This document shows positions 1 through 64,000 of a stretch of DNA of 64,000 nt, piece after piece (positions within the stretch are counted from its first letter, which is position 1; each line of letters begins with the position of its first letter). The notes below the pieces were generated by a model that was not told where the DNA came from, searched no databases, and worked only from the letters and a program-made list of their open reading frames with translations. The translations under genes were made by a program, and so were the position numbers. The stretch is from Symbiodinium natans. Lineage: Eukaryota; Sar; Dinophyceae; Suessiales; Symbiodiniaceae. The DNA is taken from NCBI GenBank assembly GCA_905221605.1, contig CAJNDS010002157.1:62001-126000 (forward strand), in the 5' to 3' direction.

Positions 1-3000
1 CATCCGTGGCACGTGCCACGTCGTAGTACATGTGCTGCAACGACTTTGCCTGGGCTGCCCCAGAGCTTACTGCTGGTTGGGAGGGATGAGGGAATGAGGG
101 TCCTATATATATATATATGTATATCCTTTGAGGGATTATATAGGGTACCTCAACAGTAAGAGGGAAAAGAGTCACCAGTTGCACAGAGGCATAAGTATCC
201 GATACTGTTGTCCCCCTTGAACCCAACCTGGGCGCACTGGAAACATTCCCAAAGAAACGGTAGCCTGACTACCCAGGTGCCCTTGTTGATAGCCTCGCAC
301 AGACCAAACATGTCTACTCCACCCCACAAACATGTGCTTGACGACCATGTCCAGAAGTGACAATACAGTGTACTACTATACAGCCGGGAGAAAGTTCTGA
401 ACCCCTGACTCTTCAGATGCGGTGCAGTCAAGTACTCCTGCATCAGGAACTGGACCTCCCCGATCTGCTTGCCGCACTCTCCCTCAACCCACAAGTTGAC
501 CAAGATGTTCGTGCGCTCCTGCGAAGAAAAGGAAGAGAGCGAGAGCAGGCAAGAAACTTGGGCAAGAAAAAAGCACGCTTTGCACCCAGACGATAGCACT
601 GGAATTTCCACTGCTCTGGACCCTAAGCCCCCACTCTCTCTCTCTCTCTCTCTATCTCTGTCTGTCAGCCGCAGTGCTCGTTCTAAGAAAAGTGCCAACA
701 TGGATGTATAAGCCCTAAAAAAACCATTCCTATACATCTTGTAATTAAACCCTAAACCCTAAACCCTAAACCCTAAACCCTAAACCCTAAACCCTAAACC
801 CTAAACCCTAAACCCATGGAACCCCAAAGCGCGCCTCGCCCTTGAGGCTCTCATCGGCAAACTTGTTCTTCACCCTGACGATCTTGAAGCGCTCCTTTTG
901 CCAGGGCTCTGGACTGGGATGAGGTTTAGGGTTTAGGGTTTAGGGTTTAGGGTTTAGGGTTTAGGGTTTAGGGTTTAGGGTTTAGGGTTTAGGGTTTAGG
1001 GTTTAGGGTTTAGGGTTTATAGATGAGGCTTTAGCTGTGGACCGGGCTTGCAGTCCACCTCGGCAGATAACTGTAGCCAGCCGCCTTATTTGTGCTGTGA
1101 GCATGTTAGAACCGCTAGAACCCGGAGCCGCTGCTTCCTCTCGCGTACGCAGTTTTGCTGGGAAGCCCGAACCCCAAACCTTTCTGACGATCCACACCTT
1201 GCAGCAGCAAAACCAAGATGCTGAGAGCCTAAGAGTAAACCTTCTTAAACCCTAAACTCCCTAACCCTAAACCCCATACCCCATACCCCATACCCCATGC
1301 AGCTGCGGACTCTCCGGCCTCGAGGGCTTGAAAGGCAAAGGCAAGCGCGAAGGGGTCTGCCGCATAGATCGTGGCGCGTAGGAAGTCGCAGACGTATCCT
1401 GAGATTCTGGGTTTAGGGTTCAATGTGTTCAGGGTCGAGGCTTTAGGGTTTAGGATTCAGGGTCTAGGGTTTAGGGTTCAGGCTAGGGTTAGGAGGGTCG
1501 AGGGTTTAGGGTTGTTAAAGTTTAGGGACCCTCCTGAGGTCACATCCCGGTTGCTTTCATAACTGCTCACAAGGGATCTTCGTCACCTCTTAGCCTAAGA
1601 GCGGAACACAGAGCTAGACAAAACTGCACGTTTCCATTCCCCGGAAAGCGTCGTGCTGACGGCCGCTCTGTCTTCTTCTCGTCCTCTTGGCATTGGGCCA
1701 TCCCAAAAGACAGCAGACTGGAAAGAATCTTGCCACTGGCTTTAACAAAATCAAGATACCAGGAATGTTAATGATAATAGCGGCAAAACAACAGGAGCGG
1801 CAGCTATGGAATCAGAAGCCGTAGGACGGCAGAGAAGTCCCTTGAAGGAGGAGGAAGGAAGCTGGAGCAACAAACGGTGCAAGCAAACGCCTTCTCGTAG
1901 TCACCCTGGATCTTTGCCAGGGCTCGCTCCTGGGGGGTTTAGGGGTTTAGGGGTTGAGGGGTTGAGGGTTGCAAAAAACACCAAAACAATTGGGACGCTT
2001 CAAATGCCCGCACCCTGCGGCCGTCCTTGCTTTTGATTGGGGCCACCAGCAGGCCCAAGTGCTTGCCGTACTCCGCACCAGGCTCGGGCTGCAACTGGTG
2101 CAAGGAGCTGTCCTTTGACTGGAGGAACTACGGCAAGTGAGGGAGGGGTTTAGTTTTTAGGGTTAGGGTTGGGGAACAAGTAACCAGGATCTGAGAAATT
2201 GCGGCAGGTGAGGGAGGGAGAGAGAGGCAGGGAGACTGAGACACAACGCGAGAGGGAGACAAACAAAAAGAGACAGGATGAAGGGTTGGAGATCCCGCGC
2301 TCACAGACCTTTCCGGGGCACAGCATGGCTTGCGTGAGACTGGGACCTAACTCCCTAGGCTGCGCTCCTAAGCCTGTGAGAACCAACCAAGCAGGTTGCT
2401 AGATCAACGAAGGCTGTAGAGGAACCTTCGAAAGATTGAGCTTCAGATTAAACCCTAAACCCTAGACCCGAAATCCTCAGTGATTGGGCCTATAACTGCT
2501 TGAGATCCGAACCCCGAAGGGGAGCTCGGAAACTACAAGCAGTGGCATCTTACGCTCTTAGTAGGGAGATTGGTGAACTATGGACTCAACTAGGTGTGCC
2601 TATATTGGGGTTTAGGGTTTAGGGTTTAACCGATAGTTCTCGGGTATGGTGCGTTTTGCTTCCGGACTCCCAAACCCTGAGCCCTATGTTCTGCCGCCAC
2701 AGAGGCCAAAGTGAGCTGCTCATCAAACTTCCTTAGCTGCTCCCGGCTGACGTCGTTGAGCCCCTGGACCATCTCGCTCAGCTGCCTCGCCAGCAGTTTG
2801 CAAGCAGAAGATGGAGAAATATGAAGAAAGGTGCAAAACCCTAAAGCCCTAAACCCTAAACCCTGAACTCAGAGCACCTCTTGAAGTCCGCCCGCAGCCA
2901 GCTTGCCGAAGCACATAAGGCATCCACGGCCGACTCCTTGGCGTATGCTGCCCTCACTGTACTGCAGAGCATCACGCACTCTACTAGAAGACCATCGCAT

Positions 3001-4560
3001 CTTCTGCCGCTACTTGCGAGTCGCCCTAAACCCTAAACCCTAAACTACTAACCCTAAACCCTAAACCCTAACCCTAAACCCTATAAACCCCAAACCCTAA
3101 ACCGCCCTTGCGAGCTTGAGCCCGAGCTTCTCGGCTGCCGCAGTGATGCTCTTCGAGAGCTGGCTGAACGGCCGCCTCCCGGGACACGGTCTCGATCATG
3201 CTCAGCTTCCTCATGCGGGCGCCGTCATCTTCTTCCTCTCAAGCATCTTTGTCAAGCTATGTTCATTATAGTGCCTATAATATCTATGTACATACATATG
3301 TATATATATATATATGCATATGTAGCATGTCTTTATACAGAACAGAATATTACATTCCACTAATCAAATAGATCTTTGCATATAAGCTGTATTTCAATGT
3401 AGTATAACATCATACAATACAGTACTATTCGATGATTGTAAAGAATAGCAAGAGCATTGCCGGCTGGACCCAGTCCTCGTAGGCTGTGCGCTGATCCACG
3501 AACCACTTCGCCAGGGGAGGCAAAGCCTTCTCCGCCAAGCTTTTCATCTCCTGCCAGGGAGGATGTTTCGGATGTGGCTGATATGGCTTTCTGGTGGCCA
3601 GCCACAAATGCGGCTGCACAGCACCCTTCTAATCTCTGCCCGCCCAGCATGCAAGAAAGTGGAAACGCACAAAACGTCGATCCGAATTGCAAAGGAAGAA
3701 ATTCCCTCTCCTCGAAGATCTGCTTCGATTGGTCCTGCAGGGCAGAAACCCAGCCCTCCAGCGATAAATCCAATCCCATTTAGCTCTCCCTTCCATGAAG
3801 CCGTGCCCCGCATGCCACGCCGCAAGTCTTCCGGGCCTCCTTACGCGCATACGCAGCCGCGAAGAGCTGCTTGTGTAGAGTGTGGAGCTTGTCCCGAACC
3901 GTCGGGTCGTCCAGGCGCTTCTTCAATGCATCCTTCAGCACTCGTGTCAGGTTGCTGGCACTGTCACCGGTTACAAGGAGGGGAAAGGGATGGGCATGTA
4001 GCGTGTGTGATTTCCAATTGCATGCTGCCGCATTAGGAGGGCTTGAGGGTGGCAAAACAAGACTTCGCATTGCTGGGGAGACTCTGAAGCACCTAGGACC
4101 TGGCCCAAAACCTAGCCGAAAACCTTCGAGACCTTCATTCTTACGGAAGTTGGCCTGTCCTGCTTGTCCATCAGCTTCTGTTTGCGCTTCAGGTCACCGA
4201 AGGCCACGAGGCTGTGCCCTTGGCAGCGTTCCCAAGTCTCTCAAAGTGCTCAGTTCCCGCCCAATCTGCTACATTACCTTGTCACATGGTTGTTCAGACA
4301 CCCTTCAGGACGGCTCGTATTGCGAGCAGGTGCAGCCCAGATGAGGCGTGCAGGATTCTGCACGCCTCCGCGTGCTACTGCGGCGACATGAGGTGAACTA
4401 ACCCCCTATATGCGGCCGTGGATGTAGGTTTGCCTGGCTGCAGGCGACGTGACTATAAGGGTACAATAGCCTCAAACATTCCTACACTCACTTGGCTAGG
4501 ACCTAGAAGGTCAGCACCTGTACGGTGGGCCCGGCAAACTCGTCGCGTCAAGAAAAGGTT
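1..4560 (-). CDS. Gene B copy 1: multi-exon protein with RelA/SpoT-like C-terminal half (partial)
   Basis: Exons read on the minus strand, 5' to 3': about 4300-4370, 4146-4262, 3817-3957 (LTRVLKDALKKRLDD), 3690-3770 (EGWVSALQDQSKQIFEER), 3606-3640, 3460-3550 (EMKSLAEKALPPLAKW), 3105-3235, 2878-2975 (AKESAVDAL), 2701-2785 (LSEMVQGLNDVSREQLRKF), 2010-2125 (GKHLGLLVAPIKSKDG), 1885-1932 (RALAKIQGDYEKA), 1302-1402 (YVCDFLRATIYAADPFALA), 828-912 (ERFKIVRVKNKFADESL), 395-522 (GKQIGEVQFLMQEYL), 270-312 and 1-65. The stop codon lies about 35 bases beyond the left edge, judged from copy 2. The order K-x-DY, DFLRA, RVKNKF, ILVN, GEVQ resembles a RelA/SpoT-like fold seen in large protist proteins; that link is from memory and catalytic residues were not verified. 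Introns at 3551-3605 (GT-AG) and 2786-2877 (GT-AG) keep phase. The N-terminal part is unrecognised. Confidence 0.6.
80..165. mobile_element. Degenerate palindromic element, GGTACCCTATATAATCCC type
   Basis: GGGATGAGGGAATGAGG, an AT repeat, then CCTTTGAGGGATTATATAGGGTACC matches parts of the inverted-repeat element at 29156-29308. Copy 2 at the same place (about 9196-9230) has only the left remnant. The element therefore sat in the ancestral unit and decayed, or inserted into copy 1. Confidence 0.5.
746..1019. repeat. Opposed telomere-type arrays flanking one exon
   Basis: Ten CCCTAAA units fill 746-815 and about fourteen TTTAGGG units fill 922-1019. The 106 bases between them hold the ERFKIVRVKNKFADESL exon of gene B. 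In copy 2 the equivalent arrays are much shorter (9933-9966 and 10085-10115), with an extra array at 10138-10252. Confidence 0.95.
1020..1300. other. Copy-1-specific segment with no clear exon
   Basis: 1030-1230 has short open frames on both strands (plus: CAVSMLEPLEPG; minus: KVWGSGFPAKLRTREE) but no counterpart at the same place in copy 2, so I do not call a gene. 1240-1300 is degenerate CCCTAAA and CCCCATA. Confidence 0.4.
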
Positions 4561-4636
4561 TATAGGGTTTAGGGTTGAGGGTTTAGGGTTCAGGGTTTAG
4601 GGTTTAGGGAACCCAATCCCAGTCCAGTCCCTAGCA

Positions 4637-7600
4637 CTACAGGCCGCGCGAGAGTCGATTTCGGAGCACGTCGAAACAGACGTAGGCCACGCCGCAGGTG
4701 GACCAAAGGAGGATCAAGACAAAGCACCTGATCCTGGGACTCAGCAACCCAGAACATACAGACTACGGAGAGGATATAATCGGTCGTAATCCATGCAGTG
4801 TCACGGTGTCCTTTTGTTCTCTGCTATATTTTCTTCAGACTCTTCAAGAGCGGCCGAGCATCATTTTGATCTCAGGGCTCAGGTACTCATCTCCAAAACC
4901 CCCGCGTGGCTTCGCCTCCTGCTCGTGCACGGCCACCCGGATGGCAAACAGGACCTGGCCACCACAAACAGGAGACCCTGAGCATCGCGAACCCCTAACA
5001 GTTTAGGGTCCGTAGAGTTAATCGTGGTTAAAAGATGTATAGGGTTAACAGGATTAATAGGGTTTATAAGGTTTACAGGGTTTATAGGGTTTAGGGTTGT
5101 TACACATCACCAAGATCAGCTGCGTGCCAGACCTTGACCGAGGCCACGATGGCCCAAGGCCAAAAGCTGCAACCCAAGGCCCACAGGGCCGTGTACCAGG
5201 AGAGTCCGAGGTCTGTGTAGAGCAGCTTCCTTATAGGGTGGGGGTAAAGTTTAGGGTATAGGGTTGGGGGTTCTGCCCTGAAGCATCACTCGCAAGTCTT
5301 CTAGGCTTCGGGCAAGAGCTGCACGGCAGAGAGCGTGGACACGAGGCAGCCGGCCAGGCATGCAGCCATGAAGCTTCGAAAGTTGTACTGCATGAAGAGG
5401 TCACGGTGCACCACCGTGGGGCAGCCCCCACCTCCTGCGCAAAGCTCGTCCATGGCATCATTGAAATAGGTCAGGCCATGGATGCTGCCTGTGGATTTCG
5501 TGGCCACGATGCCCAAGGCCTGACGTGTAAGAGGTTGGCAGCTTGAGAAGGTCCATAAGCAGGAGGCTAGTGCAAAAGTCACGCATGAGTTCGCATTCTT
5601 TACAAGCCAAGCAGCATTATCTGTCAAGAACACGTCCTTCATGTCTACGTCCACGTCTGGCCCACTCAGAACCTAGGATGGCCCAAAACCCAACCCTAAA
5701 GGGAAAATCTAAAAAAAGGTCCCAAAGGCCTCTTTAACCCAAAAAAGGAAAAACTCAAACGTCCCAAAGGCCTACCTGGGAACCAGGCCGGCCGCCAAGT
5801 CTACTGTTCGAAAGTCGCGGGCCCGGACGCTTGAGGAAGTGAGGGTCAAGCCGACGCCCCGCTTCTCATCGCCCAGCATGTCCACCTGAGGCTTCGTTGT
5901 ATGAGCGCTTATCAGGATGCTGTATTGAATATAACTCTTGACCCACAAATAAGTAAAACTTATCAGAGGCCACACAAAAGCCCCCCTTGAACAAAGGATG
6001 TCCACCTCGGTGAGCTGGAGAGCAGCATCTCTGGCGGTGATCCCTGCGTTGCAGTGCTTGAACATCGTGTTGGTGACTGTGGCCGAGATGTTGCCGTCCA
6101 TCACCACCGCCGTGCCCAGCACATCTTCCATCCTCACGTCGTGGAGCTCCAGAGTGCTACCATCCCCGGCAAAGGATTGCAGGCTCACGCCTGCGAGCAT
6201 GGCTCTCGTCACTGTCACCTTGTGCATGGAGAGCTTCCAGCCATTGGTAGCAATCTTGACCTTAGCTTCCCAACGACGGGCTTGATTCCCACGACTTGTC
6301 TGAACACAACAGCGAGCCGGCTCCGTCCTCTAAGGCCTCTGCGGCACTCCACACATTGCGCAACGTCACGTTATACATGGCGATGTCCAGCTGCGAGCCT
6401 GCAAGAAATGGAACAATGAAACCGAATCTGAGCCTGCAGCTTCCTTCCTCACGTGAAGGGACCGACCAGATCGTGCAGCTTCCAGGTTCAGGAAACCTAC
6501 CAGCAGGGCCTGGACATGCCTAAACTCAACTCTGGAGACAGCCTAGGCTTGAGGCCTACTGCACGCACAGCACACACGGCACTGAGGAGAGGGACCTTGA
6601 GACACCTGGACGAACGCGGTGCGTAGATTGAGGACCGTCAGGTCTCGCAGGTCCAATTTGCTGTCACGCCCACGGAAATCAATGGAGGTCTGCACGGTGG
6701 AGCTGTGCAAGGCCAAGGATGCATTGTCCATACCACCGAAATCCACACAGGCTCCCTCACACGGGCCCAACTGCGAGTTGCGAACTCTCACCTCTTTTGC
6801 CCTCCAGGCATCCAATCTGTATTGGCCGCTGAGTGTGCAGCTCTCCAGGCTCCAGGAGCCGCCGGATCCCGTAACCAAGCGCGTGTCATTTAGTGTTGAG
6901 CCGATGACATTCAGGGAATCTGAGTGGATGTCAGAGTTGTTCAGAGTGGAGTTGGTGACGGCCACTGCGTGTTCGGTATGTACGTCTACTTTTGAGGCCT
7001 TCACTTCGTGCATGATCGCCGGCCCATAGATCTTCACAGAAAGCAGCTCAAGCTCTCTGACCGTCAGCTTGGAAGACGAAGCCGATGAACCCACGTTCCA
7101 GTTCCGGATTTGGGTACCTGGCTCACCCTGGAGCTCCAGGCTTGCCGACTCGGGAATCCCAAAAACTTCATCTCCGCCATCATGGACCTCACTCCAGAGC
7201 AGTTTCCCCTGCAGAACTTGCAACTGCAAAAGACCTATAACCCACTGCGCAAGCCGAGGGGCTCCGGGCGCGAGCTTCACGCGCAAAGGTTCCGAGCTGT
7301 TTGGGAAGGTCAGATTGGAGAGCAGGGCGGTCAGGTTGATCACCTCCGACGACGTGGTGGGCCTCAGGGGGAACGCTTTCGCAGCTGAGAAATCAAGGAG
7401 CCTGTAAGACTTATAAACCCTCCAAACCCTGAAAAACCCTATGTAAACTTTATAAACCCGATACACCCTACAACAAACCATAGGGCAGATACCAGTATCA
7501 AGTCGAGGTGCTCAGGTGTGGGATCGGGCTCGGTACTCTCGACTTGCAAGGCCGCCGTCTCCGCGAGCTGCGTTTCCCGGTGTGCCAGGGCGAGCCCCGC

Positions 7601-7760
7601 GCCCGCACCCAAGATGAACAGATAAAGCAGCACGCCGTCGCTGCTTATCTGCAAGGCGGAGAAAAAATAAACAGAAAGGACACTACATGCACAGTTCTTA
7701 TGTGTCGCAGCGGTGCTGGGGGCCTTTCGCATCGTGCGAAGAGCCAGCATCACTAAGCCA
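4637..7760 (-). CDS. Gene A copy 1: secreted/membrane beta-helix-like protein
   Basis: Minus-strand exons: about 7510-7660 (signal anchor LYLFILGAGAGLALAHR), 6603-7355 (long exon), about 6508-6538, 6300-6396 (LDIAMYNVTLRNVW), 5985-6256, 5776-5885, 5302-5672, 5127-5219, 4837-4970 and 4637-4745, ending in TAG at 4637-4639. The long exon has repeated short V/L-x-V-x-N/D-S rungs and many N-glycosylation sequons (NLT, NST, NDT, NAS), as in right-handed parallel beta-helix proteins. The late exons hold hydrophobic segments (for example WALGCSFWPWAIVASVKVW and CFVLILLWSTCGVAYVCF), so the C-terminus is membrane bound. The intron after the anchor exon contains degenerate TTTAGGG repeats. Downstream lies gene B on the same strand, 80-100 bases away. 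The first exon is uncertain: copies 1 and 2 differ by one base near 7750. Function unknown. Confidence 0.65.
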
Positions 7761-8021
7761 GCTTTCAGTGCAGTCCTCAGTCACACCAGAATTGCAGGCT
7801 CTGTAGATGCCACTTCCACCTATCCTGCTGCTCCACACACATGGCCGTGATCCACACTTACGTACAAGCTACAGTATTCTCTGCGGATGGGAAGTGGGGA
7901 GGCTGGGAGGCGGAGGCTTGTGGGAGGCTGGAGAGGCTGGGCGACGGGAGGTCGACGCCACATCGGCTTGCCCTTGCATCCTGCCGCACCCAAGCGAACT
8001 AAACTGCAATATCTCTACACT

Positions 8022-8130
8022 TTGGGAGGTTCCCCCTTATACTACAGTCCTTAATAGGCATGATAGTAGGGGGTACTACAATCCCTATTCAGGAGACTGT
8101 TAGTAAAATGGTGAACAGAACATATCCCAA
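8022..8130. mobile_element. GGGATGTTCC inverted-repeat element (diverged copy)
   Basis: Starts TTTGGGAGGTTCCCCC and ends GAACATATCCCAA, with inner halves CAGTCCTTAATAG and CTATTCAGGAGACTG in inverted order. Orthologous to the element at 17452-17558 in the second copy, so it predates the duplication. Confidence 0.7.
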
Positions 8131-8560
8131 CCCAAAACCCTAAACCCTAAACTAAATCAGTCAAAGGCTCACATGAACAGGGAATTTGACCAACCACACG
8201 GGGGAGTTGGCATTGGCTCAGCGACCCGGCTTGAGCCGATCTCGGCCATGTGCAGGTTAGCGAAAAGCTGATGGCATGAACCCAGCTTTGCATTTAGGGT
8301 TTTAGGGTTCAGGGTTCAGGGTTCAGGGTTCAGCTTGTGGTAGTGGAGGGGGCCTTATTGACTTGGACAGCTTTGTCTTGCACAGCTTTTCTGCAGCAGG
8401 TACCGGCATCGGCTGCAAACTCTCTCGACTGGCATCTTGCAAGGCAACACGCAGGGCGTTTGCTGGAAGGCGCATGAGCTTCCGAGCTTGTGGCCGCTCC
8501 AAGGCGCGCAAGCCCAAATTCTACAGCTCTAAGCCCTGGACCCTGCAACACTCCGACAAC
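8131..8560 (-). other. Upstream flank of gene A copy 1, candidate 5' exons
   Basis: 8190-8260 reads HMAEIGSSRVAEP on the minus strand. Copy 2 (17,660-17,740) differs by a 3-base indel that keeps the frame, which favours coding. 8340-8530 (minus, LRALERPQARKLMRLPAN) is also duplicated at 17,830-18,000, but single-base indels break the frame between copies, so it may be untranslated. 8131-8160 and 8293-8333 are CCCTAAA- and TTCAGGG-type repeats. Confidence 0.35.
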
Positions 8561-8717
8561 CCTAAAAACAAATCCCCTTAAAACGGCCTTAAAGAGCTGC
8601 GTTAACCAAGTATTTTCCTTACTAATTCCCTTAAGATGCGTACAAGCGACTCTTATACTACATAATGCCTAGGGAGGCCTAACCCTAAACCCCTGCTTAT
8701 GGTTTAGGGTTTAGGGC

Positions 8718-8942
8718 CTAGGAGGATTCAGGGGCAAGCTGGGTCCCCACCGACAATACACAACAACAGATGCAGTTGTAGGGAATCATCTTCTCAAATA
8801 GATTATAAATCCTTAGCCCTGAACAAACCGAGAAAGTCTCTGAACACCCGGAAGCCCATACTTCTAGTGCGAGATACGACCATTCTCTCAACGCTTGCGA
8901 TTTCCCCAGGCCAGCTGGGAGCTTGTCAGAAATCATGTCCAC
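8718..8942 (-). CDS. Hypothetical exon or small protein
   Basis: A 74-codon minus-strand frame (starts MDMISDKLPAGLGKSQ, later FEKMIPYNCICCC) lying between the two duplicated units and present once. No family recognised. Codon use looks protein-like and there is no telomeric repeat inside it. It could be an exon of the gene downstream (gene B copy 2 lies 145 bases away, but already begins further right), so its ownership is unclear. Confidence 0.3.
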   Translation of the reverse strand: MDMISDKLPAGLGKSQALREWSYLALEVWASGCSETFSVCSGLRIYNLFEKMIPYNCICCCVLSVGTQLAPESS

Positions 8943-9087
8943 CCTCTGGCAACCCCCTAATCAAAGTCTGCTCGTGGCCGCAGTAAGGACCCGAAATATG
9001 ATAAAGAGATCCACACTTGGGTTTAGGGTTTCGGGTCTTTAGGGTTTGAGAAACCGAGAAACCCTTCATCTGACATCTGGGCAATCA

Positions 9088-12000
9088 CTAGCGGAAGATC
9101 GGCTTGTCAAAAAGCTCCTGGGCATCCGTGGCACGTGCCACGTCGTAGTACATGTGCTGCAAAGACTTTGCCTGGGCTGCCCCAGAGCTTACTGATGGTT
9201 GGTAGGGGATGAAGGAAGTAGGGTCCTGAGAAAGCAGGCACAGTCGGGACATAAGAGGCACACGTATCCACCATTGTTGATCCCCTTGAACCCAACATGC
9301 GCGTACAACCCTAAACCCTCAACCCTAAACCCCAAACCCTAAACCCCATAACCATAAACCCGACCCTAGACCCTAAATCCTAAACCCTAAACCCTAAAAC
9401 CCTAAGAAAAGCTAGCCTGACTACCCAGGCACCCTTGTTGATAACCTCGCACAGACCAAACATGTCTATTCAACCCGACAAAAGCCTCATCCACTAGTAG
9501 CTCGTCTGCTTAGAACCCATGTGCAGAAGTGATACTACAGTATAATACTTTACAGCCTGCTGTTGCTGCTTCTACGGAAGGAGAAAGTTCTGAACCCCTG
9601 ACTCTTCAGATGCGGGGCAGTCAAGTACTCCTGCATCAGGAACTGGACCTCTCCGATCTGCTTGCCACACCTTCCCTCAACCCACAAGTTGACCAAGATG
9701 TTCGTGCGCTCCTGCGAAAGAAGGAAGAGAGCAAAAGGCAGGCAAGAAAAAAGGACGACTGAGAAACATGCTTAACACCTTGACGCTAGCCTCTGTGACT
9801 CTCTCCATCTCTTGCGTCCTCAGGAGGTCCAGCCAGATGCAATGCACGCTCGAAGAACAAAGCCACTAAACCATTCCTATAAGCTCCCTTTCGAACCTGG
9901 AAGCTGCTTCAGGCTAGTCCTGCACCTCCCTAACCCTAAACCCTAAACCCTAAACCCTTAAACCCTCACAAAGCCATCAAACTCCTAGGCGCGCCTCGGC
10001 TTTGAGGCTCTCGTCGGCAAACTTGTTCTTCACCCTGACGATCTTGAACCGCTCCTGTGTCAGGGCTCCGACGATGGCCTCTTGTAGGGTTTAGGGTTTA
10101 GGGTTTAGGGTTTAATCGCTCACACTCGGACAAGCCAGGTTTAGGGTTTAGGGTTAGTAGTTTGGGGTTTAGGGTTTAGGGTTTAGGGTTTAGGGTTTAG
10201 GGTTTAGGGTTTAGGTTTCAGGGTTTTGGGGTTTAGGGTTCAGGGTTTAGGGTTACCCTCGAAAGAGGCTCTTTACCCGACTTTGGAGTAGACCCTGGAA
10301 CAAAAGTATATATACGTTTAGGTACAAGTAGCTTTAATAGGAACTCAGAACCAATAACAATGTGTTAAAGTATAGTACTCCAAAACCCAGCTTATGCTAT
10401 TATAACCCTTAAAAGGAAGCTCTTTATAGGGCTGTTACCGGGTTATAGGTAGTTATATCTCTTACTAGCTACCATGAACCTCCAAGTATGGCCGTCAAAA
10501 GAGGCTGGGGGGGTTTTCGGGCCCTTTTTGCACATGCTGGTCCGGCTCTTTGGGGCGTAGCTGTTATGTCCACGTCGGTAGATGGGCTTAAGCCCTGGTG
10601 CAGTGAGGTGTATGGGGTTAAGGGTTTAGGGTTTTGGGTTTAGCCCCAAACCCTAAACCCCAAGCCCAAACCCCATAGCCCATGCAGCAGCGGAATCGCC
10701 GGCCTCCAGGGCTTGAAATGCAAAGGCAAGCGCGAAGGGGTCAGCCGCATAGATCGTGGCGCGCAGGAAGTCGCAAACATATCCTGAGATGCTGGGCTTA
10801 GGGTTTCGGTTTAGGGTTTCGGTTCCTGGTTCAGGGTCTAGAGTTTAGGGTTTTTAAAGTTTAGGGATCCTCCTGAGGCCACATCCCGGTTTCTCACACG
10901 CTGCTCAAAGGGATCTTCGTCCCTTCTTCGTCTAACAAGTGGAGTTCAGCGAACCAAACAAAACTGCACGTTTCAATTCTCCATCCAGCAGAAGGAAAGC
11001 GTCGTGCTGATGGCCGCTCTGTCTTCTTGTCGTCCTCTTGGGGGCCATCCCAAGTCGAAAGACAGCAAACTGGACAAGAATCTTTGCCACTGGCTTTACA
11101 AAGATACTAGGAAATTCCACGACAACAATGAAAAAAAGCAGTAGGAGCAGCAGCAGCTGTGGAACCTTGAAGGAAGGAAGGAAGAGCCGGAGCAACAACA
11201 GGGTTTAGGGTTCAGGGTTCAGGGTTTAAGGTTTAGGGAGTGCATGCAGATGCCTTCTCGTAGTCACCCTGGATCTTTGCCAGGGCTCGCTCCTGGGCAC
11301 TCGGCACGGTGCAATAGGGCATCTTGAACAGACAGGGGGAGCAACAAAAGTGAGAATTTGGGTTTAGGGTTTGGGGTTTGGGGTTTAGGGTTTAGGAAAA
11401 GCAAACAAAGGTTGGGACGCTCCAAATTCCCACACCCTGCGGCCCGTCCTTGCTTTTGATGGGAGCCACCAGCAGGCCCAAGTGCTTGCCATACTCCGCG
11501 CCAGGCTCGGGCTGCAACTGGTGCAAGGAGCTGTCCTTTGAGTGGATCTGAGAAACTACGGCCGGTGAGTGAGGGGGTTGAGGGTTTAGGCTTCAGGGTT
11601 TAGGGTTGGGGAACTGAGAAACTACAGCTGGTGAGGGAGAGAGGCAGGGAGACCGAGACGCAACGAGATAAACAAAATGAGACAGGTTGAAGGGTTGGAG
11701 ACCCTGCGCTCACAGACCTTTCCGGGGCACAGCATGGCTTGTGTGGGCCAGGGACCTAACTCCCTATGTTGCACTCACATGTCGCCGCAGATTGCTAGAT
11801 CAACAAAGGCTGTAGAAGGAACCTTCGAAAGATTCAAGCGAGGGTGGCCGGGGGAGAGAACTGCATCCGACTTCGTAGGAAATTGGAAGGGGTACGGTAC
11901 CTTTCTGCTTGCGGCCTCCCCCCTCGATTGCGCTTTAAGGGATTTCGTGGGCCTCAACCCTAAGTTCTGCCACAGTGGCCAAAGTGAGCTGCTCATCAAA

Positions 12001-13950
12001 CTTCCTTAGCTGCTCCCGGCTGACGTCGTTGAGTCCCTGGACCATCTCGCTCAGCTGCCTGGAAAGCAGCTTGCAGGCAGAAGGCTTCAAGGCCACAACG
12101 GTGCAAAACCCTAAACCCTAAACCCTATAGCCTAGCCCGAAACCCTAAACCCTAGCTAGGCCCTAGCCCTAAACCCTAAACTCAGCGCACCTCTTGAAGT
12201 CTGCCCGGAGCCAGCTTGCCGAAGCACGCAAGGCATCCACGGCCGACTCCTTGGCACAAGCCGGCGTCACCGTACTCTAAACCCCAAACCCTAAAGCCCT
12301 AAACCCTATATAGCACAGTATACTCTACAACCCCCATCATATCGCACAACCGACTACAAGGCCATCGCATCTTCTGCCGCTACTTGTGAGCTTGAGCCCA
12401 AGCTTCTCGGCTGCCGCAATGATGCTCTTCGAGAGCTGGCTGCAAGGCCGCCTCCCGGGACACGGTCTTGATCATGCTCAGCTTCCTCATGCGGGCGCCG
12501 TCATCTTCTTCCTCTCAAATGCGGACATGACCAGCACACATGTATATACTGTATATACAGATACACACACATGATTCATACATATGTATTTATGTTTTTA
12601 AAAATGTCATCCTGTAAGTCTATAATATTGTAGTTTTCCGCGCGAGGAGAAGAGTTCCGGGCGAGGAGAAGAGTTGAGGTTAAAATCTAACAACTCCACA
12701 CCGAAGGTGGGGAACAATGATTTTTAAGAATAGCAAGAGCATTTCCGGCTGGACCCAGTCCTCGTAGGCTGTGCGCTGATCCACGAACCACTTCGCCAGG
12801 GGCGGCAAAGCCTTCTCCGCCAAGCTTTTCATCTCCTGCCAGGGAGGAGAAGGCTTCTGAACTTCTCTTGCAGGGTTTAGGGTTTAGGGTTTAGGGTTTA
12901 GGGTTTAGGGTTTAGGGTTTAGGGTTTAGGGTTTAGGGTACAAATGTGGCTGCACAGCCAGGCTTCGAATCTCTGCCCGTCCAGGATGCAAGACAACGGA
13001 CAGCAATCCACTTCAGGGCACGAAGGTTTAGGGTTTAGGGTTTAGGGTGTAGGGTTTAGGGTTTAGGGTCCGAATAGGAAGCGATCCCTCTCCTCGAAAA
13101 TTTGCTTCGATTGGTCCTGCAGGGCAGAAACCCATCCTTCGAGCAATAACAAAACATCACTGTTAACCGCAGCTGCTGCTCCCTTGCACGAAGCCGTTCC
13201 CCGCATACCCCGCCACAAGTCTTCCGGGCCTCCTTACGCGCATACGCAGCCGCGAAGAGCTGCTCATGTAGAGTGTGGAGCTTGTCCCGAACCGTCGGGT
13301 CGTCCAGGCGCTTCTTCAATGCATCCTTGAGCACTCGTGTCAGGTTGCTGTCACTGTCACCGGTTACAAGGAGGGGAAAGGGATGGGCATGTAGCGTGTG
13401 TGATTTCCAATTGCATGCTACCGCATTAGGAGGGCTTGAGGGTGGCAAAACAAGACTTCGCATTGCTGGGGAGACTCTGAAGCACCTAGGACCTGGCCCA
13501 AAACCTAGCCCAAAACCTTCGAGACCTTCATTCTTACGGAAGTTGGCCTGTCCTGCTTGTCCATCAGCTTCTGTTTGCGCTTCAGGTCACCGAAGGCCAC
13601 GAGGCTGTGCCCTTGGCAGCGTTCCCAAGTCTCTCAAAGTGCTCAGTTCCCGCCCAATCTGCTACATTACCTTGTCACATGGTTGTTCAGAAACCCTTCA
13701 GGACGGCTCGTATTGCGAGCAGGTGCAGCCCAGATGAGGCGTGCAGGATTCTGCACGCCTCCGCGTGCTACTGCGGCGACATGAGGTGAACTAACCCCCT
13801 ATATGCGGCCGTGGATGTGGGTTTGCCTGGCTGCAGGCGACGTGACTATAAGGGTACAATAGCCTCAAACATTCCTACACTCACTTGGCTAGGACCTAGA
13901 AGGTCAGCACCTGTACGGTGGGCCCGGCAAACTCGTCGCGTCAAGAAAAG
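9088..13950 (-). CDS. Gene B copy 2: multi-exon protein with RelA/SpoT-like C-terminal half (complete 3' end)
   Basis: Second copy of the gene at 1-4560, with the 3' end present: the last exon (about 9088-9185) reads QHMYYDVARATDAQELFDKP and ends in TAG at 9088-9090. Other exons: 9415-9465, 9590-9715 (GKQIGEVQFLMQEYL), 9985-10078 (ERFKIVRVKNKFADESL), 10690-10790 (YVCDFLRATIYAADPFALA), 11240-11325, 11420-11545, 11695-11745 (TQAMLCPGKVCER), 11968-12058 (LSEMVQGLNDVSREQL), 12191-12270, 12385-12520, 12740-12835 (EMKSLAEKALPPLAKW), 12942-12990 (RFEAWLCSH), 13080-13165, 13205-13360 and 13535-13770. The intron 12836-12941 is GT-AG and carries a 66-base CCCTAAA array (in sense) absent from copy 1. 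A one-base difference from copy 1 near 11440 shifts the end of the GKHLGLLVAPIKSKDG exon, so either the donor lies before it or one copy is damaged. Confidence 0.6.
12873..12938. repeat. TTTAGGG array inside a gene B intron, copy 2 only
   Basis: Nine and a half perfect units. In sense orientation the donor is GTA directly joined to CCCTAAA, and the acceptor is TCCCTGGCAG. The orthologous copy-1 intron (3551-3605, 55 bases) has the same exon borders and no array. Confidence 0.95.
13024..13069. repeat. TTTAGGG array in a second gene B intron, copy 2 only
   Basis: Six units between the EGWVSALQDQSKQIFEER exon and the RFEAWLCSH exon. Copy 1 has ordinary sequence there (3640-3690). Confidence 0.9.
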
Positions 13951-14029
13951 GTTTATAGGGTTTAGGGTTGAGGGTTTAGGGTTCAGGGTTTAGGGTTTAG
14001 GGAACCCAATCCCAGTCCAGTCCCTAGCA

Positions 14030-17000
14030 CTACAGGCCGCGCGAGAGTCGATTTCGGAGCACGTCGAAACAGACGTAGGCCACGCCGCAGGTGGACCAAA
14101 GGAGGATCAAGACAAAGCACCTGATCCTGGGACTCAGCAACCCAGAACATACAGACTACGGAGAGGATATAATCGGTCGTAATCCATGCAGTGTCACGGT
14201 GTCCTTTTGTTCTCTGCTATATTTTCTTCAGACTCTTCAAGAGCGGCCGAGCATCATTTTGATCTCAGGGCTCAGGTACTCATCTCCAAAACCCCCGCGT
14301 GGCTTCGCCTCCTGCTCGTGCACGGCCACCCGGATGGCAAACAGGACCTGGCCACCACAAACAGGAGACCCTGAGCATCGCGAACCCCTAACAGTTTAGG
14401 GTCCGTAGAGTTAATCGTGGTTAAAAGATGTATAGGGTTAACAGGATTAATAGGGTTTATAAGGTTTACAGGGTTTATAGGGTTTAGGGTTGTTACACAT
14501 CACCAAGATCAGCTGAGTGCCAGACCTTGACCGAGGCCACGATGGCCCAAGGCCAAAAGCTGCAACCCAAGGCCCACAGGGCCGTGTACCAGGAGAGTCC
14601 GAGGTCTGTGTAGAGCAGCTTCCTTATAGGGTGGGGGTAAAGTTTAGGGTATAGGGTTGGGGGTTCTGCCCTGAAGCATCACTCGCAAGTCTTCTAGGCT
14701 TCGGGCAAGAGCTGCACGGCAGAGAGCGTGGACACGAGGCAGCCGGCCAGGCATGCAGCCATGAAGCTTCGAAAGTTGTACTGCATGAAGAGGTCACGGT
14801 GCACCACCGTGGGGCAGCCCCCACCTCCTGCGCAAAGCTCGTCCATGGCATCATTGAAATAGGTCAGGCCATGGATGCTGCCTGTGGATTTCGTGGCCAC
14901 GATGCCCAAGGCCTGACGTGTAAGAGGTTGGCAGCTTGAGAAGGTCCATAAGCAGGAGGCTAGTGCAAAAGTCACGCATGAGTTCGCATTCTTTACAAGC
15001 CAAGCAGCATTATCTGTCAAGAACACGTCCTTCATGTCTACGTCCACGTCTGGCCCACTCAGAACCTAGGATGGCCCAACCCTAAAGGGAAAATCTAAAA
15101 AAAGGTCCCAAAGGCCTCTTGAACCCAAAAAAAGAAAAAACTCAAACGTCCCAAAGGCCTACCTGGGAACCAGGCCGGCCGCCAAGTCTACTGTTCGAAT
15201 GTCGCGGGCCCGGACGCTTGAGGAAGTGAGGGTCAAGCCGACGCCCCGCTTCTCATCGCCCAGCATGTCCACCTTATTAGGCTTCGTTGTATGAGCGCTT
15301 CTAAGGATGCTGTACTGAATATAACTCTTGACCCACAAATAAGTAAAACTTATCAGAGGCCACACAAAAGCCCCCCTTGAACAAAGGAGGTCCACCTCGG
15401 TGAGCTGGAGAGCAGCATCTCTGGTGGTGATCCCTGCGTTGCAGTGCTCGAACGTCGTGTTGGTGACTGTGGCCGAGATGTTGCCGTCCATCACCACCGC
15501 CGTGCCCAGCACATCTTCCATCCTCACGTCGTGGAGCTCCACAGTGCTACCATCCCCGGCAAAGGATTGCAGGCTCACGCCTGCGAGCATGGCTCTCGTC
15601 ACTGTCACCTTGTGCATGGAGAGCTTCCAGCCATTGGTAGCAATCTTGACCTTAGCTTCCCAACGACGGGCTTGATTCCCACGACTTGTCTGAACACAAC
15701 AGCGAGCCGGCTCCGTCCTCTAAGGCCTCTGCGGCACTCCACACATTGCGCAACGTCACGTTATACATGGCGATGTCCAGCTGCGAGCCTGCAAGAAATG
15801 GAACAATGAAACCGAATCTGAGCCTGCAGCTTCCTTCCTCACGTGAAGGGACCGACCAGATCGTGCAGCTTCCAGGTTCAGGAAACCTACCAGCAGGGCC
15901 TGGACATGCCTAAACTCAACTCTAGAGACAGCCTGGGCTTGAGGCCTACTGCACGCACAGCACACACGGCACTGAGGGGAGGGACCTTGAGACACCTGGA
16001 CGAACGCGGTGCGTAGATTGAGGACCGTCAGGTCTCGCAGGTCCAATTTGCTGTCACGCCCACGGAAATCAATGGAGGTCTGCACTGTGGAGCTGTGCAA
16101 GGCAAAGGATGCATTGTCCATACGACGGAAATCCACACAGGCTCCCTCACACGGGCCCAACTGCGAGTTGCGAACTCTCACCTCTTTTGCCCTCCAGGCA
16201 TCCAATCTGTATTGGCCGCTGAGTGTGCAGCTCTCCAGGCTCCAGGAGCCGCCGGATCCCGTAACCAAGCGCGTGTCATTTAGTGTTGAGCCGATGACAT
16301 TCAGGGAATCTGAGTGGATGTCAGAGTTGTTCAGAGTGGAGTTGGTGACGGCCACTGCGTGTTCGGTATGTACGTCTACTTTTGAGGCCTTCACTTCGTG
16401 CATGATCGCCTGCCCAAGGATCCTCACAGAAAGCAGCTCAAGCTCTCTGACCGTCAGCTTGGAAGACGAAGCCGATGAACGCACGATCCAGCTCCGGATT
16501 TGGGTGCCTGGCTCGCCCTGGAGCTCCAGGCTTGCCGGCGTGGGAATCTGAAAATATTCACCTCCGCCATCATGGACCTCACTCCAGAGCAGTTTCCCCT
16601 GCAGAACCTGCAACTGCAAAAGGCCTCTAACCCACTGCGCAAGCCGAGGGGCTCCGGGCGCGAGCTTCAGGCGCACAGGCTCCGAGCTGTTTGGGGGGAA
16701 GGTCAGATTGGAGAGCAGGGCGGTCAGGTTGATCACCTCCGACGAAGTGTCGGGCCTCAAGGTGGAACACTTTCACAGTGAGAAATCCAGGAGCTTATAA
16801 ACCCTACAAAAAACTTTGTAAACCCTAGAAACACAAAAAAAGACCCTACATAAACCTTGTAAACACTCTATAAACCCTTAAAAAACCCCGTAGGGCAGAT
16901 ATCAAGTCGAGGCGCTCAGGTGTGGGATGGGGCTGGGTACTCTCGACCTGCAAGGCCGCAGTCTCCGCGAGCTGCGTTTCCCGGTGTGCCAGGGCGAGCC

Positions 17001-17170
17001 CCGCGCCCGCACCCAAGATGAACAGATAAAGCAGCACGCCGTCGCTGCTTATCTGCAAGGCGGAAGCAATTAAGCAGAAAGGATGGGGGATGCACAGCTT
17101 AGGAGGTCATTTCGTCTGTGTCGCAGCGGTGCTGGGGGCCTTTCGCATTGTGCGAAGAGCCAGCATTCAC
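14030..17170 (-). CDS. Gene A copy 2: secreted/membrane beta-helix-like protein
   Basis: Duplicate of 4637-7760. Exons: about 16906-17055 (anchor), 15990-16755 (long beta-helix exon), about 15895-15925, 15690-15798, 15375-15645, 15163-15272, 14694-15065, 14520-14612, 14230-14365 and 14030-14138; stop TAG at 14030-14032. The intron 15066-15162 has a GT donor after VPR and a CCTAG acceptor. From about 13,353 to 16,400 it is almost identical to copy 1 (I count only scattered single-base changes), whereas the first third of the long exon differs by many substitutions that keep the frame (for example EYFQIPTPASLELQ against EVFGIPESASLELQ). That pattern indicates a translated gene under constraint in both copies. 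Function unknown; a cell-surface or secreted role is inferred only from sequons and hydrophobic segments. Confidence 0.65.
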
Positions 17171-17451
17171 TAAGCCAGCTTTCAGTGCAGTCCTCAGTCA
17201 CACCAGAACTGCAGGCTCTGTAGATACTACTTCCACCTATCCTGCACGCTACGCCGCACGTATGGCCGTGATCCATACTTACAGTGCAAGATTTGAGTAC
17301 AAGCTACAATACTCTGTGCTGATGGGAACTGGAGAGGCTGGGAGGTGGGAGCTTGTGGGAGGCTGGGGAGGCTGGGCGGCGGGAGGTCGACGCCACATCT
17401 GCTTGCATCCTGCTGCACCCAAGCGAACTTTACGGCAATGCCTCTACACAG

Positions 17452-17558
17452 TGGGATGTTCCCCCTTACACTAACAGTCCTAATAGGGGGATTATAACTG
17501 GTGGGGGCACTATAATCGCCATTAAGGACTGTTAGTATAAGGGGGAACATATCCCAAC
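17452..17558. mobile_element. GGGATGTTCC inverted-repeat element
   Basis: Left end GTGGGATGTTCCCCCTTAC, right end GGGGGAACATATCCCAAC; internal ACAGTCCTAATAG pairs with TTAAGGACTGT. A partial right half (AAGGACTGTTAGTATAAGG to ACATCCC) is repeated at 17,596-17,627 after a short CCCTAAA run, in copy 2 only. Confidence 0.85.
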
Positions 17559-18159
17559 CTAAAACCCTCAACCCTAAACCCTAAACCCTAAACCCAAGGA
17601 CTGTTAGTATAAGGGGGAACATCCCAGACTAAATCAATCCAAGGCTCACATGGACAGGGAACTTGACCAACCACACGGGGGAGTTATTGGCTCAGCGACA
17701 CGGCTTGAGCCAATCTCAGCCATGTGCAGTTTAAGGAAAGCTGATGGCATGAACCCAGCTTTGGGTTTAGGGTTTAGGGTTCAGGGTTCAGGGTTCAGGG
17801 TTCAGCTTGTGGTAGGGTAGGGGGGCTCAAAGAAGACTTGGACAGCTTTGTTTTGCACAGCTTTTCTGCAGCAGTGTGCCGCCATCGGCTGCAACTCTCT
17901 CGACTGGCATCTTGCAAGGCAACACGCAGGGCGTTGCTGGAAGGCGCATGAGCTTCCGAACTTGTGGCCGCTCCAAGGCCCGCAAGCCCACCAAATCCTA
18001 CAGCCCTAAGCCAGCCCTGAACCCTGCAACGCTCCGACAACCCTAAAACCAAATCCCCTTAAAAGGCCGTTAAAAGACCTGAGTTAACCAAGCGTTTTTC
18101 ATCCTTTGGAATGCATACAAACCACTTTTTATACTACCTAGGGAGGCCTAAGCCCTAAG

Positions 18160-19060
18160 CCCTAACCTAAACCCTAAACCCTAAACCCTGAACCCTAAAC
18201 CCTAAACCCTAAACCCTAAACCCCTGTTCCTTTTGCCTGGCAAGCCTCTGCCAGATGGGAGGGGGGCCTGAAGCTTCGCTTCCAGGCCACCGCCGACGCG
18301 CGGGGCGCAGGTTTATGAGGGTTTTAGGCAGTTTTAGGGTTTGGGGTTTAGGGTTTAGGGTTTCGGGTTTGGGGTTTAGGGTTTAGGGTCTAGGGTTTGG
18401 GGTTTAGGGTTTAGGGTTTGGGGTTTAGGGTTTGGGGTTTAGGGTTAGGGGCTTAGGGTTTGGGATTCAGGGTTGCGTCTGGAGTCTGTAATTACTTGGG
18501 TTAAGGGTTCCCCACCACCACCCGTGTGGTTATCCTGTGGTTCATGGTCCGTGGTTCACGACGTTCATGGTGGGTTCGACGTTGCTCGGCGCTGTCGCTG
18601 GATTCAGGGTTAGTCGTTGGGGCTTGGGGTTTTCACTCTACCCCCCGCGGTTCATGGCGGGTTCCGGGTTTAAATTGGGGTTTCGGGCCTGCGTCCCAAT
18701 TCAAAAGAAGGTGGTGCTGAGCATCTGCAAAAATGGCCGGCTCAGCCCGGACACCACGGGCTTCTAGGCAAGTCGTCCGCGACTTGCCTTGAGTCATGCA
18801 GGTTTAGGGGTTTAGGGGTTTAGGGGTTTAGGGGTTTAGGGGTTTAGGGTTTATAGGGCTTATAGGGTTTAGGGTTTAGGTCTTGTTAAGGCTGCCCATG
18901 GAACCCTACTGCATCGCACAAGCATATATCACAAAAAGAACAAAAAAAGCCACTCAGGCTTCAACAGCAAATGCGCTTGGGTACTCCTCAACACAGTCTG
19001 GTATGATCTCATGCCGCCTAAAGCTGGGAACCATCAAAAGCCCTTGAAAGCTCCCTAAAC
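18160..19060. other. Telomere-type and degenerate GGTTTAGG sequence, no gene seen
   Basis: 18,160-18,220 is CCCTAAA; 18,310-18,470 alternates TTTAGGG with TTTGGGG; 18,800-18,880 is GGTTTAGGGG and related. Between them, 18,480-18,770 is G/T-rich degenerate sequence (GGTTCATGG words) with open frames that look like translated repeats. I see no supported exon. Confidence 0.6.
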
Positions 19061-19061
19061 C

Positions 19062-19364
19062 TCAAACACTAAACCCTAAACCGCAGTGAATGTTGGCAAG
19101 GACATGCAACACGAGCAGACGTTTACAATGCGACAAGGCTTCGAAAATGTCGAACGCATGAAGTTGGGATCTCTGTAAACCTTCACGAAGCAACACCACG
19201 GCCCTAGAAAACTGGCCTACCAGGGCCGACCAACCTCTACGAATTCCGAAACATCGCAAACTCATCGCAAGCAACACAAAACACAACAAACATTCTGGAA
19301 ATCCACACGCGGCCGCAAGGACGCGTCCGAAGAATCGCCAACTAGGAAGACTGGGCACAGACAC
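19062..19364 (-). CDS. Hypothetical exon, hydrophobic
   Basis: A 100-codon minus-strand frame free of telomeric repeat over most of its length, reading GRVLAAACGFPECLLCFVLL and later LLREGLQRSQLHAFDIFEAL. One likely membrane segment near residues 15-35. Not recognised. Its 3' end runs into CCCTAAA at 19,070-19,080, so a donor probably lies near 19,085. Confidence 0.4.
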   Translation of the reverse strand: MSVPSLPSWRFFGRVLAAACGFPECLLCFVLLAMSLRCFGIRRGWSALVGQFSRAVVLLREGLQRSQLHAFDIFEALSHCKRLLVLHVLANIHCGLGFSV

Positions 19365-19394
19365 AATCGGGGAGAATCGGGAAATTTATTGAAC

Positions 19395-19640
19395 TTTGTA
19401 GCGTTGAGGCGTTGAGCTGCAGGAACCGGTCTTTTAACTCTCTTCTAATAATAATATGTCCTAAAGGTAAAGCATATGGTCTTTTTACTATTGTTACCTT
19501 CATGATTCATGACATTGTATTATGCGGAAAGGAAATAATATTATTAGTGCTATTCCTGCGGGCAAATACGATATTCAAAGGGCCCGCAATAACCGTACGC
19601 ATTAACTATCCGAGTCTGGTTTAATTATTTAGGTTCCAGG
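19395..19640. other. AT-rich island unlike its surroundings
   Basis: About 240 bases with little G+C and no heptamer repeat, including TCTTCTAATAATAATATG and GGAAATAATATTATTAGTGC. It carries a 70-codon plus-strand frame (MSCRNRSFNSLLIIICPKGK) that I do not trust as nuclear. Composition suggests transfer from an organelle genome or an old transposon; nothing in it was recognised. Confidence 0.35.
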
Positions 19641-19849
19641 TAAACCCTACATCCGAAACCGTACACCCCTTAACCCTTAAACCAAAAACCCCAGGGCAGT
19701 TCGATTCTATCTGCCCTTTGGCTTGGCAAGGTTCAATGGTTCTGGGTTTCGGGTTTAGGAGTTGCAGGGTTTAGGGTTTAATGAGGGTTTAGGACGTAGG
19801 GTTTAGGGTTCAGGGTTAAGGGCTTAGCGATAGGGTTTAGGTTTAGGAT

Positions 19850-21184
19850 GTAGTTTAAGAGCTCGTGGGCTTGTTGGCCCTCGGCCGGTCTCAGCACCTG
19901 CGGCGCACGAGACAGCTGATCTTCAGCCGCCATCAGCGCCGCGGTAGTGTACAGCGTGCTGCCTGACAAGATGCTTTTTGGTCAAAAAGGGCTTCGAAGG
20001 GAACATAAGCCAAAAACAAAAAGGGAACATGGGCCTACTCCGGAGGCTGGGAGCCGAGTGCACTTATTTGGGGGGAATGGTGAAGACCTAACTTCCTCCT
20101 CCAAGGGTTCAAACTGCTGTTAACAACAACGGGCAGAGCCCCTGGCTCCAAGCCAAACCATGTCTCTGGGCCTTGAGCTCAGCGAGGGCAGCATCACTCC
20201 GCCTTGCCTCTCCAGAAAGTTTCGGTCTTATGGGCTTACGAGTTGTGGGGCTTATAGACTTTAGACCCAGATCTCATGGCTTAGATGGAGTTTCGGGGTT
20301 TCTGGGTGTAGAAATTCGTTTGGTTGAGTGAGTGCTCAAGGGCCCCACTGAAACTACCAGCCACATCCCCCACGAACCTGGAGAAAACAACAGGAGCAAT
20401 CTGTTTCTGTTGATGGGGCTCCAGAAGGGAAGCCAGCTCTTAAACAGGGAACAAAGCAATGCATTGTCATCCGAGTGCACGTAGAACAACGGAAAGTCCC
20501 GTTTTGGGTGCTTGATTCTACGTGAGGGTACACCTCCTTCAGGTATTGGGCTGTCTGGGAGCTCCTGCTTCCTGAACCTTCTAAACTTCTAAACCCTGCA
20601 CCCTATACCTCACAAGCCCCTCCTGCTTCCAGCTTTCGAAGAATGTCTTCTGGATTCTGAGTTTGAGATGCCTGGCGAACGCACGGGGGGGCCGGGTGAG
20701 CGCTTGGGGGGGCATTGCTTGGGGTGTCAAGGCAAGAATTTGGGGTTTGGGGTTCAAAAGGTTGGGGATGTGCTGGGATGATTAAAACCCAAGACCGTAA
20801 AGAACCCCGTCCTTTCAACTGTCTGCAGTCTCCCAGCCCTAAACCCTAAACCCTAAACCCTCAACCCTACACCCTAAACCCTTGTGGTCTTAGCAGGGCT
20901 GGGCGGAGGCTCCTTGCAGAAGATGCTTTCTTTAAATGCCAGGAGCTCCGTGCCGTGTGGTTTCTTCTGACGACTGCCATTGCAGAAAAGTGCGAACCCT
21001 GCTGATGCTGAAATCTTTGGCATTTCGAACCCGGAAATTTGATACCCGCGACACAATGCGATGATTCTACCAAGCCTGCAACTCGACCCAGAAAAAAACC
21101 TTCGGAAGAAATGACTATGCACAGCACCTTGAGAACGCGCTCGACTTCTTGGCAGCCTTCCTCATGGTGAGCTTTGAGCTTCAT
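19850..21184 (-). CDS. Gene C: multi-exon protein of unknown function
   Basis: Minus-strand islands in order: 21,125-21,184 (MKLKAHHEEGCQEVERVLK, a plausible start), 20,890-21,080 (GRIIALCRGYQISGFEMPK and GTELLAFKESIFCKE; acceptor GTTGCAG), 20,610-20,700 (SQTQNPEDILRKLEAGG), 20,330-20,520 (LFYVHSDDNALLCSLFKSWL), 20,090-20,215 (RRSDAALAELKAQRHGLAW) and 19,855-19,970 (TLYTTAALMAAEDQLSRAPQ). Telomere-like repeats lie between the islands, as in gene B. Whether all belong to one transcript, and whether the frame at 19,062-19,364 is its last exon, is not shown. No domain recognised. Confidence 0.45.
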
Positions 21185-21289
21185 GGTTTTGGGTTTAGGG
21201 TTTAGGGTGCTTCGGAAACATGGGGGCTTAGGGTTTCGGACTTATCGGCTTTAGGGGTTGCAGCGTTCGGGTTCAGGTTGCAGCCTCAA

Positions 21290-21520
21290 CCCTGCAAGGG
21301 GCTAAGCCCTCCCCCCCCCACCCCTGAAAAAAACAATGTAAATACGTAGCGTTAACATGTATGTACATGTAATCATATATGATAATAGTACACTATAATG
21401 TGGTATAGTATGACATAAGAAGAAATACAACACATACATACATGTATATATATATATGGGCGTCCGCCTATTGCGGTTCCCCCTTATTTTTTTAGGTTTA
21501 CATAAATGTATATATTTTAA
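21290..21520. repeat. Low-complexity block
   Basis: C9 run at about 21,310, GTATGTACATGTAATC and TATATATATATA stretches. No gene seen. Confidence 0.7.
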
Positions 21521-23615
21521 CCCTAAACCATCGTTATAACCACAGCAACAAGTCGATGATGATGTAGGTACCCCAAACCTATAAGGTTAAGTTTGACAGG
21601 TTTAGGGCTTAAGATTCAGGCATTAAAACGTAAACCCGCAATGAAACCTAAACCCTAACCGTTCAACCCGATAGAGTTAAGGTTAAGCGGTTAGGGTTTA
21701 AGATTTAGGTGTGTTTAAACTTTAAACCTAAACCCATAGAGATTTAACCTTAAGGGTTGAAAGTTCGGGCAGTTAAACCTTAACCCTGAACCGTTTAGGG
21801 TCAGAACCCTAAAACCCGACAGGGCTCTACAAGCAACAAAGGTTTTGACCCTAAAGGGTGCTGAAGGTATACATGCCCAGACCTTAGGTTTTCTTGAACC
21901 ATTCAACCCTACAGGGTTTAAAGGCTTAGGGTTTAAGGTTTAGGCATTACCTGTACGATAGAACCTTAAAGCCCTATAGGGCTTGGGGCTTAGATCCCTA
22001 AACCTTGAATCCCATAGGGCTATGCCTACGTTTGTAGGGCTTTCTTCCCGGTGACGTGAGAATACTGTGAGCAAATGTCCTTTTCACTACTTCCTGGGAT
22101 TCAAAATATAAACAAACCATATCGTTATATGATAGAATTCAGGTTTTGCTTATCGGGGGATGGTTGCTTGAGCTATCTTAGGTAAGGTAAGGATTTTAGG
22201 ATAGAGGTTTTGTTTTGCTTTTTGGGGCGTGATGGGGTTACCCTCATTTTCTTATAGGCTATTTACATGTATATAAATCAAACCCTGAACCATAGTTATA
22301 ACCGCAGCAAGAAGTTATAACCTTGTCATAAAGAAATTTCCGCAGAGCTCGTCAAATCCGATCATGATGTAGGCGCCCCAACCCTAGAGGGTTAAGGTTG
22401 ACAGGTTTAGGGTTGAAGATTGAGGCATTTAAACCTAAGCCGGCAATTCAACCTAAACCCGAACCTTTAAACCCTATAGAGTTAAGGTTTAAGGGGTTGG
22501 GGTTTAGGACTTAGGCATTTAAAACGAAAACTCAAAAAGTTTCAATCTTAAGTGTTTGAAGTTCGGGCATTCAGACCTTAACCCTGATTCGTTTAGGGTC
22601 AGAACCGTGAAACCCTATAGGGCTCCCAAAGGTTCAAAGATTTTAACCCTAAAGGGTACTGAAGGTATACATGCCCTTAGGTTGTCGAACCATTGAACCC
22701 TATAGGGTTTAACGGTTTAGGTTTAAGGTTTGGGCATTAATTACCTATACAATAGAACCTTAAAACCCCAGAGCGCTTGGGGCTCAAATCCCCAAACCTT
22801 GAATGCCATAGGGTTATGCCTACGTTTGTAGCGCTTTCGTCCCGGTGACGCGAGAATACTGTGAGCAAATGTCCTTCCACTACTTCATGGGATTCAAAAT
22901 ATAAACAAAGAGGATAATTCAAGTTTTGCTTATCGGGGGATGGTTGCTGGAGCTATCTTAGGTAAGGTAAAGATTTTAGGATAGAGTTTTTGTTTTGCTT
23001 GAGCTATCTTAGGTAAGGTAAAGATTTTAGGATAGAGGTTTTGTTTTGCTTTTTGGGGCGTGATGGGGTTACCGTTACCCTCATTTTCTTATAGGCTAAT
23101 TTACATGTATATCAATCAAATCCTGAACCATAGTTATAACCGCAGCAAAAAGTTATAACCTTGTCATGTGCATATATCCGCAGAGCTCGTCACTTTCACT
23201 ACTTGCTGGGATTCAACATATACACAAACTATATCGTTAAATGATGGAATTCAGGAATTGCGTATCGGGGGATGGTTGCTTGAGATATTTTAGCTAAGGT
23301 AAAGTATTTGGGATATTTCGCTTGTTGGGGGCGTGATGGGGCTCCCCTTATTCTTATGGGTTTACATAAGTGTATAAAAATCAAACCCTAACCCATAGTT
23401 ATAACCACAGCAATAAGTTATAACCTTGTCATATAGAAATTTCCGCAGAGCTCGTCAAATCCGATCTTGATGTAGGCGCCCCAACCCTAGAGGGTTAAGG
23501 TTGACAGGTTTAGGGTTTAAGATTGAGGCACTTAAACCTAAGCCGGCAATTCAACCTAAACCCGAAGCTTTAAGCCCTATAGAGTTAAAGTTTAAGAGTT
23601 AGGGTTTAAGGCGCA
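21521..23615. repeat. Degenerate tandem array, about 0.8 kb unit, four starts
   Basis: The phrase AACCATAGTTATAACCGCAGCAA recurs (with changes) at about 21,526, 22,288, 23,125 and 23,388; intervals are roughly 762, 837 and 264 bases. Each full unit continues with a GATGTAGG..CCCCAACC block, GGTTAAGGTTGACAGG, and a CAAATGTCCTT..CACTACTTC..GGGATTCAA block followed by TATCGGGGGATGGTTGC. No coding frame persists across units. The interspersed GGTTTAAGG words are telomere-like but decayed. A 58-base direct repeat (GAGCTATCTTAGGTAAGG) is nested at about 22,950-23,040. Confidence 0.8.
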
Positions 23616-23635
23616 ATCCCATATAGTATACGTAT

Positions 23636-23750
23636 ACTTCTGAGCAGAAAAGATACGGGAGACACTGCTTGCGATTCAGAATATTCGGAGCAGAAAGGAT
23701 ACAGGGGACACTGCTTGCGAATCAGAAGTTTAGGAGCAGAAAAGATGCGG
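23636..23750. repeat. Minisatellite, about 57 bp unit, 2.5 copies
   Basis: GAGCAGAAAAGATACGGGAG followed by ACACTGCTTGCGATTCAGA recurs three times with small changes, ending in a short third copy. Confidence 0.85.
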
Positions 23751-23764
23751 TCGAGGTACCTCGG

Positions 23765-24270
23765 CAGGAGCACCATTAAACCATCAAACCATTAAACCAA
23801 TAAACCATTAAACCATTGAACCAATGGTTTCCGCCTTATGAGAATCCCCTATTCTATTAAACCATTAAACCATTAAACCAATGGTTTCCCCCTTATGAAA
23901 ATCCCTTAAACCATTAAGCCATTAAACCATTAAACCATTAAGCCATTAAACCATTAAACCATTAAACCAATGGTTGCCCGCCATGAAAATGGTTTAATGG
24001 TTTAGGGGATTCTCATATGGGGGAAACCATTGGTTTAATGGTTTAATGGTTTAATGGTTTAGGGGATTTTCATAAGGGGGAAACCATTGGTTTAATGGTT
24101 TAATGGTTTAATGGTTTAATGGTTTAATGGTTTAATGGTTTAGGGGATTTTCAGAAGGGGGAAACCATTGGTTTAATGGTTTAATGGTATGGTTTAATGG
24201 TTTAATGGTTTAGGGGGGAGACCATTGGTTTAATGGTTTGAGGGATTCTTGGTTAGATGGTTTAAGGGAA
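23765..24270. repeat. Large inverted array of an ACCATTAA octamer
   Basis: The left arm (23,765-23,970) is tandem ACCATTAA with spacers CCAATGGTTTCCCCCTTATG; the right arm (23,985-24,260) is tandem TTAATGGT with the same spacers in reverse complement (GGGGGAAACCATTGG). The arms could pair as a hairpin of about 200 bp. The octamer is one base longer than the telomeric heptamer AAACCCT. Followed by (TA)n at 24,311. Confidence 0.9.
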
Positions 24271-24459
24271 TGTGCAAAAAACACAGGGGAACCGCTATAG
24301 GCGGTGACCCATATATATATATATATATATATATTAGCACCATATTCAGCATGAAACAGCACGCTAGTCCTGCCAGTGCTCACTCTGACAGCCTCATATA
24401 CAGGCCAACAGGGCGCAGTGTAGACCCAAGAGTAACCTAGGAACCTTTTGTATATTTGT

Positions 24460-24535
24460 GGTGTTGCGAGACTCCAACCGAGTCCGTCCTCTACGAAGCT
24501 CGCCAGCTGAGTGGCATCGACCTTTGGCTTCGGTC
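24460..24535 (-). CDS. Short exon, unknown protein
   Basis: Minus strand reads PKVDATQLASFVEDGLGWSL without repeats. A further candidate lies at 24,625-24,690 (minus, LNPTLRQAIRHRKGF) and another at 24,965-25,030 (minus, APASYNTPSASPKKFQRKGG). No family recognised. Confidence 0.35.
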
Positions 24536-24699
24536 GTGGGTTTTAGAGGTTGTTCTGCCGGGTTTAGGGTTTAGGGTTTTGAGTTTTGGGTTTAGGGTTT
24601 CGAGAGTTCAGGGGCAATCCTAAACCGCAACTGTTGAACTGAAGCCTTTCCGATGCCGGATGGCTTGTCGGAGAGTGGGGTTCAGAATGAACAGTCAAG

Positions 24700-25560
24700 G
24701 GTGTAGTTTGGGGTTTAGGGTTTAGGGTTGAGGGTGTGGGGTTTGGGGTTTAGGGTGTAGGGTTCAGGGTTCAGGATTCAGAGTTCAGGGTTCAGTTCAG
24801 GGTTCAGGGCTAAGGTAGGAGGGCTCCCAGTATCATGTCGACGCCAAGGCCTCACATCATGTCATCCTACACTATCCCCACTGCGGCCCAGGACAACTCC
24901 CCCTGCTAAGCCTCTTGTTGTTTTTTTTGGGGGTAGACTTTGGAGGGCTTTTGGGGCCTTGCAGGCCTCCTTTCCTTTGAAACTTCTTTGGGCTCGCCGA
25001 CGGAGTGTTGTAGGAGGCCGGGGCCGAAGAAAATGGAAAATAAACCCTGAACCCTAAACCCTAAACCCTGAACCCTAAACCCTAAACCCTGAACCCTAAA
25101 CCCTAAACCCTAAACGCTAAACCCTAAACCCTAAACCCTAAACCCTGGCTCATGTCTTCGGCGACCTTTCTACGTGACGAGTCACAAGCTGCTCGTGCTG
25201 AACCACATACAACTTCCATTTAGCCGGGCGCCTTGAGTGTTTCGAGTTGAGGGATTATATAGGGGGTTAGAGTTAAAGGGGGGGTTTAGGGTTTAGGGTT
25301 TAGGGTCTAGGGTTTAGGGTTTGGGTCTAAAGGGTTTAAATTTCAGTCTATGCCCCAAGAGGCCCCGTTTAGGACTTATAGTGTTTAGGTTTAGGGTTTA
25401 GGCGGGTTTAGGGTGTTGCCAAAATCTCAGCGAACGCAAACACAAACCCTATGCAACCCTAAACCCTAACCCCAAACCCTAAACCCCAAACCCTAAACCC
25501 AAGCCCTAAACCCCAAACCCCAAACCCCAATTCCTGACTAAATCCGAAAAATTCCTTCGA
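24700..25560. repeat. Telomere-type repeats, mixed orientation
   Basis: 24,705-24,810 is degenerate TTTAGGG/TTCAGGG; 25,040-25,146 is CCCTAAA with CCCTGAA variants; 25,275-25,330 is TTTAGGG; 25,450-25,535 is CCCTAAA/CCCCAAA. Between 25,148 and 25,250 I see no convincing exon. Confidence 0.8.
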
Positions 25561-25581
25561 AAATGCCATAAACCCTCAAAG

Positions 25582-25671
25582 CTGTCTCAGCGAGAGACAA
25601 ACGCTTGGTTGGGAGTCCTACAAGAACAGTGTGCAAAATTGAACGACATCATCACCAAACTGGAAGCATGA
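25582..25671 (+). CDS. Candidate plus-strand terminal exon
   Basis: 30 codons read SQRETNAWLGVLQEQCAKLN on the plus strand and stop at TGA 25,669-25,671. The sequence looks like an amphipathic helix. Most neighbours are on the minus strand, and no upstream exon was found, so this may be fortuitous. Confidence 0.25.
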   Translation: MSQRETNAWLGVLQEQCAKLNDIITKLEA

Positions 25672-25734
25672 TATGCCACACATGCTGATTAAAGCATCAG
25701 CCGTCTCACTTATATTGATCGCATTGACTTCAAG

Positions 25735-26090
25735 TCCGTGTCAACCCCAAACCCCAAACCCTAAACCCCAAACCCCAAACCCAAGCCCTAAACCCCAAAC
25801 CCCAAACCCCAAACCCTAAACCCTACATCAACCCCCCTGGTCCCAAGGCCCTTGCTTTGAATGCCAACCCGGGGCTGCTCATCTTCATCAAGGAATCCAC
25901 CTGCCCCCGGGGAGGAACCCTAAGGCACTAGACCAGGGCTTTTGGGGGCTTGTAGGATGCTAAACCCTAAACCCTAAACCCCAAACCCTAAACCCTAAGC
26001 CCTAAGCCCAAAGCCCTAACCCCTAACCCCTAAGCCCTAAGCCCTAAGCCCTAAACTTAGACCCTAAACCTCAAGCTCTAAGCTAGGGTG
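25735..26090. repeat. CCCCAAA/CCCTAAA/CCCTAAG arrays
   Basis: Variant heptamers in blocks: CCCCAAA dominates 25,740-25,825, CCCTAAG dominates 25,985-26,050. 25,830-25,930 is unique sequence without a clear exon. Confidence 0.8.
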
Positions 26091-26494
26091 TTCTGGACTC
26101 CAGGATTTCAGAATGGGCTGACGGCTGTTTAGTATAGGGTTTAGGAGAGCAGGGTTAGTTTTATTCTCCGAACAAGGCCAGAGAGAGGTCACGCTCATGC
26201 CAGGGAGATGCAGCATTTTTCGCTAACCACGTAATATAGGGGTCGGAATAAGTTCTTAATCGTACTCGCTTATAGAAACAGCCAAGTTCATAAATTCTAT
26301 GGGCTAATTAATACGGAAAACTTACAGTAAGTCCTACCCTGGGGACTAGATGCAAATCCTATTCAGGTATATGAACCACAAACAGTTTTAGGTTTCATTT
26401 AGTTTCATCTCCAAGGTATGAAGACACCATGGTGGCCGCTTATCTCTGAAGCCCTGCCTAAACATGAGTCGCTCGGGCCTCCCCAACCCATAAA

Positions 26495-26665
26495 TTAAGG
26501 AGTATAAGGAGGGACCCCCTAGAAGGGACCCTGAATCTTATTCCCCTATATAACCCAATATATGTATATATATATATATACACACACACACCTTTTTTCC
26601 CCTATATACCTAAGTAGCCCCTACACTACCCCTAACGTCCCTTATAAGGTTCCCTCCTTTAGTCC
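26495..26665. mobile_element. Element sharing AGGGACCC..TTATTCCCCTATATAACC with 35,448-35,590
   Basis: Shared blocks in order: AAGGGACCCTGAATCTTATTC, CCCCTATATAACC, a microsatellite spacer (TATATA then CACACA here), TATACCTAAGTAGCCCCTA, then CTTTAGTCCCTTGAG. Two copies with the same block order support a dispersed element; the ends were not defined. Confidence 0.6.
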
Positions 26666-26669
26666 CTTG

Positions 26670-27000
26670 AGCAAACCCTATATTTTTTGATCATGCCTAA
26701 ACTTTCTCTTGCACCTCGGCTCGGGGGGAACTTGCCTAAACCCAGGCCATGGGAAAAGACGACCCCGTAAGCTCCTAAAACCCTAAGAACCCTAAACGCC
26801 CTGAAACCCTAAAGTTAAAACCCTATACCCTAAATCTACCCTAAACCCCTAAACCCTAAACCCGAAAACCCTAACGCTCACGGACCTTTTTTCTGCAGCC
26901 TCTGCCCCCTCACCCGCTCTTGGGGTGGTGGGAGTGGGTCCGCTAAGGAGGCGTATTCCACTTGAAGGGCCATGGGTAGCCTTCTGGGCTTTCGAAGTGT
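26670..27000. other. Non-coding interval
   Basis: 26,780-26,880 is degenerate CCCTAAA. The rest is unique; I see no supported exon. Confidence 0.4.
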
Positions 27001-27153
27001 ACTTGGAGGTTCATGGGAACTTACTGCTAGGGTTTAGGGCTTCGCGTTTTGTGTTTATAACCCGAACTAGAACTGTACTTATAGGCCCCCTAAAGCCTCT
27101 AAGTAGTATAAGTAGACTTCTAACCGGGGGTAAAGTACCCATGAACCTCCAAG
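27001..27153. mobile_element. ACTTGGAGGTTCATGGG inverted-repeat element
   Basis: Left end ACTTGGAGGTTCATGGGAAC, right end GTACCCATGAACCTCCAAG, internal AACTGTACTTATAGG. Same family as 37,490-37,611, 44,801-44,950 and a half copy at about 10,425-10,496. A TTTAGGG word sits inside this copy. Confidence 0.8.
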
Positions 27154-28075
27154 GAGCAAAACCGCTGGACAGAAGTGTCCCCCGTATAACGCTATGACTA
27201 CTTATACTTAGGAGATTTCCTACATATAACCTCAGCTATAACTACCCATCGACCTTCTGGCCTGTTTAAATCTGGCATGGGCCTAAGCTTGCAGGTTCTT
27301 TTGGGACATAGGTTTGCCTAATTCAACCTAAGCCCTGAGCCCTGAACCCTACGAGCATGCTAGGCTGGCCCTGGAAGCCCTCTGAAAGAATGCTCGTGTA
27401 GATAATCCGCTGAATTCCCCAAGGACCACATGAACCCTAAAACTGGTGCCATTTAACCTAATGCTACTCTAATTCCTACTCAGGCAAAATGAACCAACAT
27501 CCTTTTAGGGTTCATATGGGGGGTCTCCGAAATTAGGGGTACCTTCTTGGGGTCCGTACTATAAGGGGGTCCTACTATCTGGAGGTCTACTTTAGGGGTC
27601 CATCGTGTTAACCCCTATATGGTCCCCAGGCCTAGCATCTTTAACATCTGCACTGCGCATAAGGTCTGAATCTCAAGAGGTCCGGTATCGCTCCTCCTCC
27701 CGGTAGTACTTGTTGAAACCTTAGCTGAGGAAAGGGCTCAGCAAGGGCAGCCCTTCTTTAGGAATATGCCCAGATGAGGGTTTAGGGCAGAGGGGGGCGG
27801 TTAGGGATCAGAGAGTAGGGTTGGATCACCCCTAAGCCCCAGACCAGACTTCGATTTCCGCATTTTGGCTTCAGAGTCCAGAACAACCCCGCAGAAGAAG
27901 TCCAAAACAACCCAACAAAAACACCACATCCTACTGCCACCCTAACCTGAAGCTTGTGTGCCACAAACTCCCAAAAACACAAAACCTGCTGTAAACCCAG
28001 CCTAAAACCTAAACCCAATTGAAGCTGGAAACCCTAAACCCTAAACCCTAAACACCAAACCCTAAACCGTTGGTC
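27154..28075. other. Non-coding interval with decayed elements
   Basis: 27,480-27,620 is built of short GGGGTCC / TACTATAAGGGG phrases also seen at 53,260-53,440. 27,780-28,070 carries a minus-strand frame of low conviction and ends in CCCTAAA. No supported gene. Confidence 0.4.
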
Positions 28076-28855
28076 CTAAGCCCTCAGCTTGGGCAGGAAG
28101 CCCACAATGTCCTTCAGCGTGTCGAAGTCCAGTTCCTTCTCCGGCGAGACGGTTCCTGCGGTGCTGGCAGGGATGCGAACGGCTTGGAGGTCACTTCTCC
28201 CTCGGTTTAGGGTTTAGGGTTTAGGGTTTGGGGTTTACGGTTTAGAGTTTGGGGTGTAGGGTTTCGGGTTTAGGGCTCTTTTCCCTGAACCCTTTCTTCT
28301 GAACCCTAAACCCTTGCATGACTGGTAGGGTAAAGAACTCACGGCTTGAGGGAGGTTGGGGCGCTCTGTGCCCTGTCTTGGGCTCAAGGGCTTTTCTAGG
28401 GTTTGGGGCTTGCACAGGCTAGTCTTTCCCTAAACCCTAAACCCAAAATCCTGAACCCTAAAACCCTAAAACCCTGAAACCCTAAAGAGGCTCTGGGCGC
28501 TCACTGTGGAAGGTTCTCATGCCTGCCCCGCAAATCCCGTCTCCCACTTTGAGACACGCAAGTGGTTGAACCCTATAAGCCTTTACTAAACCGTTTTGCA
28601 ACCGCCTTCTTCATGCACTACTTAAACCCTGCCCTGACCTACTCCTGAACCCTAAATCCCAATAATATAACACCCTCAAAACCCTAGACAACCATATCTC
28701 CGAAGCGCTACAGCCTAACACCCCAAAACGCTTAGCCCTGATAGCGTAACACTCGGAAGACTCTGGAAGCCCCAAGATTCCGGTACACGTGTGCGCGCGC
28801 CTTTGCTTTGGAGCTCCTTGAGGGCCTCCTCCTGGGCTTTCCTCGTGGGGTTATA

Positions 28856-28886
<31 letters not shown>

Positions 28887-31800
28887 GTTGTTGGGGGGGG
28901 GGGGGGGGCTGTTTTAAGCTTTAGGGCTCTTTCAGGTTTAGGGTTTCTTTTTGGGATTTAGGATTTAAGCTGTGGGGGATTTCTAAACCCTAAAAGGACC
29001 GTTTAGAACTTGTAAAACATTGAACCCTAAACCCTAAACCCTAAACCCTAAACCCTAAACCCTAAACCCTAAACCCCAAAGACTCCGAACCTGTTCCTGT
29101 GGAGGCGGGAGCTTTCGGTCTCCGAGGCCCAAGCCAGGGCGCTTGGAGACTGTAGCTGGTTCTTAGTAGGGAATGAGGGAATGAGGTACCCTATATAATC
29201 CTTTAAAGGTACATATGTATATGTTTGTTTTATATATAGGTACCCTATATAATCCCTTAAAGGGTATACATAGGGTACCTTATTCCCTCCTTCCCTACTA
29301 AGAACCAGGGAGAACTTTGGAGGTTCGAAGTTTGCAAGCTCGTCGCGCAAGTTGCGTGGCCTCTCGCGTCGAAGCCTTGCTGGGTACTAGTAAGGTTGCA
29401 TGTAGCTGAGCAGCCTTGTTTAGGGTTTAGGGTTTAGGGGTTGAGGGTTGAGGGTTTAGGGTTTAGGGTTTGGGTTTCTCCCCTCGCAGCAATATTTGCC
29501 AAGGCACCCAGCTGCTTGTCTGAGACGGTACACAGCGCACTCAAGACTTACATCCTGCAAGATTAACCCTGGCTCAGCAGACTTGGCATGTCAGCAGCCC
29601 TTCAATCCCGAAGCCCTAACCGAATCTCGAGCAGGGTTTAGGGTTTAGGGTTTAGGGTTTAGGGTTTAGGGTTTAGGGTTTAGGGTTTAGGGTTTAGGGT
29701 TTAGGGTTTAGGGTTTAGGGTTTAGGGTTTAGGGTTTAGGGTTTAGGGTTTAGGGTTTAGGGTTTAGGGTTTAGGGCCCTCTAGAAAACCCCGATTCTTA
29801 AAACTCAAAAACCTGGTGACTTCTGCTGCCAAGCCGCAAGCCAGCGGAGAGGAGAGTTAACGGATAGGCCGCGATGGCAAAGCCTTGCTTGTGGATCATT
29901 TGGTGGCGTTTGGTTGGTTAGTTCCCTGATTGGTGGGCGTGGTCGCTTTTCAGTTTCGAGAGGTCGCACTATGAGAGGGACCCAAAGAAAGAACCACATG
30001 AGAGAGAGCGAGAGAGAGAGACAGGGAGAGAGACAGAGACAGACAGGCACAGAGAAGGAGAGAGAGCGAGCGAGCGAGCGAGCGAGCGGGAGAGCTGACC
30101 AAATGAGTCAGGCTTTGCAGCCTTGCAATGAGAGACTCGGGATTGTAGGAATGTGTAGGAGTCAGGGTTCAGTGCTCAAGGACAGAAACTTAATCAGTTG
30201 CTGAGTTCATAAGCCCCAAAAAAGTGTACACTTTCAGTTCTGTAGGAGATAAAAGTACCCCAAAACGTGTAAAGTGTGCCCACTCAGCTACTGAGGAAAA
30301 GCTCAGGAACTGCCATTTAGTCAGGAACCTTCGATCCTCAGACCGAACCTTGCACCAGAGCCAGGCAGCCGATCTGGTGCAGACGCTCATGCGGGAGGAA
30401 GGGTGTCTTGCCACTGGGTAGCATGTTCACCTGGATTGTCGGGTTTAGGGTTTCTAGGGCTTAGGGCTTAGGGTTAAGGGCTTAGGGTGTAGGGTTTAGG
30501 GCTTAGTTTGTAGGGTGAGCTGCCCCTAAACCCTAAACCTTCGTCCACCTCAACGCCCTCGACAGTACGGGGTGGATTGTGTACCTGGAGGATCACCACC
30601 CTACACCCTGCTTCTCGCAATCCATCATGCTACAAAAGGTAGTCTTTCTGTAGGAGACCTTCCTTACATTGGCTTTTACCTGCGTTGGACCCTGCCTTAA
30701 ACCAACGGCCCATAAAGGCATCAAGCCAGTCCACAGGCAACACAAAAAGACGCTCCAAAGCCCCAAAACCCTACACCTTCACACCCTTCCCCACCCTCAG
30801 GCAATTCGTCTAAAATCCTGCTTTCTGGCAGCGGGCCATCTTGTAACCCGGCACTTCACTGCAGTACCTGCGAGGGCTTCGGCGTTTGAGCGTGCAGGTT
30901 CGGAAGCCTTCACTGGCCAGCTCGGCTTAGGGTTTGCCTAGACTCTTAATTGTATTTAATTGTTTTAGTGTTAGCTGTTCTCTGAACATATCAGACTGTT
31001 CATAAATAAGGCACCGCAAGCAGGAACTATACCTGTGCCAATTGTTGAGGTCATTTCGTGGGGATTCTAAACACTAAAGCGAGAACCCCACAATAATGCT
31101 TGGGGTTTTGGGGTTTTGGGATGGGAAACCCTCACACTGTTGGCGTCGAACTGCCTGCAGATAGGGCGTTTGTTCCCAGCCCGTCAAGTAAGTTTGCAAG
31201 CTGGGATCCCTAGGTTTCTCCTATCCCAGGGGTCCATGCACCGATATTTTAGGGTTTAGGGTTTAGGGCTTAGGGTTTAGGGTTTAGGGCCTTAAACAGA
31301 GGTTCCTAGACAGAAGGGTCTTTGTTCGGGATTTGGTTCTCTAGTAGCAAGAGAGTTTGTATAGGGCTTGAGGGTTTAGGGAATAGGGTTGCACGTGCCA
31401 GCATAACTTCAAGAGAACTCTGCATTGCGAGGCCTGGGTTCACCGGAAATGACGACATGAGCAGTTGCTGCTTCAAAGCAGCAACCCATGTTGGGCTGCC
31501 TTGAATTCGCAAATCCGACACCTTAAATAGCTAAGGTAGGGGTCGGAATAATCACGAATAGTATTCCCTTCCGGTCCCTTTATAAATATACTATAATAAC
31601 CCCCAAAACCCTATTTTAATCATTAAGGCCTTATTTATGGTAAACCCCATCTGGTCCCTTTATAAATATACTATAACAAATCCCCAAAACCCTATTCGAA
31701 GTATTCAGGCCCCTAGAGTGTACCCCAAGACCCTCATTGCACAGCACAGGAGCGTCTCAACAGCATGATGCACTTGACACAAGTCCTTCTGAAAACTTCC

Positions 31801-34800
31801 GCCCCGAACCTGAAGCTTCAGCGTGCTGCAGGGTTCGCGCTTAGGGTTTTAGGGTTTTAGGTGGGTTTAGGGTTTAGGGTGGGGGTTCCTTTGCGGGCTT
31901 TAGGGCTTGGGATTTGACCTTTTTTTCACCACGAGAGTCTGCTCAGCCATGAAGCAATTCGCCTCAGCCCATGATACACGCATGAACCTCACGAACACGT
32001 AGACCCTAAAAAAGCCATGCAAACCCTATAAACCCTAAACAAACTTATATAAACCTTAACAAAAACCTTATGAACCCTTAGAGCCCTTCTAAATCCTACA
32101 AACCCCAACTACCCTATAACCCTTGAACACCCTGCGCACCCTAAAACCCCTGTAAACCCAACAAAACCCTAGCATCCCCATACCCCTAAACCCTAAACCC
32201 TAAACCTGCGAAGTTCCCTACAGCACCCTAAACCCTAAACCTTAAATCCTAAATCCTAAACCCTAAGCCCCAAACGCTAAATCCTAAACCCTAAACCCTA
32301 AACCCTGCCTGACCATCTCCTCTTCACTGCGGGGAGCCTGTGCTTGACCCACTGGTTCGGAAAAGGGAGGTTTCGGTTTTTTTTTTTTTGGGGGGGGGGG
32401 GGGGGGGGCGGGGGGGGGGGGGGGGTATGGGCTTTAGATGGGTTTCTAGGGTTTATGACTTTGTCTTAACTCACAAACCATAAGATGGCAACCCCAGCTC
32501 GCTTTAAAGCCTGTGGTCCTCTGAAGGAACGCTAAAGCGTCAGGTTCTCAAAAGAGGGTAGGAGAGTGGCTGCATGAGTGAGGTGGGTGAATGGTAGTGG
32601 CTGACAGTTGACAGAGTGTGAGTGATCCGAGGGCCCCCAAGACGGTGAACAGGGGACCCAACAGCGCTACCCTGCATTCTGAACACCAACTCATCATCTG
32701 CACATCCTTTCGGCCCTATCCCTGCTGGATTTTGGGACGCGTTCGTGAAAGAACCACTGGCTTTCTCAGCTTACTTTGTGCTTCTGTGGATATCAGTATA
32801 TGCCAATGAAGCACGGGTGGGGAGGCAGGAGGAACCCTGAACCCTAAACCTTAACCCAGAGCCCCAAAGTCTAGAACCCACCACACAATGAAGCAACGAA
32901 GGACTCGCAGGCCTCCAGGAAAGTGATGTCCGCCCCTGCCTGCACAAATGCCTTGCGTTCAGGGTTTGGCTAAGGCCTTTCTCCACCAATCCCTGCAAAC
33001 TCTACTGCTTGCAGTTTCGGGTTCGGAGTTTAGGGTTTAGGGTTTAGGGTTTAGGGTTTAGGGTTTAGGGTTTAGGGTTTAGGGTTTAGGGTTTAGGTGG
33101 GTCTGACTCTACATGTCAGGACTGCGAACAAATCGGAGTGACAGTGCTTAAGCGAACGCCGCTTTATCCTGCGCCCGTGCCACGCTTCCCTAACTTACTG
33201 GCACGGCTGCGTAACGAAACAGCCGTGAGAGCGTTTGAAGCCCCTCATCGACCAGGCCTGTTCAGATCCTCGCGTCATGCCAAGCAACTTTCGGCTACAA
33301 TAAGTTTGAAGATCACGCCGGCACAAACGACTGTATTGCTCGCGACCGCGGGCATCGCCTAAGTATGCATGATGTCCATCAGCCCACACATGGTCAAAAA
33401 ACTTTCTGACAAAACAGATGTATCACATATCAACGCACGATGGCAGTGTCAACGTAGTGTCCGTGGCCTGCTTGACTAGTTTTAGGGCTTAGAAATTGCC
33501 CACAATGTGCATTCATCCTGCTCTCTAAACTTGCTGAAAAGTCGGAAACCAGGAGCGGCAGCCACGCGACAGGAATTTCGGTCTTGGTACTAAGAGACAA
33601 ACGTGATGTCGTCAAATTTCTGAGTTGGCGCAAGATGCACAACTCCGAGTGGCTCTGTTGCAGGGTTTACGGTTTAGGGTACCCTTTAGGGTCCATTTGT
33701 AGTACTATTATGGAATTACATACCCAGAAACCCGATGTTGTGCTTAGGTTTGAGGGTATGGCTTTTGGGTACCTATTTCCTGAATAGTGCTACAAATGGA
33801 TTCTCTGGAATTGTGAACACACGCACTAAACATCAAACTTCTGCCTTCTAGCGCCAAAAATGGACATTGACTGTAATGCGTAGTATAAGGGCCTTAATAA
33901 ATAGAATGAGGTTATTTGGGGGGCTCTTCTGGCATAAATATATAGCGATTCCGACCCTTGTCATTGGGGTTCGATGACTTTCAGGGCTGAATGAGATTTT
34001 CTAAAGATCTACATAGCATCGCCTGTTAGCCCCACCACAAATTAGGGTTTAGGGTTTAGGGTTTATTTTCCAGCACGCAGACAAGTAACAATAAACCCCG
34101 ACGATACACAAACCTCAAAAACGCAGCAACAAGACCCTCAGATCCTAAACCCTAAACCCTAAACCCTAAACCCTAAACCCTAAACCCTAAACCCTAAAGC
34201 CCAGTAGTAGGTAGTAGAAGGTATACACATTTTCGAGGCTCCCCGGTTCCGCAGGACTTGGGTTTCGGGATGCTTCCGAACATTGAGCAGGCTGGCATCC
34301 GTGGGGGTGCAAGCAGCCACGCTCTGGAGCTTCATGTTCAGGGTTTAGGGTTTAGGGTTTAGGGTTTAGGGTTTAGGATTTAGGGCACGTTTGATACAGT
34401 TGCAAGACCATAGTGTGTGTGTGTGTGTGTGCGTGCGTGCATGTGTGTGAATTTCCAGGTCTTCTCATACCATTCACTTGTCACCGTGACATTGAGGAAC
34501 GTTCATGCGACCATATGCTGGCGCGAGGACCACACCGGATCACTTAAGAAACTCTTGGGAGCGAAGTGAACAACGTCTCTTCTTCTACTTCTGAGCAAGC
34601 TTCCCTAAACCCTAAACCCTAAACCCTAAACCCTAAGCCCTAAGCCCTAAGCCCTAAGCCCTAAGCCCTAAGCCCTAAGCCCTAAGCCCTGAGCCCTGAG
34701 CCCTGAGCCCTGAGCCCGATAAACCCTAAACTCAAAACCCTAAACCCTAAACCCTAAACTTCAAGCTCTAAAGCCTAAGCCCAGAAACCGGAAATGCCTT

Positions 34801-37800
34801 GATATGTGTTGCAAGGCGGCCGGGCATTGGAAACGAAAGTACTGCGAGCGAAGCGTGCTTGATTCTCGCTGTCCAGTGCATACAAGGTAATCAACCATTC
34901 AACGGGTGGACTCTGAACCCTAAACCCTACTTTGCAGTACTGCCTGGAAAAGAAGTTATATGTTTTTAAGGTATAAGTAGCTATAATAGGAACCCAGAAC
35001 CATCAAAAGGTATCAAAGGGTAGTACTCCAACACCCAGAAAACCCTGTTTGCAAAACCCTGAACTCATACCCTAGAGCCCCCGCACCCATAAGCCCATCT
35101 TGCAGGCTCTAACCAGACAACAAGAAAGTGCCGCTTCGGACCAAGACTCATAGAGGCCCTAAGCCCCAAAGACATACTGAATCCCCAACCCCACATACTG
35201 AACCCTTAAACCTCTAAACTCCTAAGCCCCTACACCCCTAAGCCCCTACACCCCTAAACCTCTAAAGCCCTCAACCCCTAAACCCGCGACGGTCAGTGGG
35301 CCTTGCAACGTTCCAAAGCCTCATCCAGTCCAATGGAAGCTCGAGCATCTGTGCGTGCCTCGCAATGGCAACGGCATCTTTCCAGGGGTTCTTACGGAAC
35401 TCGAACATCAGTTGCCCCAATGGTTTAGGGCTTCGGGCATTTAAGGCTTTATTAAGGGGTATCAGGAGGGATCCCAGAAGGGACCCTTAATCTTATTCCC
35501 CTATATAACCATTATACATACCTCATATACTACCGATATACCTAAGTAGCCCCTAAATAATCTCCTTGAGTCCCTTAAGTTTAAGGTAGAGTTGCAAAAA
35601 AAAATCAAGTTTAGGGTAGAGTATCCCTATACAAGGCTTGCGACTGGCCCTCAGAAAGATTCAACGAATAAAATTGGACTCGGCAATTTGAGCCTGCCCC
35701 CCGAAACCCTTTCAAAAGCCCTTGTCAGCCCTGAACCCTAAACGACCCTCAGCCCTAAGCCCTCAGCCCTAAGCCCTAGACACTAAACCCCCCCGCCCCC
35801 CCCAGACGCGTTCCGGGGTGCCATGATGCAGATGTCCCAGGGACCTTCGTCCCGGGCGTCGCACGCAGCTTTGACGCGCGCAAGAGCCTGCGAGGGGTCT
35901 TCCGCAGAGGTTTCCATACCGTTTCAAGGTTGGGGTTTAGGGTTTGGGGTTTATATAGGGGTTTAAGGTTTAGGGTTTAGGGGTTTGGGGTCTAATTAGG
36001 GTTTAGGGGTTTAATTAGGGTTTAGGCTTAGCAACAGAGGGTTGTCCTCGGCCCTTCTTTGACCCTCAATTCAGGTTTGTTTATCTGAAAAGGGGCCTAT
36101 GAGACTTGGAAAGAAGATAGTTGGAGGCGTCTTCCTTGCGGTGGCCACAGTCCACCTCTTCCTTCACCCCAACTTCCGGCCCAACAAATTTCTGAGCAAC
36201 CCTAGACTACCCTAAACCCTAATTAAACCCTATATGCTCTACCAATGTTAAACCCCAAACATTGGCCAGTACTCCGTAAAACTCCTAAGCTTCCCCGTTC
36301 CCCTTCAGGACTTCATAACTCCAAGAAGCCTCTCCATTCAAAAAGCACGTGCACAAACTCTGCTGCAAAAGCCTTTTCGCCACCTACTTACAGAGCAAAC
36401 AAGCCCTCAGCCCTCAAACCTAAAACCCTCAGCCCTTGGCTAGGAAACCCGCAGGCCAAAACCTTGGAACCCTAAACCCTAAACCCTAAACGCTAACCCC
36501 TAACCCCTATAACCCGAAACCCTACACCCTACACCCTAACACTTCATCGCAGACCTCGGCGCGGCTGACCACCATGGTCCCTTTTGTGTGCCCACAGCGC
36601 TTGGGGGCCACCTCAGGTATGCTTAACAGATGACCCTAAACCCTAAGCCCTAAGCCCTAAGCCCTGAACCCTGATAGTTCTGGCTCAGGGGCTTGTTTGG
36701 TGTTGGAGGGCTTCAGGGTTCAAGGGCTCAAGATAGGGTTTAGGGTTTAGACAGGGGGTTGGACTCTGTTCATCGAACTCGGCACATCATCAGTAATTAT
36801 GCGCTACTAAGAAGCAAGCCTTATGGCTCTGAAGCCCTTAAACCCGAAACCCTAACCCCTAAGCCCGAAACCCGAAACCCTAGCCCTAAATCCTAAACCC
36901 TAAACCCTAAACCCTAAACCCTAAACCCTAGCCCTAAACCCTAAACCCCTACAACGAAGCCCTGCCTGGTCTTCGATCATGACGCCGGACCTGGGAGTAG
37001 GGGTATAGACGCAAGCCTTCAGGCATTCACCGAAACCAACAGCTGCCAAAGCAGTTCATATAAACCCTAAACCCTAAACCCTAAACCCTACACCCTAAAC
37101 CCTGAGTCTCTAGAGGATGGAAGACATGATCTTACAAGTTGTTGAGGAAGAATAGAAGGGACTGAGACAGACATCCCCTAATTCATTGCTCTACTACGAG
37201 CCGAGAAGCCTTGAGGCAAGCCACCCTAGACCCCTCCAACCACACCCAAACCCTAATGACCCTAAACCCTTTTTTGAACCCAGACTCTGTACGCTGGGGC
37301 GATGACAATTCCATCGACTTACAGACTTACATCCAAGAACACTAAATGCGGCATCCAAGAGAGTCAGCACGCAACCTCAACTAACCCTAAGCCCCAAACC
37401 CCAAACCCCAAACCCTAAACCAACCACTCGGCAGTAGGTTGCCCCGGTCCCCCCAACCTCTTAAAGGTTCGGGGGGGGGGGGGTGGGGTACTTGGAGGTT
37501 CAGGTACTTATAACCACAATTACAACTGTACTTATAAGCCCCCCTAAGTCCCCGAAGTAGGTTATAAGTAGGTTTCTGATTGTGGTTACAAGTACCCATG
37601 AACCTCCAAGTAGGGATTTGGCAGCCTCTCAAGGTCTCAGAGGATTTACGGTTTAGGGTTGGCTGAACTGGGCCTCGCAGGATGCAAATCTGAGGCATAG
37701 GGTTTAGGGTTTAGGGTATAGGGTTTAGGGTTTAAAGTTCGGGGTTTCGGGGTTTCGGGTTTCGGTTTAAGGTCTCAGGAGACCCTGATGTTTAGCCTGT

Positions 37801-40800
37801 GCCACAGTGCTTCCCAGCTCTGAAGGTTGGGAGCCACAGCGGCCAACTGTCAGATCCCTAAAGCCTGAGCCCTAAACCGACCCGAAACCCTAAACCCTAA
37901 ACCCTAAACCCTAAACCCCAAACCCCAAACCCTGAATCCTTCTTTTGTAAGGTTTCCGAAGGTTGCTTCATCATAATCCGCAGACTGCTGGGTTTGGGGA
38001 TGCTGAGGTACCCCTTCAAAGTCCCCACGCAGTGCCGTCGATGAAGGTGCTAAGTTTGTTGGGTTACGGGGTCTCTCTCACAATTTTTTCTTGGAGGCTA
38101 CAGACATAGCGAGTGCTTTGCACTCTAATCAAGGGTTTGAGGGTTTAGGGTCTTAGGGTTTAGGGAAAGTCTAGGGTTTAGGGTTTTAAGAGCCCAAGGG
38201 ACATACCAGCTTGGGCATATCCCCGCACCGTGCGCTTCACGTTCACCGCGTTGCCGTAGCCTAGGCCACATTCGTCGGAAAAGCAGCCCTCCCCCTTGTA
38301 TTGGGAATCTGCCAACGCCCGCCACTATCAAATACATGTTCCGATTATTCAAGCAGTTCCAATTGGGGTTTTCTGTCGTTCTGCCAGTGGGAGTTCGGGT
38401 TGGGGATGTACTTTGGCCCTGACGAGCGAAGGGCTGCGGGCCGAGAACAAGGGAGCAGCTTGGGAAAACAACTTGTTTCAGGGCTGTAGGCCCTCGCACT
38501 TCGAGCCCTCGTGGCTATACGCCCTTACTCAGCTCCATAGCCCAAAGCGACGTGTTTCAACGACAAGTCCTCCGAAATCCTCAGAAACACACTCTCGGAG
38601 AAATCCTAAACCCTATAAACCCTATTTTTCGAGCAAAGCAGCAACTCAAGCCCTACAGCTTAAAGTTTAGGGTCCAGGGGGGTCAAAAGGCAGCCTCACA
38701 AACCCCCCAAAAAATCAAAGCGCAGCTGTCCGGGCCTCAAACGGTTCAGGGCTTCCGAGGCTACACCCTAAACCCTAAACCCTAAACCCTAAACCCTAAG
38801 CCCTATCCCCTAGCCCCTGAACCCTAAACCCTAAACCCTAAACCGCTTCTGTTCTCTCCTGAAACCTGAAATCCCAAAACTGCGACCGCGGGGCCCGTGT
38901 CCCCGTCGCCAATGCAGCAAATGCTCTCCAAGGATCCACAGATGCGGAACGCAGCATCCAGCATCTCCTCATACATACAAAAAAGATACATACATTGGCT
39001 CTATATGTGCATAGAAATATACACATATAAATAAATAAATTAAGTAATTAATTAATTAAATTAATAGATAGATAGATATATATATATATATAAGCACAGA
39101 TGGAAACAACAAACGTGTTCAGTACGTAAGTTCCAGAGCTTAGCGGGCAACTCGGCCAAATTGGGTTTGGGTTGCTGGCTTGGAGGGGGGTTGCCTTCCT
39201 GGCCTCAAAGGAATAGAGAGGGCATTTCAGGCTGGGATCAGCTGTCAGATTCACACAGGGCATGGCCACCCCCTCCCAGCCCCACCCCCTCCAAGAAATG
39301 GACAAACAAAGTCGCAGCACCCTAAACCCTAAACCCTAAACCCTAAATGCGGCTTGGGGCCTGGTAGGACACCAGCTGGCAGTCGGCGAAGCCATGCACT
39401 GCGCTCACACCAAAGCCCGTCATGAAGGTGAGCTCAAATCCTTGGTCCCGCAGGCTTCTTAGGATCGTGGCCTTCAGGATTTAGGGGTTAGGGGTTTAGG
39501 GTTTAGGGTTTCAGAACCCCACCAGTACCCTAGAAGCTCCGAGGAAAAGCCTGCAAGGCCCTACGACCACTAAACCCTAAACCCTAAACCCTCAACCCTA
39601 AACGACTTCAGGTCCCCTTTCGTAGCCGCGGGGCCCATGCGCTCGATGAGGCGGGCAGTGAGGCCGTCATAGCCTTGGCGCGGCTTTGAGTGCTCCACCA
39701 GAAAACCCTAAACCGTAAACTCTAAACCCTGAACCCTACACCCTAAAACCACAAACTGTTTGCCCTAAACCCTAAACCCTAAACCTCCCATCGTCTGAAG
39801 CCAAAGGTTCTGAGTGCCATAGGTGTGCCATGGGTGTGCCTTAGACCCAACCGCCCTACCTGACTTTAACCAAACCCTAAGCCGAAAACCTCACACCCCA
39901 CGTAAATCAAGATTCAAAGGCTCCTGGGGATCTCGCTGGACATCCTTTGCAGGGGTACCTCTTTTAAAGATTCACTACGGGCCTAGAGGGGTCCGGGGCA
40001 CGGTACCGCTGTTTAAAGCAACACCTCCCAATCATGAGGGGCACACATGCCGATTTGACATCCTACTCGCACAGGAGCCAGTCTGAAATGTCGCGAAAGT
40101 CTTCTAAACGATGCATTCGGAGGTGAGCCCTTACGTCCTGGGGCTGATGATGCAACAGGTGCTGCATGTAAGACTGGGCCACTTGAAGCTCGCAGTCGTC
40201 AACGTGCCCACGCCAAGGCGTGACTTTAAGTAGGTTATGTATGCTAGCACCATCCACATGCTTGCCTGCTTCCACACCGACGCAGGTCAAGTGCACAAGA
40301 GAATCTCTGCGAAAGGTCCTGCCCAATGTCTCAGATGCTGACAAGACCGACGCAAGATTCTTCATGTGCATGTGAACCTGTGAGCCATCGTGGCGACAGG
40401 AGGGGCGCTTCTCCCCAAAGCTTTCATCGAAAACCCACAGCCGGCGGCCAGTTCGAGATTCTTTGAGCACAAATCCGTGAGCACGTTGCCGCTGGAGCCA
40501 AGAACATCCTGTGGCCTTCTCTAGCAGCTCCTTGACCACCCGGAAAGAGTCGCTGCCAGAAAAACTGGTGCAAAAGCCCAGTTGACAGCGACCAGCATCC
40601 TGCTGCCGCAGGAGGAAACGGAGGAACTCGGCCGCCAGCGGCCGGTACTTTACGTGCTCGATGTCCCCTGTCTTGCTCCGGCGAGAGCTCAGGAGTGTCT
40701 TCAAATCCAGGAGAACCTCAGCTGTTCCTAGTGTATGTAATCAAGGCATGACTCGACTCGTTTTATGGTCCGAATGTAACCACCTAAGAGAAAGAGAAGG

Positions 40801-42765
40801 ACGACCGACCACGTGCAGCAACAATGCCACGCCTAGACATTACGTATACAGTCTTGGGGAAAGGGAGAATGCGAGACGATCGAGGAACCAGGTAAACACC
40901 ACTGGCACCTGGCCCATCAACTTGCCCATCCAGCCTGACCCTGCCATCTGCAGCCACAGATTTTGCCCCATCGGCTGCGGCCTCGCCAGCCACTGACTTC
41001 GGCCTCATGAGGCTCACCAGGCTTGAGTCCGTGGTGGCGGTCTCACTCACAGCATCGGAGCTGGTGAAGATGTCGGACTCAGCAGCTCTTTGCGGGCAGT
41101 GGGGGCAGCCGCGTTCACGGCAGCGCCGGCCTCGGCAAAGAAAGATCCGAGTGGGCCGGCCACCCAGTCGACCTAGGCAGTTGCTCTGTGGGCATTGAAA
41201 AATGTGGATGCTGCGGGCACCGCAGAAGTCATGGTAGAAGCACTTCTCCATGGCAAGGCCCAAGCTGGAGGCTGAATTTAGATTGCCTTCTGAAGTAGGT
41301 CCTTGCATGGTGCTAACTTGCAACGGTTCCAAGGAGGGATACGCGTGAACTTCTGAAGCAAAATCTTGACTACGACGCATGCCGCCTGGCAGCTCCTTGC
41401 CCCATCTATTCCCCTAGGCTCTCCCTAATCCCTAAACTCTAAACCCGAAACCCTAAACCCTAAACCATGAACCCTGAACCCTACTAGTCTCCTTGTATGG
41501 AAGCTAGACAAGCTGAGCCTGAAGCTGCAACGAATGGCGCCGACAGCTTGGAGCCAGTACTAGACCCAAGGGTAGCCTAGCAATGACAGGGGTTTAGGGT
41601 TTAGGGTCTAGGGTTTAGGGTTTAGGGTTTAGGGTTTAGGGTTTAGGGTTTAGGGTTTAGGGTTTAGGGTTTAGGATTTAGGGTTTGGGGGTGTCCCAGG
41701 AATGAAAAAAGGGGCCTTTTTGGTTTAAAGGGGCTTTTCGGGGAACCTAAACACTCAAACAAGAGGGAATAAGGGCCTACTCCGGGTCCGAGAGTACTTT
41801 GTTTTTATAGCTTGGGGTTTAGGGTCTTGGTGGCCCAGTAGCTAAAAGATAATGAAGGTACCGGTGCCTTTTTGGAGGCTGGGTTACTATTTCGGGAACC
41901 TAGAACCAAAAAAGGAGCGAAAGGGTACCGCAACCACCCAAGGGGTGAGGGTTGAGGGCTTCGACGCTCGCACTTGCACATGCCCGAGGGTCTGCAGTCA
42001 TGGTTTCATCGCTCACACGCGACAGGCAACGTAGCAAAAGGGCTACTTCATGTCTTGTCGTGTCCCTCAACAGTAGATCCCGTCGAACCTGTTGTAGTAC
42101 TAAACCCCAAACCCCAAACCCCAAACCCCAAACCCCAAACCCCAAACCCCAAACCCTAAACCCTAAACCCTAAACTCTAAACCCTAAACCCTAAACCCTA
42201 AACCCTGAACCCTAAACCCTAAACCCCAAGCCCAGCAAGGCCAGCGGCAGCATGGCATGACGATGATACCTTTGCGCTCGGCCAGCAGCTTCCGAAGCCT
42301 CGTGGGGTTTAGGGCTGGGCCCTTTATGAAAGGGGTTTAGGGTTTGGGGTTTAGGGTTTAGGGTTTAGGGCTTGGGGTTTAGGGTTTAGGGTTTGGGGCT
42401 TGGGGTTTAGGGTTGGGGGTTTAGGGTTCTTTCGTGACAGCTACCTGTGACAAGGCGAAGCTGGCATGACGAGTGGAGGGATGCTGAGATCATGGGGGCG
42501 TGGGGACCTGGTGCCGAAAACACTCCAGAGACTCTTCTGCCCCTTACTAGGCTTTTAAGCACTATATTCCTTGGATCATGTCAGCTAGGACCCGTATTGT
42601 ATGGTAGGCAACTTTTCGTAACTAAGGGGTCTTGGGGATCTTCGGGGTACAAACATACCTCGCAGCCTGCCTGGCGGCAGGTGTTCCAGTTCCCTCGGAA
42701 CGTGGCCGCCGGGGCTCCGAACCATTGGCCACGACCTCAACGCTGTCAGGTGTTTTTTTGGGTTC
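28076..42765 (-). CDS. PEP mutase / isocitrate lyase superfamily enzyme, at least 15 exons
   Basis: Minus-strand exons with checked phase: 42659-42765, 42249-42298 (LRKLLAERKGIIVMPC), 39635-39673 (YDGLTARLIERM), 39361-39440 (ELTFMTGFGVSAVHGF), 38895-38967 (ESICCIGDGDTG), 38207-38260 (YGNAVNVKRTVRGYAQA), 36966-36990 (SGVMIEDQ), 36555-36611 (VAPKRCGHTKGTMVVSRAE), 35822-35887 (ALARVKAACDARDEG), 35302-35358 (ARTDARASIGLDEALERCK), 32913-32951 (AFVQAGADITFLE), 32309-32337 (APRSEEEMV), 30837-30867 (YCSEVPGYKM), 30370-30430 (VNMLPSGKTPFLPHERLHQI), about 29835-29883 (FAIAAYPLTLLSAGL) and a last exon near 28076-28135 (ELDFDTLKDIVGF, TAG at 28076-28078). MPC, DGDTGYGN, IEDQ, KRCGH, ARTDA, AGAD, FLEAP, NML.GGKTP and AYPLTLL are the family's usual order. 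KRCGH holds the catalytic cysteine; GDGDTG and IEDQ are metal-site regions. The family cleaves or forms C-C or P-C bonds in small 2-oxo acids; the substrate here cannot be set. Most donors are GC. One 3n+1 exon between 38,207 and 36,990 and the region before the last exon are not resolved. Confidence 0.88.
28837..28911. repeat. (TA)n, then poly-T, then poly-G
   Basis: TTATATATATAT, about 15 T, GTTGTT, then about 18 G. Same T-then-G order as 32,378-32,426 and, in reverse complement, three other sites. Lies in an intron of the PEP mutase-like gene. Confidence 0.9.
29156..29308. mobile_element. Palindromic element with CTGGTTCTTAGTAGGG ends
   Basis: Left end CTGGTTCTTAGTAGGGAA pairs with right end TTCCCTACTAAGAACCAG. 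Inside, GGTACCCTATATAATCC occurs near both ends. On either strand the ends offer a GT donor (G|GTTCTTAG) and an AG acceptor (AACCAG|). On the minus strand it lies between two open stretches (ELANFEPPKFSL and LQSPSALAWASETESS). Confidence 0.8.
29634..29777. repeat. TTTAGGG array, 20 units
   Basis: Uninterrupted TTTAGGG, 20 units, between candidate 3' exons of the PEP mutase-like gene. Confidence 0.98.
29995..30095. repeat. (GA)n and GAGC microsatellite
   Basis: GAGAGAGAGACAGGGAGAGAG with GAGCGAGCGAGC at 30,066-30,090. Open frames through it are artefacts of the repeat. Confidence 0.9.
31535..31720. mobile_element. AT-rich element with internal direct repeat
   Basis: GGTCCCTTTATAAATATACTATAA followed by CCCCAAAACCCTATT occurs at about 31,576 and 31,651. 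It starts GGGGTCGGAATAA, a phrase also at 26,238 and, in reverse complement, near 33,945. Intron of the PEP mutase-like gene. Confidence 0.55.
32160..32308. repeat. CCCTAAA array at the donor side of an exon
   Basis: Degenerate then perfect CCCTAAA. In sense orientation the intron starts GCAGGGTTTAGGG, so the GC donor of the APRSEEEMV exon abuts the array. Confidence 0.85.
32378..32426. repeat. Poly-T then poly-G tract
   Basis: About 12 T followed by about 35 G broken by one C. In an intron. Confidence 0.95.
33029..33096. repeat. TTTAGGG array, 10 units
   Basis: Lies 78 bases beyond the acceptor of the AFVQAGADITFLE exon. Confidence 0.97.
33688..33800. mobile_element. Inverted-repeat element with TCCATTTGTAG ends
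   Basis: TCCATTTGTAGTACTATT at the left is matched, with one change, by AATAGTGCTACAAATGGA at the right. About 112 bases in total, in a long intron. Confidence 0.7.
34960..35042. mobile_element. Repeat shared with 10,305-10,392
   Basis: Both read GTA(T/C)AAGTAGCT.TAATAGGAAC, C.CAGAACCA, then AAAG.(G)TAGTACTCCAA.ACCCAG. Ends not defined. Confidence 0.6.
35448..35590. mobile_element. Second copy of the 26,495-26,665 element
   Basis: Same block order: AGAAGGGACCCTTAATCTTAT, CCCCTATATAACC, TATACCTAAGTAGCCCCTA, CCTTGAGTCCCTTAAG. Confidence 0.6.
37490..37611. mobile_element. ACTTGGAGGTTC inverted-repeat element
   Basis: Left half ACTTGGAGGTTCAGGTACTT, right half AGTACCCATGAACCTCCAAGT; inner ATAACCACAATTACAAC pairs with GATTGTGGTTAC. 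The best preserved copy of the family; preceded by a G12 run. Confidence 0.85.
40063..41380 (-). CDS. FCP1/NIF-like HAD domain protein nested in an intron, degraded active site
   Basis: Two long minus-strand frames. The first (41380-40784, start ATG) has a cysteine cluster with spacings C-x5-C, C-x4-C, C-x4-C and C-x2-C (CRGRRCRERGCPHC), possibly zinc binding. The second (to TAG at 40063-40065) reads EVLLDLKTLLSSRRSKTG, YRPLAAEFLRFLL, LGFCTSFSGSD, KNLASVLSASE, HNLLKVTPWRGHVDDCEL and QDVRAHL, the order of FCP1-homology phosphatases (RNA polymerase II CTD and related substrates). The DxDxT motif is replaced by DLKTL and the late acidic pair is missing, so catalysis is doubtful. The frames join through a short intron between about 40,890 and 40,730. 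The whole gene lies between two exons of the PEP mutase-like gene (39,673 and 42,249), same strand. A minus-strand island at 41,957-42,099 (VRRDLLLRDTTRHEVALLL) may be its first exon. Confidence 0.65.
41591..41690. repeat. TTTAGGG array, 14 units
   Basis: Nearly perfect; upstream of the nested gene. Confidence 0.97.
41884..41926. mobile_element. GGGAACC..AACCAAAAA..AGGGTACC repeat
   Basis: Shares this phrase order with 57,150-57,212 and 58,708-58,770, which also share CATAAGGGAACC and GGGTACC(G/A)CTGGGCTACCAAG. A looser relative is at 41,700-41,790. Confidence 0.55.
42103..42235. repeat. CCCCAAA then CCCTAAA array
   Basis: Seven CCCCAAA units followed by CCCTAAA. It abuts the GC donor of the LRKLLAERKG exon; TTTAGGG/TTTGGGG at 42,303-42,430 lies on the other side. 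Confidence 0.95.
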
Positions 42766-43089
42766 CTCGGGGTGTGAAAGCTTCGTCCTGCTGTTTTGGG
42801 CCTTTGTAGGCTGCAACATCAGGGTGCTATCGAGTGGAAGGACACAGCCAAAGATATGGATGATGAATGAACCTACCACTTGGCAGATATTCATACTTTC
42901 CTGCAAACCGTCCAAGACAGTGCAGTTGGATTCGGTGGCATTTGGGTGTTTCCTAAAAACAGGTACCCCAAGAGACAAAAAATCACCCTTGGCAGGCTGC
43001 AAAATTCAAATTTTCAGCTACTTTATTAAGAGGCCTATGAAACCCCAACGGCTATGGATCGAAGCTCGGAGGAAAGAACCAAAGACACC

Positions 43090-43122
43090 CCCCCCCCCCC
43101 AAAAAAAAAAAGAAAAAAAAGA
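43090..43122. repeat. Poly-C then poly-A tract
   Basis: About 12 C then about 12 A with AAAGAAAAAAAAG: the reverse complement of the poly-T/poly-G tracts. Confidence 0.95.
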
Positions 43123-43159
43123 GAAGGGGTTTAGGGCTTAGGTCGGAAACCCTCAAAAA

Positions 43160-45590
43160 GACATCGACCGCTATTGGACTGTTGGAAGTTCTTGAGATGT
43201 GCTGCAAGTGCTTCGCAGAGTCTGTGCGCGCCCGCAGCAGACCCTGAGCCCTACTAGCACCTGGCCGCGTATACCCGTTTTTCCCTACAACCCCTTCTTT
43301 AGGACCTAACTACCTTCCTCAGCATCGTAACGTTACCATACAAGAAGGTACCCCTAAATGGGGTAGGCTTCAGGTAGCCCGAAACCCTAGACCCGAAACC
43401 CCACACCCTAATCCCTAAACCCCGAAACACTAGTTAAACCCTAAACCCTAAACCGGGTAATATGAGCCTAAACCCTAAACCCTAAACCCTAAACCCTAAA
43501 CCCTAAACCCTAAACCCTAACCCTAAACCCTAAACCCTAAACCCTAAACCCTAAACCCTAAACCCTAAACCCTAAACCCTAAACCCTAAACCCTTCTGAC
43601 TAAACCCTAAACCCTAAGCCCTATGAACCTTATGGGTCAAACCGAAGCCGGAGTCTCTCAAGGGCCAGCTTCAGAAGAAGAAAAGCGTGGATCTGACAAC
43701 CCAGAACCCCAACTTGCGGTTTAGGGTTTAGGGTTTAGGGTTTAGGGTTTAGGGTTTAGGGTTTAGGGTTTAGGGTTTAGGGTTTAGGGTTTAGGGTTTA
43801 GGATGATTTCGGACCGAAATCCTAAAACCCCAAGGTTTCGGGGAATCCGGCTTCCTGCAAACCATATGCTAAAGATTCCTAGGCCCCTGTTGCAAGTGGT
43901 CTCCCTCCGGATGAAGGGTTGTAGAGTTTAGGGTCTAGGGTCTAGCGCTTAGGGTCTAGGGTCTAGGGCTCAGGGTTTCGGGCTAGGGTTTAGGGTCCAG
44001 AGTTCAGGGTTTAAGGGCCAGGGGTTGAGGGCTGTGAACTGTCCGGATGTAACAGACGCCCTACATGAGGAGACCGGGTGTAAACTTCGTAAGCAAAACG
44101 CCGCTGAAATATCCCGAAGACCCTTACAAAACCCTAACAAGACCAAAACCCTAAACCCGAAACCCCCAAAATACCATAAAACCCCGCGCGAAAGACCCTA
44201 AAAACCCGAAACCCCAAAAATTCCCTAAAACCTCATGCGTGAAAAGCTCGAACCCCTAAAGAGCCGGGAAACTGCAGCGGCAACTCGCGCAGCTTCTGCT
44301 TCCGAGGCTTTACGCCGACCTTTGCTCAGTGCACATCGAGGGCGTACGCAAGCCCTAATGCACCTCAGGTTTTGGGGGGTTCGGAGCACCTCAGGGGGTT
44401 TAGGGTTTAGGGTTTAGGGTTTAGGGTTTAGGGTTTAGGGTTTAGGGTTTAGGGTTCGGAGTTTAGGGTTTCATTGGGCTTAGGGTTTCTATAGGGTTGT
44501 AGGGGTTGGGGTTTAGGACAGACCAGTGCTGCATGGAGGGTTGCCCAGGCTCCCCTCGATTTGCTCGGGGAAAGGGCGTGTAAGCGACTGCATCATAGCG
44601 GGTACGTGCCTATTTGAGAAAATTTATCCCTAAACCCTAAACCCTAAACCCTAAACCCTAAACCCTAAACCCTAATTAAACCCTAAACCCTAAGCATACA
44701 GGCTCTTGGCATGCAAGCACCTGTTGTGCGGAGTTGTGCGCACTTCGCGGCTTGTGGGTCTGGAGCTTTGCCGGGATAAGGCTGTCACCCCAAACTCCCT
44801 TCGTGGAGGTTCTTGGGTGCTTGTAACCCCAGAAAAAAGTCTACTTATAAACTCCCCAAACTCCCTACTTGGAGGTTCGTGGGCACTTATAACCACAGTA
44901 CTAAGTCTACTTATAAACTACTTAGAGGACTTTGGGGGCTTGTAAGTGCAGTAGTTGTTGGTCGGTCTTGCGGGTTCAGTTTTGGATTTGGCGGAAAACC
45001 CGGGTCTTACTCAGTTGACTACTTGGAGAGAAATATATCCAGTACTACTCCGGGTTTTGAGACGGCGTGTGCTGCCCAATATGTTTTGAAGCCCACACAT
45101 CAGGTCTCCAGTCCCTAAACCCCCTCCCACGCGCCGCCTCAGCCAAGAATCCAAAACCCTAAACCCTAAACCCTGGACCCTGAACCCTGAACCCTAAACC
45201 CTAAACCCTCAACCCTAAACCCAATAAGCCACATAAACCCGAAACTGAAAACACCCTGAGCACTGCGAGCCCCACTGGCTTCCCATGGGTGCAGTATCCA
45301 CGAAAACCTTCTTAAGAAACATATCTTTAACATTCCCTTAAACTGAAAAAATCATGAGAGGGGGCTATAGAAGTGGTGCTTGGAGCTCATTTAGCGAGCC
45401 CCCCCCCCATACAGGTGTCTTGTCTTTCGGGTTTCTTGTGGCTTTCTTAGGGGCGACTGGTTTGTGAACTTTAAGCTTCCAGCTTCTGAAGAGGAGGAAG
45501 GGCCTTATGAAGACCCGAAATGGGAAGAACATGCCGCCTCTGCTGTAGACAGCATTGTTGCGTGAGGCTTCCAGCCTAACCACTACAATG
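43160..45590 (-). CDS. Exon series of an unrecognised minus-strand gene
   Basis: Islands free of heptamers, 5' to 3': 45,425-45,590 (VRLEASRNNAVYSRGGMFF), 44,530-44,605 (TRYDAVAYTPFPEQIEGSLG), 44,245-44,350 (GRRKASEAEAARVAAAVSR), 44,027-44,100 (RRFAYEVYTRSPHVGRLLH), 43,630-43,700 (HAFLLLKLALERLRLRF) and 43,165-43,262 (LLRARTDSAKHLQHISRTS). They could be upstream exons of the PEP mutase-like gene or a separate gene; phase was not tested. No domain recognised. Confidence 0.4.
43467..43802. repeat. Opposed telomere arrays, 18 and 12 units
   Basis: CCCTAAA at 43,467-43,593 and TTTAGGG at 43,719-43,802, bracketing a 125-base island with a candidate exon. Confidence 0.97.
44801..44950. mobile_element. 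Compound ACTTGGAGG element
   Basis: TGGAGGTTCTTGGGTGCTTGTAACC at 44,804 and ACTTGGAGGTTCGTGGGCAC at 44,867 are direct copies of the left end; AGTCTACTTATAAACT follows each. Looks like two partial elements in tandem. Confidence 0.7.
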
Positions 45591-45599
45591 GAAACGCCA

Positions 45600-46980
45600 C
45601 TTTTGGCACTTTGCGCGTACTACGCCGCTCCCTTTTCTTGCGACTTGCTTGTAGCTATGAGGGGGCCCGGGGGGTCGGCCATATTCAACACTAAACCCTA
45701 ACCCCTAAACCCTGAACCCTGAACCCTAAACCCTAAGCCCTGAAGCCTAAACCCTAAACCCTGAACCCTAAACCCTAAACCGCAAACCCCAAACAACAAG
45801 AGATGTGTCAAAGGGCCCAAGCGCGAGGTGAAGAAGAGGGCCAGGATGCCTCAGGCCGAGCACTCCCGCTTTTTTACAAGCAGGCGGCTTAGGGTTTAGG
45901 GTTTAGGGTTTAGGGTTTAGGGTTTAGGGTTTAGGGTTTAGGGTTTAGGGTTTTTTTTTGCCACCCGCCTAGCAGACCCTCAAGGATCACTCCGCAGGGA
46001 ACAGTCTGGTCCGTACATGGTTCACTTGGGCAAAAAGGGCCCCGACACAGCCCCACAACCCCAAACCCCCAATCCCAAACCACAACACCATCTGAAGCCA
46101 CGCCCAGTCAGAGGGCTCGGGTATGCGGGGCTGCCTCCAGGCCTGGTACTTCGCTCCTCCCGCCCTTTCAGGTGGTTCAGGACCGGCACCAAGATTGAAA
46201 CACGGTAATCAGGGCAGGCTACACCCTATTGCGTATCGCGCCCTATGGCAGTGAGACTCATCTCCCAAGGCCTCCCTACACCCAGTGAGCACGCCCCGCC
46301 CTTGAATCAAGTCTCAACACACCTGGGGAACCGCAGTCACAAATACAAGTGCGGCGGGCTTGCTCACGTTCGTGCTCCCCTAGTCGTGCAGTTCAGTGCT
46401 CTGTGGATCTCGAGGGTGATTGCTCAACCGTGAACTGAAATCTGAAACCGCAGGTCAAGCCCCCAAGCCTATGACCACACAAACATTCACCCCTGTTCCC
46501 CAGTCACGTTTGTTTGGTGCCCTCCACACCTGGGACTGTACATCAAGCTGACAAAATTGGGATCGGCCCCTCTTAGTGCTCTAGCTCGCCTAACCACAAC
46601 AGGGTACAACACCAACACACCCGAACAGCCGTCCAGAACAGATGACACGACCTTCACGGGCCTTTCCTCTCATGTCATATGCAGTACACAACGACTACAG
46701 AGGCGTGGCGGTCGGCAGGAAAGCTACGTGACCTCCAAAACCACACAACTGGCTAATAACCCAGGTAACAACACCCCCACGTCCAGCTTTCCTGTCCCGC
46801 TGTGCTGAAAGGTGTCATGACCTAGCCCATTGTGTCGTGGGTCGAGAGAAGTCTGGATCATTCCTCCACCTAGTATAAACCAAGTAGGGTTGGCACCAAC
46901 CTACCCAAACAGCCATCCAGAACAGTTGACACAAACGTCATGGGCTTCTCTCTTTGCTGTCGTGCGCAGCGTGCAACGAA
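45600..46980. other. Interval poor in heptamers, no supported gene
   Basis: 45,690-45,790 is CCCTAAA; 45,800-45,885 has a minus-strand stretch (ACKKAGVLGLRHPGPLLHL); 45,889-45,950 is TTTAGGG followed by T9. 46,000-46,980 is unique apart from an imperfect direct repeat: GAACAGCCGTCCAGAACAG at 46,622 and AAACAGCCATCCAGAACAG at 46,908, each followed by TGACAC and a similar 60 bases. Confidence 0.5.
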
Positions 46981-46982
46981 TG

Positions 46983-47092
46983 GGTTTAGGGTTTAGGGTT
47001 TAGGGTTTAGGGTTTAGGGTTTAGGGTTTAGGGTTTAGGGTTTAGGGTTTAGGGTTTAGGGTTTAGGGTTTAGGGTTTAGGGTTTAGGGCTT
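46983..47092. repeat. TTTAGGG array, about 15 units
   Basis: Perfect, then decaying into TTTAGGC/TTAGCG variants up to 47,135. Confidence 0.97.
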
Positions 47093-47139
47093 AGCGCTTA
47101 GGGTTTAAGATTTAGGGTTTAGGGTCTAGGATTTAGGGC

Positions 47140-47319
47140 TGGCTCTGACTCTCTGACGTACCCTGAACCCGGATAGCGGGCATCACCGCTATTACAAGCC
47201 TCCCTAATCCCTTTTTGAGCACGGACTTCGGGGCATGCCGGCAGCTCAGGGGACATGTGTTGACGCTGTGCATCACAGATCCACTTCCGAGCACAAACAA
47301 GAAGACTAACGACACGCAC
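47140..47319 (-). CDS. Hypothetical exon
   Basis: Minus strand reads CARKWICDAQRQHMSPELPA and QKGIREACNSGDARYPGSG. No family recognised; flanked by telomeric arrays on both sides. Confidence 0.4.
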
Positions 47320-47429
47320 TAAACCCTAAACCCTAACACACGCCACCAAATTGCATGAGCTGTGGTCGAAATAAGCCGAATCCATTTGTGAGCCTGGAGA
47401 CACCCTAGACCCTGTACTCTGTTGGGTCG

Positions 47430-47960
47430 CAAGCTTGGAGTCCACATACTTCAGGGTGCCCAGAATGGTCATCTACGCCTACACAACTCAGCCAGAAAGA
47501 AGGCTGAAGATGCTCTTCAATTCAACCTGGACAGGCGGAACATCCCAAATTGGCAGGGTTTGGGGTTTCGGATTTGTGAGTCCAGCCACCTAGGGCATCT
47601 CGCTTGAGACCGAGGCACCGAGTCCCAGGGCAGCGACATGGAGGGCTTGGTGGCTCGTGCCAGGAGCCATGGCTTTGCAAGGCTGAGGGCACAAAAAATA
47701 GGGTTTGCTTTAGACTTCGAGGGCTCATAGGGTTTAGGGTGGCTCGGGAACTTTCGAGACAATGCAAGTGGCGTCATGGGGACTTCATGCTGCAGCACGC
47801 TGTTGCACGAGGGCGGGGGTTTGAGGTTTTTGGGGGTTACTCCGGGGCGTCATTGCGTCACTGGAGCTTAGGGCCTGCCTTGGGACACATGTTCTCCTTG
47901 GGTGTAAGCACATTGAGTTCATCTGCGCGGCGGAATCGACAAAACTTCTTCAAAGACATG
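47430..47960 (+). CDS. Candidate plus-strand exons
   Basis: 47,430-47,555 reads GRKLGVHILQGAQNGHLRLH then RKKAEDALQFNLDRRNIPNW on the plus strand, clearly more protein-like than the minus strand, which has stops. 47,850-47,980 is open on plus in two frames (SLELRACLGTHVLLGCKHIE is one). A change of coding strand is implied here. Confidence 0.4.
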
Positions 47961-48059
47961 CCTGGGAAGGGGTGGATCTTTTAGGGTTTGGAGCTTAGGA
48001 TATGGGAGCGGGGCTGTGATGAAACGGGGAGCTTTCCGTTTGGCGTGGCAAACAACCCT

Positions 48060-48800
48060 ACAGAGGCCCCCCTTAAAACGAAAAAAGCCGAAGCCCTAAC
48101 CCCAAACCCTGCATTCACAAACCCAGACCCCAAGCCCCCAAAACAAACACGAACGAAACCCGAACCGAATCCCTAAAAGCAAACCCCAAGCCCTAAGCCC
48201 CCAGCCGCTAAGCCCTAAACCCGAATACCCTAAGAAAGATCTCAACCCTGAACCCCAAACCCTAAAACCCTAAAAAAAGCCAAAACCCAATAAAAAACCC
48301 CAAGCCCCCAAAAGCCCTAAAACCCTAAACCCCAAACCCTAACACCCCAAAAGCCCTAAAGCCCGAAACCCTAAACACTACAAGCCCTAAAACCCGAAAC
48401 CCAAAAGCCCAAACCGCAAAACCCCAAAAAGCCCTAACCCTAAACCCTAACCCCTAAACGCCAGAAAACCCTAAACCCTAAAACCCTAAACCCTAAAGCC
48501 CCGAAAGCCCTAAAGCCCTCAACCAGAGGCTGAAGTTGGCGGCCTTCACGTCACCCAGACCCAGACCGAGCACCGTCACCTCGGCATCTTTGAACCCCTA
48601 AATCCTAAATCCTAAACCCTAAATCCTAAACCCTAAACCCTAAACCCTTCCCGGCCTGAGGTTCAAAAGGCGAAGGGTTCTAGGGTTTGGGGTTTAGGGT
48701 TTGGGGCTAGGCCCTCGAAGCCCTAAGATCACGTTCCGCAGCTACATCGGAGTTAGGATTTCGGGTAACCCAATCGGGATGAGAATTGATTCAAGGGACT
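48060..48800. repeat. Highly degenerate CCCTAAA region
   Basis: Mixed CCCTAAA, CCCCAAA, CCCGAAA and CCCAAAA words from 48,080 to 48,510. One minus-strand island at 48,530-48,595 (DAEVTVLGLGLGDVKAANF) may be an exon. Confidence 0.7.
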
Positions 48801-49061
48801 TGTTCCCTTGGGCCCTTGGGTTTGGGGACCCTTCTTAAAGATCCTTTATAAGGGAATAATTAGGGCGATAAAAGGAGTGTATTACGGGAGCATCTTAGGG
48901 GCAAACACTTTAAGGGTGCGAGTCTTAATCCCATGCTTGATCCAAGCCGTCCCATGTGGGATTGCACTTGGAAATCTGTCGGGCAGTTGCACTGTGGAGG
49001 GCTTCTTTGCGGTCCTTAGGGTTGGGATGCGTAAGGAAGGCCTTAATTAGGCCATTAGATA

Positions 49062-49888
49062 TTAGGCCTGTGCTGTGGGTGCCAGCCACGAGAGCGCTTT
49101 GATCATCAGGCGAGGCGAAGTTTGGCAGACTTCTCTGTCTTGTTCTTTCGATTCTCTTGCGGCGGCGAGGAAGTCAGCCAGCTGGGCTAGAGTTAGAAGA
49201 GGCCACGGTGTTGTTTTGAGCCACTATGAATTCCATAAAGCGAGCGCGATGGGCTTCAGGCGCAAGCGAGTCTTGTGTCTCTTGCCAGAGAGTGCTCGTT
49301 GCGCCCAGGCTGAGCAGGAGTTGCAGCCATCGCTGGTTGCAGTATACTTTGCGCGATCCCTCTAGGTCGGCCATTGTCTTGAGGCCCCGGTACTTGCTCG
49401 GTGGGCGCATCAAGCTAATGAAATCAGCAGTCCTCAGCCCCCTGTTCTGCAACCGTAAACCCCTCCCTGAGCACTTTGGCCCTAAAACCCAAAACCTCAG
49501 CGCTCCAAAACCCTCAACCTAATTCCTGTTGTTTGCTTCCGGGCTGTTAAACCCTAAACCCAAAAAACCCGAAAACCCTTAACCCTTTTGCAACAGGCTT
49601 CTGAGGTCCACGCCCGGAGTGTGCTTTGGACAGCACTGGCTAAACCGAGAGAGCATGCAGTTTTGCAGCCCAACTAGAAGATATCTCATTGAACATGATC
49701 ACATATTGAAACATCTTGAAAGCACTAGCATGTAACGACATCAACGAAGATGCATAGGCATCCAGAATCCAACTCTCAGCATGTACATCAAGCATGACAC
49801 CTGCAAACTCCAGCTGTATCCAATCAAGCCAAGCCCGAATGACCTCGTGAGGCTCACCTCCTCTGGAAAAGGTCTGCATGCCATGCAC
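49062..49888 (-). CDS. Hypothetical gene, three exon islands, possible frameshift
   Basis: 49,655-49,888 (start MHGMQTFSRGGEPHEVIRAW, later MFQYVIMFNEISSSWAAKL), 49,590-49,635 (PKHTPGVDLRSLLQK) and 49,062-49,410 (KYRGLKTMADLEGSRKVYCN through ALSWLAPTAQA, TAA at 49,062-49,064). The last island changes frame near 49,195-49,210: MEFIVAQNNTVASSN is in one frame and LAQLADFLAAARESKEQ in another. Either a very short intron, an assembly error or a disabled copy. Helix-rich; no family recognised. Confidence 0.5.
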
Positions 49889-49889
49889 T

Positions 49890-50790
49890 CCCTAAAACCT
49901 TAAACCCTAAAACCCTAAAGCAGCATTTCAGCTGAACTGGTGCTAAACCCCATAACCCTAAAACCCTAAAACCCGAAAAACCTAAAACCCTAGAACCCTA
50001 AATCCCTGAACCTCAAAACCCTGTAAATCCTGAACCCCTATACCCTAACCCCAAACCCTGAACCCTAAACCCCAAAGCCATAACTCTGAAACCCTGATCT
50101 CTTTTTGGGCCTAAAACCCCCAAAACCCTGAATCCCTAGACCCCTAAACCCCAAAACCCTAAAACCCAAGAACCCACCCCCCTAAACCCTAAACCCTAAA
50201 CCCCAAAACCCTGAACCCAAAACCCTAAAGCCCTGAACCCTAAGCCCCTAAACCCCATTTTGAGCACGGACCCCTAAACCCTAAACCCTAAACTCAGGGC
50301 CCCTCTACGTTGGGGGGCGGCGCTTAAGCCCTTTGACCTCGAGCCCACGATGGGCCCGGTACCGGAAAACGTTCTTCTCGGGACCAGTACTGGTCCCACA
50401 AATAAAATTAATAAAGTAATTTCTGGGTGCCTGGGTGCCTGGCCCCCCCTGGCCCCCCCAGGCCTTCACCCACAGCCGGCTGGTCCCTGACTGGGTGCCT
50501 GGCCAACCCTCCCTGAAACTGCCTAAGTTTTTAGAAGTGGGCTGTTGTCTGAGTTTAGGCCTAAACCCTAAAAGGAATAGGTTTGGGTGGCTTTGCCGCC
50601 TTGGACGGCGTAGGGTGGGAGAAAAGTGTTAGATGGCCCTCCACACTCAGGCCAATGCTGCTTTTCGCACCTCACGAAGCTTTCGAGCTTGTTCCGAAAC
50701 CTAACCTTCACAGCATCTACGCCCTATCACAGCAAACCCTCAACCCGAAACCCTAAACCCCTAAACCCCTAAACCCCGAAACCCCAAACC
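49890..50790. other. Degenerate CCCTAAA plus unique sequence
   Basis: 49,890-50,290 is variant heptamer repeat. 50,425-50,470 is a GGGTGCCTGG / GGCCCCCC minisatellite. 50,655-50,720 is open on plus (LLFAPHEAFELVPKPNLHS), low conviction. 50,735-50,800 is CCCTAAA. Confidence 0.6.
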
Positions 50791-50799
50791 CTAAACCCC

Positions 50800-51830
50800 T
50801 CAGCAAAGGCCGAGGGACTCCCAAAGCTTCGAGCACGCGCATCGCCTTGCCTGCATCCTGGGCCAGGCTGGGGTCGCCGGGAATCTCAGGAAGGGGAGCC
50901 GAACGTTTAGGATTTAGGGTTTAGGGTTTCGGCACGGTTTAGGGTTTAGGGTTTAGGGTTTAGGGTTTAGGGTTTAGGGTTTAGGGTTTAGGGTTTAGGG
51001 TTTAGGGTTTAGGGTTTAGGGTTTAGGGTTTGGGGTTTGGGGTTTGGGGTTTTGGGTTTAGGGTTTGGGGTTTAGGGTTTCGGGTTTTGCACAGTGAAAG
51101 CTCTCACTTCTAAACCCGAAGCTACCTCTATCTGGCAGATCTGAGACCAAGCATCCAAACGGAGGCTTCCAAGGTTTGGTTTAGGGTTTTGCGTGTAGGG
51201 TTTGGGATGTCCCCCCTTATAGCAGTCCTTAAATGGGGAGTATAATCGGAGGTACCATAATCCCTATAAAAGGACTATGAGTATAAGGGGGAACATCCCA
51301 ATGTAGGTTGCAGGTGTACGGCTTACTGTGATTGCAACCTTCTTACAGCTGAAACCATGCTTGAGAAGCCGTGCAGCTTGTTGCCTGTACTTCCTGGCTG
51401 CGAACTTTCAGGTGCAGGCAAGGTGACCCCTTAGCTTCGAAGGTCAAAGGTCACCTGTCTGTCCGTAGCTCAAGGTGTTGCACGCGCATAGCCACATTTT
51501 GCAACATTTGCCTCAGACATGAGAAGTCCATCTTCTCATAGAGCCCCCCGCCCCCCCCCCCCCCCCCCCCCCACACAAAAAAAACAAAAAAACTAAAATG
51601 ATAATAATAAAATAATAATAATAATAATAATAATAAATAATGATAATAACAACAAAAAAAACGCATGGCCTTCCCGCTACCAGCGTGGCTTGCGGCGATG
51701 TGGAACACGATCGGGTGTTGCTCAGAAGCCTGAGGCGTGCGGACTTCCACCCGCTGCCCCCCTGGAGGAACCCCAGGAGCACATGGGCGGCGGTACAAAG
51801 TCGGACATGGGGTTGCCTATTATGTATCAT
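50800..51830 (-). CDS. Exon series of an unrecognised gene
   Basis: Minus-strand islands: 51,660-51,800 (SEQHPIVFHIAASHAGSGKA), 51,462-51,545 (YEKMDFSCLRQMLQNVAMRV), 51,335-51,425 (PAPESSQPGSTGNKLHGFS), 51,130-51,180 (EASVWMLGLRSA) and 50,805-50,907 (PEIPGDPSLAQDAGKAMRVL). The intron between the first two is (TAA)n plus poly-T and poly-G in sense, ending GGGGGGCTC. A GGGATGTTCC-family element lies in the intron at 51,203-51,300. Function unknown. Confidence 0.5.
50937..51085. repeat. TTTAGGG array grading into TTTGGGG
   Basis: About 13 TTTAGGG units then mixed TTTGGGG and TTTAGGG. Confidence 0.95.
51203..51300. mobile_element. GGGATGTTCC inverted-repeat element
   Basis: Left TGGGATGTCCCCCCTTAT, right ATAAGGGGGAACATCCCA; inner GCAGTCCTTAAATG pairs with AAAAGGACT. 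Flanked by TGTAGGGTT on the left and TGTAGGTT on the right, a probable imperfect target duplication. Confidence 0.88.
51546..51660. repeat. Poly-C, poly-A, (TAA)n compound tract
   Basis: About 25 C with one G, CACACAAAAAAAAC, then AATAATAATAATAA to 51,650. Confidence 0.95.
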
Positions 51831-51839
51831 CCATTATTC

Positions 51840-52350
51840 TGAATTATGAGGTCTGATGTAATGATATGTAGAAACATATGATATCATATGTGTGTAGGGA
51901 ATACTCTGGGCTGCAGTAGGGATGCAGGAGTGTCAGGGGCATTGGGTACAGATTCTGCCGGGTGGTTGGGCGCAAACGTGGTACCTAGCGGCATGTACAA
52001 CAGGAGTGGCCGGTTCACTAGCTAAGGTCCCTCAATACCCTTGCATACCCTTGCACGGTATTTAGAGTATGCAAGAAAGGGACCAAGTTTAGAGAACTGC
52101 CCAAGTGCTCGTGCGCACAATGCTTTTGCGAAGAAGGCTGCAAGGCATTTTGCCAAGGGAACAGTTGCAAGGGTCATCATCATCCTGAATTCGGGGGCGG
52201 GGGAGGGCCGAGGGTGGGGGGGGGTGTAGAGTTACAAGTGCGAACCTTGGTGAGGCTGGCAGTTCTACAAGGAAACCTGCGCGGAAGACACCACCGGCAA
52301 GGTGACGTTCATGCGACCAACACTCTGACTCCCCAACGCTGGCACCTAAT
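51840..52350 (+). other. Unique segment with weak plus-strand coding signal
   Basis: 52,085-52,195 (NCPSARAHNAFAKKAARHF) and 52,250-52,325 (WQFYKETCAEDTTGKVTFMR) are open on plus; the minus strand is also open over the first. CCCTTGCATACCCTTGCA is a short direct repeat at 52,036. No firm call. Confidence 0.3.
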
Positions 52351-52351
52351 T

Positions 52352-52453
52352 CTTAGCTGTCCAGTACCTAGGGGTTTTAAAGGTTAACCTTTGGGATTAT
52401 AAGGGGAATATATTAACCCAAAAAGGTTAAAGGTTACCTACTCTACTACTAAG
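52352..52453. mobile_element. 102-bp CTTAG...CTAAG element, target AATT
   Basis: Starts CTTAGCTGTCCAGTACC and ends CCTACTCTACTACTAAG; inner AAAGGTTAACCTTTGGGATT and AACCCAAAAAGGTTAAAGG are inverted. Flanked on both sides by AATT (52,348-52,351 and 52,454-52,457). Confidence 0.93.
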
Positions 52454-52978
52454 AATTCCGCACCAATTGACGAGCCTCGGACCATAAACCCCACGGATCC
52501 CTACACCCTTCATGCGACTAAAACCCTAAACCCTAAACCCTAAACTATAAACCCTAAACCCTAGACCCTAGACCCTAAACCCGAACCCCTAAACCCTAAA
52601 CCCTAAACACTAAACCCTAAACCCTGAACCCTAAACGCGCGTGAGAGGAGCCTCTGAGAGGCCTTTCTTCCCCAGCTTGAGAAGCCTGCGTAGGGTACGG
52701 GAATCATGGGGGGCTCCGAACATAGGGAGTACCCAAGATTTTTTGTGGTTCCTAGACCATACGGATTCTAGTGTTTGCAAGGAGGGACATACTCTCACGG
52801 CTTAAGGGCCTAGCGTGCATGGTTCACGACTTAAGGGCTGAAAAGTTTAGGGATAAAGAGTTCAGTGCCCAGGGCCCAGAAGGAAGCAAATGGAGCGGAG
52901 CTCAAAATACTTTCGGTGGAGGGAGCAGCTCTCCGAATGTTTGAACCCGAGATCACTTCGGGAATTCGGATACCTTGA
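52454..52978. other. Mixed interval
   Basis: 52,520-52,640 is CCCTAAA. 52,650-52,700 reads RRLLKLGKKGLSEAPL on minus. 52,860-52,975 reads KEANGAELKILSVEGAALRM on plus, up to the next CTTAG element. Neither is firm. Confidence 0.4.
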
Positions 52979-53080
52979 CTTAGCTGTCCAGTACCTAGGG
53001 GTTTTAAAGGTTAACCTTTGGGATTATAAGGGGAATGTATTAACCCAAAAAGGTTAAAGGTTTCCTACTCTACTACTAAG
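52979..53080. mobile_element. 102-bp CTTAG...CTAAG element, target TTGA
   Basis: Differs from the copy at 52,352 by two or three bases. Flanked by TTGA at 52,975-52,978 and 53,081-53,084. Confidence 0.95.
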
Positions 53081-53084
53081 TTGA

Positions 53085-53460
53085 AAGGGTTGTAGGAAGG
53101 GATGTAAGGCGGTAAGGTGCACAACAGCCAAGTTTCCTGCCAAGAACCTGCCAGCCTGTTCAGCTGTGAAGCAGCGGTGCTAATTACTTGTCTCTCGACA
53201 CTCACCAATATTGATAAGCAACCCTATATGCACTCGCCAACAACCGTAATATGGGAGTTTGCGATATTAGCTACCTTCTTGGGGTCCTTCCTCTTCGGGG
53301 ATCTTAATACTATGGGGTATATATTTGGGGTCCCCAATTTTCATAAAACCCCATATGGTCAGTTCTCAAAATCATGGTCCCTCATTGAGGTACCCTAAAT
53401 AAGAGGGGTCGCCTTATAACAAGGACCCAAAAGGGACCCTAGACCCCAAACCCCAAACCC
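53085..53460. other. Unique and repeat-like sequence, no gene called
   Basis: 53,117-53,398 is one open plus-strand frame, but its second half (53,260-53,440) is a GGGGTCC / ATGGGG phrase repeat like 27,500-27,620. I do not treat it as a gene. Confidence 0.4.
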
Positions 53461-53499
53461 TGAACCCTGAACCCTGAACCCTAAACCCTAAACCCTAAA

Positions 53500-54050
53500 C
53501 CCTAAACCCTATCGAGAAGTGATCATATGAACCCTGTTTCGTGCGAAGTTAAAGTGGAGCCAGGAAGCTCTTTCGCCGAGCGCAGCGCTTTTGCAACTTC
53601 GACCTCCCAAAGGCTGTCATTCTAGGGTTGTTTAGGGTTTTGGGTTTAGGGTTTGGGGTTTAGGGTTTAGGGTTTGGGGTTTAGGGTTAGGGCTTTTCAG
53701 GCCATTTTGCATTTGGGTCTGGCCGGAAGAGCTGACACACTGCGGCACCCCAAACTGACACAAACCCGAGTGCGACTTGAAGAACCAGGTTGTAGGGTTT
53801 AGGGTTTCGGGTTTTAGGGTTTAGGGCTTAGGGACACACATTTGCACCGTACACGGGGCTTTCACGGCGCATGCTTCGCACGTTGTGCTGGCACCCGAGA
53901 AGTCATCTTCCTCTCACGATCTTGTTCTCTGAGCTGGTCTGAAGAGCTGAATCGAACAGGATCCACGGCATGATCCATGCCAACACCGATGCCCATCAAG
54001 GTGGGCTGATGCTGCAGCACCGCGGCACGGCTGCTTCGCGTTGACGTTGC
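53500..54050 (-). CDS. Exon series of an unrecognised gene
   Basis: 53,845-54,050 (PTLMGIGVGMDHAVDPVRFS and REQDREREEDDFSGASTTCE), 53,705-53,795 (LVLQVALGFVSVWGAAVCQL) and 53,540-53,620 (SLWEVEVAKALRSAKELPGS). Telomere arrays lie between. The first island has an acidic and arginine-rich stretch, the second a hydrophobic one. Unknown function. Confidence 0.5.
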
Positions 54051-54059
54051 ATCTCAATG

Positions 54060-54770
54060 CCCTGACTTGGCAGTCTTGTGTGGAAGCATGCGGGCATTTC
54101 ATTGATTCAACCCGAAACCCTAGACCCACGAACCCATGGACTTGCCAGGGGGACCTGTCCCTATCCCCAGTTCAGGGTCTGGGTTCTGTGTTCATCGCGG
54201 CAGTCTGGGTATTTTTGGGTAGCTAGGCTGGCGACCCTCAAGGGATTAAGGCTCGTACCCCTAACCTTGTAGCCTTGAAGGTTTCCCTTAACACGCTCCT
54301 ACTATGGCCCCTGATATTCTTTAAGAGGGTCTCCCAAACCCAGGGGTACTACCTCACAGGTCCAAAGGAGTCCCATGAGAACCTGCCTCGCTCTACTCTT
54401 GCTATGGTGATTATGACTATGATTTGGGTTTAGGGTTTAATTAGGGCTTAGGGTTTAATTAGGGTTTAGGTCTCAGTTTCTCCCTGAAGGAGTACTAGTT
54501 GTTTGGTCCCTTGCTGTCCACAAATCCAGTATGGCTGTTCCTGGGCTTCTTTAACTCTAACCATACTATGCTTCAACCTGCATTACTATGCTTCTGTCTT
54601 TTGGCTGTGATTTGTGCACCGGAAGATAAACACCCTAAGCCCCAACTTTAACCCTAAACGCTAAACCCTACACCCTAAACCCTAAAAGTTTGATCATAGG
54701 CACCCCAAAGCCTATCAAACCTCAATCATAGAGTTGCTGCTATTCAAGCCTTCTGAAAAAAGACTCCTAC
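54060..54770. other. Interval without a supported gene
   Basis: 54,060-54,230 has overlapping plus frames of low conviction; 54,425-54,475 is TTTAGGG with AATTAGGG; 54,645-54,690 is CCCTAAA. Confidence 0.45.
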
Positions 54771-57510
54771 GGTTTAGGGTTTAGGGTGTTATGACCCTCT
54801 TAATCCCAGTAAGGGAAAACAGCTTCGGAAAGCTTGTCAGGGTCCTTCCTCGACTCAAACCGCCCCAAACCCTAAACCCTGAACCCTAAACCGTAAACCC
54901 TAAACCCTAAATCCTAAACCCTAAACTCTAAACCCTAACCCCCCCCTAAACTCTCAGAGACTAGGAAGTCCTTCAAGTGGACAGCCTAAAGACAGGCAGC
55001 CGACTGCACAAAACGCAAGCCCCGGGCCAGCCATTAAAACACCTCAAGCCCCTGAACCCTCAACCCCTAGGTTTAGGGTTTAGGGTTTAGGGTTTAGGGC
55101 TAGATTCCAGTGAAACCTTAAACCTCAAACCTTGAGGGATAAGAGGGCCTCGCCACGGCCCCCGGCCGCCAGCGCTGCAGAGAGTGAGGGGAGATCTGGC
55201 CCTGGCTCCTGAACTCGAGCGTGTTGGGTTCTTTAGGGGTTTAGGGTTTAGGGTTTGGGGTTTAGGGTTTAGGGTTTAGGGTTTGGGGTTTGGGGTTTGG
55301 GGTTTGGGGTTTGGGGTTTAGGGTTTAGGGTTTAGGGTTGAGGAGGCCCTGGCTCCTGAATCTTTAGCGTGTTAAGCTCTTACGGGTTTAAAGGGTTTGG
55401 GGGCTCTCGGCTTCCTTTTTGGAATCAAGGAATCAAGTAAAAGGGGGAGGTGGGCACCTTAGGGCACCTACTTCCTTGTAAGATGTATCATGCTGGTACA
55501 GGCTCTGCCCCTGTTCTCTTAGGGCTAGCCGATTTGTAGTAGGGAGTCTGGTAGCCTGTACCTCTAGAGAACCCTGAAAGGGAGCGTAAGGGTGTGATGG
55601 CGTCGTCTAAGAGTTGAGGGTTTGAAGGGCAAACCCTAAGCCCTATAAACCCGAAGCCCTAACTACACCCCAAACCCTAAACCTAGCAGCTTAGGGGTTT
55701 GACAGGACTTACGTAGGCTTTTTGTCTGCAGACTGGTTTGGGCTTTCAGTATTTAGGGTTTGAGGTTGATGGCCTTCCACCGTTAAGGTTCCCCTGGAAG
55801 TCCAGGGGCTACGGCTAACCCCGAAACCCAAGGGCGTGGGATGTAGGATTTGGGTTTCGTGGTTCAAGGGTTTAGGGTTCAGGGTTTAGCGGCTCGGGTT
55901 TGGGCTCTATAAGGGTTACAGGCTGTATAGGGCTTAGGGGGCTTGGGGGCCTCAGCGCCCGTGTCGGTTTTCTGGGGAGGTGAAGTGGTGTGAGAGCGGG
56001 GGGATGGATAGCTGCTTGAGCCCTGAACGCCTCTACCCCAAACCCTAGATAGACCCTAAACCCTAAACCCTAAACCGTAAACCCTGAACCCCAAGCTCTA
56101 TACACCCTGCACCCCAAGCACCGAGCCTGGAGTACCTCGGCTGGGCTGTAGGTAACGACCTCAGGCTTTCTGGGCTTTTTGGGTTTGTTGGGGCGCCAGC
56201 CTTTTTGCAAAACCAACCCTACGATTTCGGGTTTAGGGTTTAGGGTTTACGGCAACCCATGAGCCCTAAACCCTAAACCCAGAAACCCATGCCACTGTTG
56301 TAGGTTGCCGAAGAACGGAACCGTGAAAAAAGGCAGTAGGTCGGCCACACAAACAATGAACTGAGGATTCTTAGGGCAAACTCCAAACTCCCCTTTGTTG
56401 CATCCAGGCCCCAAACCCCTAAAACCCTAACCCCTTCGAATTTCCTACTCCTAAACCCTGATCCCCCTACTAACCCCCTAAGACACTGCACCCCTACCAA
56501 ACCCCCAACCAAAACACCAGGGGGGTTAGGGCTTCAGGTTTGGCCGGTGGCGTTTGGGGTTTAGGGCTTGGGGTACCCTAAACCCTAAACCCTAAACCCT
56601 AAGCCCTTTTGCACCCCAAACCCCAAACCTTTTTGCATCTGGCCTCGCTGAGGTCTGCATCTTTTGAACCCCAAACCTCAAAATCCCCAAACCCTAAATA
56701 ACCCAAAACCCTACACCAGCCTAAGCCCTAAACCCCAAATAACCCTGAGCCTAAACAACCTTCAACCCCTAAAAACCGCGGCTTCATGCGACCCAGCACC
56801 TTTGGTCCAAGTGGCGCCGTATGTGGCACCTGGCGCCATAGGGAGCAAACTGGTGAACTCCAACCCTCCCATATCTGGTTTAGGGTTTGTAAGGGTTCCA
56901 AGGCAAGTTATATAGGGTTTGGGATTTAGGGGTTTGGGGTTTGTAGGGTTTAGGGCTCTAGTGGTTTTGCTGGGTTTTAGAGTTTTGGGTTTTCTGGGCT
57001 TAGGCTGCATATCTGGGTTTAGGATCTCCTCTCGGCTCGGAAGCTCCAGTCGTGCTGGGTTCCGAAGCCCCCCTTGATAGCCCCTAAGCCCCAAGCCTCA
57101 AAGCCTGAACCCGATGATAATACGGGCCCTCTTTTTTTTTGCGGGTTGGTTACATCATAAGGGAACCTTAAACCAAAAACAAAAAGAGGCAACAGGGTAC
57201 CGCTGGGCTACCAAGCCCCTGAAGCAAGCTTCAGCTTGTTCGGAGAACCTTAACGGGCTCTCAGGGCTGCTAGGGTTCTCAGGGCTCCTTTGGCTCCTTA
57301 GGGCTCCTTAGGGTTCTCAGGGTTCTTAGGGCTCTTGGGGCTCTTAGGGTCTCTTAGAGCTCTTGGGGCTCTTGGGGTCTCCCAGAGCTCTTGGGGCTCT
57401 TAGGGTCTCAGTGTTGATTCGGGATCCTGGCCTTGGGCCTTCCGCTGCAGGCACGACGCAGCTGCCGCCACGGCTCTCTCGACGCCCGCTTCGACCCCAC
57501 ACTTCCTGGG
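54770..57510 (-). CDS. Exon series of unrecognised minus-strand gene(s)
   Basis: Islands 5' to 3': 57,412-57,510 (KCGVEAGVERAVAAAASCLQ), 57,010-57,080 (RNPARLELPSREEILNPD), 56,768-56,880 (GGLEFTSLLPMAPGATYGAT), 56,640-56,670 (KDADLSEARCKK, GT donor), 56,290-56,400 (KGEFGVCPKNPQFIVCVADL then LPFFTVPFFGNLQQW), 56,112-56,215 (NKPKKPRKPEVVTYSPAEVL), 55,965-56,040 (VEAFRAQAAIHPPALTPL), 55,145-55,225 (NTLEFRSQGQISPHSLQRW) and 54,795-54,865 (FESRKDPDKLSEAVFPYWD). All on one strand with heptamer arrays between. One or two genes; no family recognised. Confidence 0.45.
55196..55377. repeat. TTTAGGG/TTTGGGG array flanked by a 30-base direct repeat
   Basis: GGCCCTGGCTCCTGAA(C/T) plus GCGTGTT occurs at 55,198-55,228 and again at 55,348-55,378, on either side of the array at 55,235-55,340. 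Confidence 0.85.
57150..57212. mobile_element. CATAAGGGAACC..GGGCTACCAAG repeat
   Basis: Shares CATAAGGGAACC, AACCAAAAA, and AGGGTACCGCTGGGCTACC with 58,708-58,770. Confidence 0.65.
57255..57412. repeat. GGGCTCTTA minisatellite
   Basis: Tandem 9-10 base units GGGCTCCTTA, GGGTTCTCA, GGGCTCTTGG, about 15 copies with changes. Confidence 0.9.
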
Positions 57511-57689
57511 GACGTCTTAAGGGGCTTTCCGAAACAAAAGGGTACCCTTTTAGGGAGATCCTTAAAAAGGATTCTATAGTATTTAGGGGTAAGGGGAGCA
57601 TCAACAGGTTTCGGGTTTAAGGTTCTTTAGGGTGTAGCGTTTAGCACAGAAAGGCTCCGGGTTTAGGGTTTATAGGGTCTAGTCACAAG

Positions 57690-58670
57690 GTTTCGGGTCG
57701 TATTGATGAGCTGTGGCAAGTGCTTCTGGTTGAGAAATGGCATGCTCGCACTCAGGAAAGCCAGGAGACAGAGATAACGTGTAATATGTAGAAGCGTGTT
57801 TAGCTAGAACTTGGTGATTTGGTCAGTCTCTGATACAAGTATGTACGGACTCTTATGGGTAATCTTTGCAATCTTTTGTGTTGGTTCTTGGATATGGTTC
57901 GTCAAGCTAGCGTCCCACCGCCTGAACAGAATTGCTGGCGCCTGAGTCCCAGGGTTTAGGGTTTCAAGGTTTAGGGTTCAGGGTTGAATGTGAATGTGCA
58001 CCTTGCTGGTTTTTCAATGAGAATAAGGCTTTGCGGGGGTATTCGGGGTTCAACGAATTTGTGAAGGGCCCGCAAGCTCATAATGCTCCTTCCCTACCCA
58101 GTGTGTTGATTCTAAAACTGCAGAGCCCGAAACCGATAGGTGCCACTGCTGCCACGCAACTTCGCTCCAGAGCAATCCACCACGAAGAGGACCATGGGAG
58201 ATCCTGCAGCGCCAGCAAGCCAAGCTAGTGTTTAAACCCCCTAAACCCTAAAGCCTAAACCCTAAACCCTAAACCTTAAACCCCAAACCCTAAACCCTAA
58301 GCCCTAAGCCCTAAACCCTAAACCCTAAACCCGAGCCCTAAACCCTAAACCCAAGCCCCAAACCCTTAAACCCTAGACCTTGATTAAACCCTAAACACAC
58401 TCTCACAAGTTCGTGTCTATAGGGTTCAAGCGGCACATGGCCCCTCGGATGCCGACCTGAATGCAACAAACCGATCCGAGACCACTTCGTGGACATTAGG
58501 GTTTAGGGTTTAGGGTTTAGGGCTTAGGGCTTAGGGTTCTGGTCTGGAAAAGTATGCACCAACGAGGGTGCGGCTCAAGTGATGTTTATGGGTATGTAAT
58601 GTTCACCTTCAATAAGTTCATCCCCGGCCTTCCGACATTTGCAGAAGCGCTGCGGCGAAGCGGGCCAAGC
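57690..58670 (+). CDS. Plus-strand gene, exon series, unknown function
   Basis: 57,695-57,779 (GRIDELWQVLLVEKWHARTQ), 57,895-57,950 (VRQASVPPPEQNCWRLSP), 58,140-58,228 (GATAATQLRSRAIHHEEDHG), 58,420-58,495 (VQAAHGPSDADLNATNRSET) and 58,560-58,670 (SSDVYGYVMFTFNKFIPGLP then TFAEALRR). The minus strand has stops through the first island. Convergent with the minus-strand gene at 59,008. Exon joins not tested. Confidence 0.45.
58240..58395. repeat. CCCTAAA array with variants
   Basis: Intronic to the plus-strand gene above. Confidence 0.9.
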
Positions 58671-59007
58671 TAACCTGGAAGCTCAGAAACCATATTGTGA
58701 TGAGGGCGGCTATTTCATAAGGGAACCCAGAACCAAAAAAAACAGGGTAAAGGGTACCACTGGGCTACCAAGAAGATGTGTCCAATCCTACGCTTCGGGC
58801 ATCTTAGAAGATATGTAGTATACCTCCTCTACTTGCCTCTATTCCACTTGTCTATTCTTTCGTCAGAAGGTTATGTAAAACCTAAACCCTAAACCCCTTT
58901 TCCCATCATTCTTACTGAAGCCCTGGTGTGGTGAGGCATGTCTAGACCGAAGAAACATGTAGGGTGTAGGGATTAGGGACCCACAGCCCAGCGAAAGCCA
59001 TCCTCGA

Positions 59008-62000
59008 ACTTCATCTTTTTTTTGCCTCCCGCTTAGCTGACCTCTCGGACACTCTGCAGGGGAATGTCTGAATCTGCTGTATGCGTTCGCCTTCGGCTAC
59101 CTTGAAACCACCACATGTCACTGAAAAGACCTTCGAGTCCCCCAGCTGGTATGTCAAGAAAGCAAGCTTCATCTTAGGCGTTAGGGTTTAGGTAGCTTTA
59201 GTCATCGGTGCAGCTCTTGTTTGGGCGTTCTCTCACATCTCAGCGCGTCTCTGCAGGGGCAGGACCGGTTCTGACTAGTTCTTGGCAGGGATTGAGAGGG
59301 GAAGGCACCTGATGCCCTCCTTAAACAGGCTTTTGAGGAAAACATAGGGCATCGAACTGACTACCAGGAAGCAACAAGGGTTACTTGCTCCAATGGACTG
59401 CAGGATACTGCGGCGCGAAACCCGAAGCCCTCTCTTGCATTTCTGCATCTAAACCCTAATGAGATTTCGGTCAATCGGCGACGGGTGTTCTTCAAATTTT
59501 GGTCAATCGGCGACTGTTGTTCAAATTTCGGTCAATCGGCGACCGGTGTTGTTCAAATTTCGGGCAGTGGTTCAAATTTCGGACAATCTGTCAGTGCCTA
59601 GGGGGTTCAGGGCCTTGGGGTTCAGGGCTTAGGGTTCTGGGCTTAGGGTTCTGGGCTTCGTGTTCAGGGTTCAGGGCCTAGTGTTTGGGGATGCTGAACC
59701 TTAAGCCCTAAAACGCAAACCCTTTAAGGCCAAGCAACTGGGTGTAGGGCTGTAGAGTTAGAAGTGGTTGCAACCTATTTAACGGTACGAATAACCTAAT
59801 TCTTTTGCCATGAACCTGCAGCCTATACCCCCAAAAGACGGGTGTCCCATCCAGGGTTGAGGGTTTAGCCCAACAACCTCGCGACCACCCTCCGCCGTGG
59901 CTTTCCCCAGCGCCAGCAGCAGCCGCGCATTCCGTGCCTGAGCGCAGCAGCAGTCTAATGCAGTCGGAGATCGTGACGTCCGAAAGCTTAGAGGGGTTTA
60001 GGGTTTAGGGTTTGGGGTTTGGGGTTTAGGGTTTGGGGTTCAGGGTTTAGGCGTTTAGGGTTTAGGCGTTTAGGGTTGTAGGGCTGAGAGTTAACTAGTG
60101 GAGTTTCGGAAGTAAAGGGCGCACCGGGGCGCAGAGGCTTTCGCAACAGAAGGCACGCAAGACCCCTAAGCCCCAAAAGCCCCAAACCTTGAACCCTATA
60201 CAACCCGTGATCCCTCTAAACCCGTTTTTTTTTAACCCTAAACCCCAAAACTCCCATAAGCCCGAAACCCCTACAAAACCCCTCAGTCCATGCAGCTTCC
60301 TCTTAGCTGTCCAGTATCTAGGGGTTTTAAAGGTTAACCTTTGGGATTATAAGGGGAATATATTAACCCAAAAAGGTTAAAGTACCTACTCTACTACTAA
60401 GTCCTGGTTTCTCTGCCACGCGAGGTGCTGGGGTCATCTCCCACCCAAGCTGCACCATCTCCTTCCGCAGCAGCGAGTGAGTTTTAGTGCTTAGGCTTGG
60501 GAAGTGAAGGGTTTTTAGGGTTTTTCTGTAGGGTTTATGGAAGTTGTATAGGGTTTGTGTTCAGAGTTTTGTGGGGTTTTGCCGGGTTTTGGGCGGGGTT
60601 TGGGGGGGGGTTTGTCTTTTGCCTTTGCTGCGAGTTGAGGTTTTGTCAGGTTTGGTGGGGGGGTTGTTTAGGGTGTTTGGAAGGGGCTTAGGGCTTAGGG
60701 CTTAGGGCTTAGGGTTTAGGGTTTAGGGTTTAGGGCTACTGGTCTCCCGGACCAGGCCAGCAGCGCGACGGAGGGAGGCTTGTGCCTGACCGGCAGGAAG
60801 CTTCTGCAGCCGGCGGGCTTGTTTAGGGTTTAGGGTTTAGGGTTTAGGGTTTAGGGTTTAGGGTTTAGGGTTTAGGGTTTAGGGTTTAGGGTTTAGGGTT
60901 TAGGGTTGGGATGTTACCCCTTATACTAACAGTCCTTAATGGGGATTATGAGGGGGGGGGGTGTTACCATAATCCCGAATAAGGGCTGGTAGGATAAAGG
61001 GGAACATCCAAAATTGTAGGGTTTAGGGGGGGAGGCTTGCATGAGCAACCCCCAAAGCGAAAGCCCTAGAAACCCTGCGGCTGAAAGCCTAAACCCTAAA
61101 CTTGGGATGTTCCCCCTTATACTAGCTGTCCTTACTAAGGATCATAATAGGGGGGGGGGGTACTATAATCCCTATGAAGGACCGGGGAACATCCCAACCC
61201 TAAACTTTTTAATCCTAGCCCTAAGCCCTAAACACTTTGAGAACCCGGGCTCTCTACAGCGCCACCCGATAAACCCTAAACCCTAAACCCTAAACCCTAA
61301 ACCCTAAACCCTAAACCCTAAACCCTAAACCCTAAACCCTAAACCCTAAAGCTTCCAGCACGCCAGGGTCTTAGGCGAATCCAGTGATGGACCCACCTCC
61401 GCTGCTGGCAGTTGGGTCGCCGGATCTTTGAAGCCTCAGTTAGGGTTTAGGGTTTAGGGTTTAGGGTTTAGGGTTTAGGGTTTAGGGTTTAGGGTTTAGG
61501 GTTTAGGGTTTAGGGTTCAGGGTTCAGGGTTTAGCCTGGAGCCCCTGAAACCCTATAAGCCCCAAACCCCAAAAACCCAAAAACCCAAAACCCTGAACCC
61601 TAAATCCGTTTTCCGGGTTTGGGGTTTTAAGGTTTTGTCACCCGCCTGGCTGACCCCAGGGGGTTCCTACAGGGTTCAGGGTTTTGGGATTTAGGATTTG
61701 GATTTAGGGTTTAATTAGGGTTTCACGCGCAGTTAGAAGTAGGGTTGTAGTTGTAGGGTTTAGGGTTAGGAAGGGGTATGACACTTGATAGCTACAGATG
61801 GCTACCCTACTGATAGCCCACAAAAAGACTTTGCAAGAACCTCCGGCGAAGATATTCTTACGGTTCGGGTTTAGGGATGTTTAGGGGTTGAAGGGCAAGG
61901 GTCTAGGGTGTTGCTAAACCCTAAACTCTAAACCCTAGGGTTCAGGGCTTTGGGTTTTTGGGGCCACATTGTTGGGCACAATCCGGCCATGTCCAGGATT

Positions 62001-62088
62001 TGGATTTAGGGTTCCCATCTGGAAGAGACTGACGATGAGGCAGCCCGTTTAACAGCTCGCCCTCAAAAAGCGCATGAACCCCCTAACC

Positions 62089-62119
<31 letters not shown>

Positions 62120-62660
62120 AAAAAAGGAAATGAAAAGTAACAAAAACAACAACCTCCGATGTCAACTTGCAAGCTGCTGCTTTTCCTCTCCACTCCACCG
62201 CGCGCGCGCAAAGGAAACGGCTGACAACTGCAGAGCCCCGGAGCTGGATGCACGATGGATGCCGTGCACAAAGGGTTTAGGGTTTAGGCTTTAGGGTAGA
62301 CACTGCAATTTGCCAGCTCCAAGTAACCCTAAACCCTTGATTGGCCCGGTCAAGGCTTCTACGATGGACCCTGACATCCATGAGAAATACGGACCCAACC
62401 TTTACACCCGAAATCCTAAACCAGCATGGAACCTCCCGGCAAGAGAGAAGGGTTTAGGGTTTAGGGTTTAGGGTTTAGTGCTGTGGGTTTAGGGTTTAGG
62501 GTTTAGGGTTTAGGGCTACCCCAGCCATCTTGCCCAAAATACCTGCCTCCGTCATGCAAGCCCTGAACACCTTCCGATGATCTTGCAGAGCTGTTGTGGG
62601 GCCTACATGGAGTTGAGTTCTGCACACATCCCGCATGAAGACCCTAGGCACAGCGCCTAC
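59008..62660 (-). CDS. Minus-strand gene(s), exon series with clear 3' end
   Basis: 5' to 3': 62,521-62,640 (FMRDVCRTQLHVGPTTALQD), 62,160-62,272 (VHGIHRASSSGALQLSAVSF), 62,020-62,085 (HALFEGELLNGLPHRQSLPD), 61,770-61,865 (RKNIFAGGSCKVFLWAISRV), 61,365-61,440 (IRRPNCQQRRWVHHWIRL), 60,740-60,820 (RRLQKLPAGQAQASLRRAAG), 60,405-60,480 (HSLLRKEMVQLGWEMTPAPR), 59,880-59,945 (RNARLLLALGKATAEGGREV), 59,750-59,860 (GTPVFWGYRLQVHGKRIRLF), 59,275-59,448 (open from MQKCKRGLRVSRRSILQ to TAG) and 59,008-59,165 (KLAFLTYQLGDSKVFSVTCG to TGA). One long gene or two. A CTTAG element lies directly against the HSLLRKEM exon. Not recognised. Confidence 0.5.
59458..59592. repeat. Minisatellite, about 33-bp unit, 4 copies
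   Basis: TTTCGGTCAATCGGCGAC then GGTGTTGTTCAAA, repeated with length changes; the last copies are truncated (TTTCGGACAATCTG). Confidence 0.9.
60302..60401. mobile_element. 100-bp CTTAG...CTAAG element, target TCCT
   Basis: Third copy, nearly identical to those at 52,352 and 52,979. Flanked by TCCT at 60,298-60,301 and 60,402-60,405. On the minus strand it begins one base after the open frame ..RVAEKPG. Confidence 0.95.
60821..60905. repeat. TTTAGGG array, 12 units
   Basis: Perfect; runs directly into the element at 60,906. Confidence 0.97.
60906..61012. mobile_element. GGGATGTTCC inverted-repeat element
   Basis: Left TTGGGATGTTACCCCTTAT, right AAGGGGAACATCCAAA; central G10 run. Inserted at the end of a telomeric array. 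Confidence 0.88.
61102..61198. mobile_element. GGGATGTTCC inverted-repeat element
   Basis: Left CTTGGGATGTTCCCCCTTAT, right GGGGAACATCCCAA; central G10 run. Flanked by CCCTAAAC on both sides, which may be a target duplication or the local repeat. Confidence 0.9.
61270..61535. repeat. Opposed telomere arrays, 11 and 13 units
   Basis: CCCTAAA at 61,270-61,350 and TTTAGGG at 61,441-61,535, bracketing a 90-base island with a candidate exon. Confidence 0.97.
62089..62128. repeat. Poly-C then poly-A tract
   Basis: About 21 C then about 17 A. Confidence 0.97.
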
Positions 62661-62715
62661 AAATCACGAACTAACACGGCTAACGGCTCCACCAAGAAGG
62701 CCCGAAGAACTTAAT

Positions 62716-62822
62716 CCCTAAACCCTAAACCCTAAACCCCAAACCCTAAACCCTAAACCCTAAACCCCAAACCCTAAACCCCAAACCCTAAACCCTAAAC
62801 CCTAAACCCCAAACCCTAAACA
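62716..62822. repeat. CCCTAAA/CCCCAAA array
   Basis: 15 units with both variants interleaved. Confidence 0.97.
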
Positions 62823-62975
62823 CCCTGAGCAAGAAGTGCACTCCGAACTCAGGGCTCAGATGAATTGTGCGGCATCAGCGCCCTTTTCCTCACCATTGAC
62901 ACGTACCTCACCATGGACTCCGGCGGGGGGAGTTCTACCCTGCAAAATCAGCAAGCCCATAAAAACACCTTAGAA
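62823..62975 (-). other. Weak exon candidate
   Basis: Minus strand reads VELPPPESMVRYVSMVRKRA; the plus strand is also open. No firm call. Confidence 0.25.
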
Positions 62976-62982
62976 GCTCAAG

Positions 62983-63082
62983 CTTGGGATGTTCCCCCTT
63001 GTACTAACAGTCCTTAATCGGGAATATAATACCCCCACATAATCTCTACTAAGGAGTGTTCGTAGAAGGGGGAACATCCCAA
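62983..63082. mobile_element. GGGATGTTCC inverted-repeat element with 7-bp target duplication
   Basis: Left CTTGGGATGTTCCCCCTTG, right AGGGGGAACATCCCAA. GCTCAAG lies on both sides (62,976-62,982 and 63,083-63,089) in otherwise non-repetitive DNA. Confidence 0.92.
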
Positions 63083-63089
63083 GCTCAAG

Positions 63090-63555
63090 CGCTTGAAGGC
63101 CTCTAAAGGCCCCTCATGGACCACGGGCGGACTTGTAGAGTTTTCAGGGGGCGGGATTTTGGAGACAAACACTTCAGCAGGGCAATTTGGGCTTATAGGC
63201 CCCTGAACCCTCTCTCTCTTCCTCTCTCTCTCTCTCTCTCCCGAAACCTCTAGAGTCTAAACCTGGGTTGCACAACCTACTTGCTGAGTACCCTGGGCCA
63301 AAAAAAGTTAACCGTTCAGTTCGGGTAGGATGAATCCTTTCAGTTCGGTGCTGGTGGCCCCTAGCCCTAAACCCTAAATCCTACAACCCTACACCACCCT
63401 AAACAACCCTAAACCCTAAACCCTAAACTCTGAGCCCTAAACCCAAAACCCTAAACCCCAAACTCCTAACCCTGAAGCCGCAAGCGCCTGGCGTGGCCCC
63501 GGCTCCGTGCCCGCTCGGGAAACGAGCTCAAGAAGAAGCCTCAGAGGTGAACTGA
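63090..63555. other. Interval without a supported gene
   Basis: (CT)n at 63,210-63,240, CCCTAAA at 63,360-63,470, and a minus-strand open stretch at 63,475-63,555 (PLRLLLELVSRAGTEPGP) that could be an exon. Confidence 0.4.
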
Positions 63556-63556
63556 A

Positions 63557-63905
63557 GGGTTTAGGGTTTAGGGTTTAGGGTTTAGGGTTTGGGGTTTGGG
63601 GTTTGGGGTTTGGGGTTTGGGGTTTGGGGTTTGGGGTTTGGGGTTTGGGGTTTGGGGTTTGGGGTTTGGGGTTTGGGGGTTTTTTTGACCGGATCTTTGA
63701 AGCCTCAGTTAGGTTAGGGGAGGGGTTTTGGGGGTTAAGGGGCTTAGGGTTTTAGGGTTTTAGGGTTTAGGGTTTAGGGGTTTAGGGGTTTAGGGTGTTA
63801 GGGTTTTAGGGGTTTAGGGTTTTAGGGTTTTAGGGTTTTAGGGGTTTAGGGGATTAGGGTTTAGGGTTTGGGGGGGGGATAGGGTTTTTAGGGGGCTTAG
63901 GGGAT
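63557..63905. repeat. TTTAGGG, then 13 TTTGGGG units, then irregular GGTTTTAGG
   Basis: 63,557-63,585 is TTTAGGG, 63,585-63,677 is homogeneous TTTGGGG, and 63,735-63,905 alternates TTTAGGG, TTTTAGGG and TTTAGGGG. Confidence 0.95.
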
Positions 63906-64000
63906 TTAGGAGGTTAGGGTTTGGGTTCAGGCAAAACCCTTTGAACTTTTACTATTTTATGAAAGGTTCTCTCGCAAGCTCTCACGCAGCCTTTACACGC

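Follow-up and report, generated by a model that had tools for sequence, protein, structure and literature searches.

How did a perfect run of telomere-type heptamers come to lie in an intron of one copy of a tandemly duplicated gene, when the corresponding intron of the other copy has none? The locus belongs to a 64-kb stretch of the Symbiodinium natans genome (C1845:62001-126000, hereafter the window), part of a 1.5 Mb contig in an assembly of 759 Mb and 2543 contigs. The window carries two tandem copies of gene B.

Two telomere-type arrays share one intron of gene B copy 2

Gene B has eight protein matches, of which the named ones are all from Symbiodinium (two from S. pilosum and one, P0005, from S. 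natans); pieces of P0005 are encoded at the paralogous locus C1819, two with identities of 100% and 97.6%. Pfam returned no family matches for the joined gene B exons and weak or no matches for eight frames, and the plasmid collection gave no match. In P0001-P0004 the residues IFQ run directly into EM or DM with nothing between (in the style ...ATEIFQ-EMKDLAEE...), and the E2/E4 junction is also contiguous in P0006 (TFD-EM) and, by eye, in P0008 (VFN-AM). P0005 begins downstream of this junction and P0007 lacks the region. The paralogous loci C458 and C1819 agree with the homologues, and the sequence between the two arrays (12942-13023) is therefore intronic. This rejects the three-exon model of the first-pass annotation, which had read that segment as an exon and had given introns of 106 and 55 bases; homology instead gives one intron of 257 nt.

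12761-12835, minus strand: exon E4, EMKSLAEKALPPLAKWFVDQRTAYE
12836-13092, minus strand: intron E2-E4 of gene B copy 2, 257 nt, GA-AG, with both arrays; its junction IFE/EMK fits homologues and paralogues
12872-12939, minus strand: perfect (CCCTAAA)n in sense, 68 bp, 36 nt upstream of the acceptor
12942-13023, minus strand: segment formerly read as an exon; homology places it in the intron, and the copies differ there by a 1-base indel
13025-13069, minus strand: second (CCCTAAA)n in sense, in the same E2-E4 intron, 23 nt past the donor
13093-13116, minus strand: 3' part of exon E2, ...DQSKQIFE
3551-3710, minus strand: intron E2-E4 of gene B copy 1, 160 nt, without array

In copy 2, exon E2 ends in ATTTTCGAG and exon E4 starts with GAGATGAAAAGC, and the single intron GAGAGG...CCTGGCAG joins both in frame. 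By homology the donor is GA (GAG/GAGAGG in the copies), not a GTA joined straight to CCCTAAA as had been proposed. The equivalent junctions are CAG/GCGGCA...GCGGCAG/GAGATG at C458 and CAG/GCGCAG...CGGCAG/GATATG at C1819, and a review describes GC and GA donors as usual in this family (PMC11453091). Better conservation of 12942-13023 between the copies than of the rest of the intron probably misled the exon reading; segments E3, E8 and E11 are conserved between copies, yet were dropped as exons from the gene model.

The first heptamer run is indeed perfect, although it measures 68 bp and not the 66 first reported. The second, given earlier as 13,024-13,069, was recovered at 13025-13069 with 94% matching, but it shares the E2-E4 intron with the first instead of having an intron of its own. 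The copy-1 counterpart does have the same TCCCTGGCAG acceptor end and no array, while the exon borders assigned to it are contradicted by homologues and paralogues. Array bases number 113 in the copy 2 intron (45 + 68 bp), 0 in copy 1 and 0 in C458, and none of the arrays listed for C1819 falls in its E2-E4 intron. Since the introns of copy 1, C458 and C1819 are all without array, the most parsimonious history would be a gain in copy 2 after duplication, a polarity drawn from comparison of the paralogues rather than from a tree of them; the absence of the E2-E4 arrays from these three loci supports the original proposal that heptamer arrays were gained in introns after gene duplication. The array at 12872-12939 is not a clean insertion, as 68 bp of array and ~23 nt replace ~40 nt of copy 1.

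Array presence and absence between the tandem copies

1-8692: tandem copy 1; unit of ~9.4 kb that starts upstream of the window
9123-18162: tandem copy 2; core 13316-16500 is 96-100% identical to copy 1 (200-column windows), flanks diverged

The duplication has a core (3923-7118 versus 13316-16508) with 96-100% identity by 200-column windows, and flanks in which identity per window ranges from ~48% to 94%. Because this ~3-kb core is near-identical and the flanks are diverged, the core may have been homogenised by local gene conversion. Within the diverged flanks the exons are conserved, the introns much less so.

Alignment of the flanks yielded six copy-specific arrays, one in copy 1 (3024-3103) and five in copy 2 (9307-9405, 11200-11238, 12277-12308, 12872-12939 and 13025-13069), together with eight array positions common to both copies (copy-1 positions 746, 923, 1409, 1935, 2146, 2836, 8129 and 8293). 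These counts cover arrays with both flanks alignable, 746 and 923 being included despite aligning well on one side only. The third case of the first-pass annotation, near 11,199-11,240, was confirmed: 11200-11238 is inserted relative to copy 1, and the same intron of C458 has no array. Empty related sites are present for 3024-3103 and 11200-11238 (in the other copy) and for the E2-E4 intron (in three paralogous introns).

746-815, minus strand: perfect array, TTTAGGG in sense, copy 1, 19 nt past the donor of exon E13
923-1019, minus strand: perfect array, CCCTAAA in sense, copy 1, 28 nt upstream of the acceptor of exon E13
11200-11238, minus strand: array specific to copy 2, intron E10-E12, 15 nt past the donor; 3 bases between the same flanks at the copy-1 site
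11575-11607, minus strand: array common to copy 1 (2146-2170); the copy-2 flanks form a 30-bp imperfect direct duplication (26/30)

Abundance of interstitial arrays in the window and the genome

Wraparound local alignment found 163 TTTAGGG-/CCCTAAA-type arrays in the window, split 86 to 77 between the two orientations and totalling 12.4 kb of the 64 kb; a scan of one mononucleotide shuffle of the window, using the TTTAGGG unit only, found zero. Genome-wide, the 21-mer (CCCTAAA)3 occurs at 1,184,385 + 1,185,204 places (~2.37 million, a total that takes in true telomeres), against only 33 + 41 places for a reversed-pattern control 21-mer. The density of the telomeric 21-mer is 3,120/Mb in the genome and 3,422/Mb in the window, which is thus close to the mean. 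Of 12 readable stretches on other contigs (L015-L027, with the all-N L022 left out), 9 carry arrays and 3 do not. At 1.44 to 3.82 21-mers per array, the values counted in three samples, the genome total corresponds very roughly to 0.6-1.7 million arrays.

The telomere unit of dinoflagellates is given as TTTAGGG in a review (PMC11453091). The arrays match the telomere repeat of the organism at internal sites, at least 62 kb from both ends of C1845, and so represent interstitial telomeric sequence; being internal and in both orientations, they do not fit a subtelomere or true telomere.

Several other repeats were observed in the window. A dispersed MITE-like terminus, ATTAAGGACTGTTAGTATAAGGGGGAACATCCCAA, occurs in both orientations (17452-17626, 51270-51300, 60908-61133, 62981-63085 and 8030), and at 17524-17626 two direct copies of it flank a heptamer array. 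A repeat of ~102 bp is present in three copies that are 95-98% identical (52352-52453, 52979-53080 and 60301-60401). At 23772-24265, octamer arrays (ATTAAACC / GGTTTAAT) and a 57-bp higher-order unit make up a large imperfect inverted repeat, next to which may be listed the tandem direct repeats of 21554-23608 (76-87% identity in aligned pieces) and the recurring poly-T/poly-G (or poly-C/poly-A) junction tracts (28872-28908, 32376-32425, 43088-43117, 51544-51592 and 62087-62125).

Position and orientation of arrays relative to splice sites

We examined 35 introns from five paralogous gene copies (10 each from copies 1 and 2, 9 from C458 and 3 each from C1819 and C1815), 23 of which hold 40 arrays. 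Twenty-one of these arrays are no more than 30 nt from a donor or an acceptor, compared with 11.5 at random placement, and in introns of at least 200 nt the figure is 15 of 32 compared with 5.5 expected. Orientation is also uneven. Within 60 nt of donors there are 11 TTTAGGG (G) and 6 CCCTAAA (C) arrays, and within 60 nt of acceptors 2 G and 10 C (Fisher p 0.02); when all 40 are assigned to the nearer splice site, donors have 15 G and 8 C, acceptors 5 G and 12 C (p 0.054), although both p values are optimistic because paralogues share arrays and the counts are non-independent. Counter-orientation arrays near donors (the six C) include 13025-13069 and 11200-11238. At acceptors, an array reaches to within 2 nt at C1815 (...CCCTAAACCCAG/GAC) and to within 5 nt at C458. 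(CCCTAAA)n has no AG, is pyrimidine-rich and contains CTAAAC branch-like motifs, and may for these reasons be tolerated just before an acceptor; (TTTAGGG)n has one TAG per unit. The C1815 paralogue (C1815:623801-627600, L031) has array-rich introns, with up to 842 of 857 nt of one intron in array under a looser array call.

In a larger sample, a C-array followed by a 60-160 bp spacer and a G-array was seen 120 times and the reverse order 54 times (CC 42, GG 44; p 6e-7). When the window and the gene B loci are left out, the counts are 88 and 41 (p 4e-5), whereas for spacers of 200-1000 bp the order bias flips (30 C-spacer-G versus 82 reverse). The C-spacer-G spacers have a GC content of 0.580 compared with 0.545 in other spacers (gene B introns 0.498, exons 0.599) and a period-3 signal of 1.37 compared with ~1.0 (p 0.001). 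This higher GC and stronger periodicity suggest that many of these spacers are exons. For example, at the gene B loci 6 of 8 contain an exon (E9, E12 and E13, each twice), while the other 2 are within introns. Canonical donor and acceptor motifs are not enriched in the C-spacer-G stretches. Among the 120 spacers 6 pairs are similar, 3 of these pairs being paralogous exons of gene B, and the spacers do not form one repeat family; as they are unrelated, we reject a single family of elements sharing a core and having telomeric terminal inverted repeats.

We postulate from these patterns that exons are often bracketed by outward-pointing telomere repeats, probably through selection on splicing. 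A wider proposal would make telomere-repeat insertion, probably by telomerase, a major source of intron sequence, and the repeat a two-sided splice-site module: TTTAGGG would follow donors, CCCTAAA would precede acceptors, and pairing of their RNA copies could bridge the intron. We consider this wider proposal speculative and on balance doubtful.

Insertion junctions and array ends

One array in copy 1 offers a clean insertion when compared with copy 2.

3024-3103, minus strand: array, TTTAGGG in sense, copy 1, 4 nt past the inferred E5 end; clean insertion versus copy 2
3013-3020: 8-bp target duplication CTTGCGAG (+ strand), first copy
3107-3114: 8-bp target duplication CTTGCGAG, second copy
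12383-12390: empty site in copy 2 with a single target copy, CTTGTGAG

In sense the filled locus reads CTCGCAAG-GGC-array-CGA-CTCGCAAG, where copy 2 has a single CTCACAAG (alignment; gap -8). Since the array sits at the inferred end of exon E5, splice-site sequence was apparently duplicated by its insertion. This is the one case in hand of an empty site with a target-site duplication (TSD); for the array with a 15-bp TSD at L036:1996, a genome search for the empty site returned the filled locus only.

Direct repeats at array edges were then counted in a sample of 29 sources and 309,689 bases (17,600 of them N), in which L001 had been chosen because it holds an array; the duplicate window arrays at 13300-17300 were left out. 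Expected counts derive from pairs mismatched between arrays. First, edge repeats of at least 8 bases were found in 28 of 615 own pairs, compared with 4.7 expected and a maximum of 11 in 200 shuffles. Second, with mismatches allowed, 17 of 612 arrays scored at least 16 compared with 0.36 expected. Lastly, abutting duplications with a score of at least 9 flank 18 of 526 isolated arrays (3.4%) compared with 0.76 expected, and 508 were under this threshold. The 3024-3103 case has 8 matching bases only and is outside the 18, of which four or five appear repeat-like by eye (poly-G, pyrimidine-repeat, heptamer-like) and are to be discounted. Clean examples include 10-bp duplications at L012:5031-5075 and L012:8935-8968, an exact 15-bp duplication at L036:1996-2091, and longer ones at L033:7777-7833 (29/30) and L023:1999-2039 (36/39). 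Lengths of the abutting duplications vary from 10 to 39 bp, and a single transposase is therefore unlikely. Deletions can be scored only where empty sites exist, and the junction test used here is one of duplications. The array at L012:8935-8968, which is perfect, lies near a frame resembling the start of a coding region.

The array ends are also non-random. In 243 clean perfect arrays the G-strand 3' ends are GGG 81, GGT 44, GTT 38, AGG 26, TTT 22, TTA 18 and TAG 14, compared with ~35 each if uniform (p 1e-17), and simulated random fragments give about equal shares. At the 5' ends (GGG 71, AGG 55, n=279), mutation of edge units can account for the start-phase bias. Mutation does not explain the 3' bias, because A is the base most often altered among internal single changes (23/60) and edge mutation would favour breaks at A, a preference not seen at 3' ends. 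Bias on one side only agrees with synthesis that stops preferentially at one point, and does not by itself name the enzyme. In the earlier suggestion of break repair by telomerase, break repair gains support from the 8-bp duplication with its empty site and from the excess of abutting duplications; telomerase may be the source of the arrays, and the end-phase bias points to it indirectly.

A proposed mechanism for array gain and its alternatives

We propose, at a probability of about 0.6, that short interstitial telomeric sequence was gained in an existing spliceosomal intron after tandem duplication, by break repair and then a splicing filter. Staggered breaks would be filled in, giving flanking duplications of variable length, and telomeric repeats would be added or captured before the ends join, most likely by telomerase. 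Splicing would then sort the surviving insertions, with CCCTAAA tolerated before acceptors and TTTAGGG commoner near donors than near acceptors. On our best reading, telomeric repeats have been inserted far more often than reported for mammals.

An alternative that we regard as unlikely is retroinsertion, in which telomeric RNA would be copied into nicked sites by a reverse transcriptase of LINE or Penelope type, leaving target duplications of variable length. The variable duplications and the one-sided end-phase bias fit target-primed reverse transcription as well as they fit telomerase, and reverse transcriptase genes are reported in the S. natans genome (PMC8045281). However, the arrays showed no shared element sequence, and the 120 C-spacer-G spacers do not make up a repeat family. 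The longest duplications also count against retroinsertion, as 30-39 bp is long for target-primed reverse transcription.

Less probable again is slippage, by which arrays would grow in place from chance heptamers and the differences between copies would be expansions or contractions. Common arrays are of unequal length in the two copies (105 versus 60 bp at 1409/10794; 70 versus 35 at 746/9932), as slippage would have it. Slippage alone is nonetheless rejected by the flanking target duplications, and the empty site 12383-12390, which is without a heptamer seed, contradicts it for 3024-3103. Under break repair, slippage may still resize arrays after their insertion.

We give little credence to introner-type mobile elements spread by DNA transposition. 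Introners have been recently active in dinoflagellates and can have TSDs, of 4 bp with terminal inverted repeats in Symbiodinium microadriaticum (PMC11453091, PMC9860276), and MITE-like repeats abut one array here (17562-17595). Against them, the duplication lengths vary, the C-spacer-G spacers are not one family, and the gene B arrays sit in introns at positions common to paralogues; nine such positions, E2-E4 through E13-E14, are common to copies 1, 2 and C458, so the creation of new introns that characterises introners was not found in gene B. Finally, an assembly or misjoining artefact is very improbable, for although draft assemblies can misstate the length of arrays, arrays occur in those 9 of 12 stretches elsewhere, in both orientations, with decay and distinct flanks, and target duplications are not among the errors expected of assembly.

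Relation to known systems

Insertion at repaired breaks has a parallel in mammals, for which 83 human, 79 chimpanzee, 244 mouse and 250 rat interstitial telomeric sequences are reported; target duplications are given for 4.6% of classified rodent and 16% of classified primate loci, the rest being mostly deletions and unmodified sites (Nergadze et al. 2007, PMC2246262). The S. natans arrays resemble these short sequences at breaks, as reported there, in being telomere-identical and internal, in having empty related sites, and in a minority with duplications (here 18/526, 3.4%, detectable and abutting). They differ in their estimated number (~0.6-1.7 million), in the heptamer TTTAGGG, and in the clustering of the gene B arrays near splice sites with a preferred orientation.

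With dinoflagellate introners, as those papers present them (Gozashti et al. 2022, PMC9860276; Roy et al. 2023 via PMC11453091), the arrays have in common that they are intron-lengthening insertions with possible TSDs, at times located at splice sites, in the same algal group. Unlike introners as so described, the arrays showed no constant TSD, no sequence family was seen among the C-spacer-G spacers, and the insertions found here enter existing introns. Intron gain in Daphnia reportedly proceeds by staggered-break repair, with short direct repeats of variable length flanking the insert. The flanking direct repeats of variable length are a likeness to that account; here, in contrast, the filler is telomeric repeat and the insertions shown lie in existing introns. 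Among the literature searched, which was limited to open-licence papers, telomeric-repeat insertion in dinoflagellate introns was not found, and the word "telomer" occurs 0 times in the searched text of the S. natans genome paper (PMC8045281).

With perhaps 0.6 to 1.7 million loci, compared with 79 to 250 per mammalian genome, S. natans would offer a natural set for studying telomeric insertion at internal breaks. The finding touches on the ways in which introns with GT, GC and GA donors change in dinoflagellates, and it leads to a claim that can be put to the test, namely that splicing sorts a simple repeat by its orientation.
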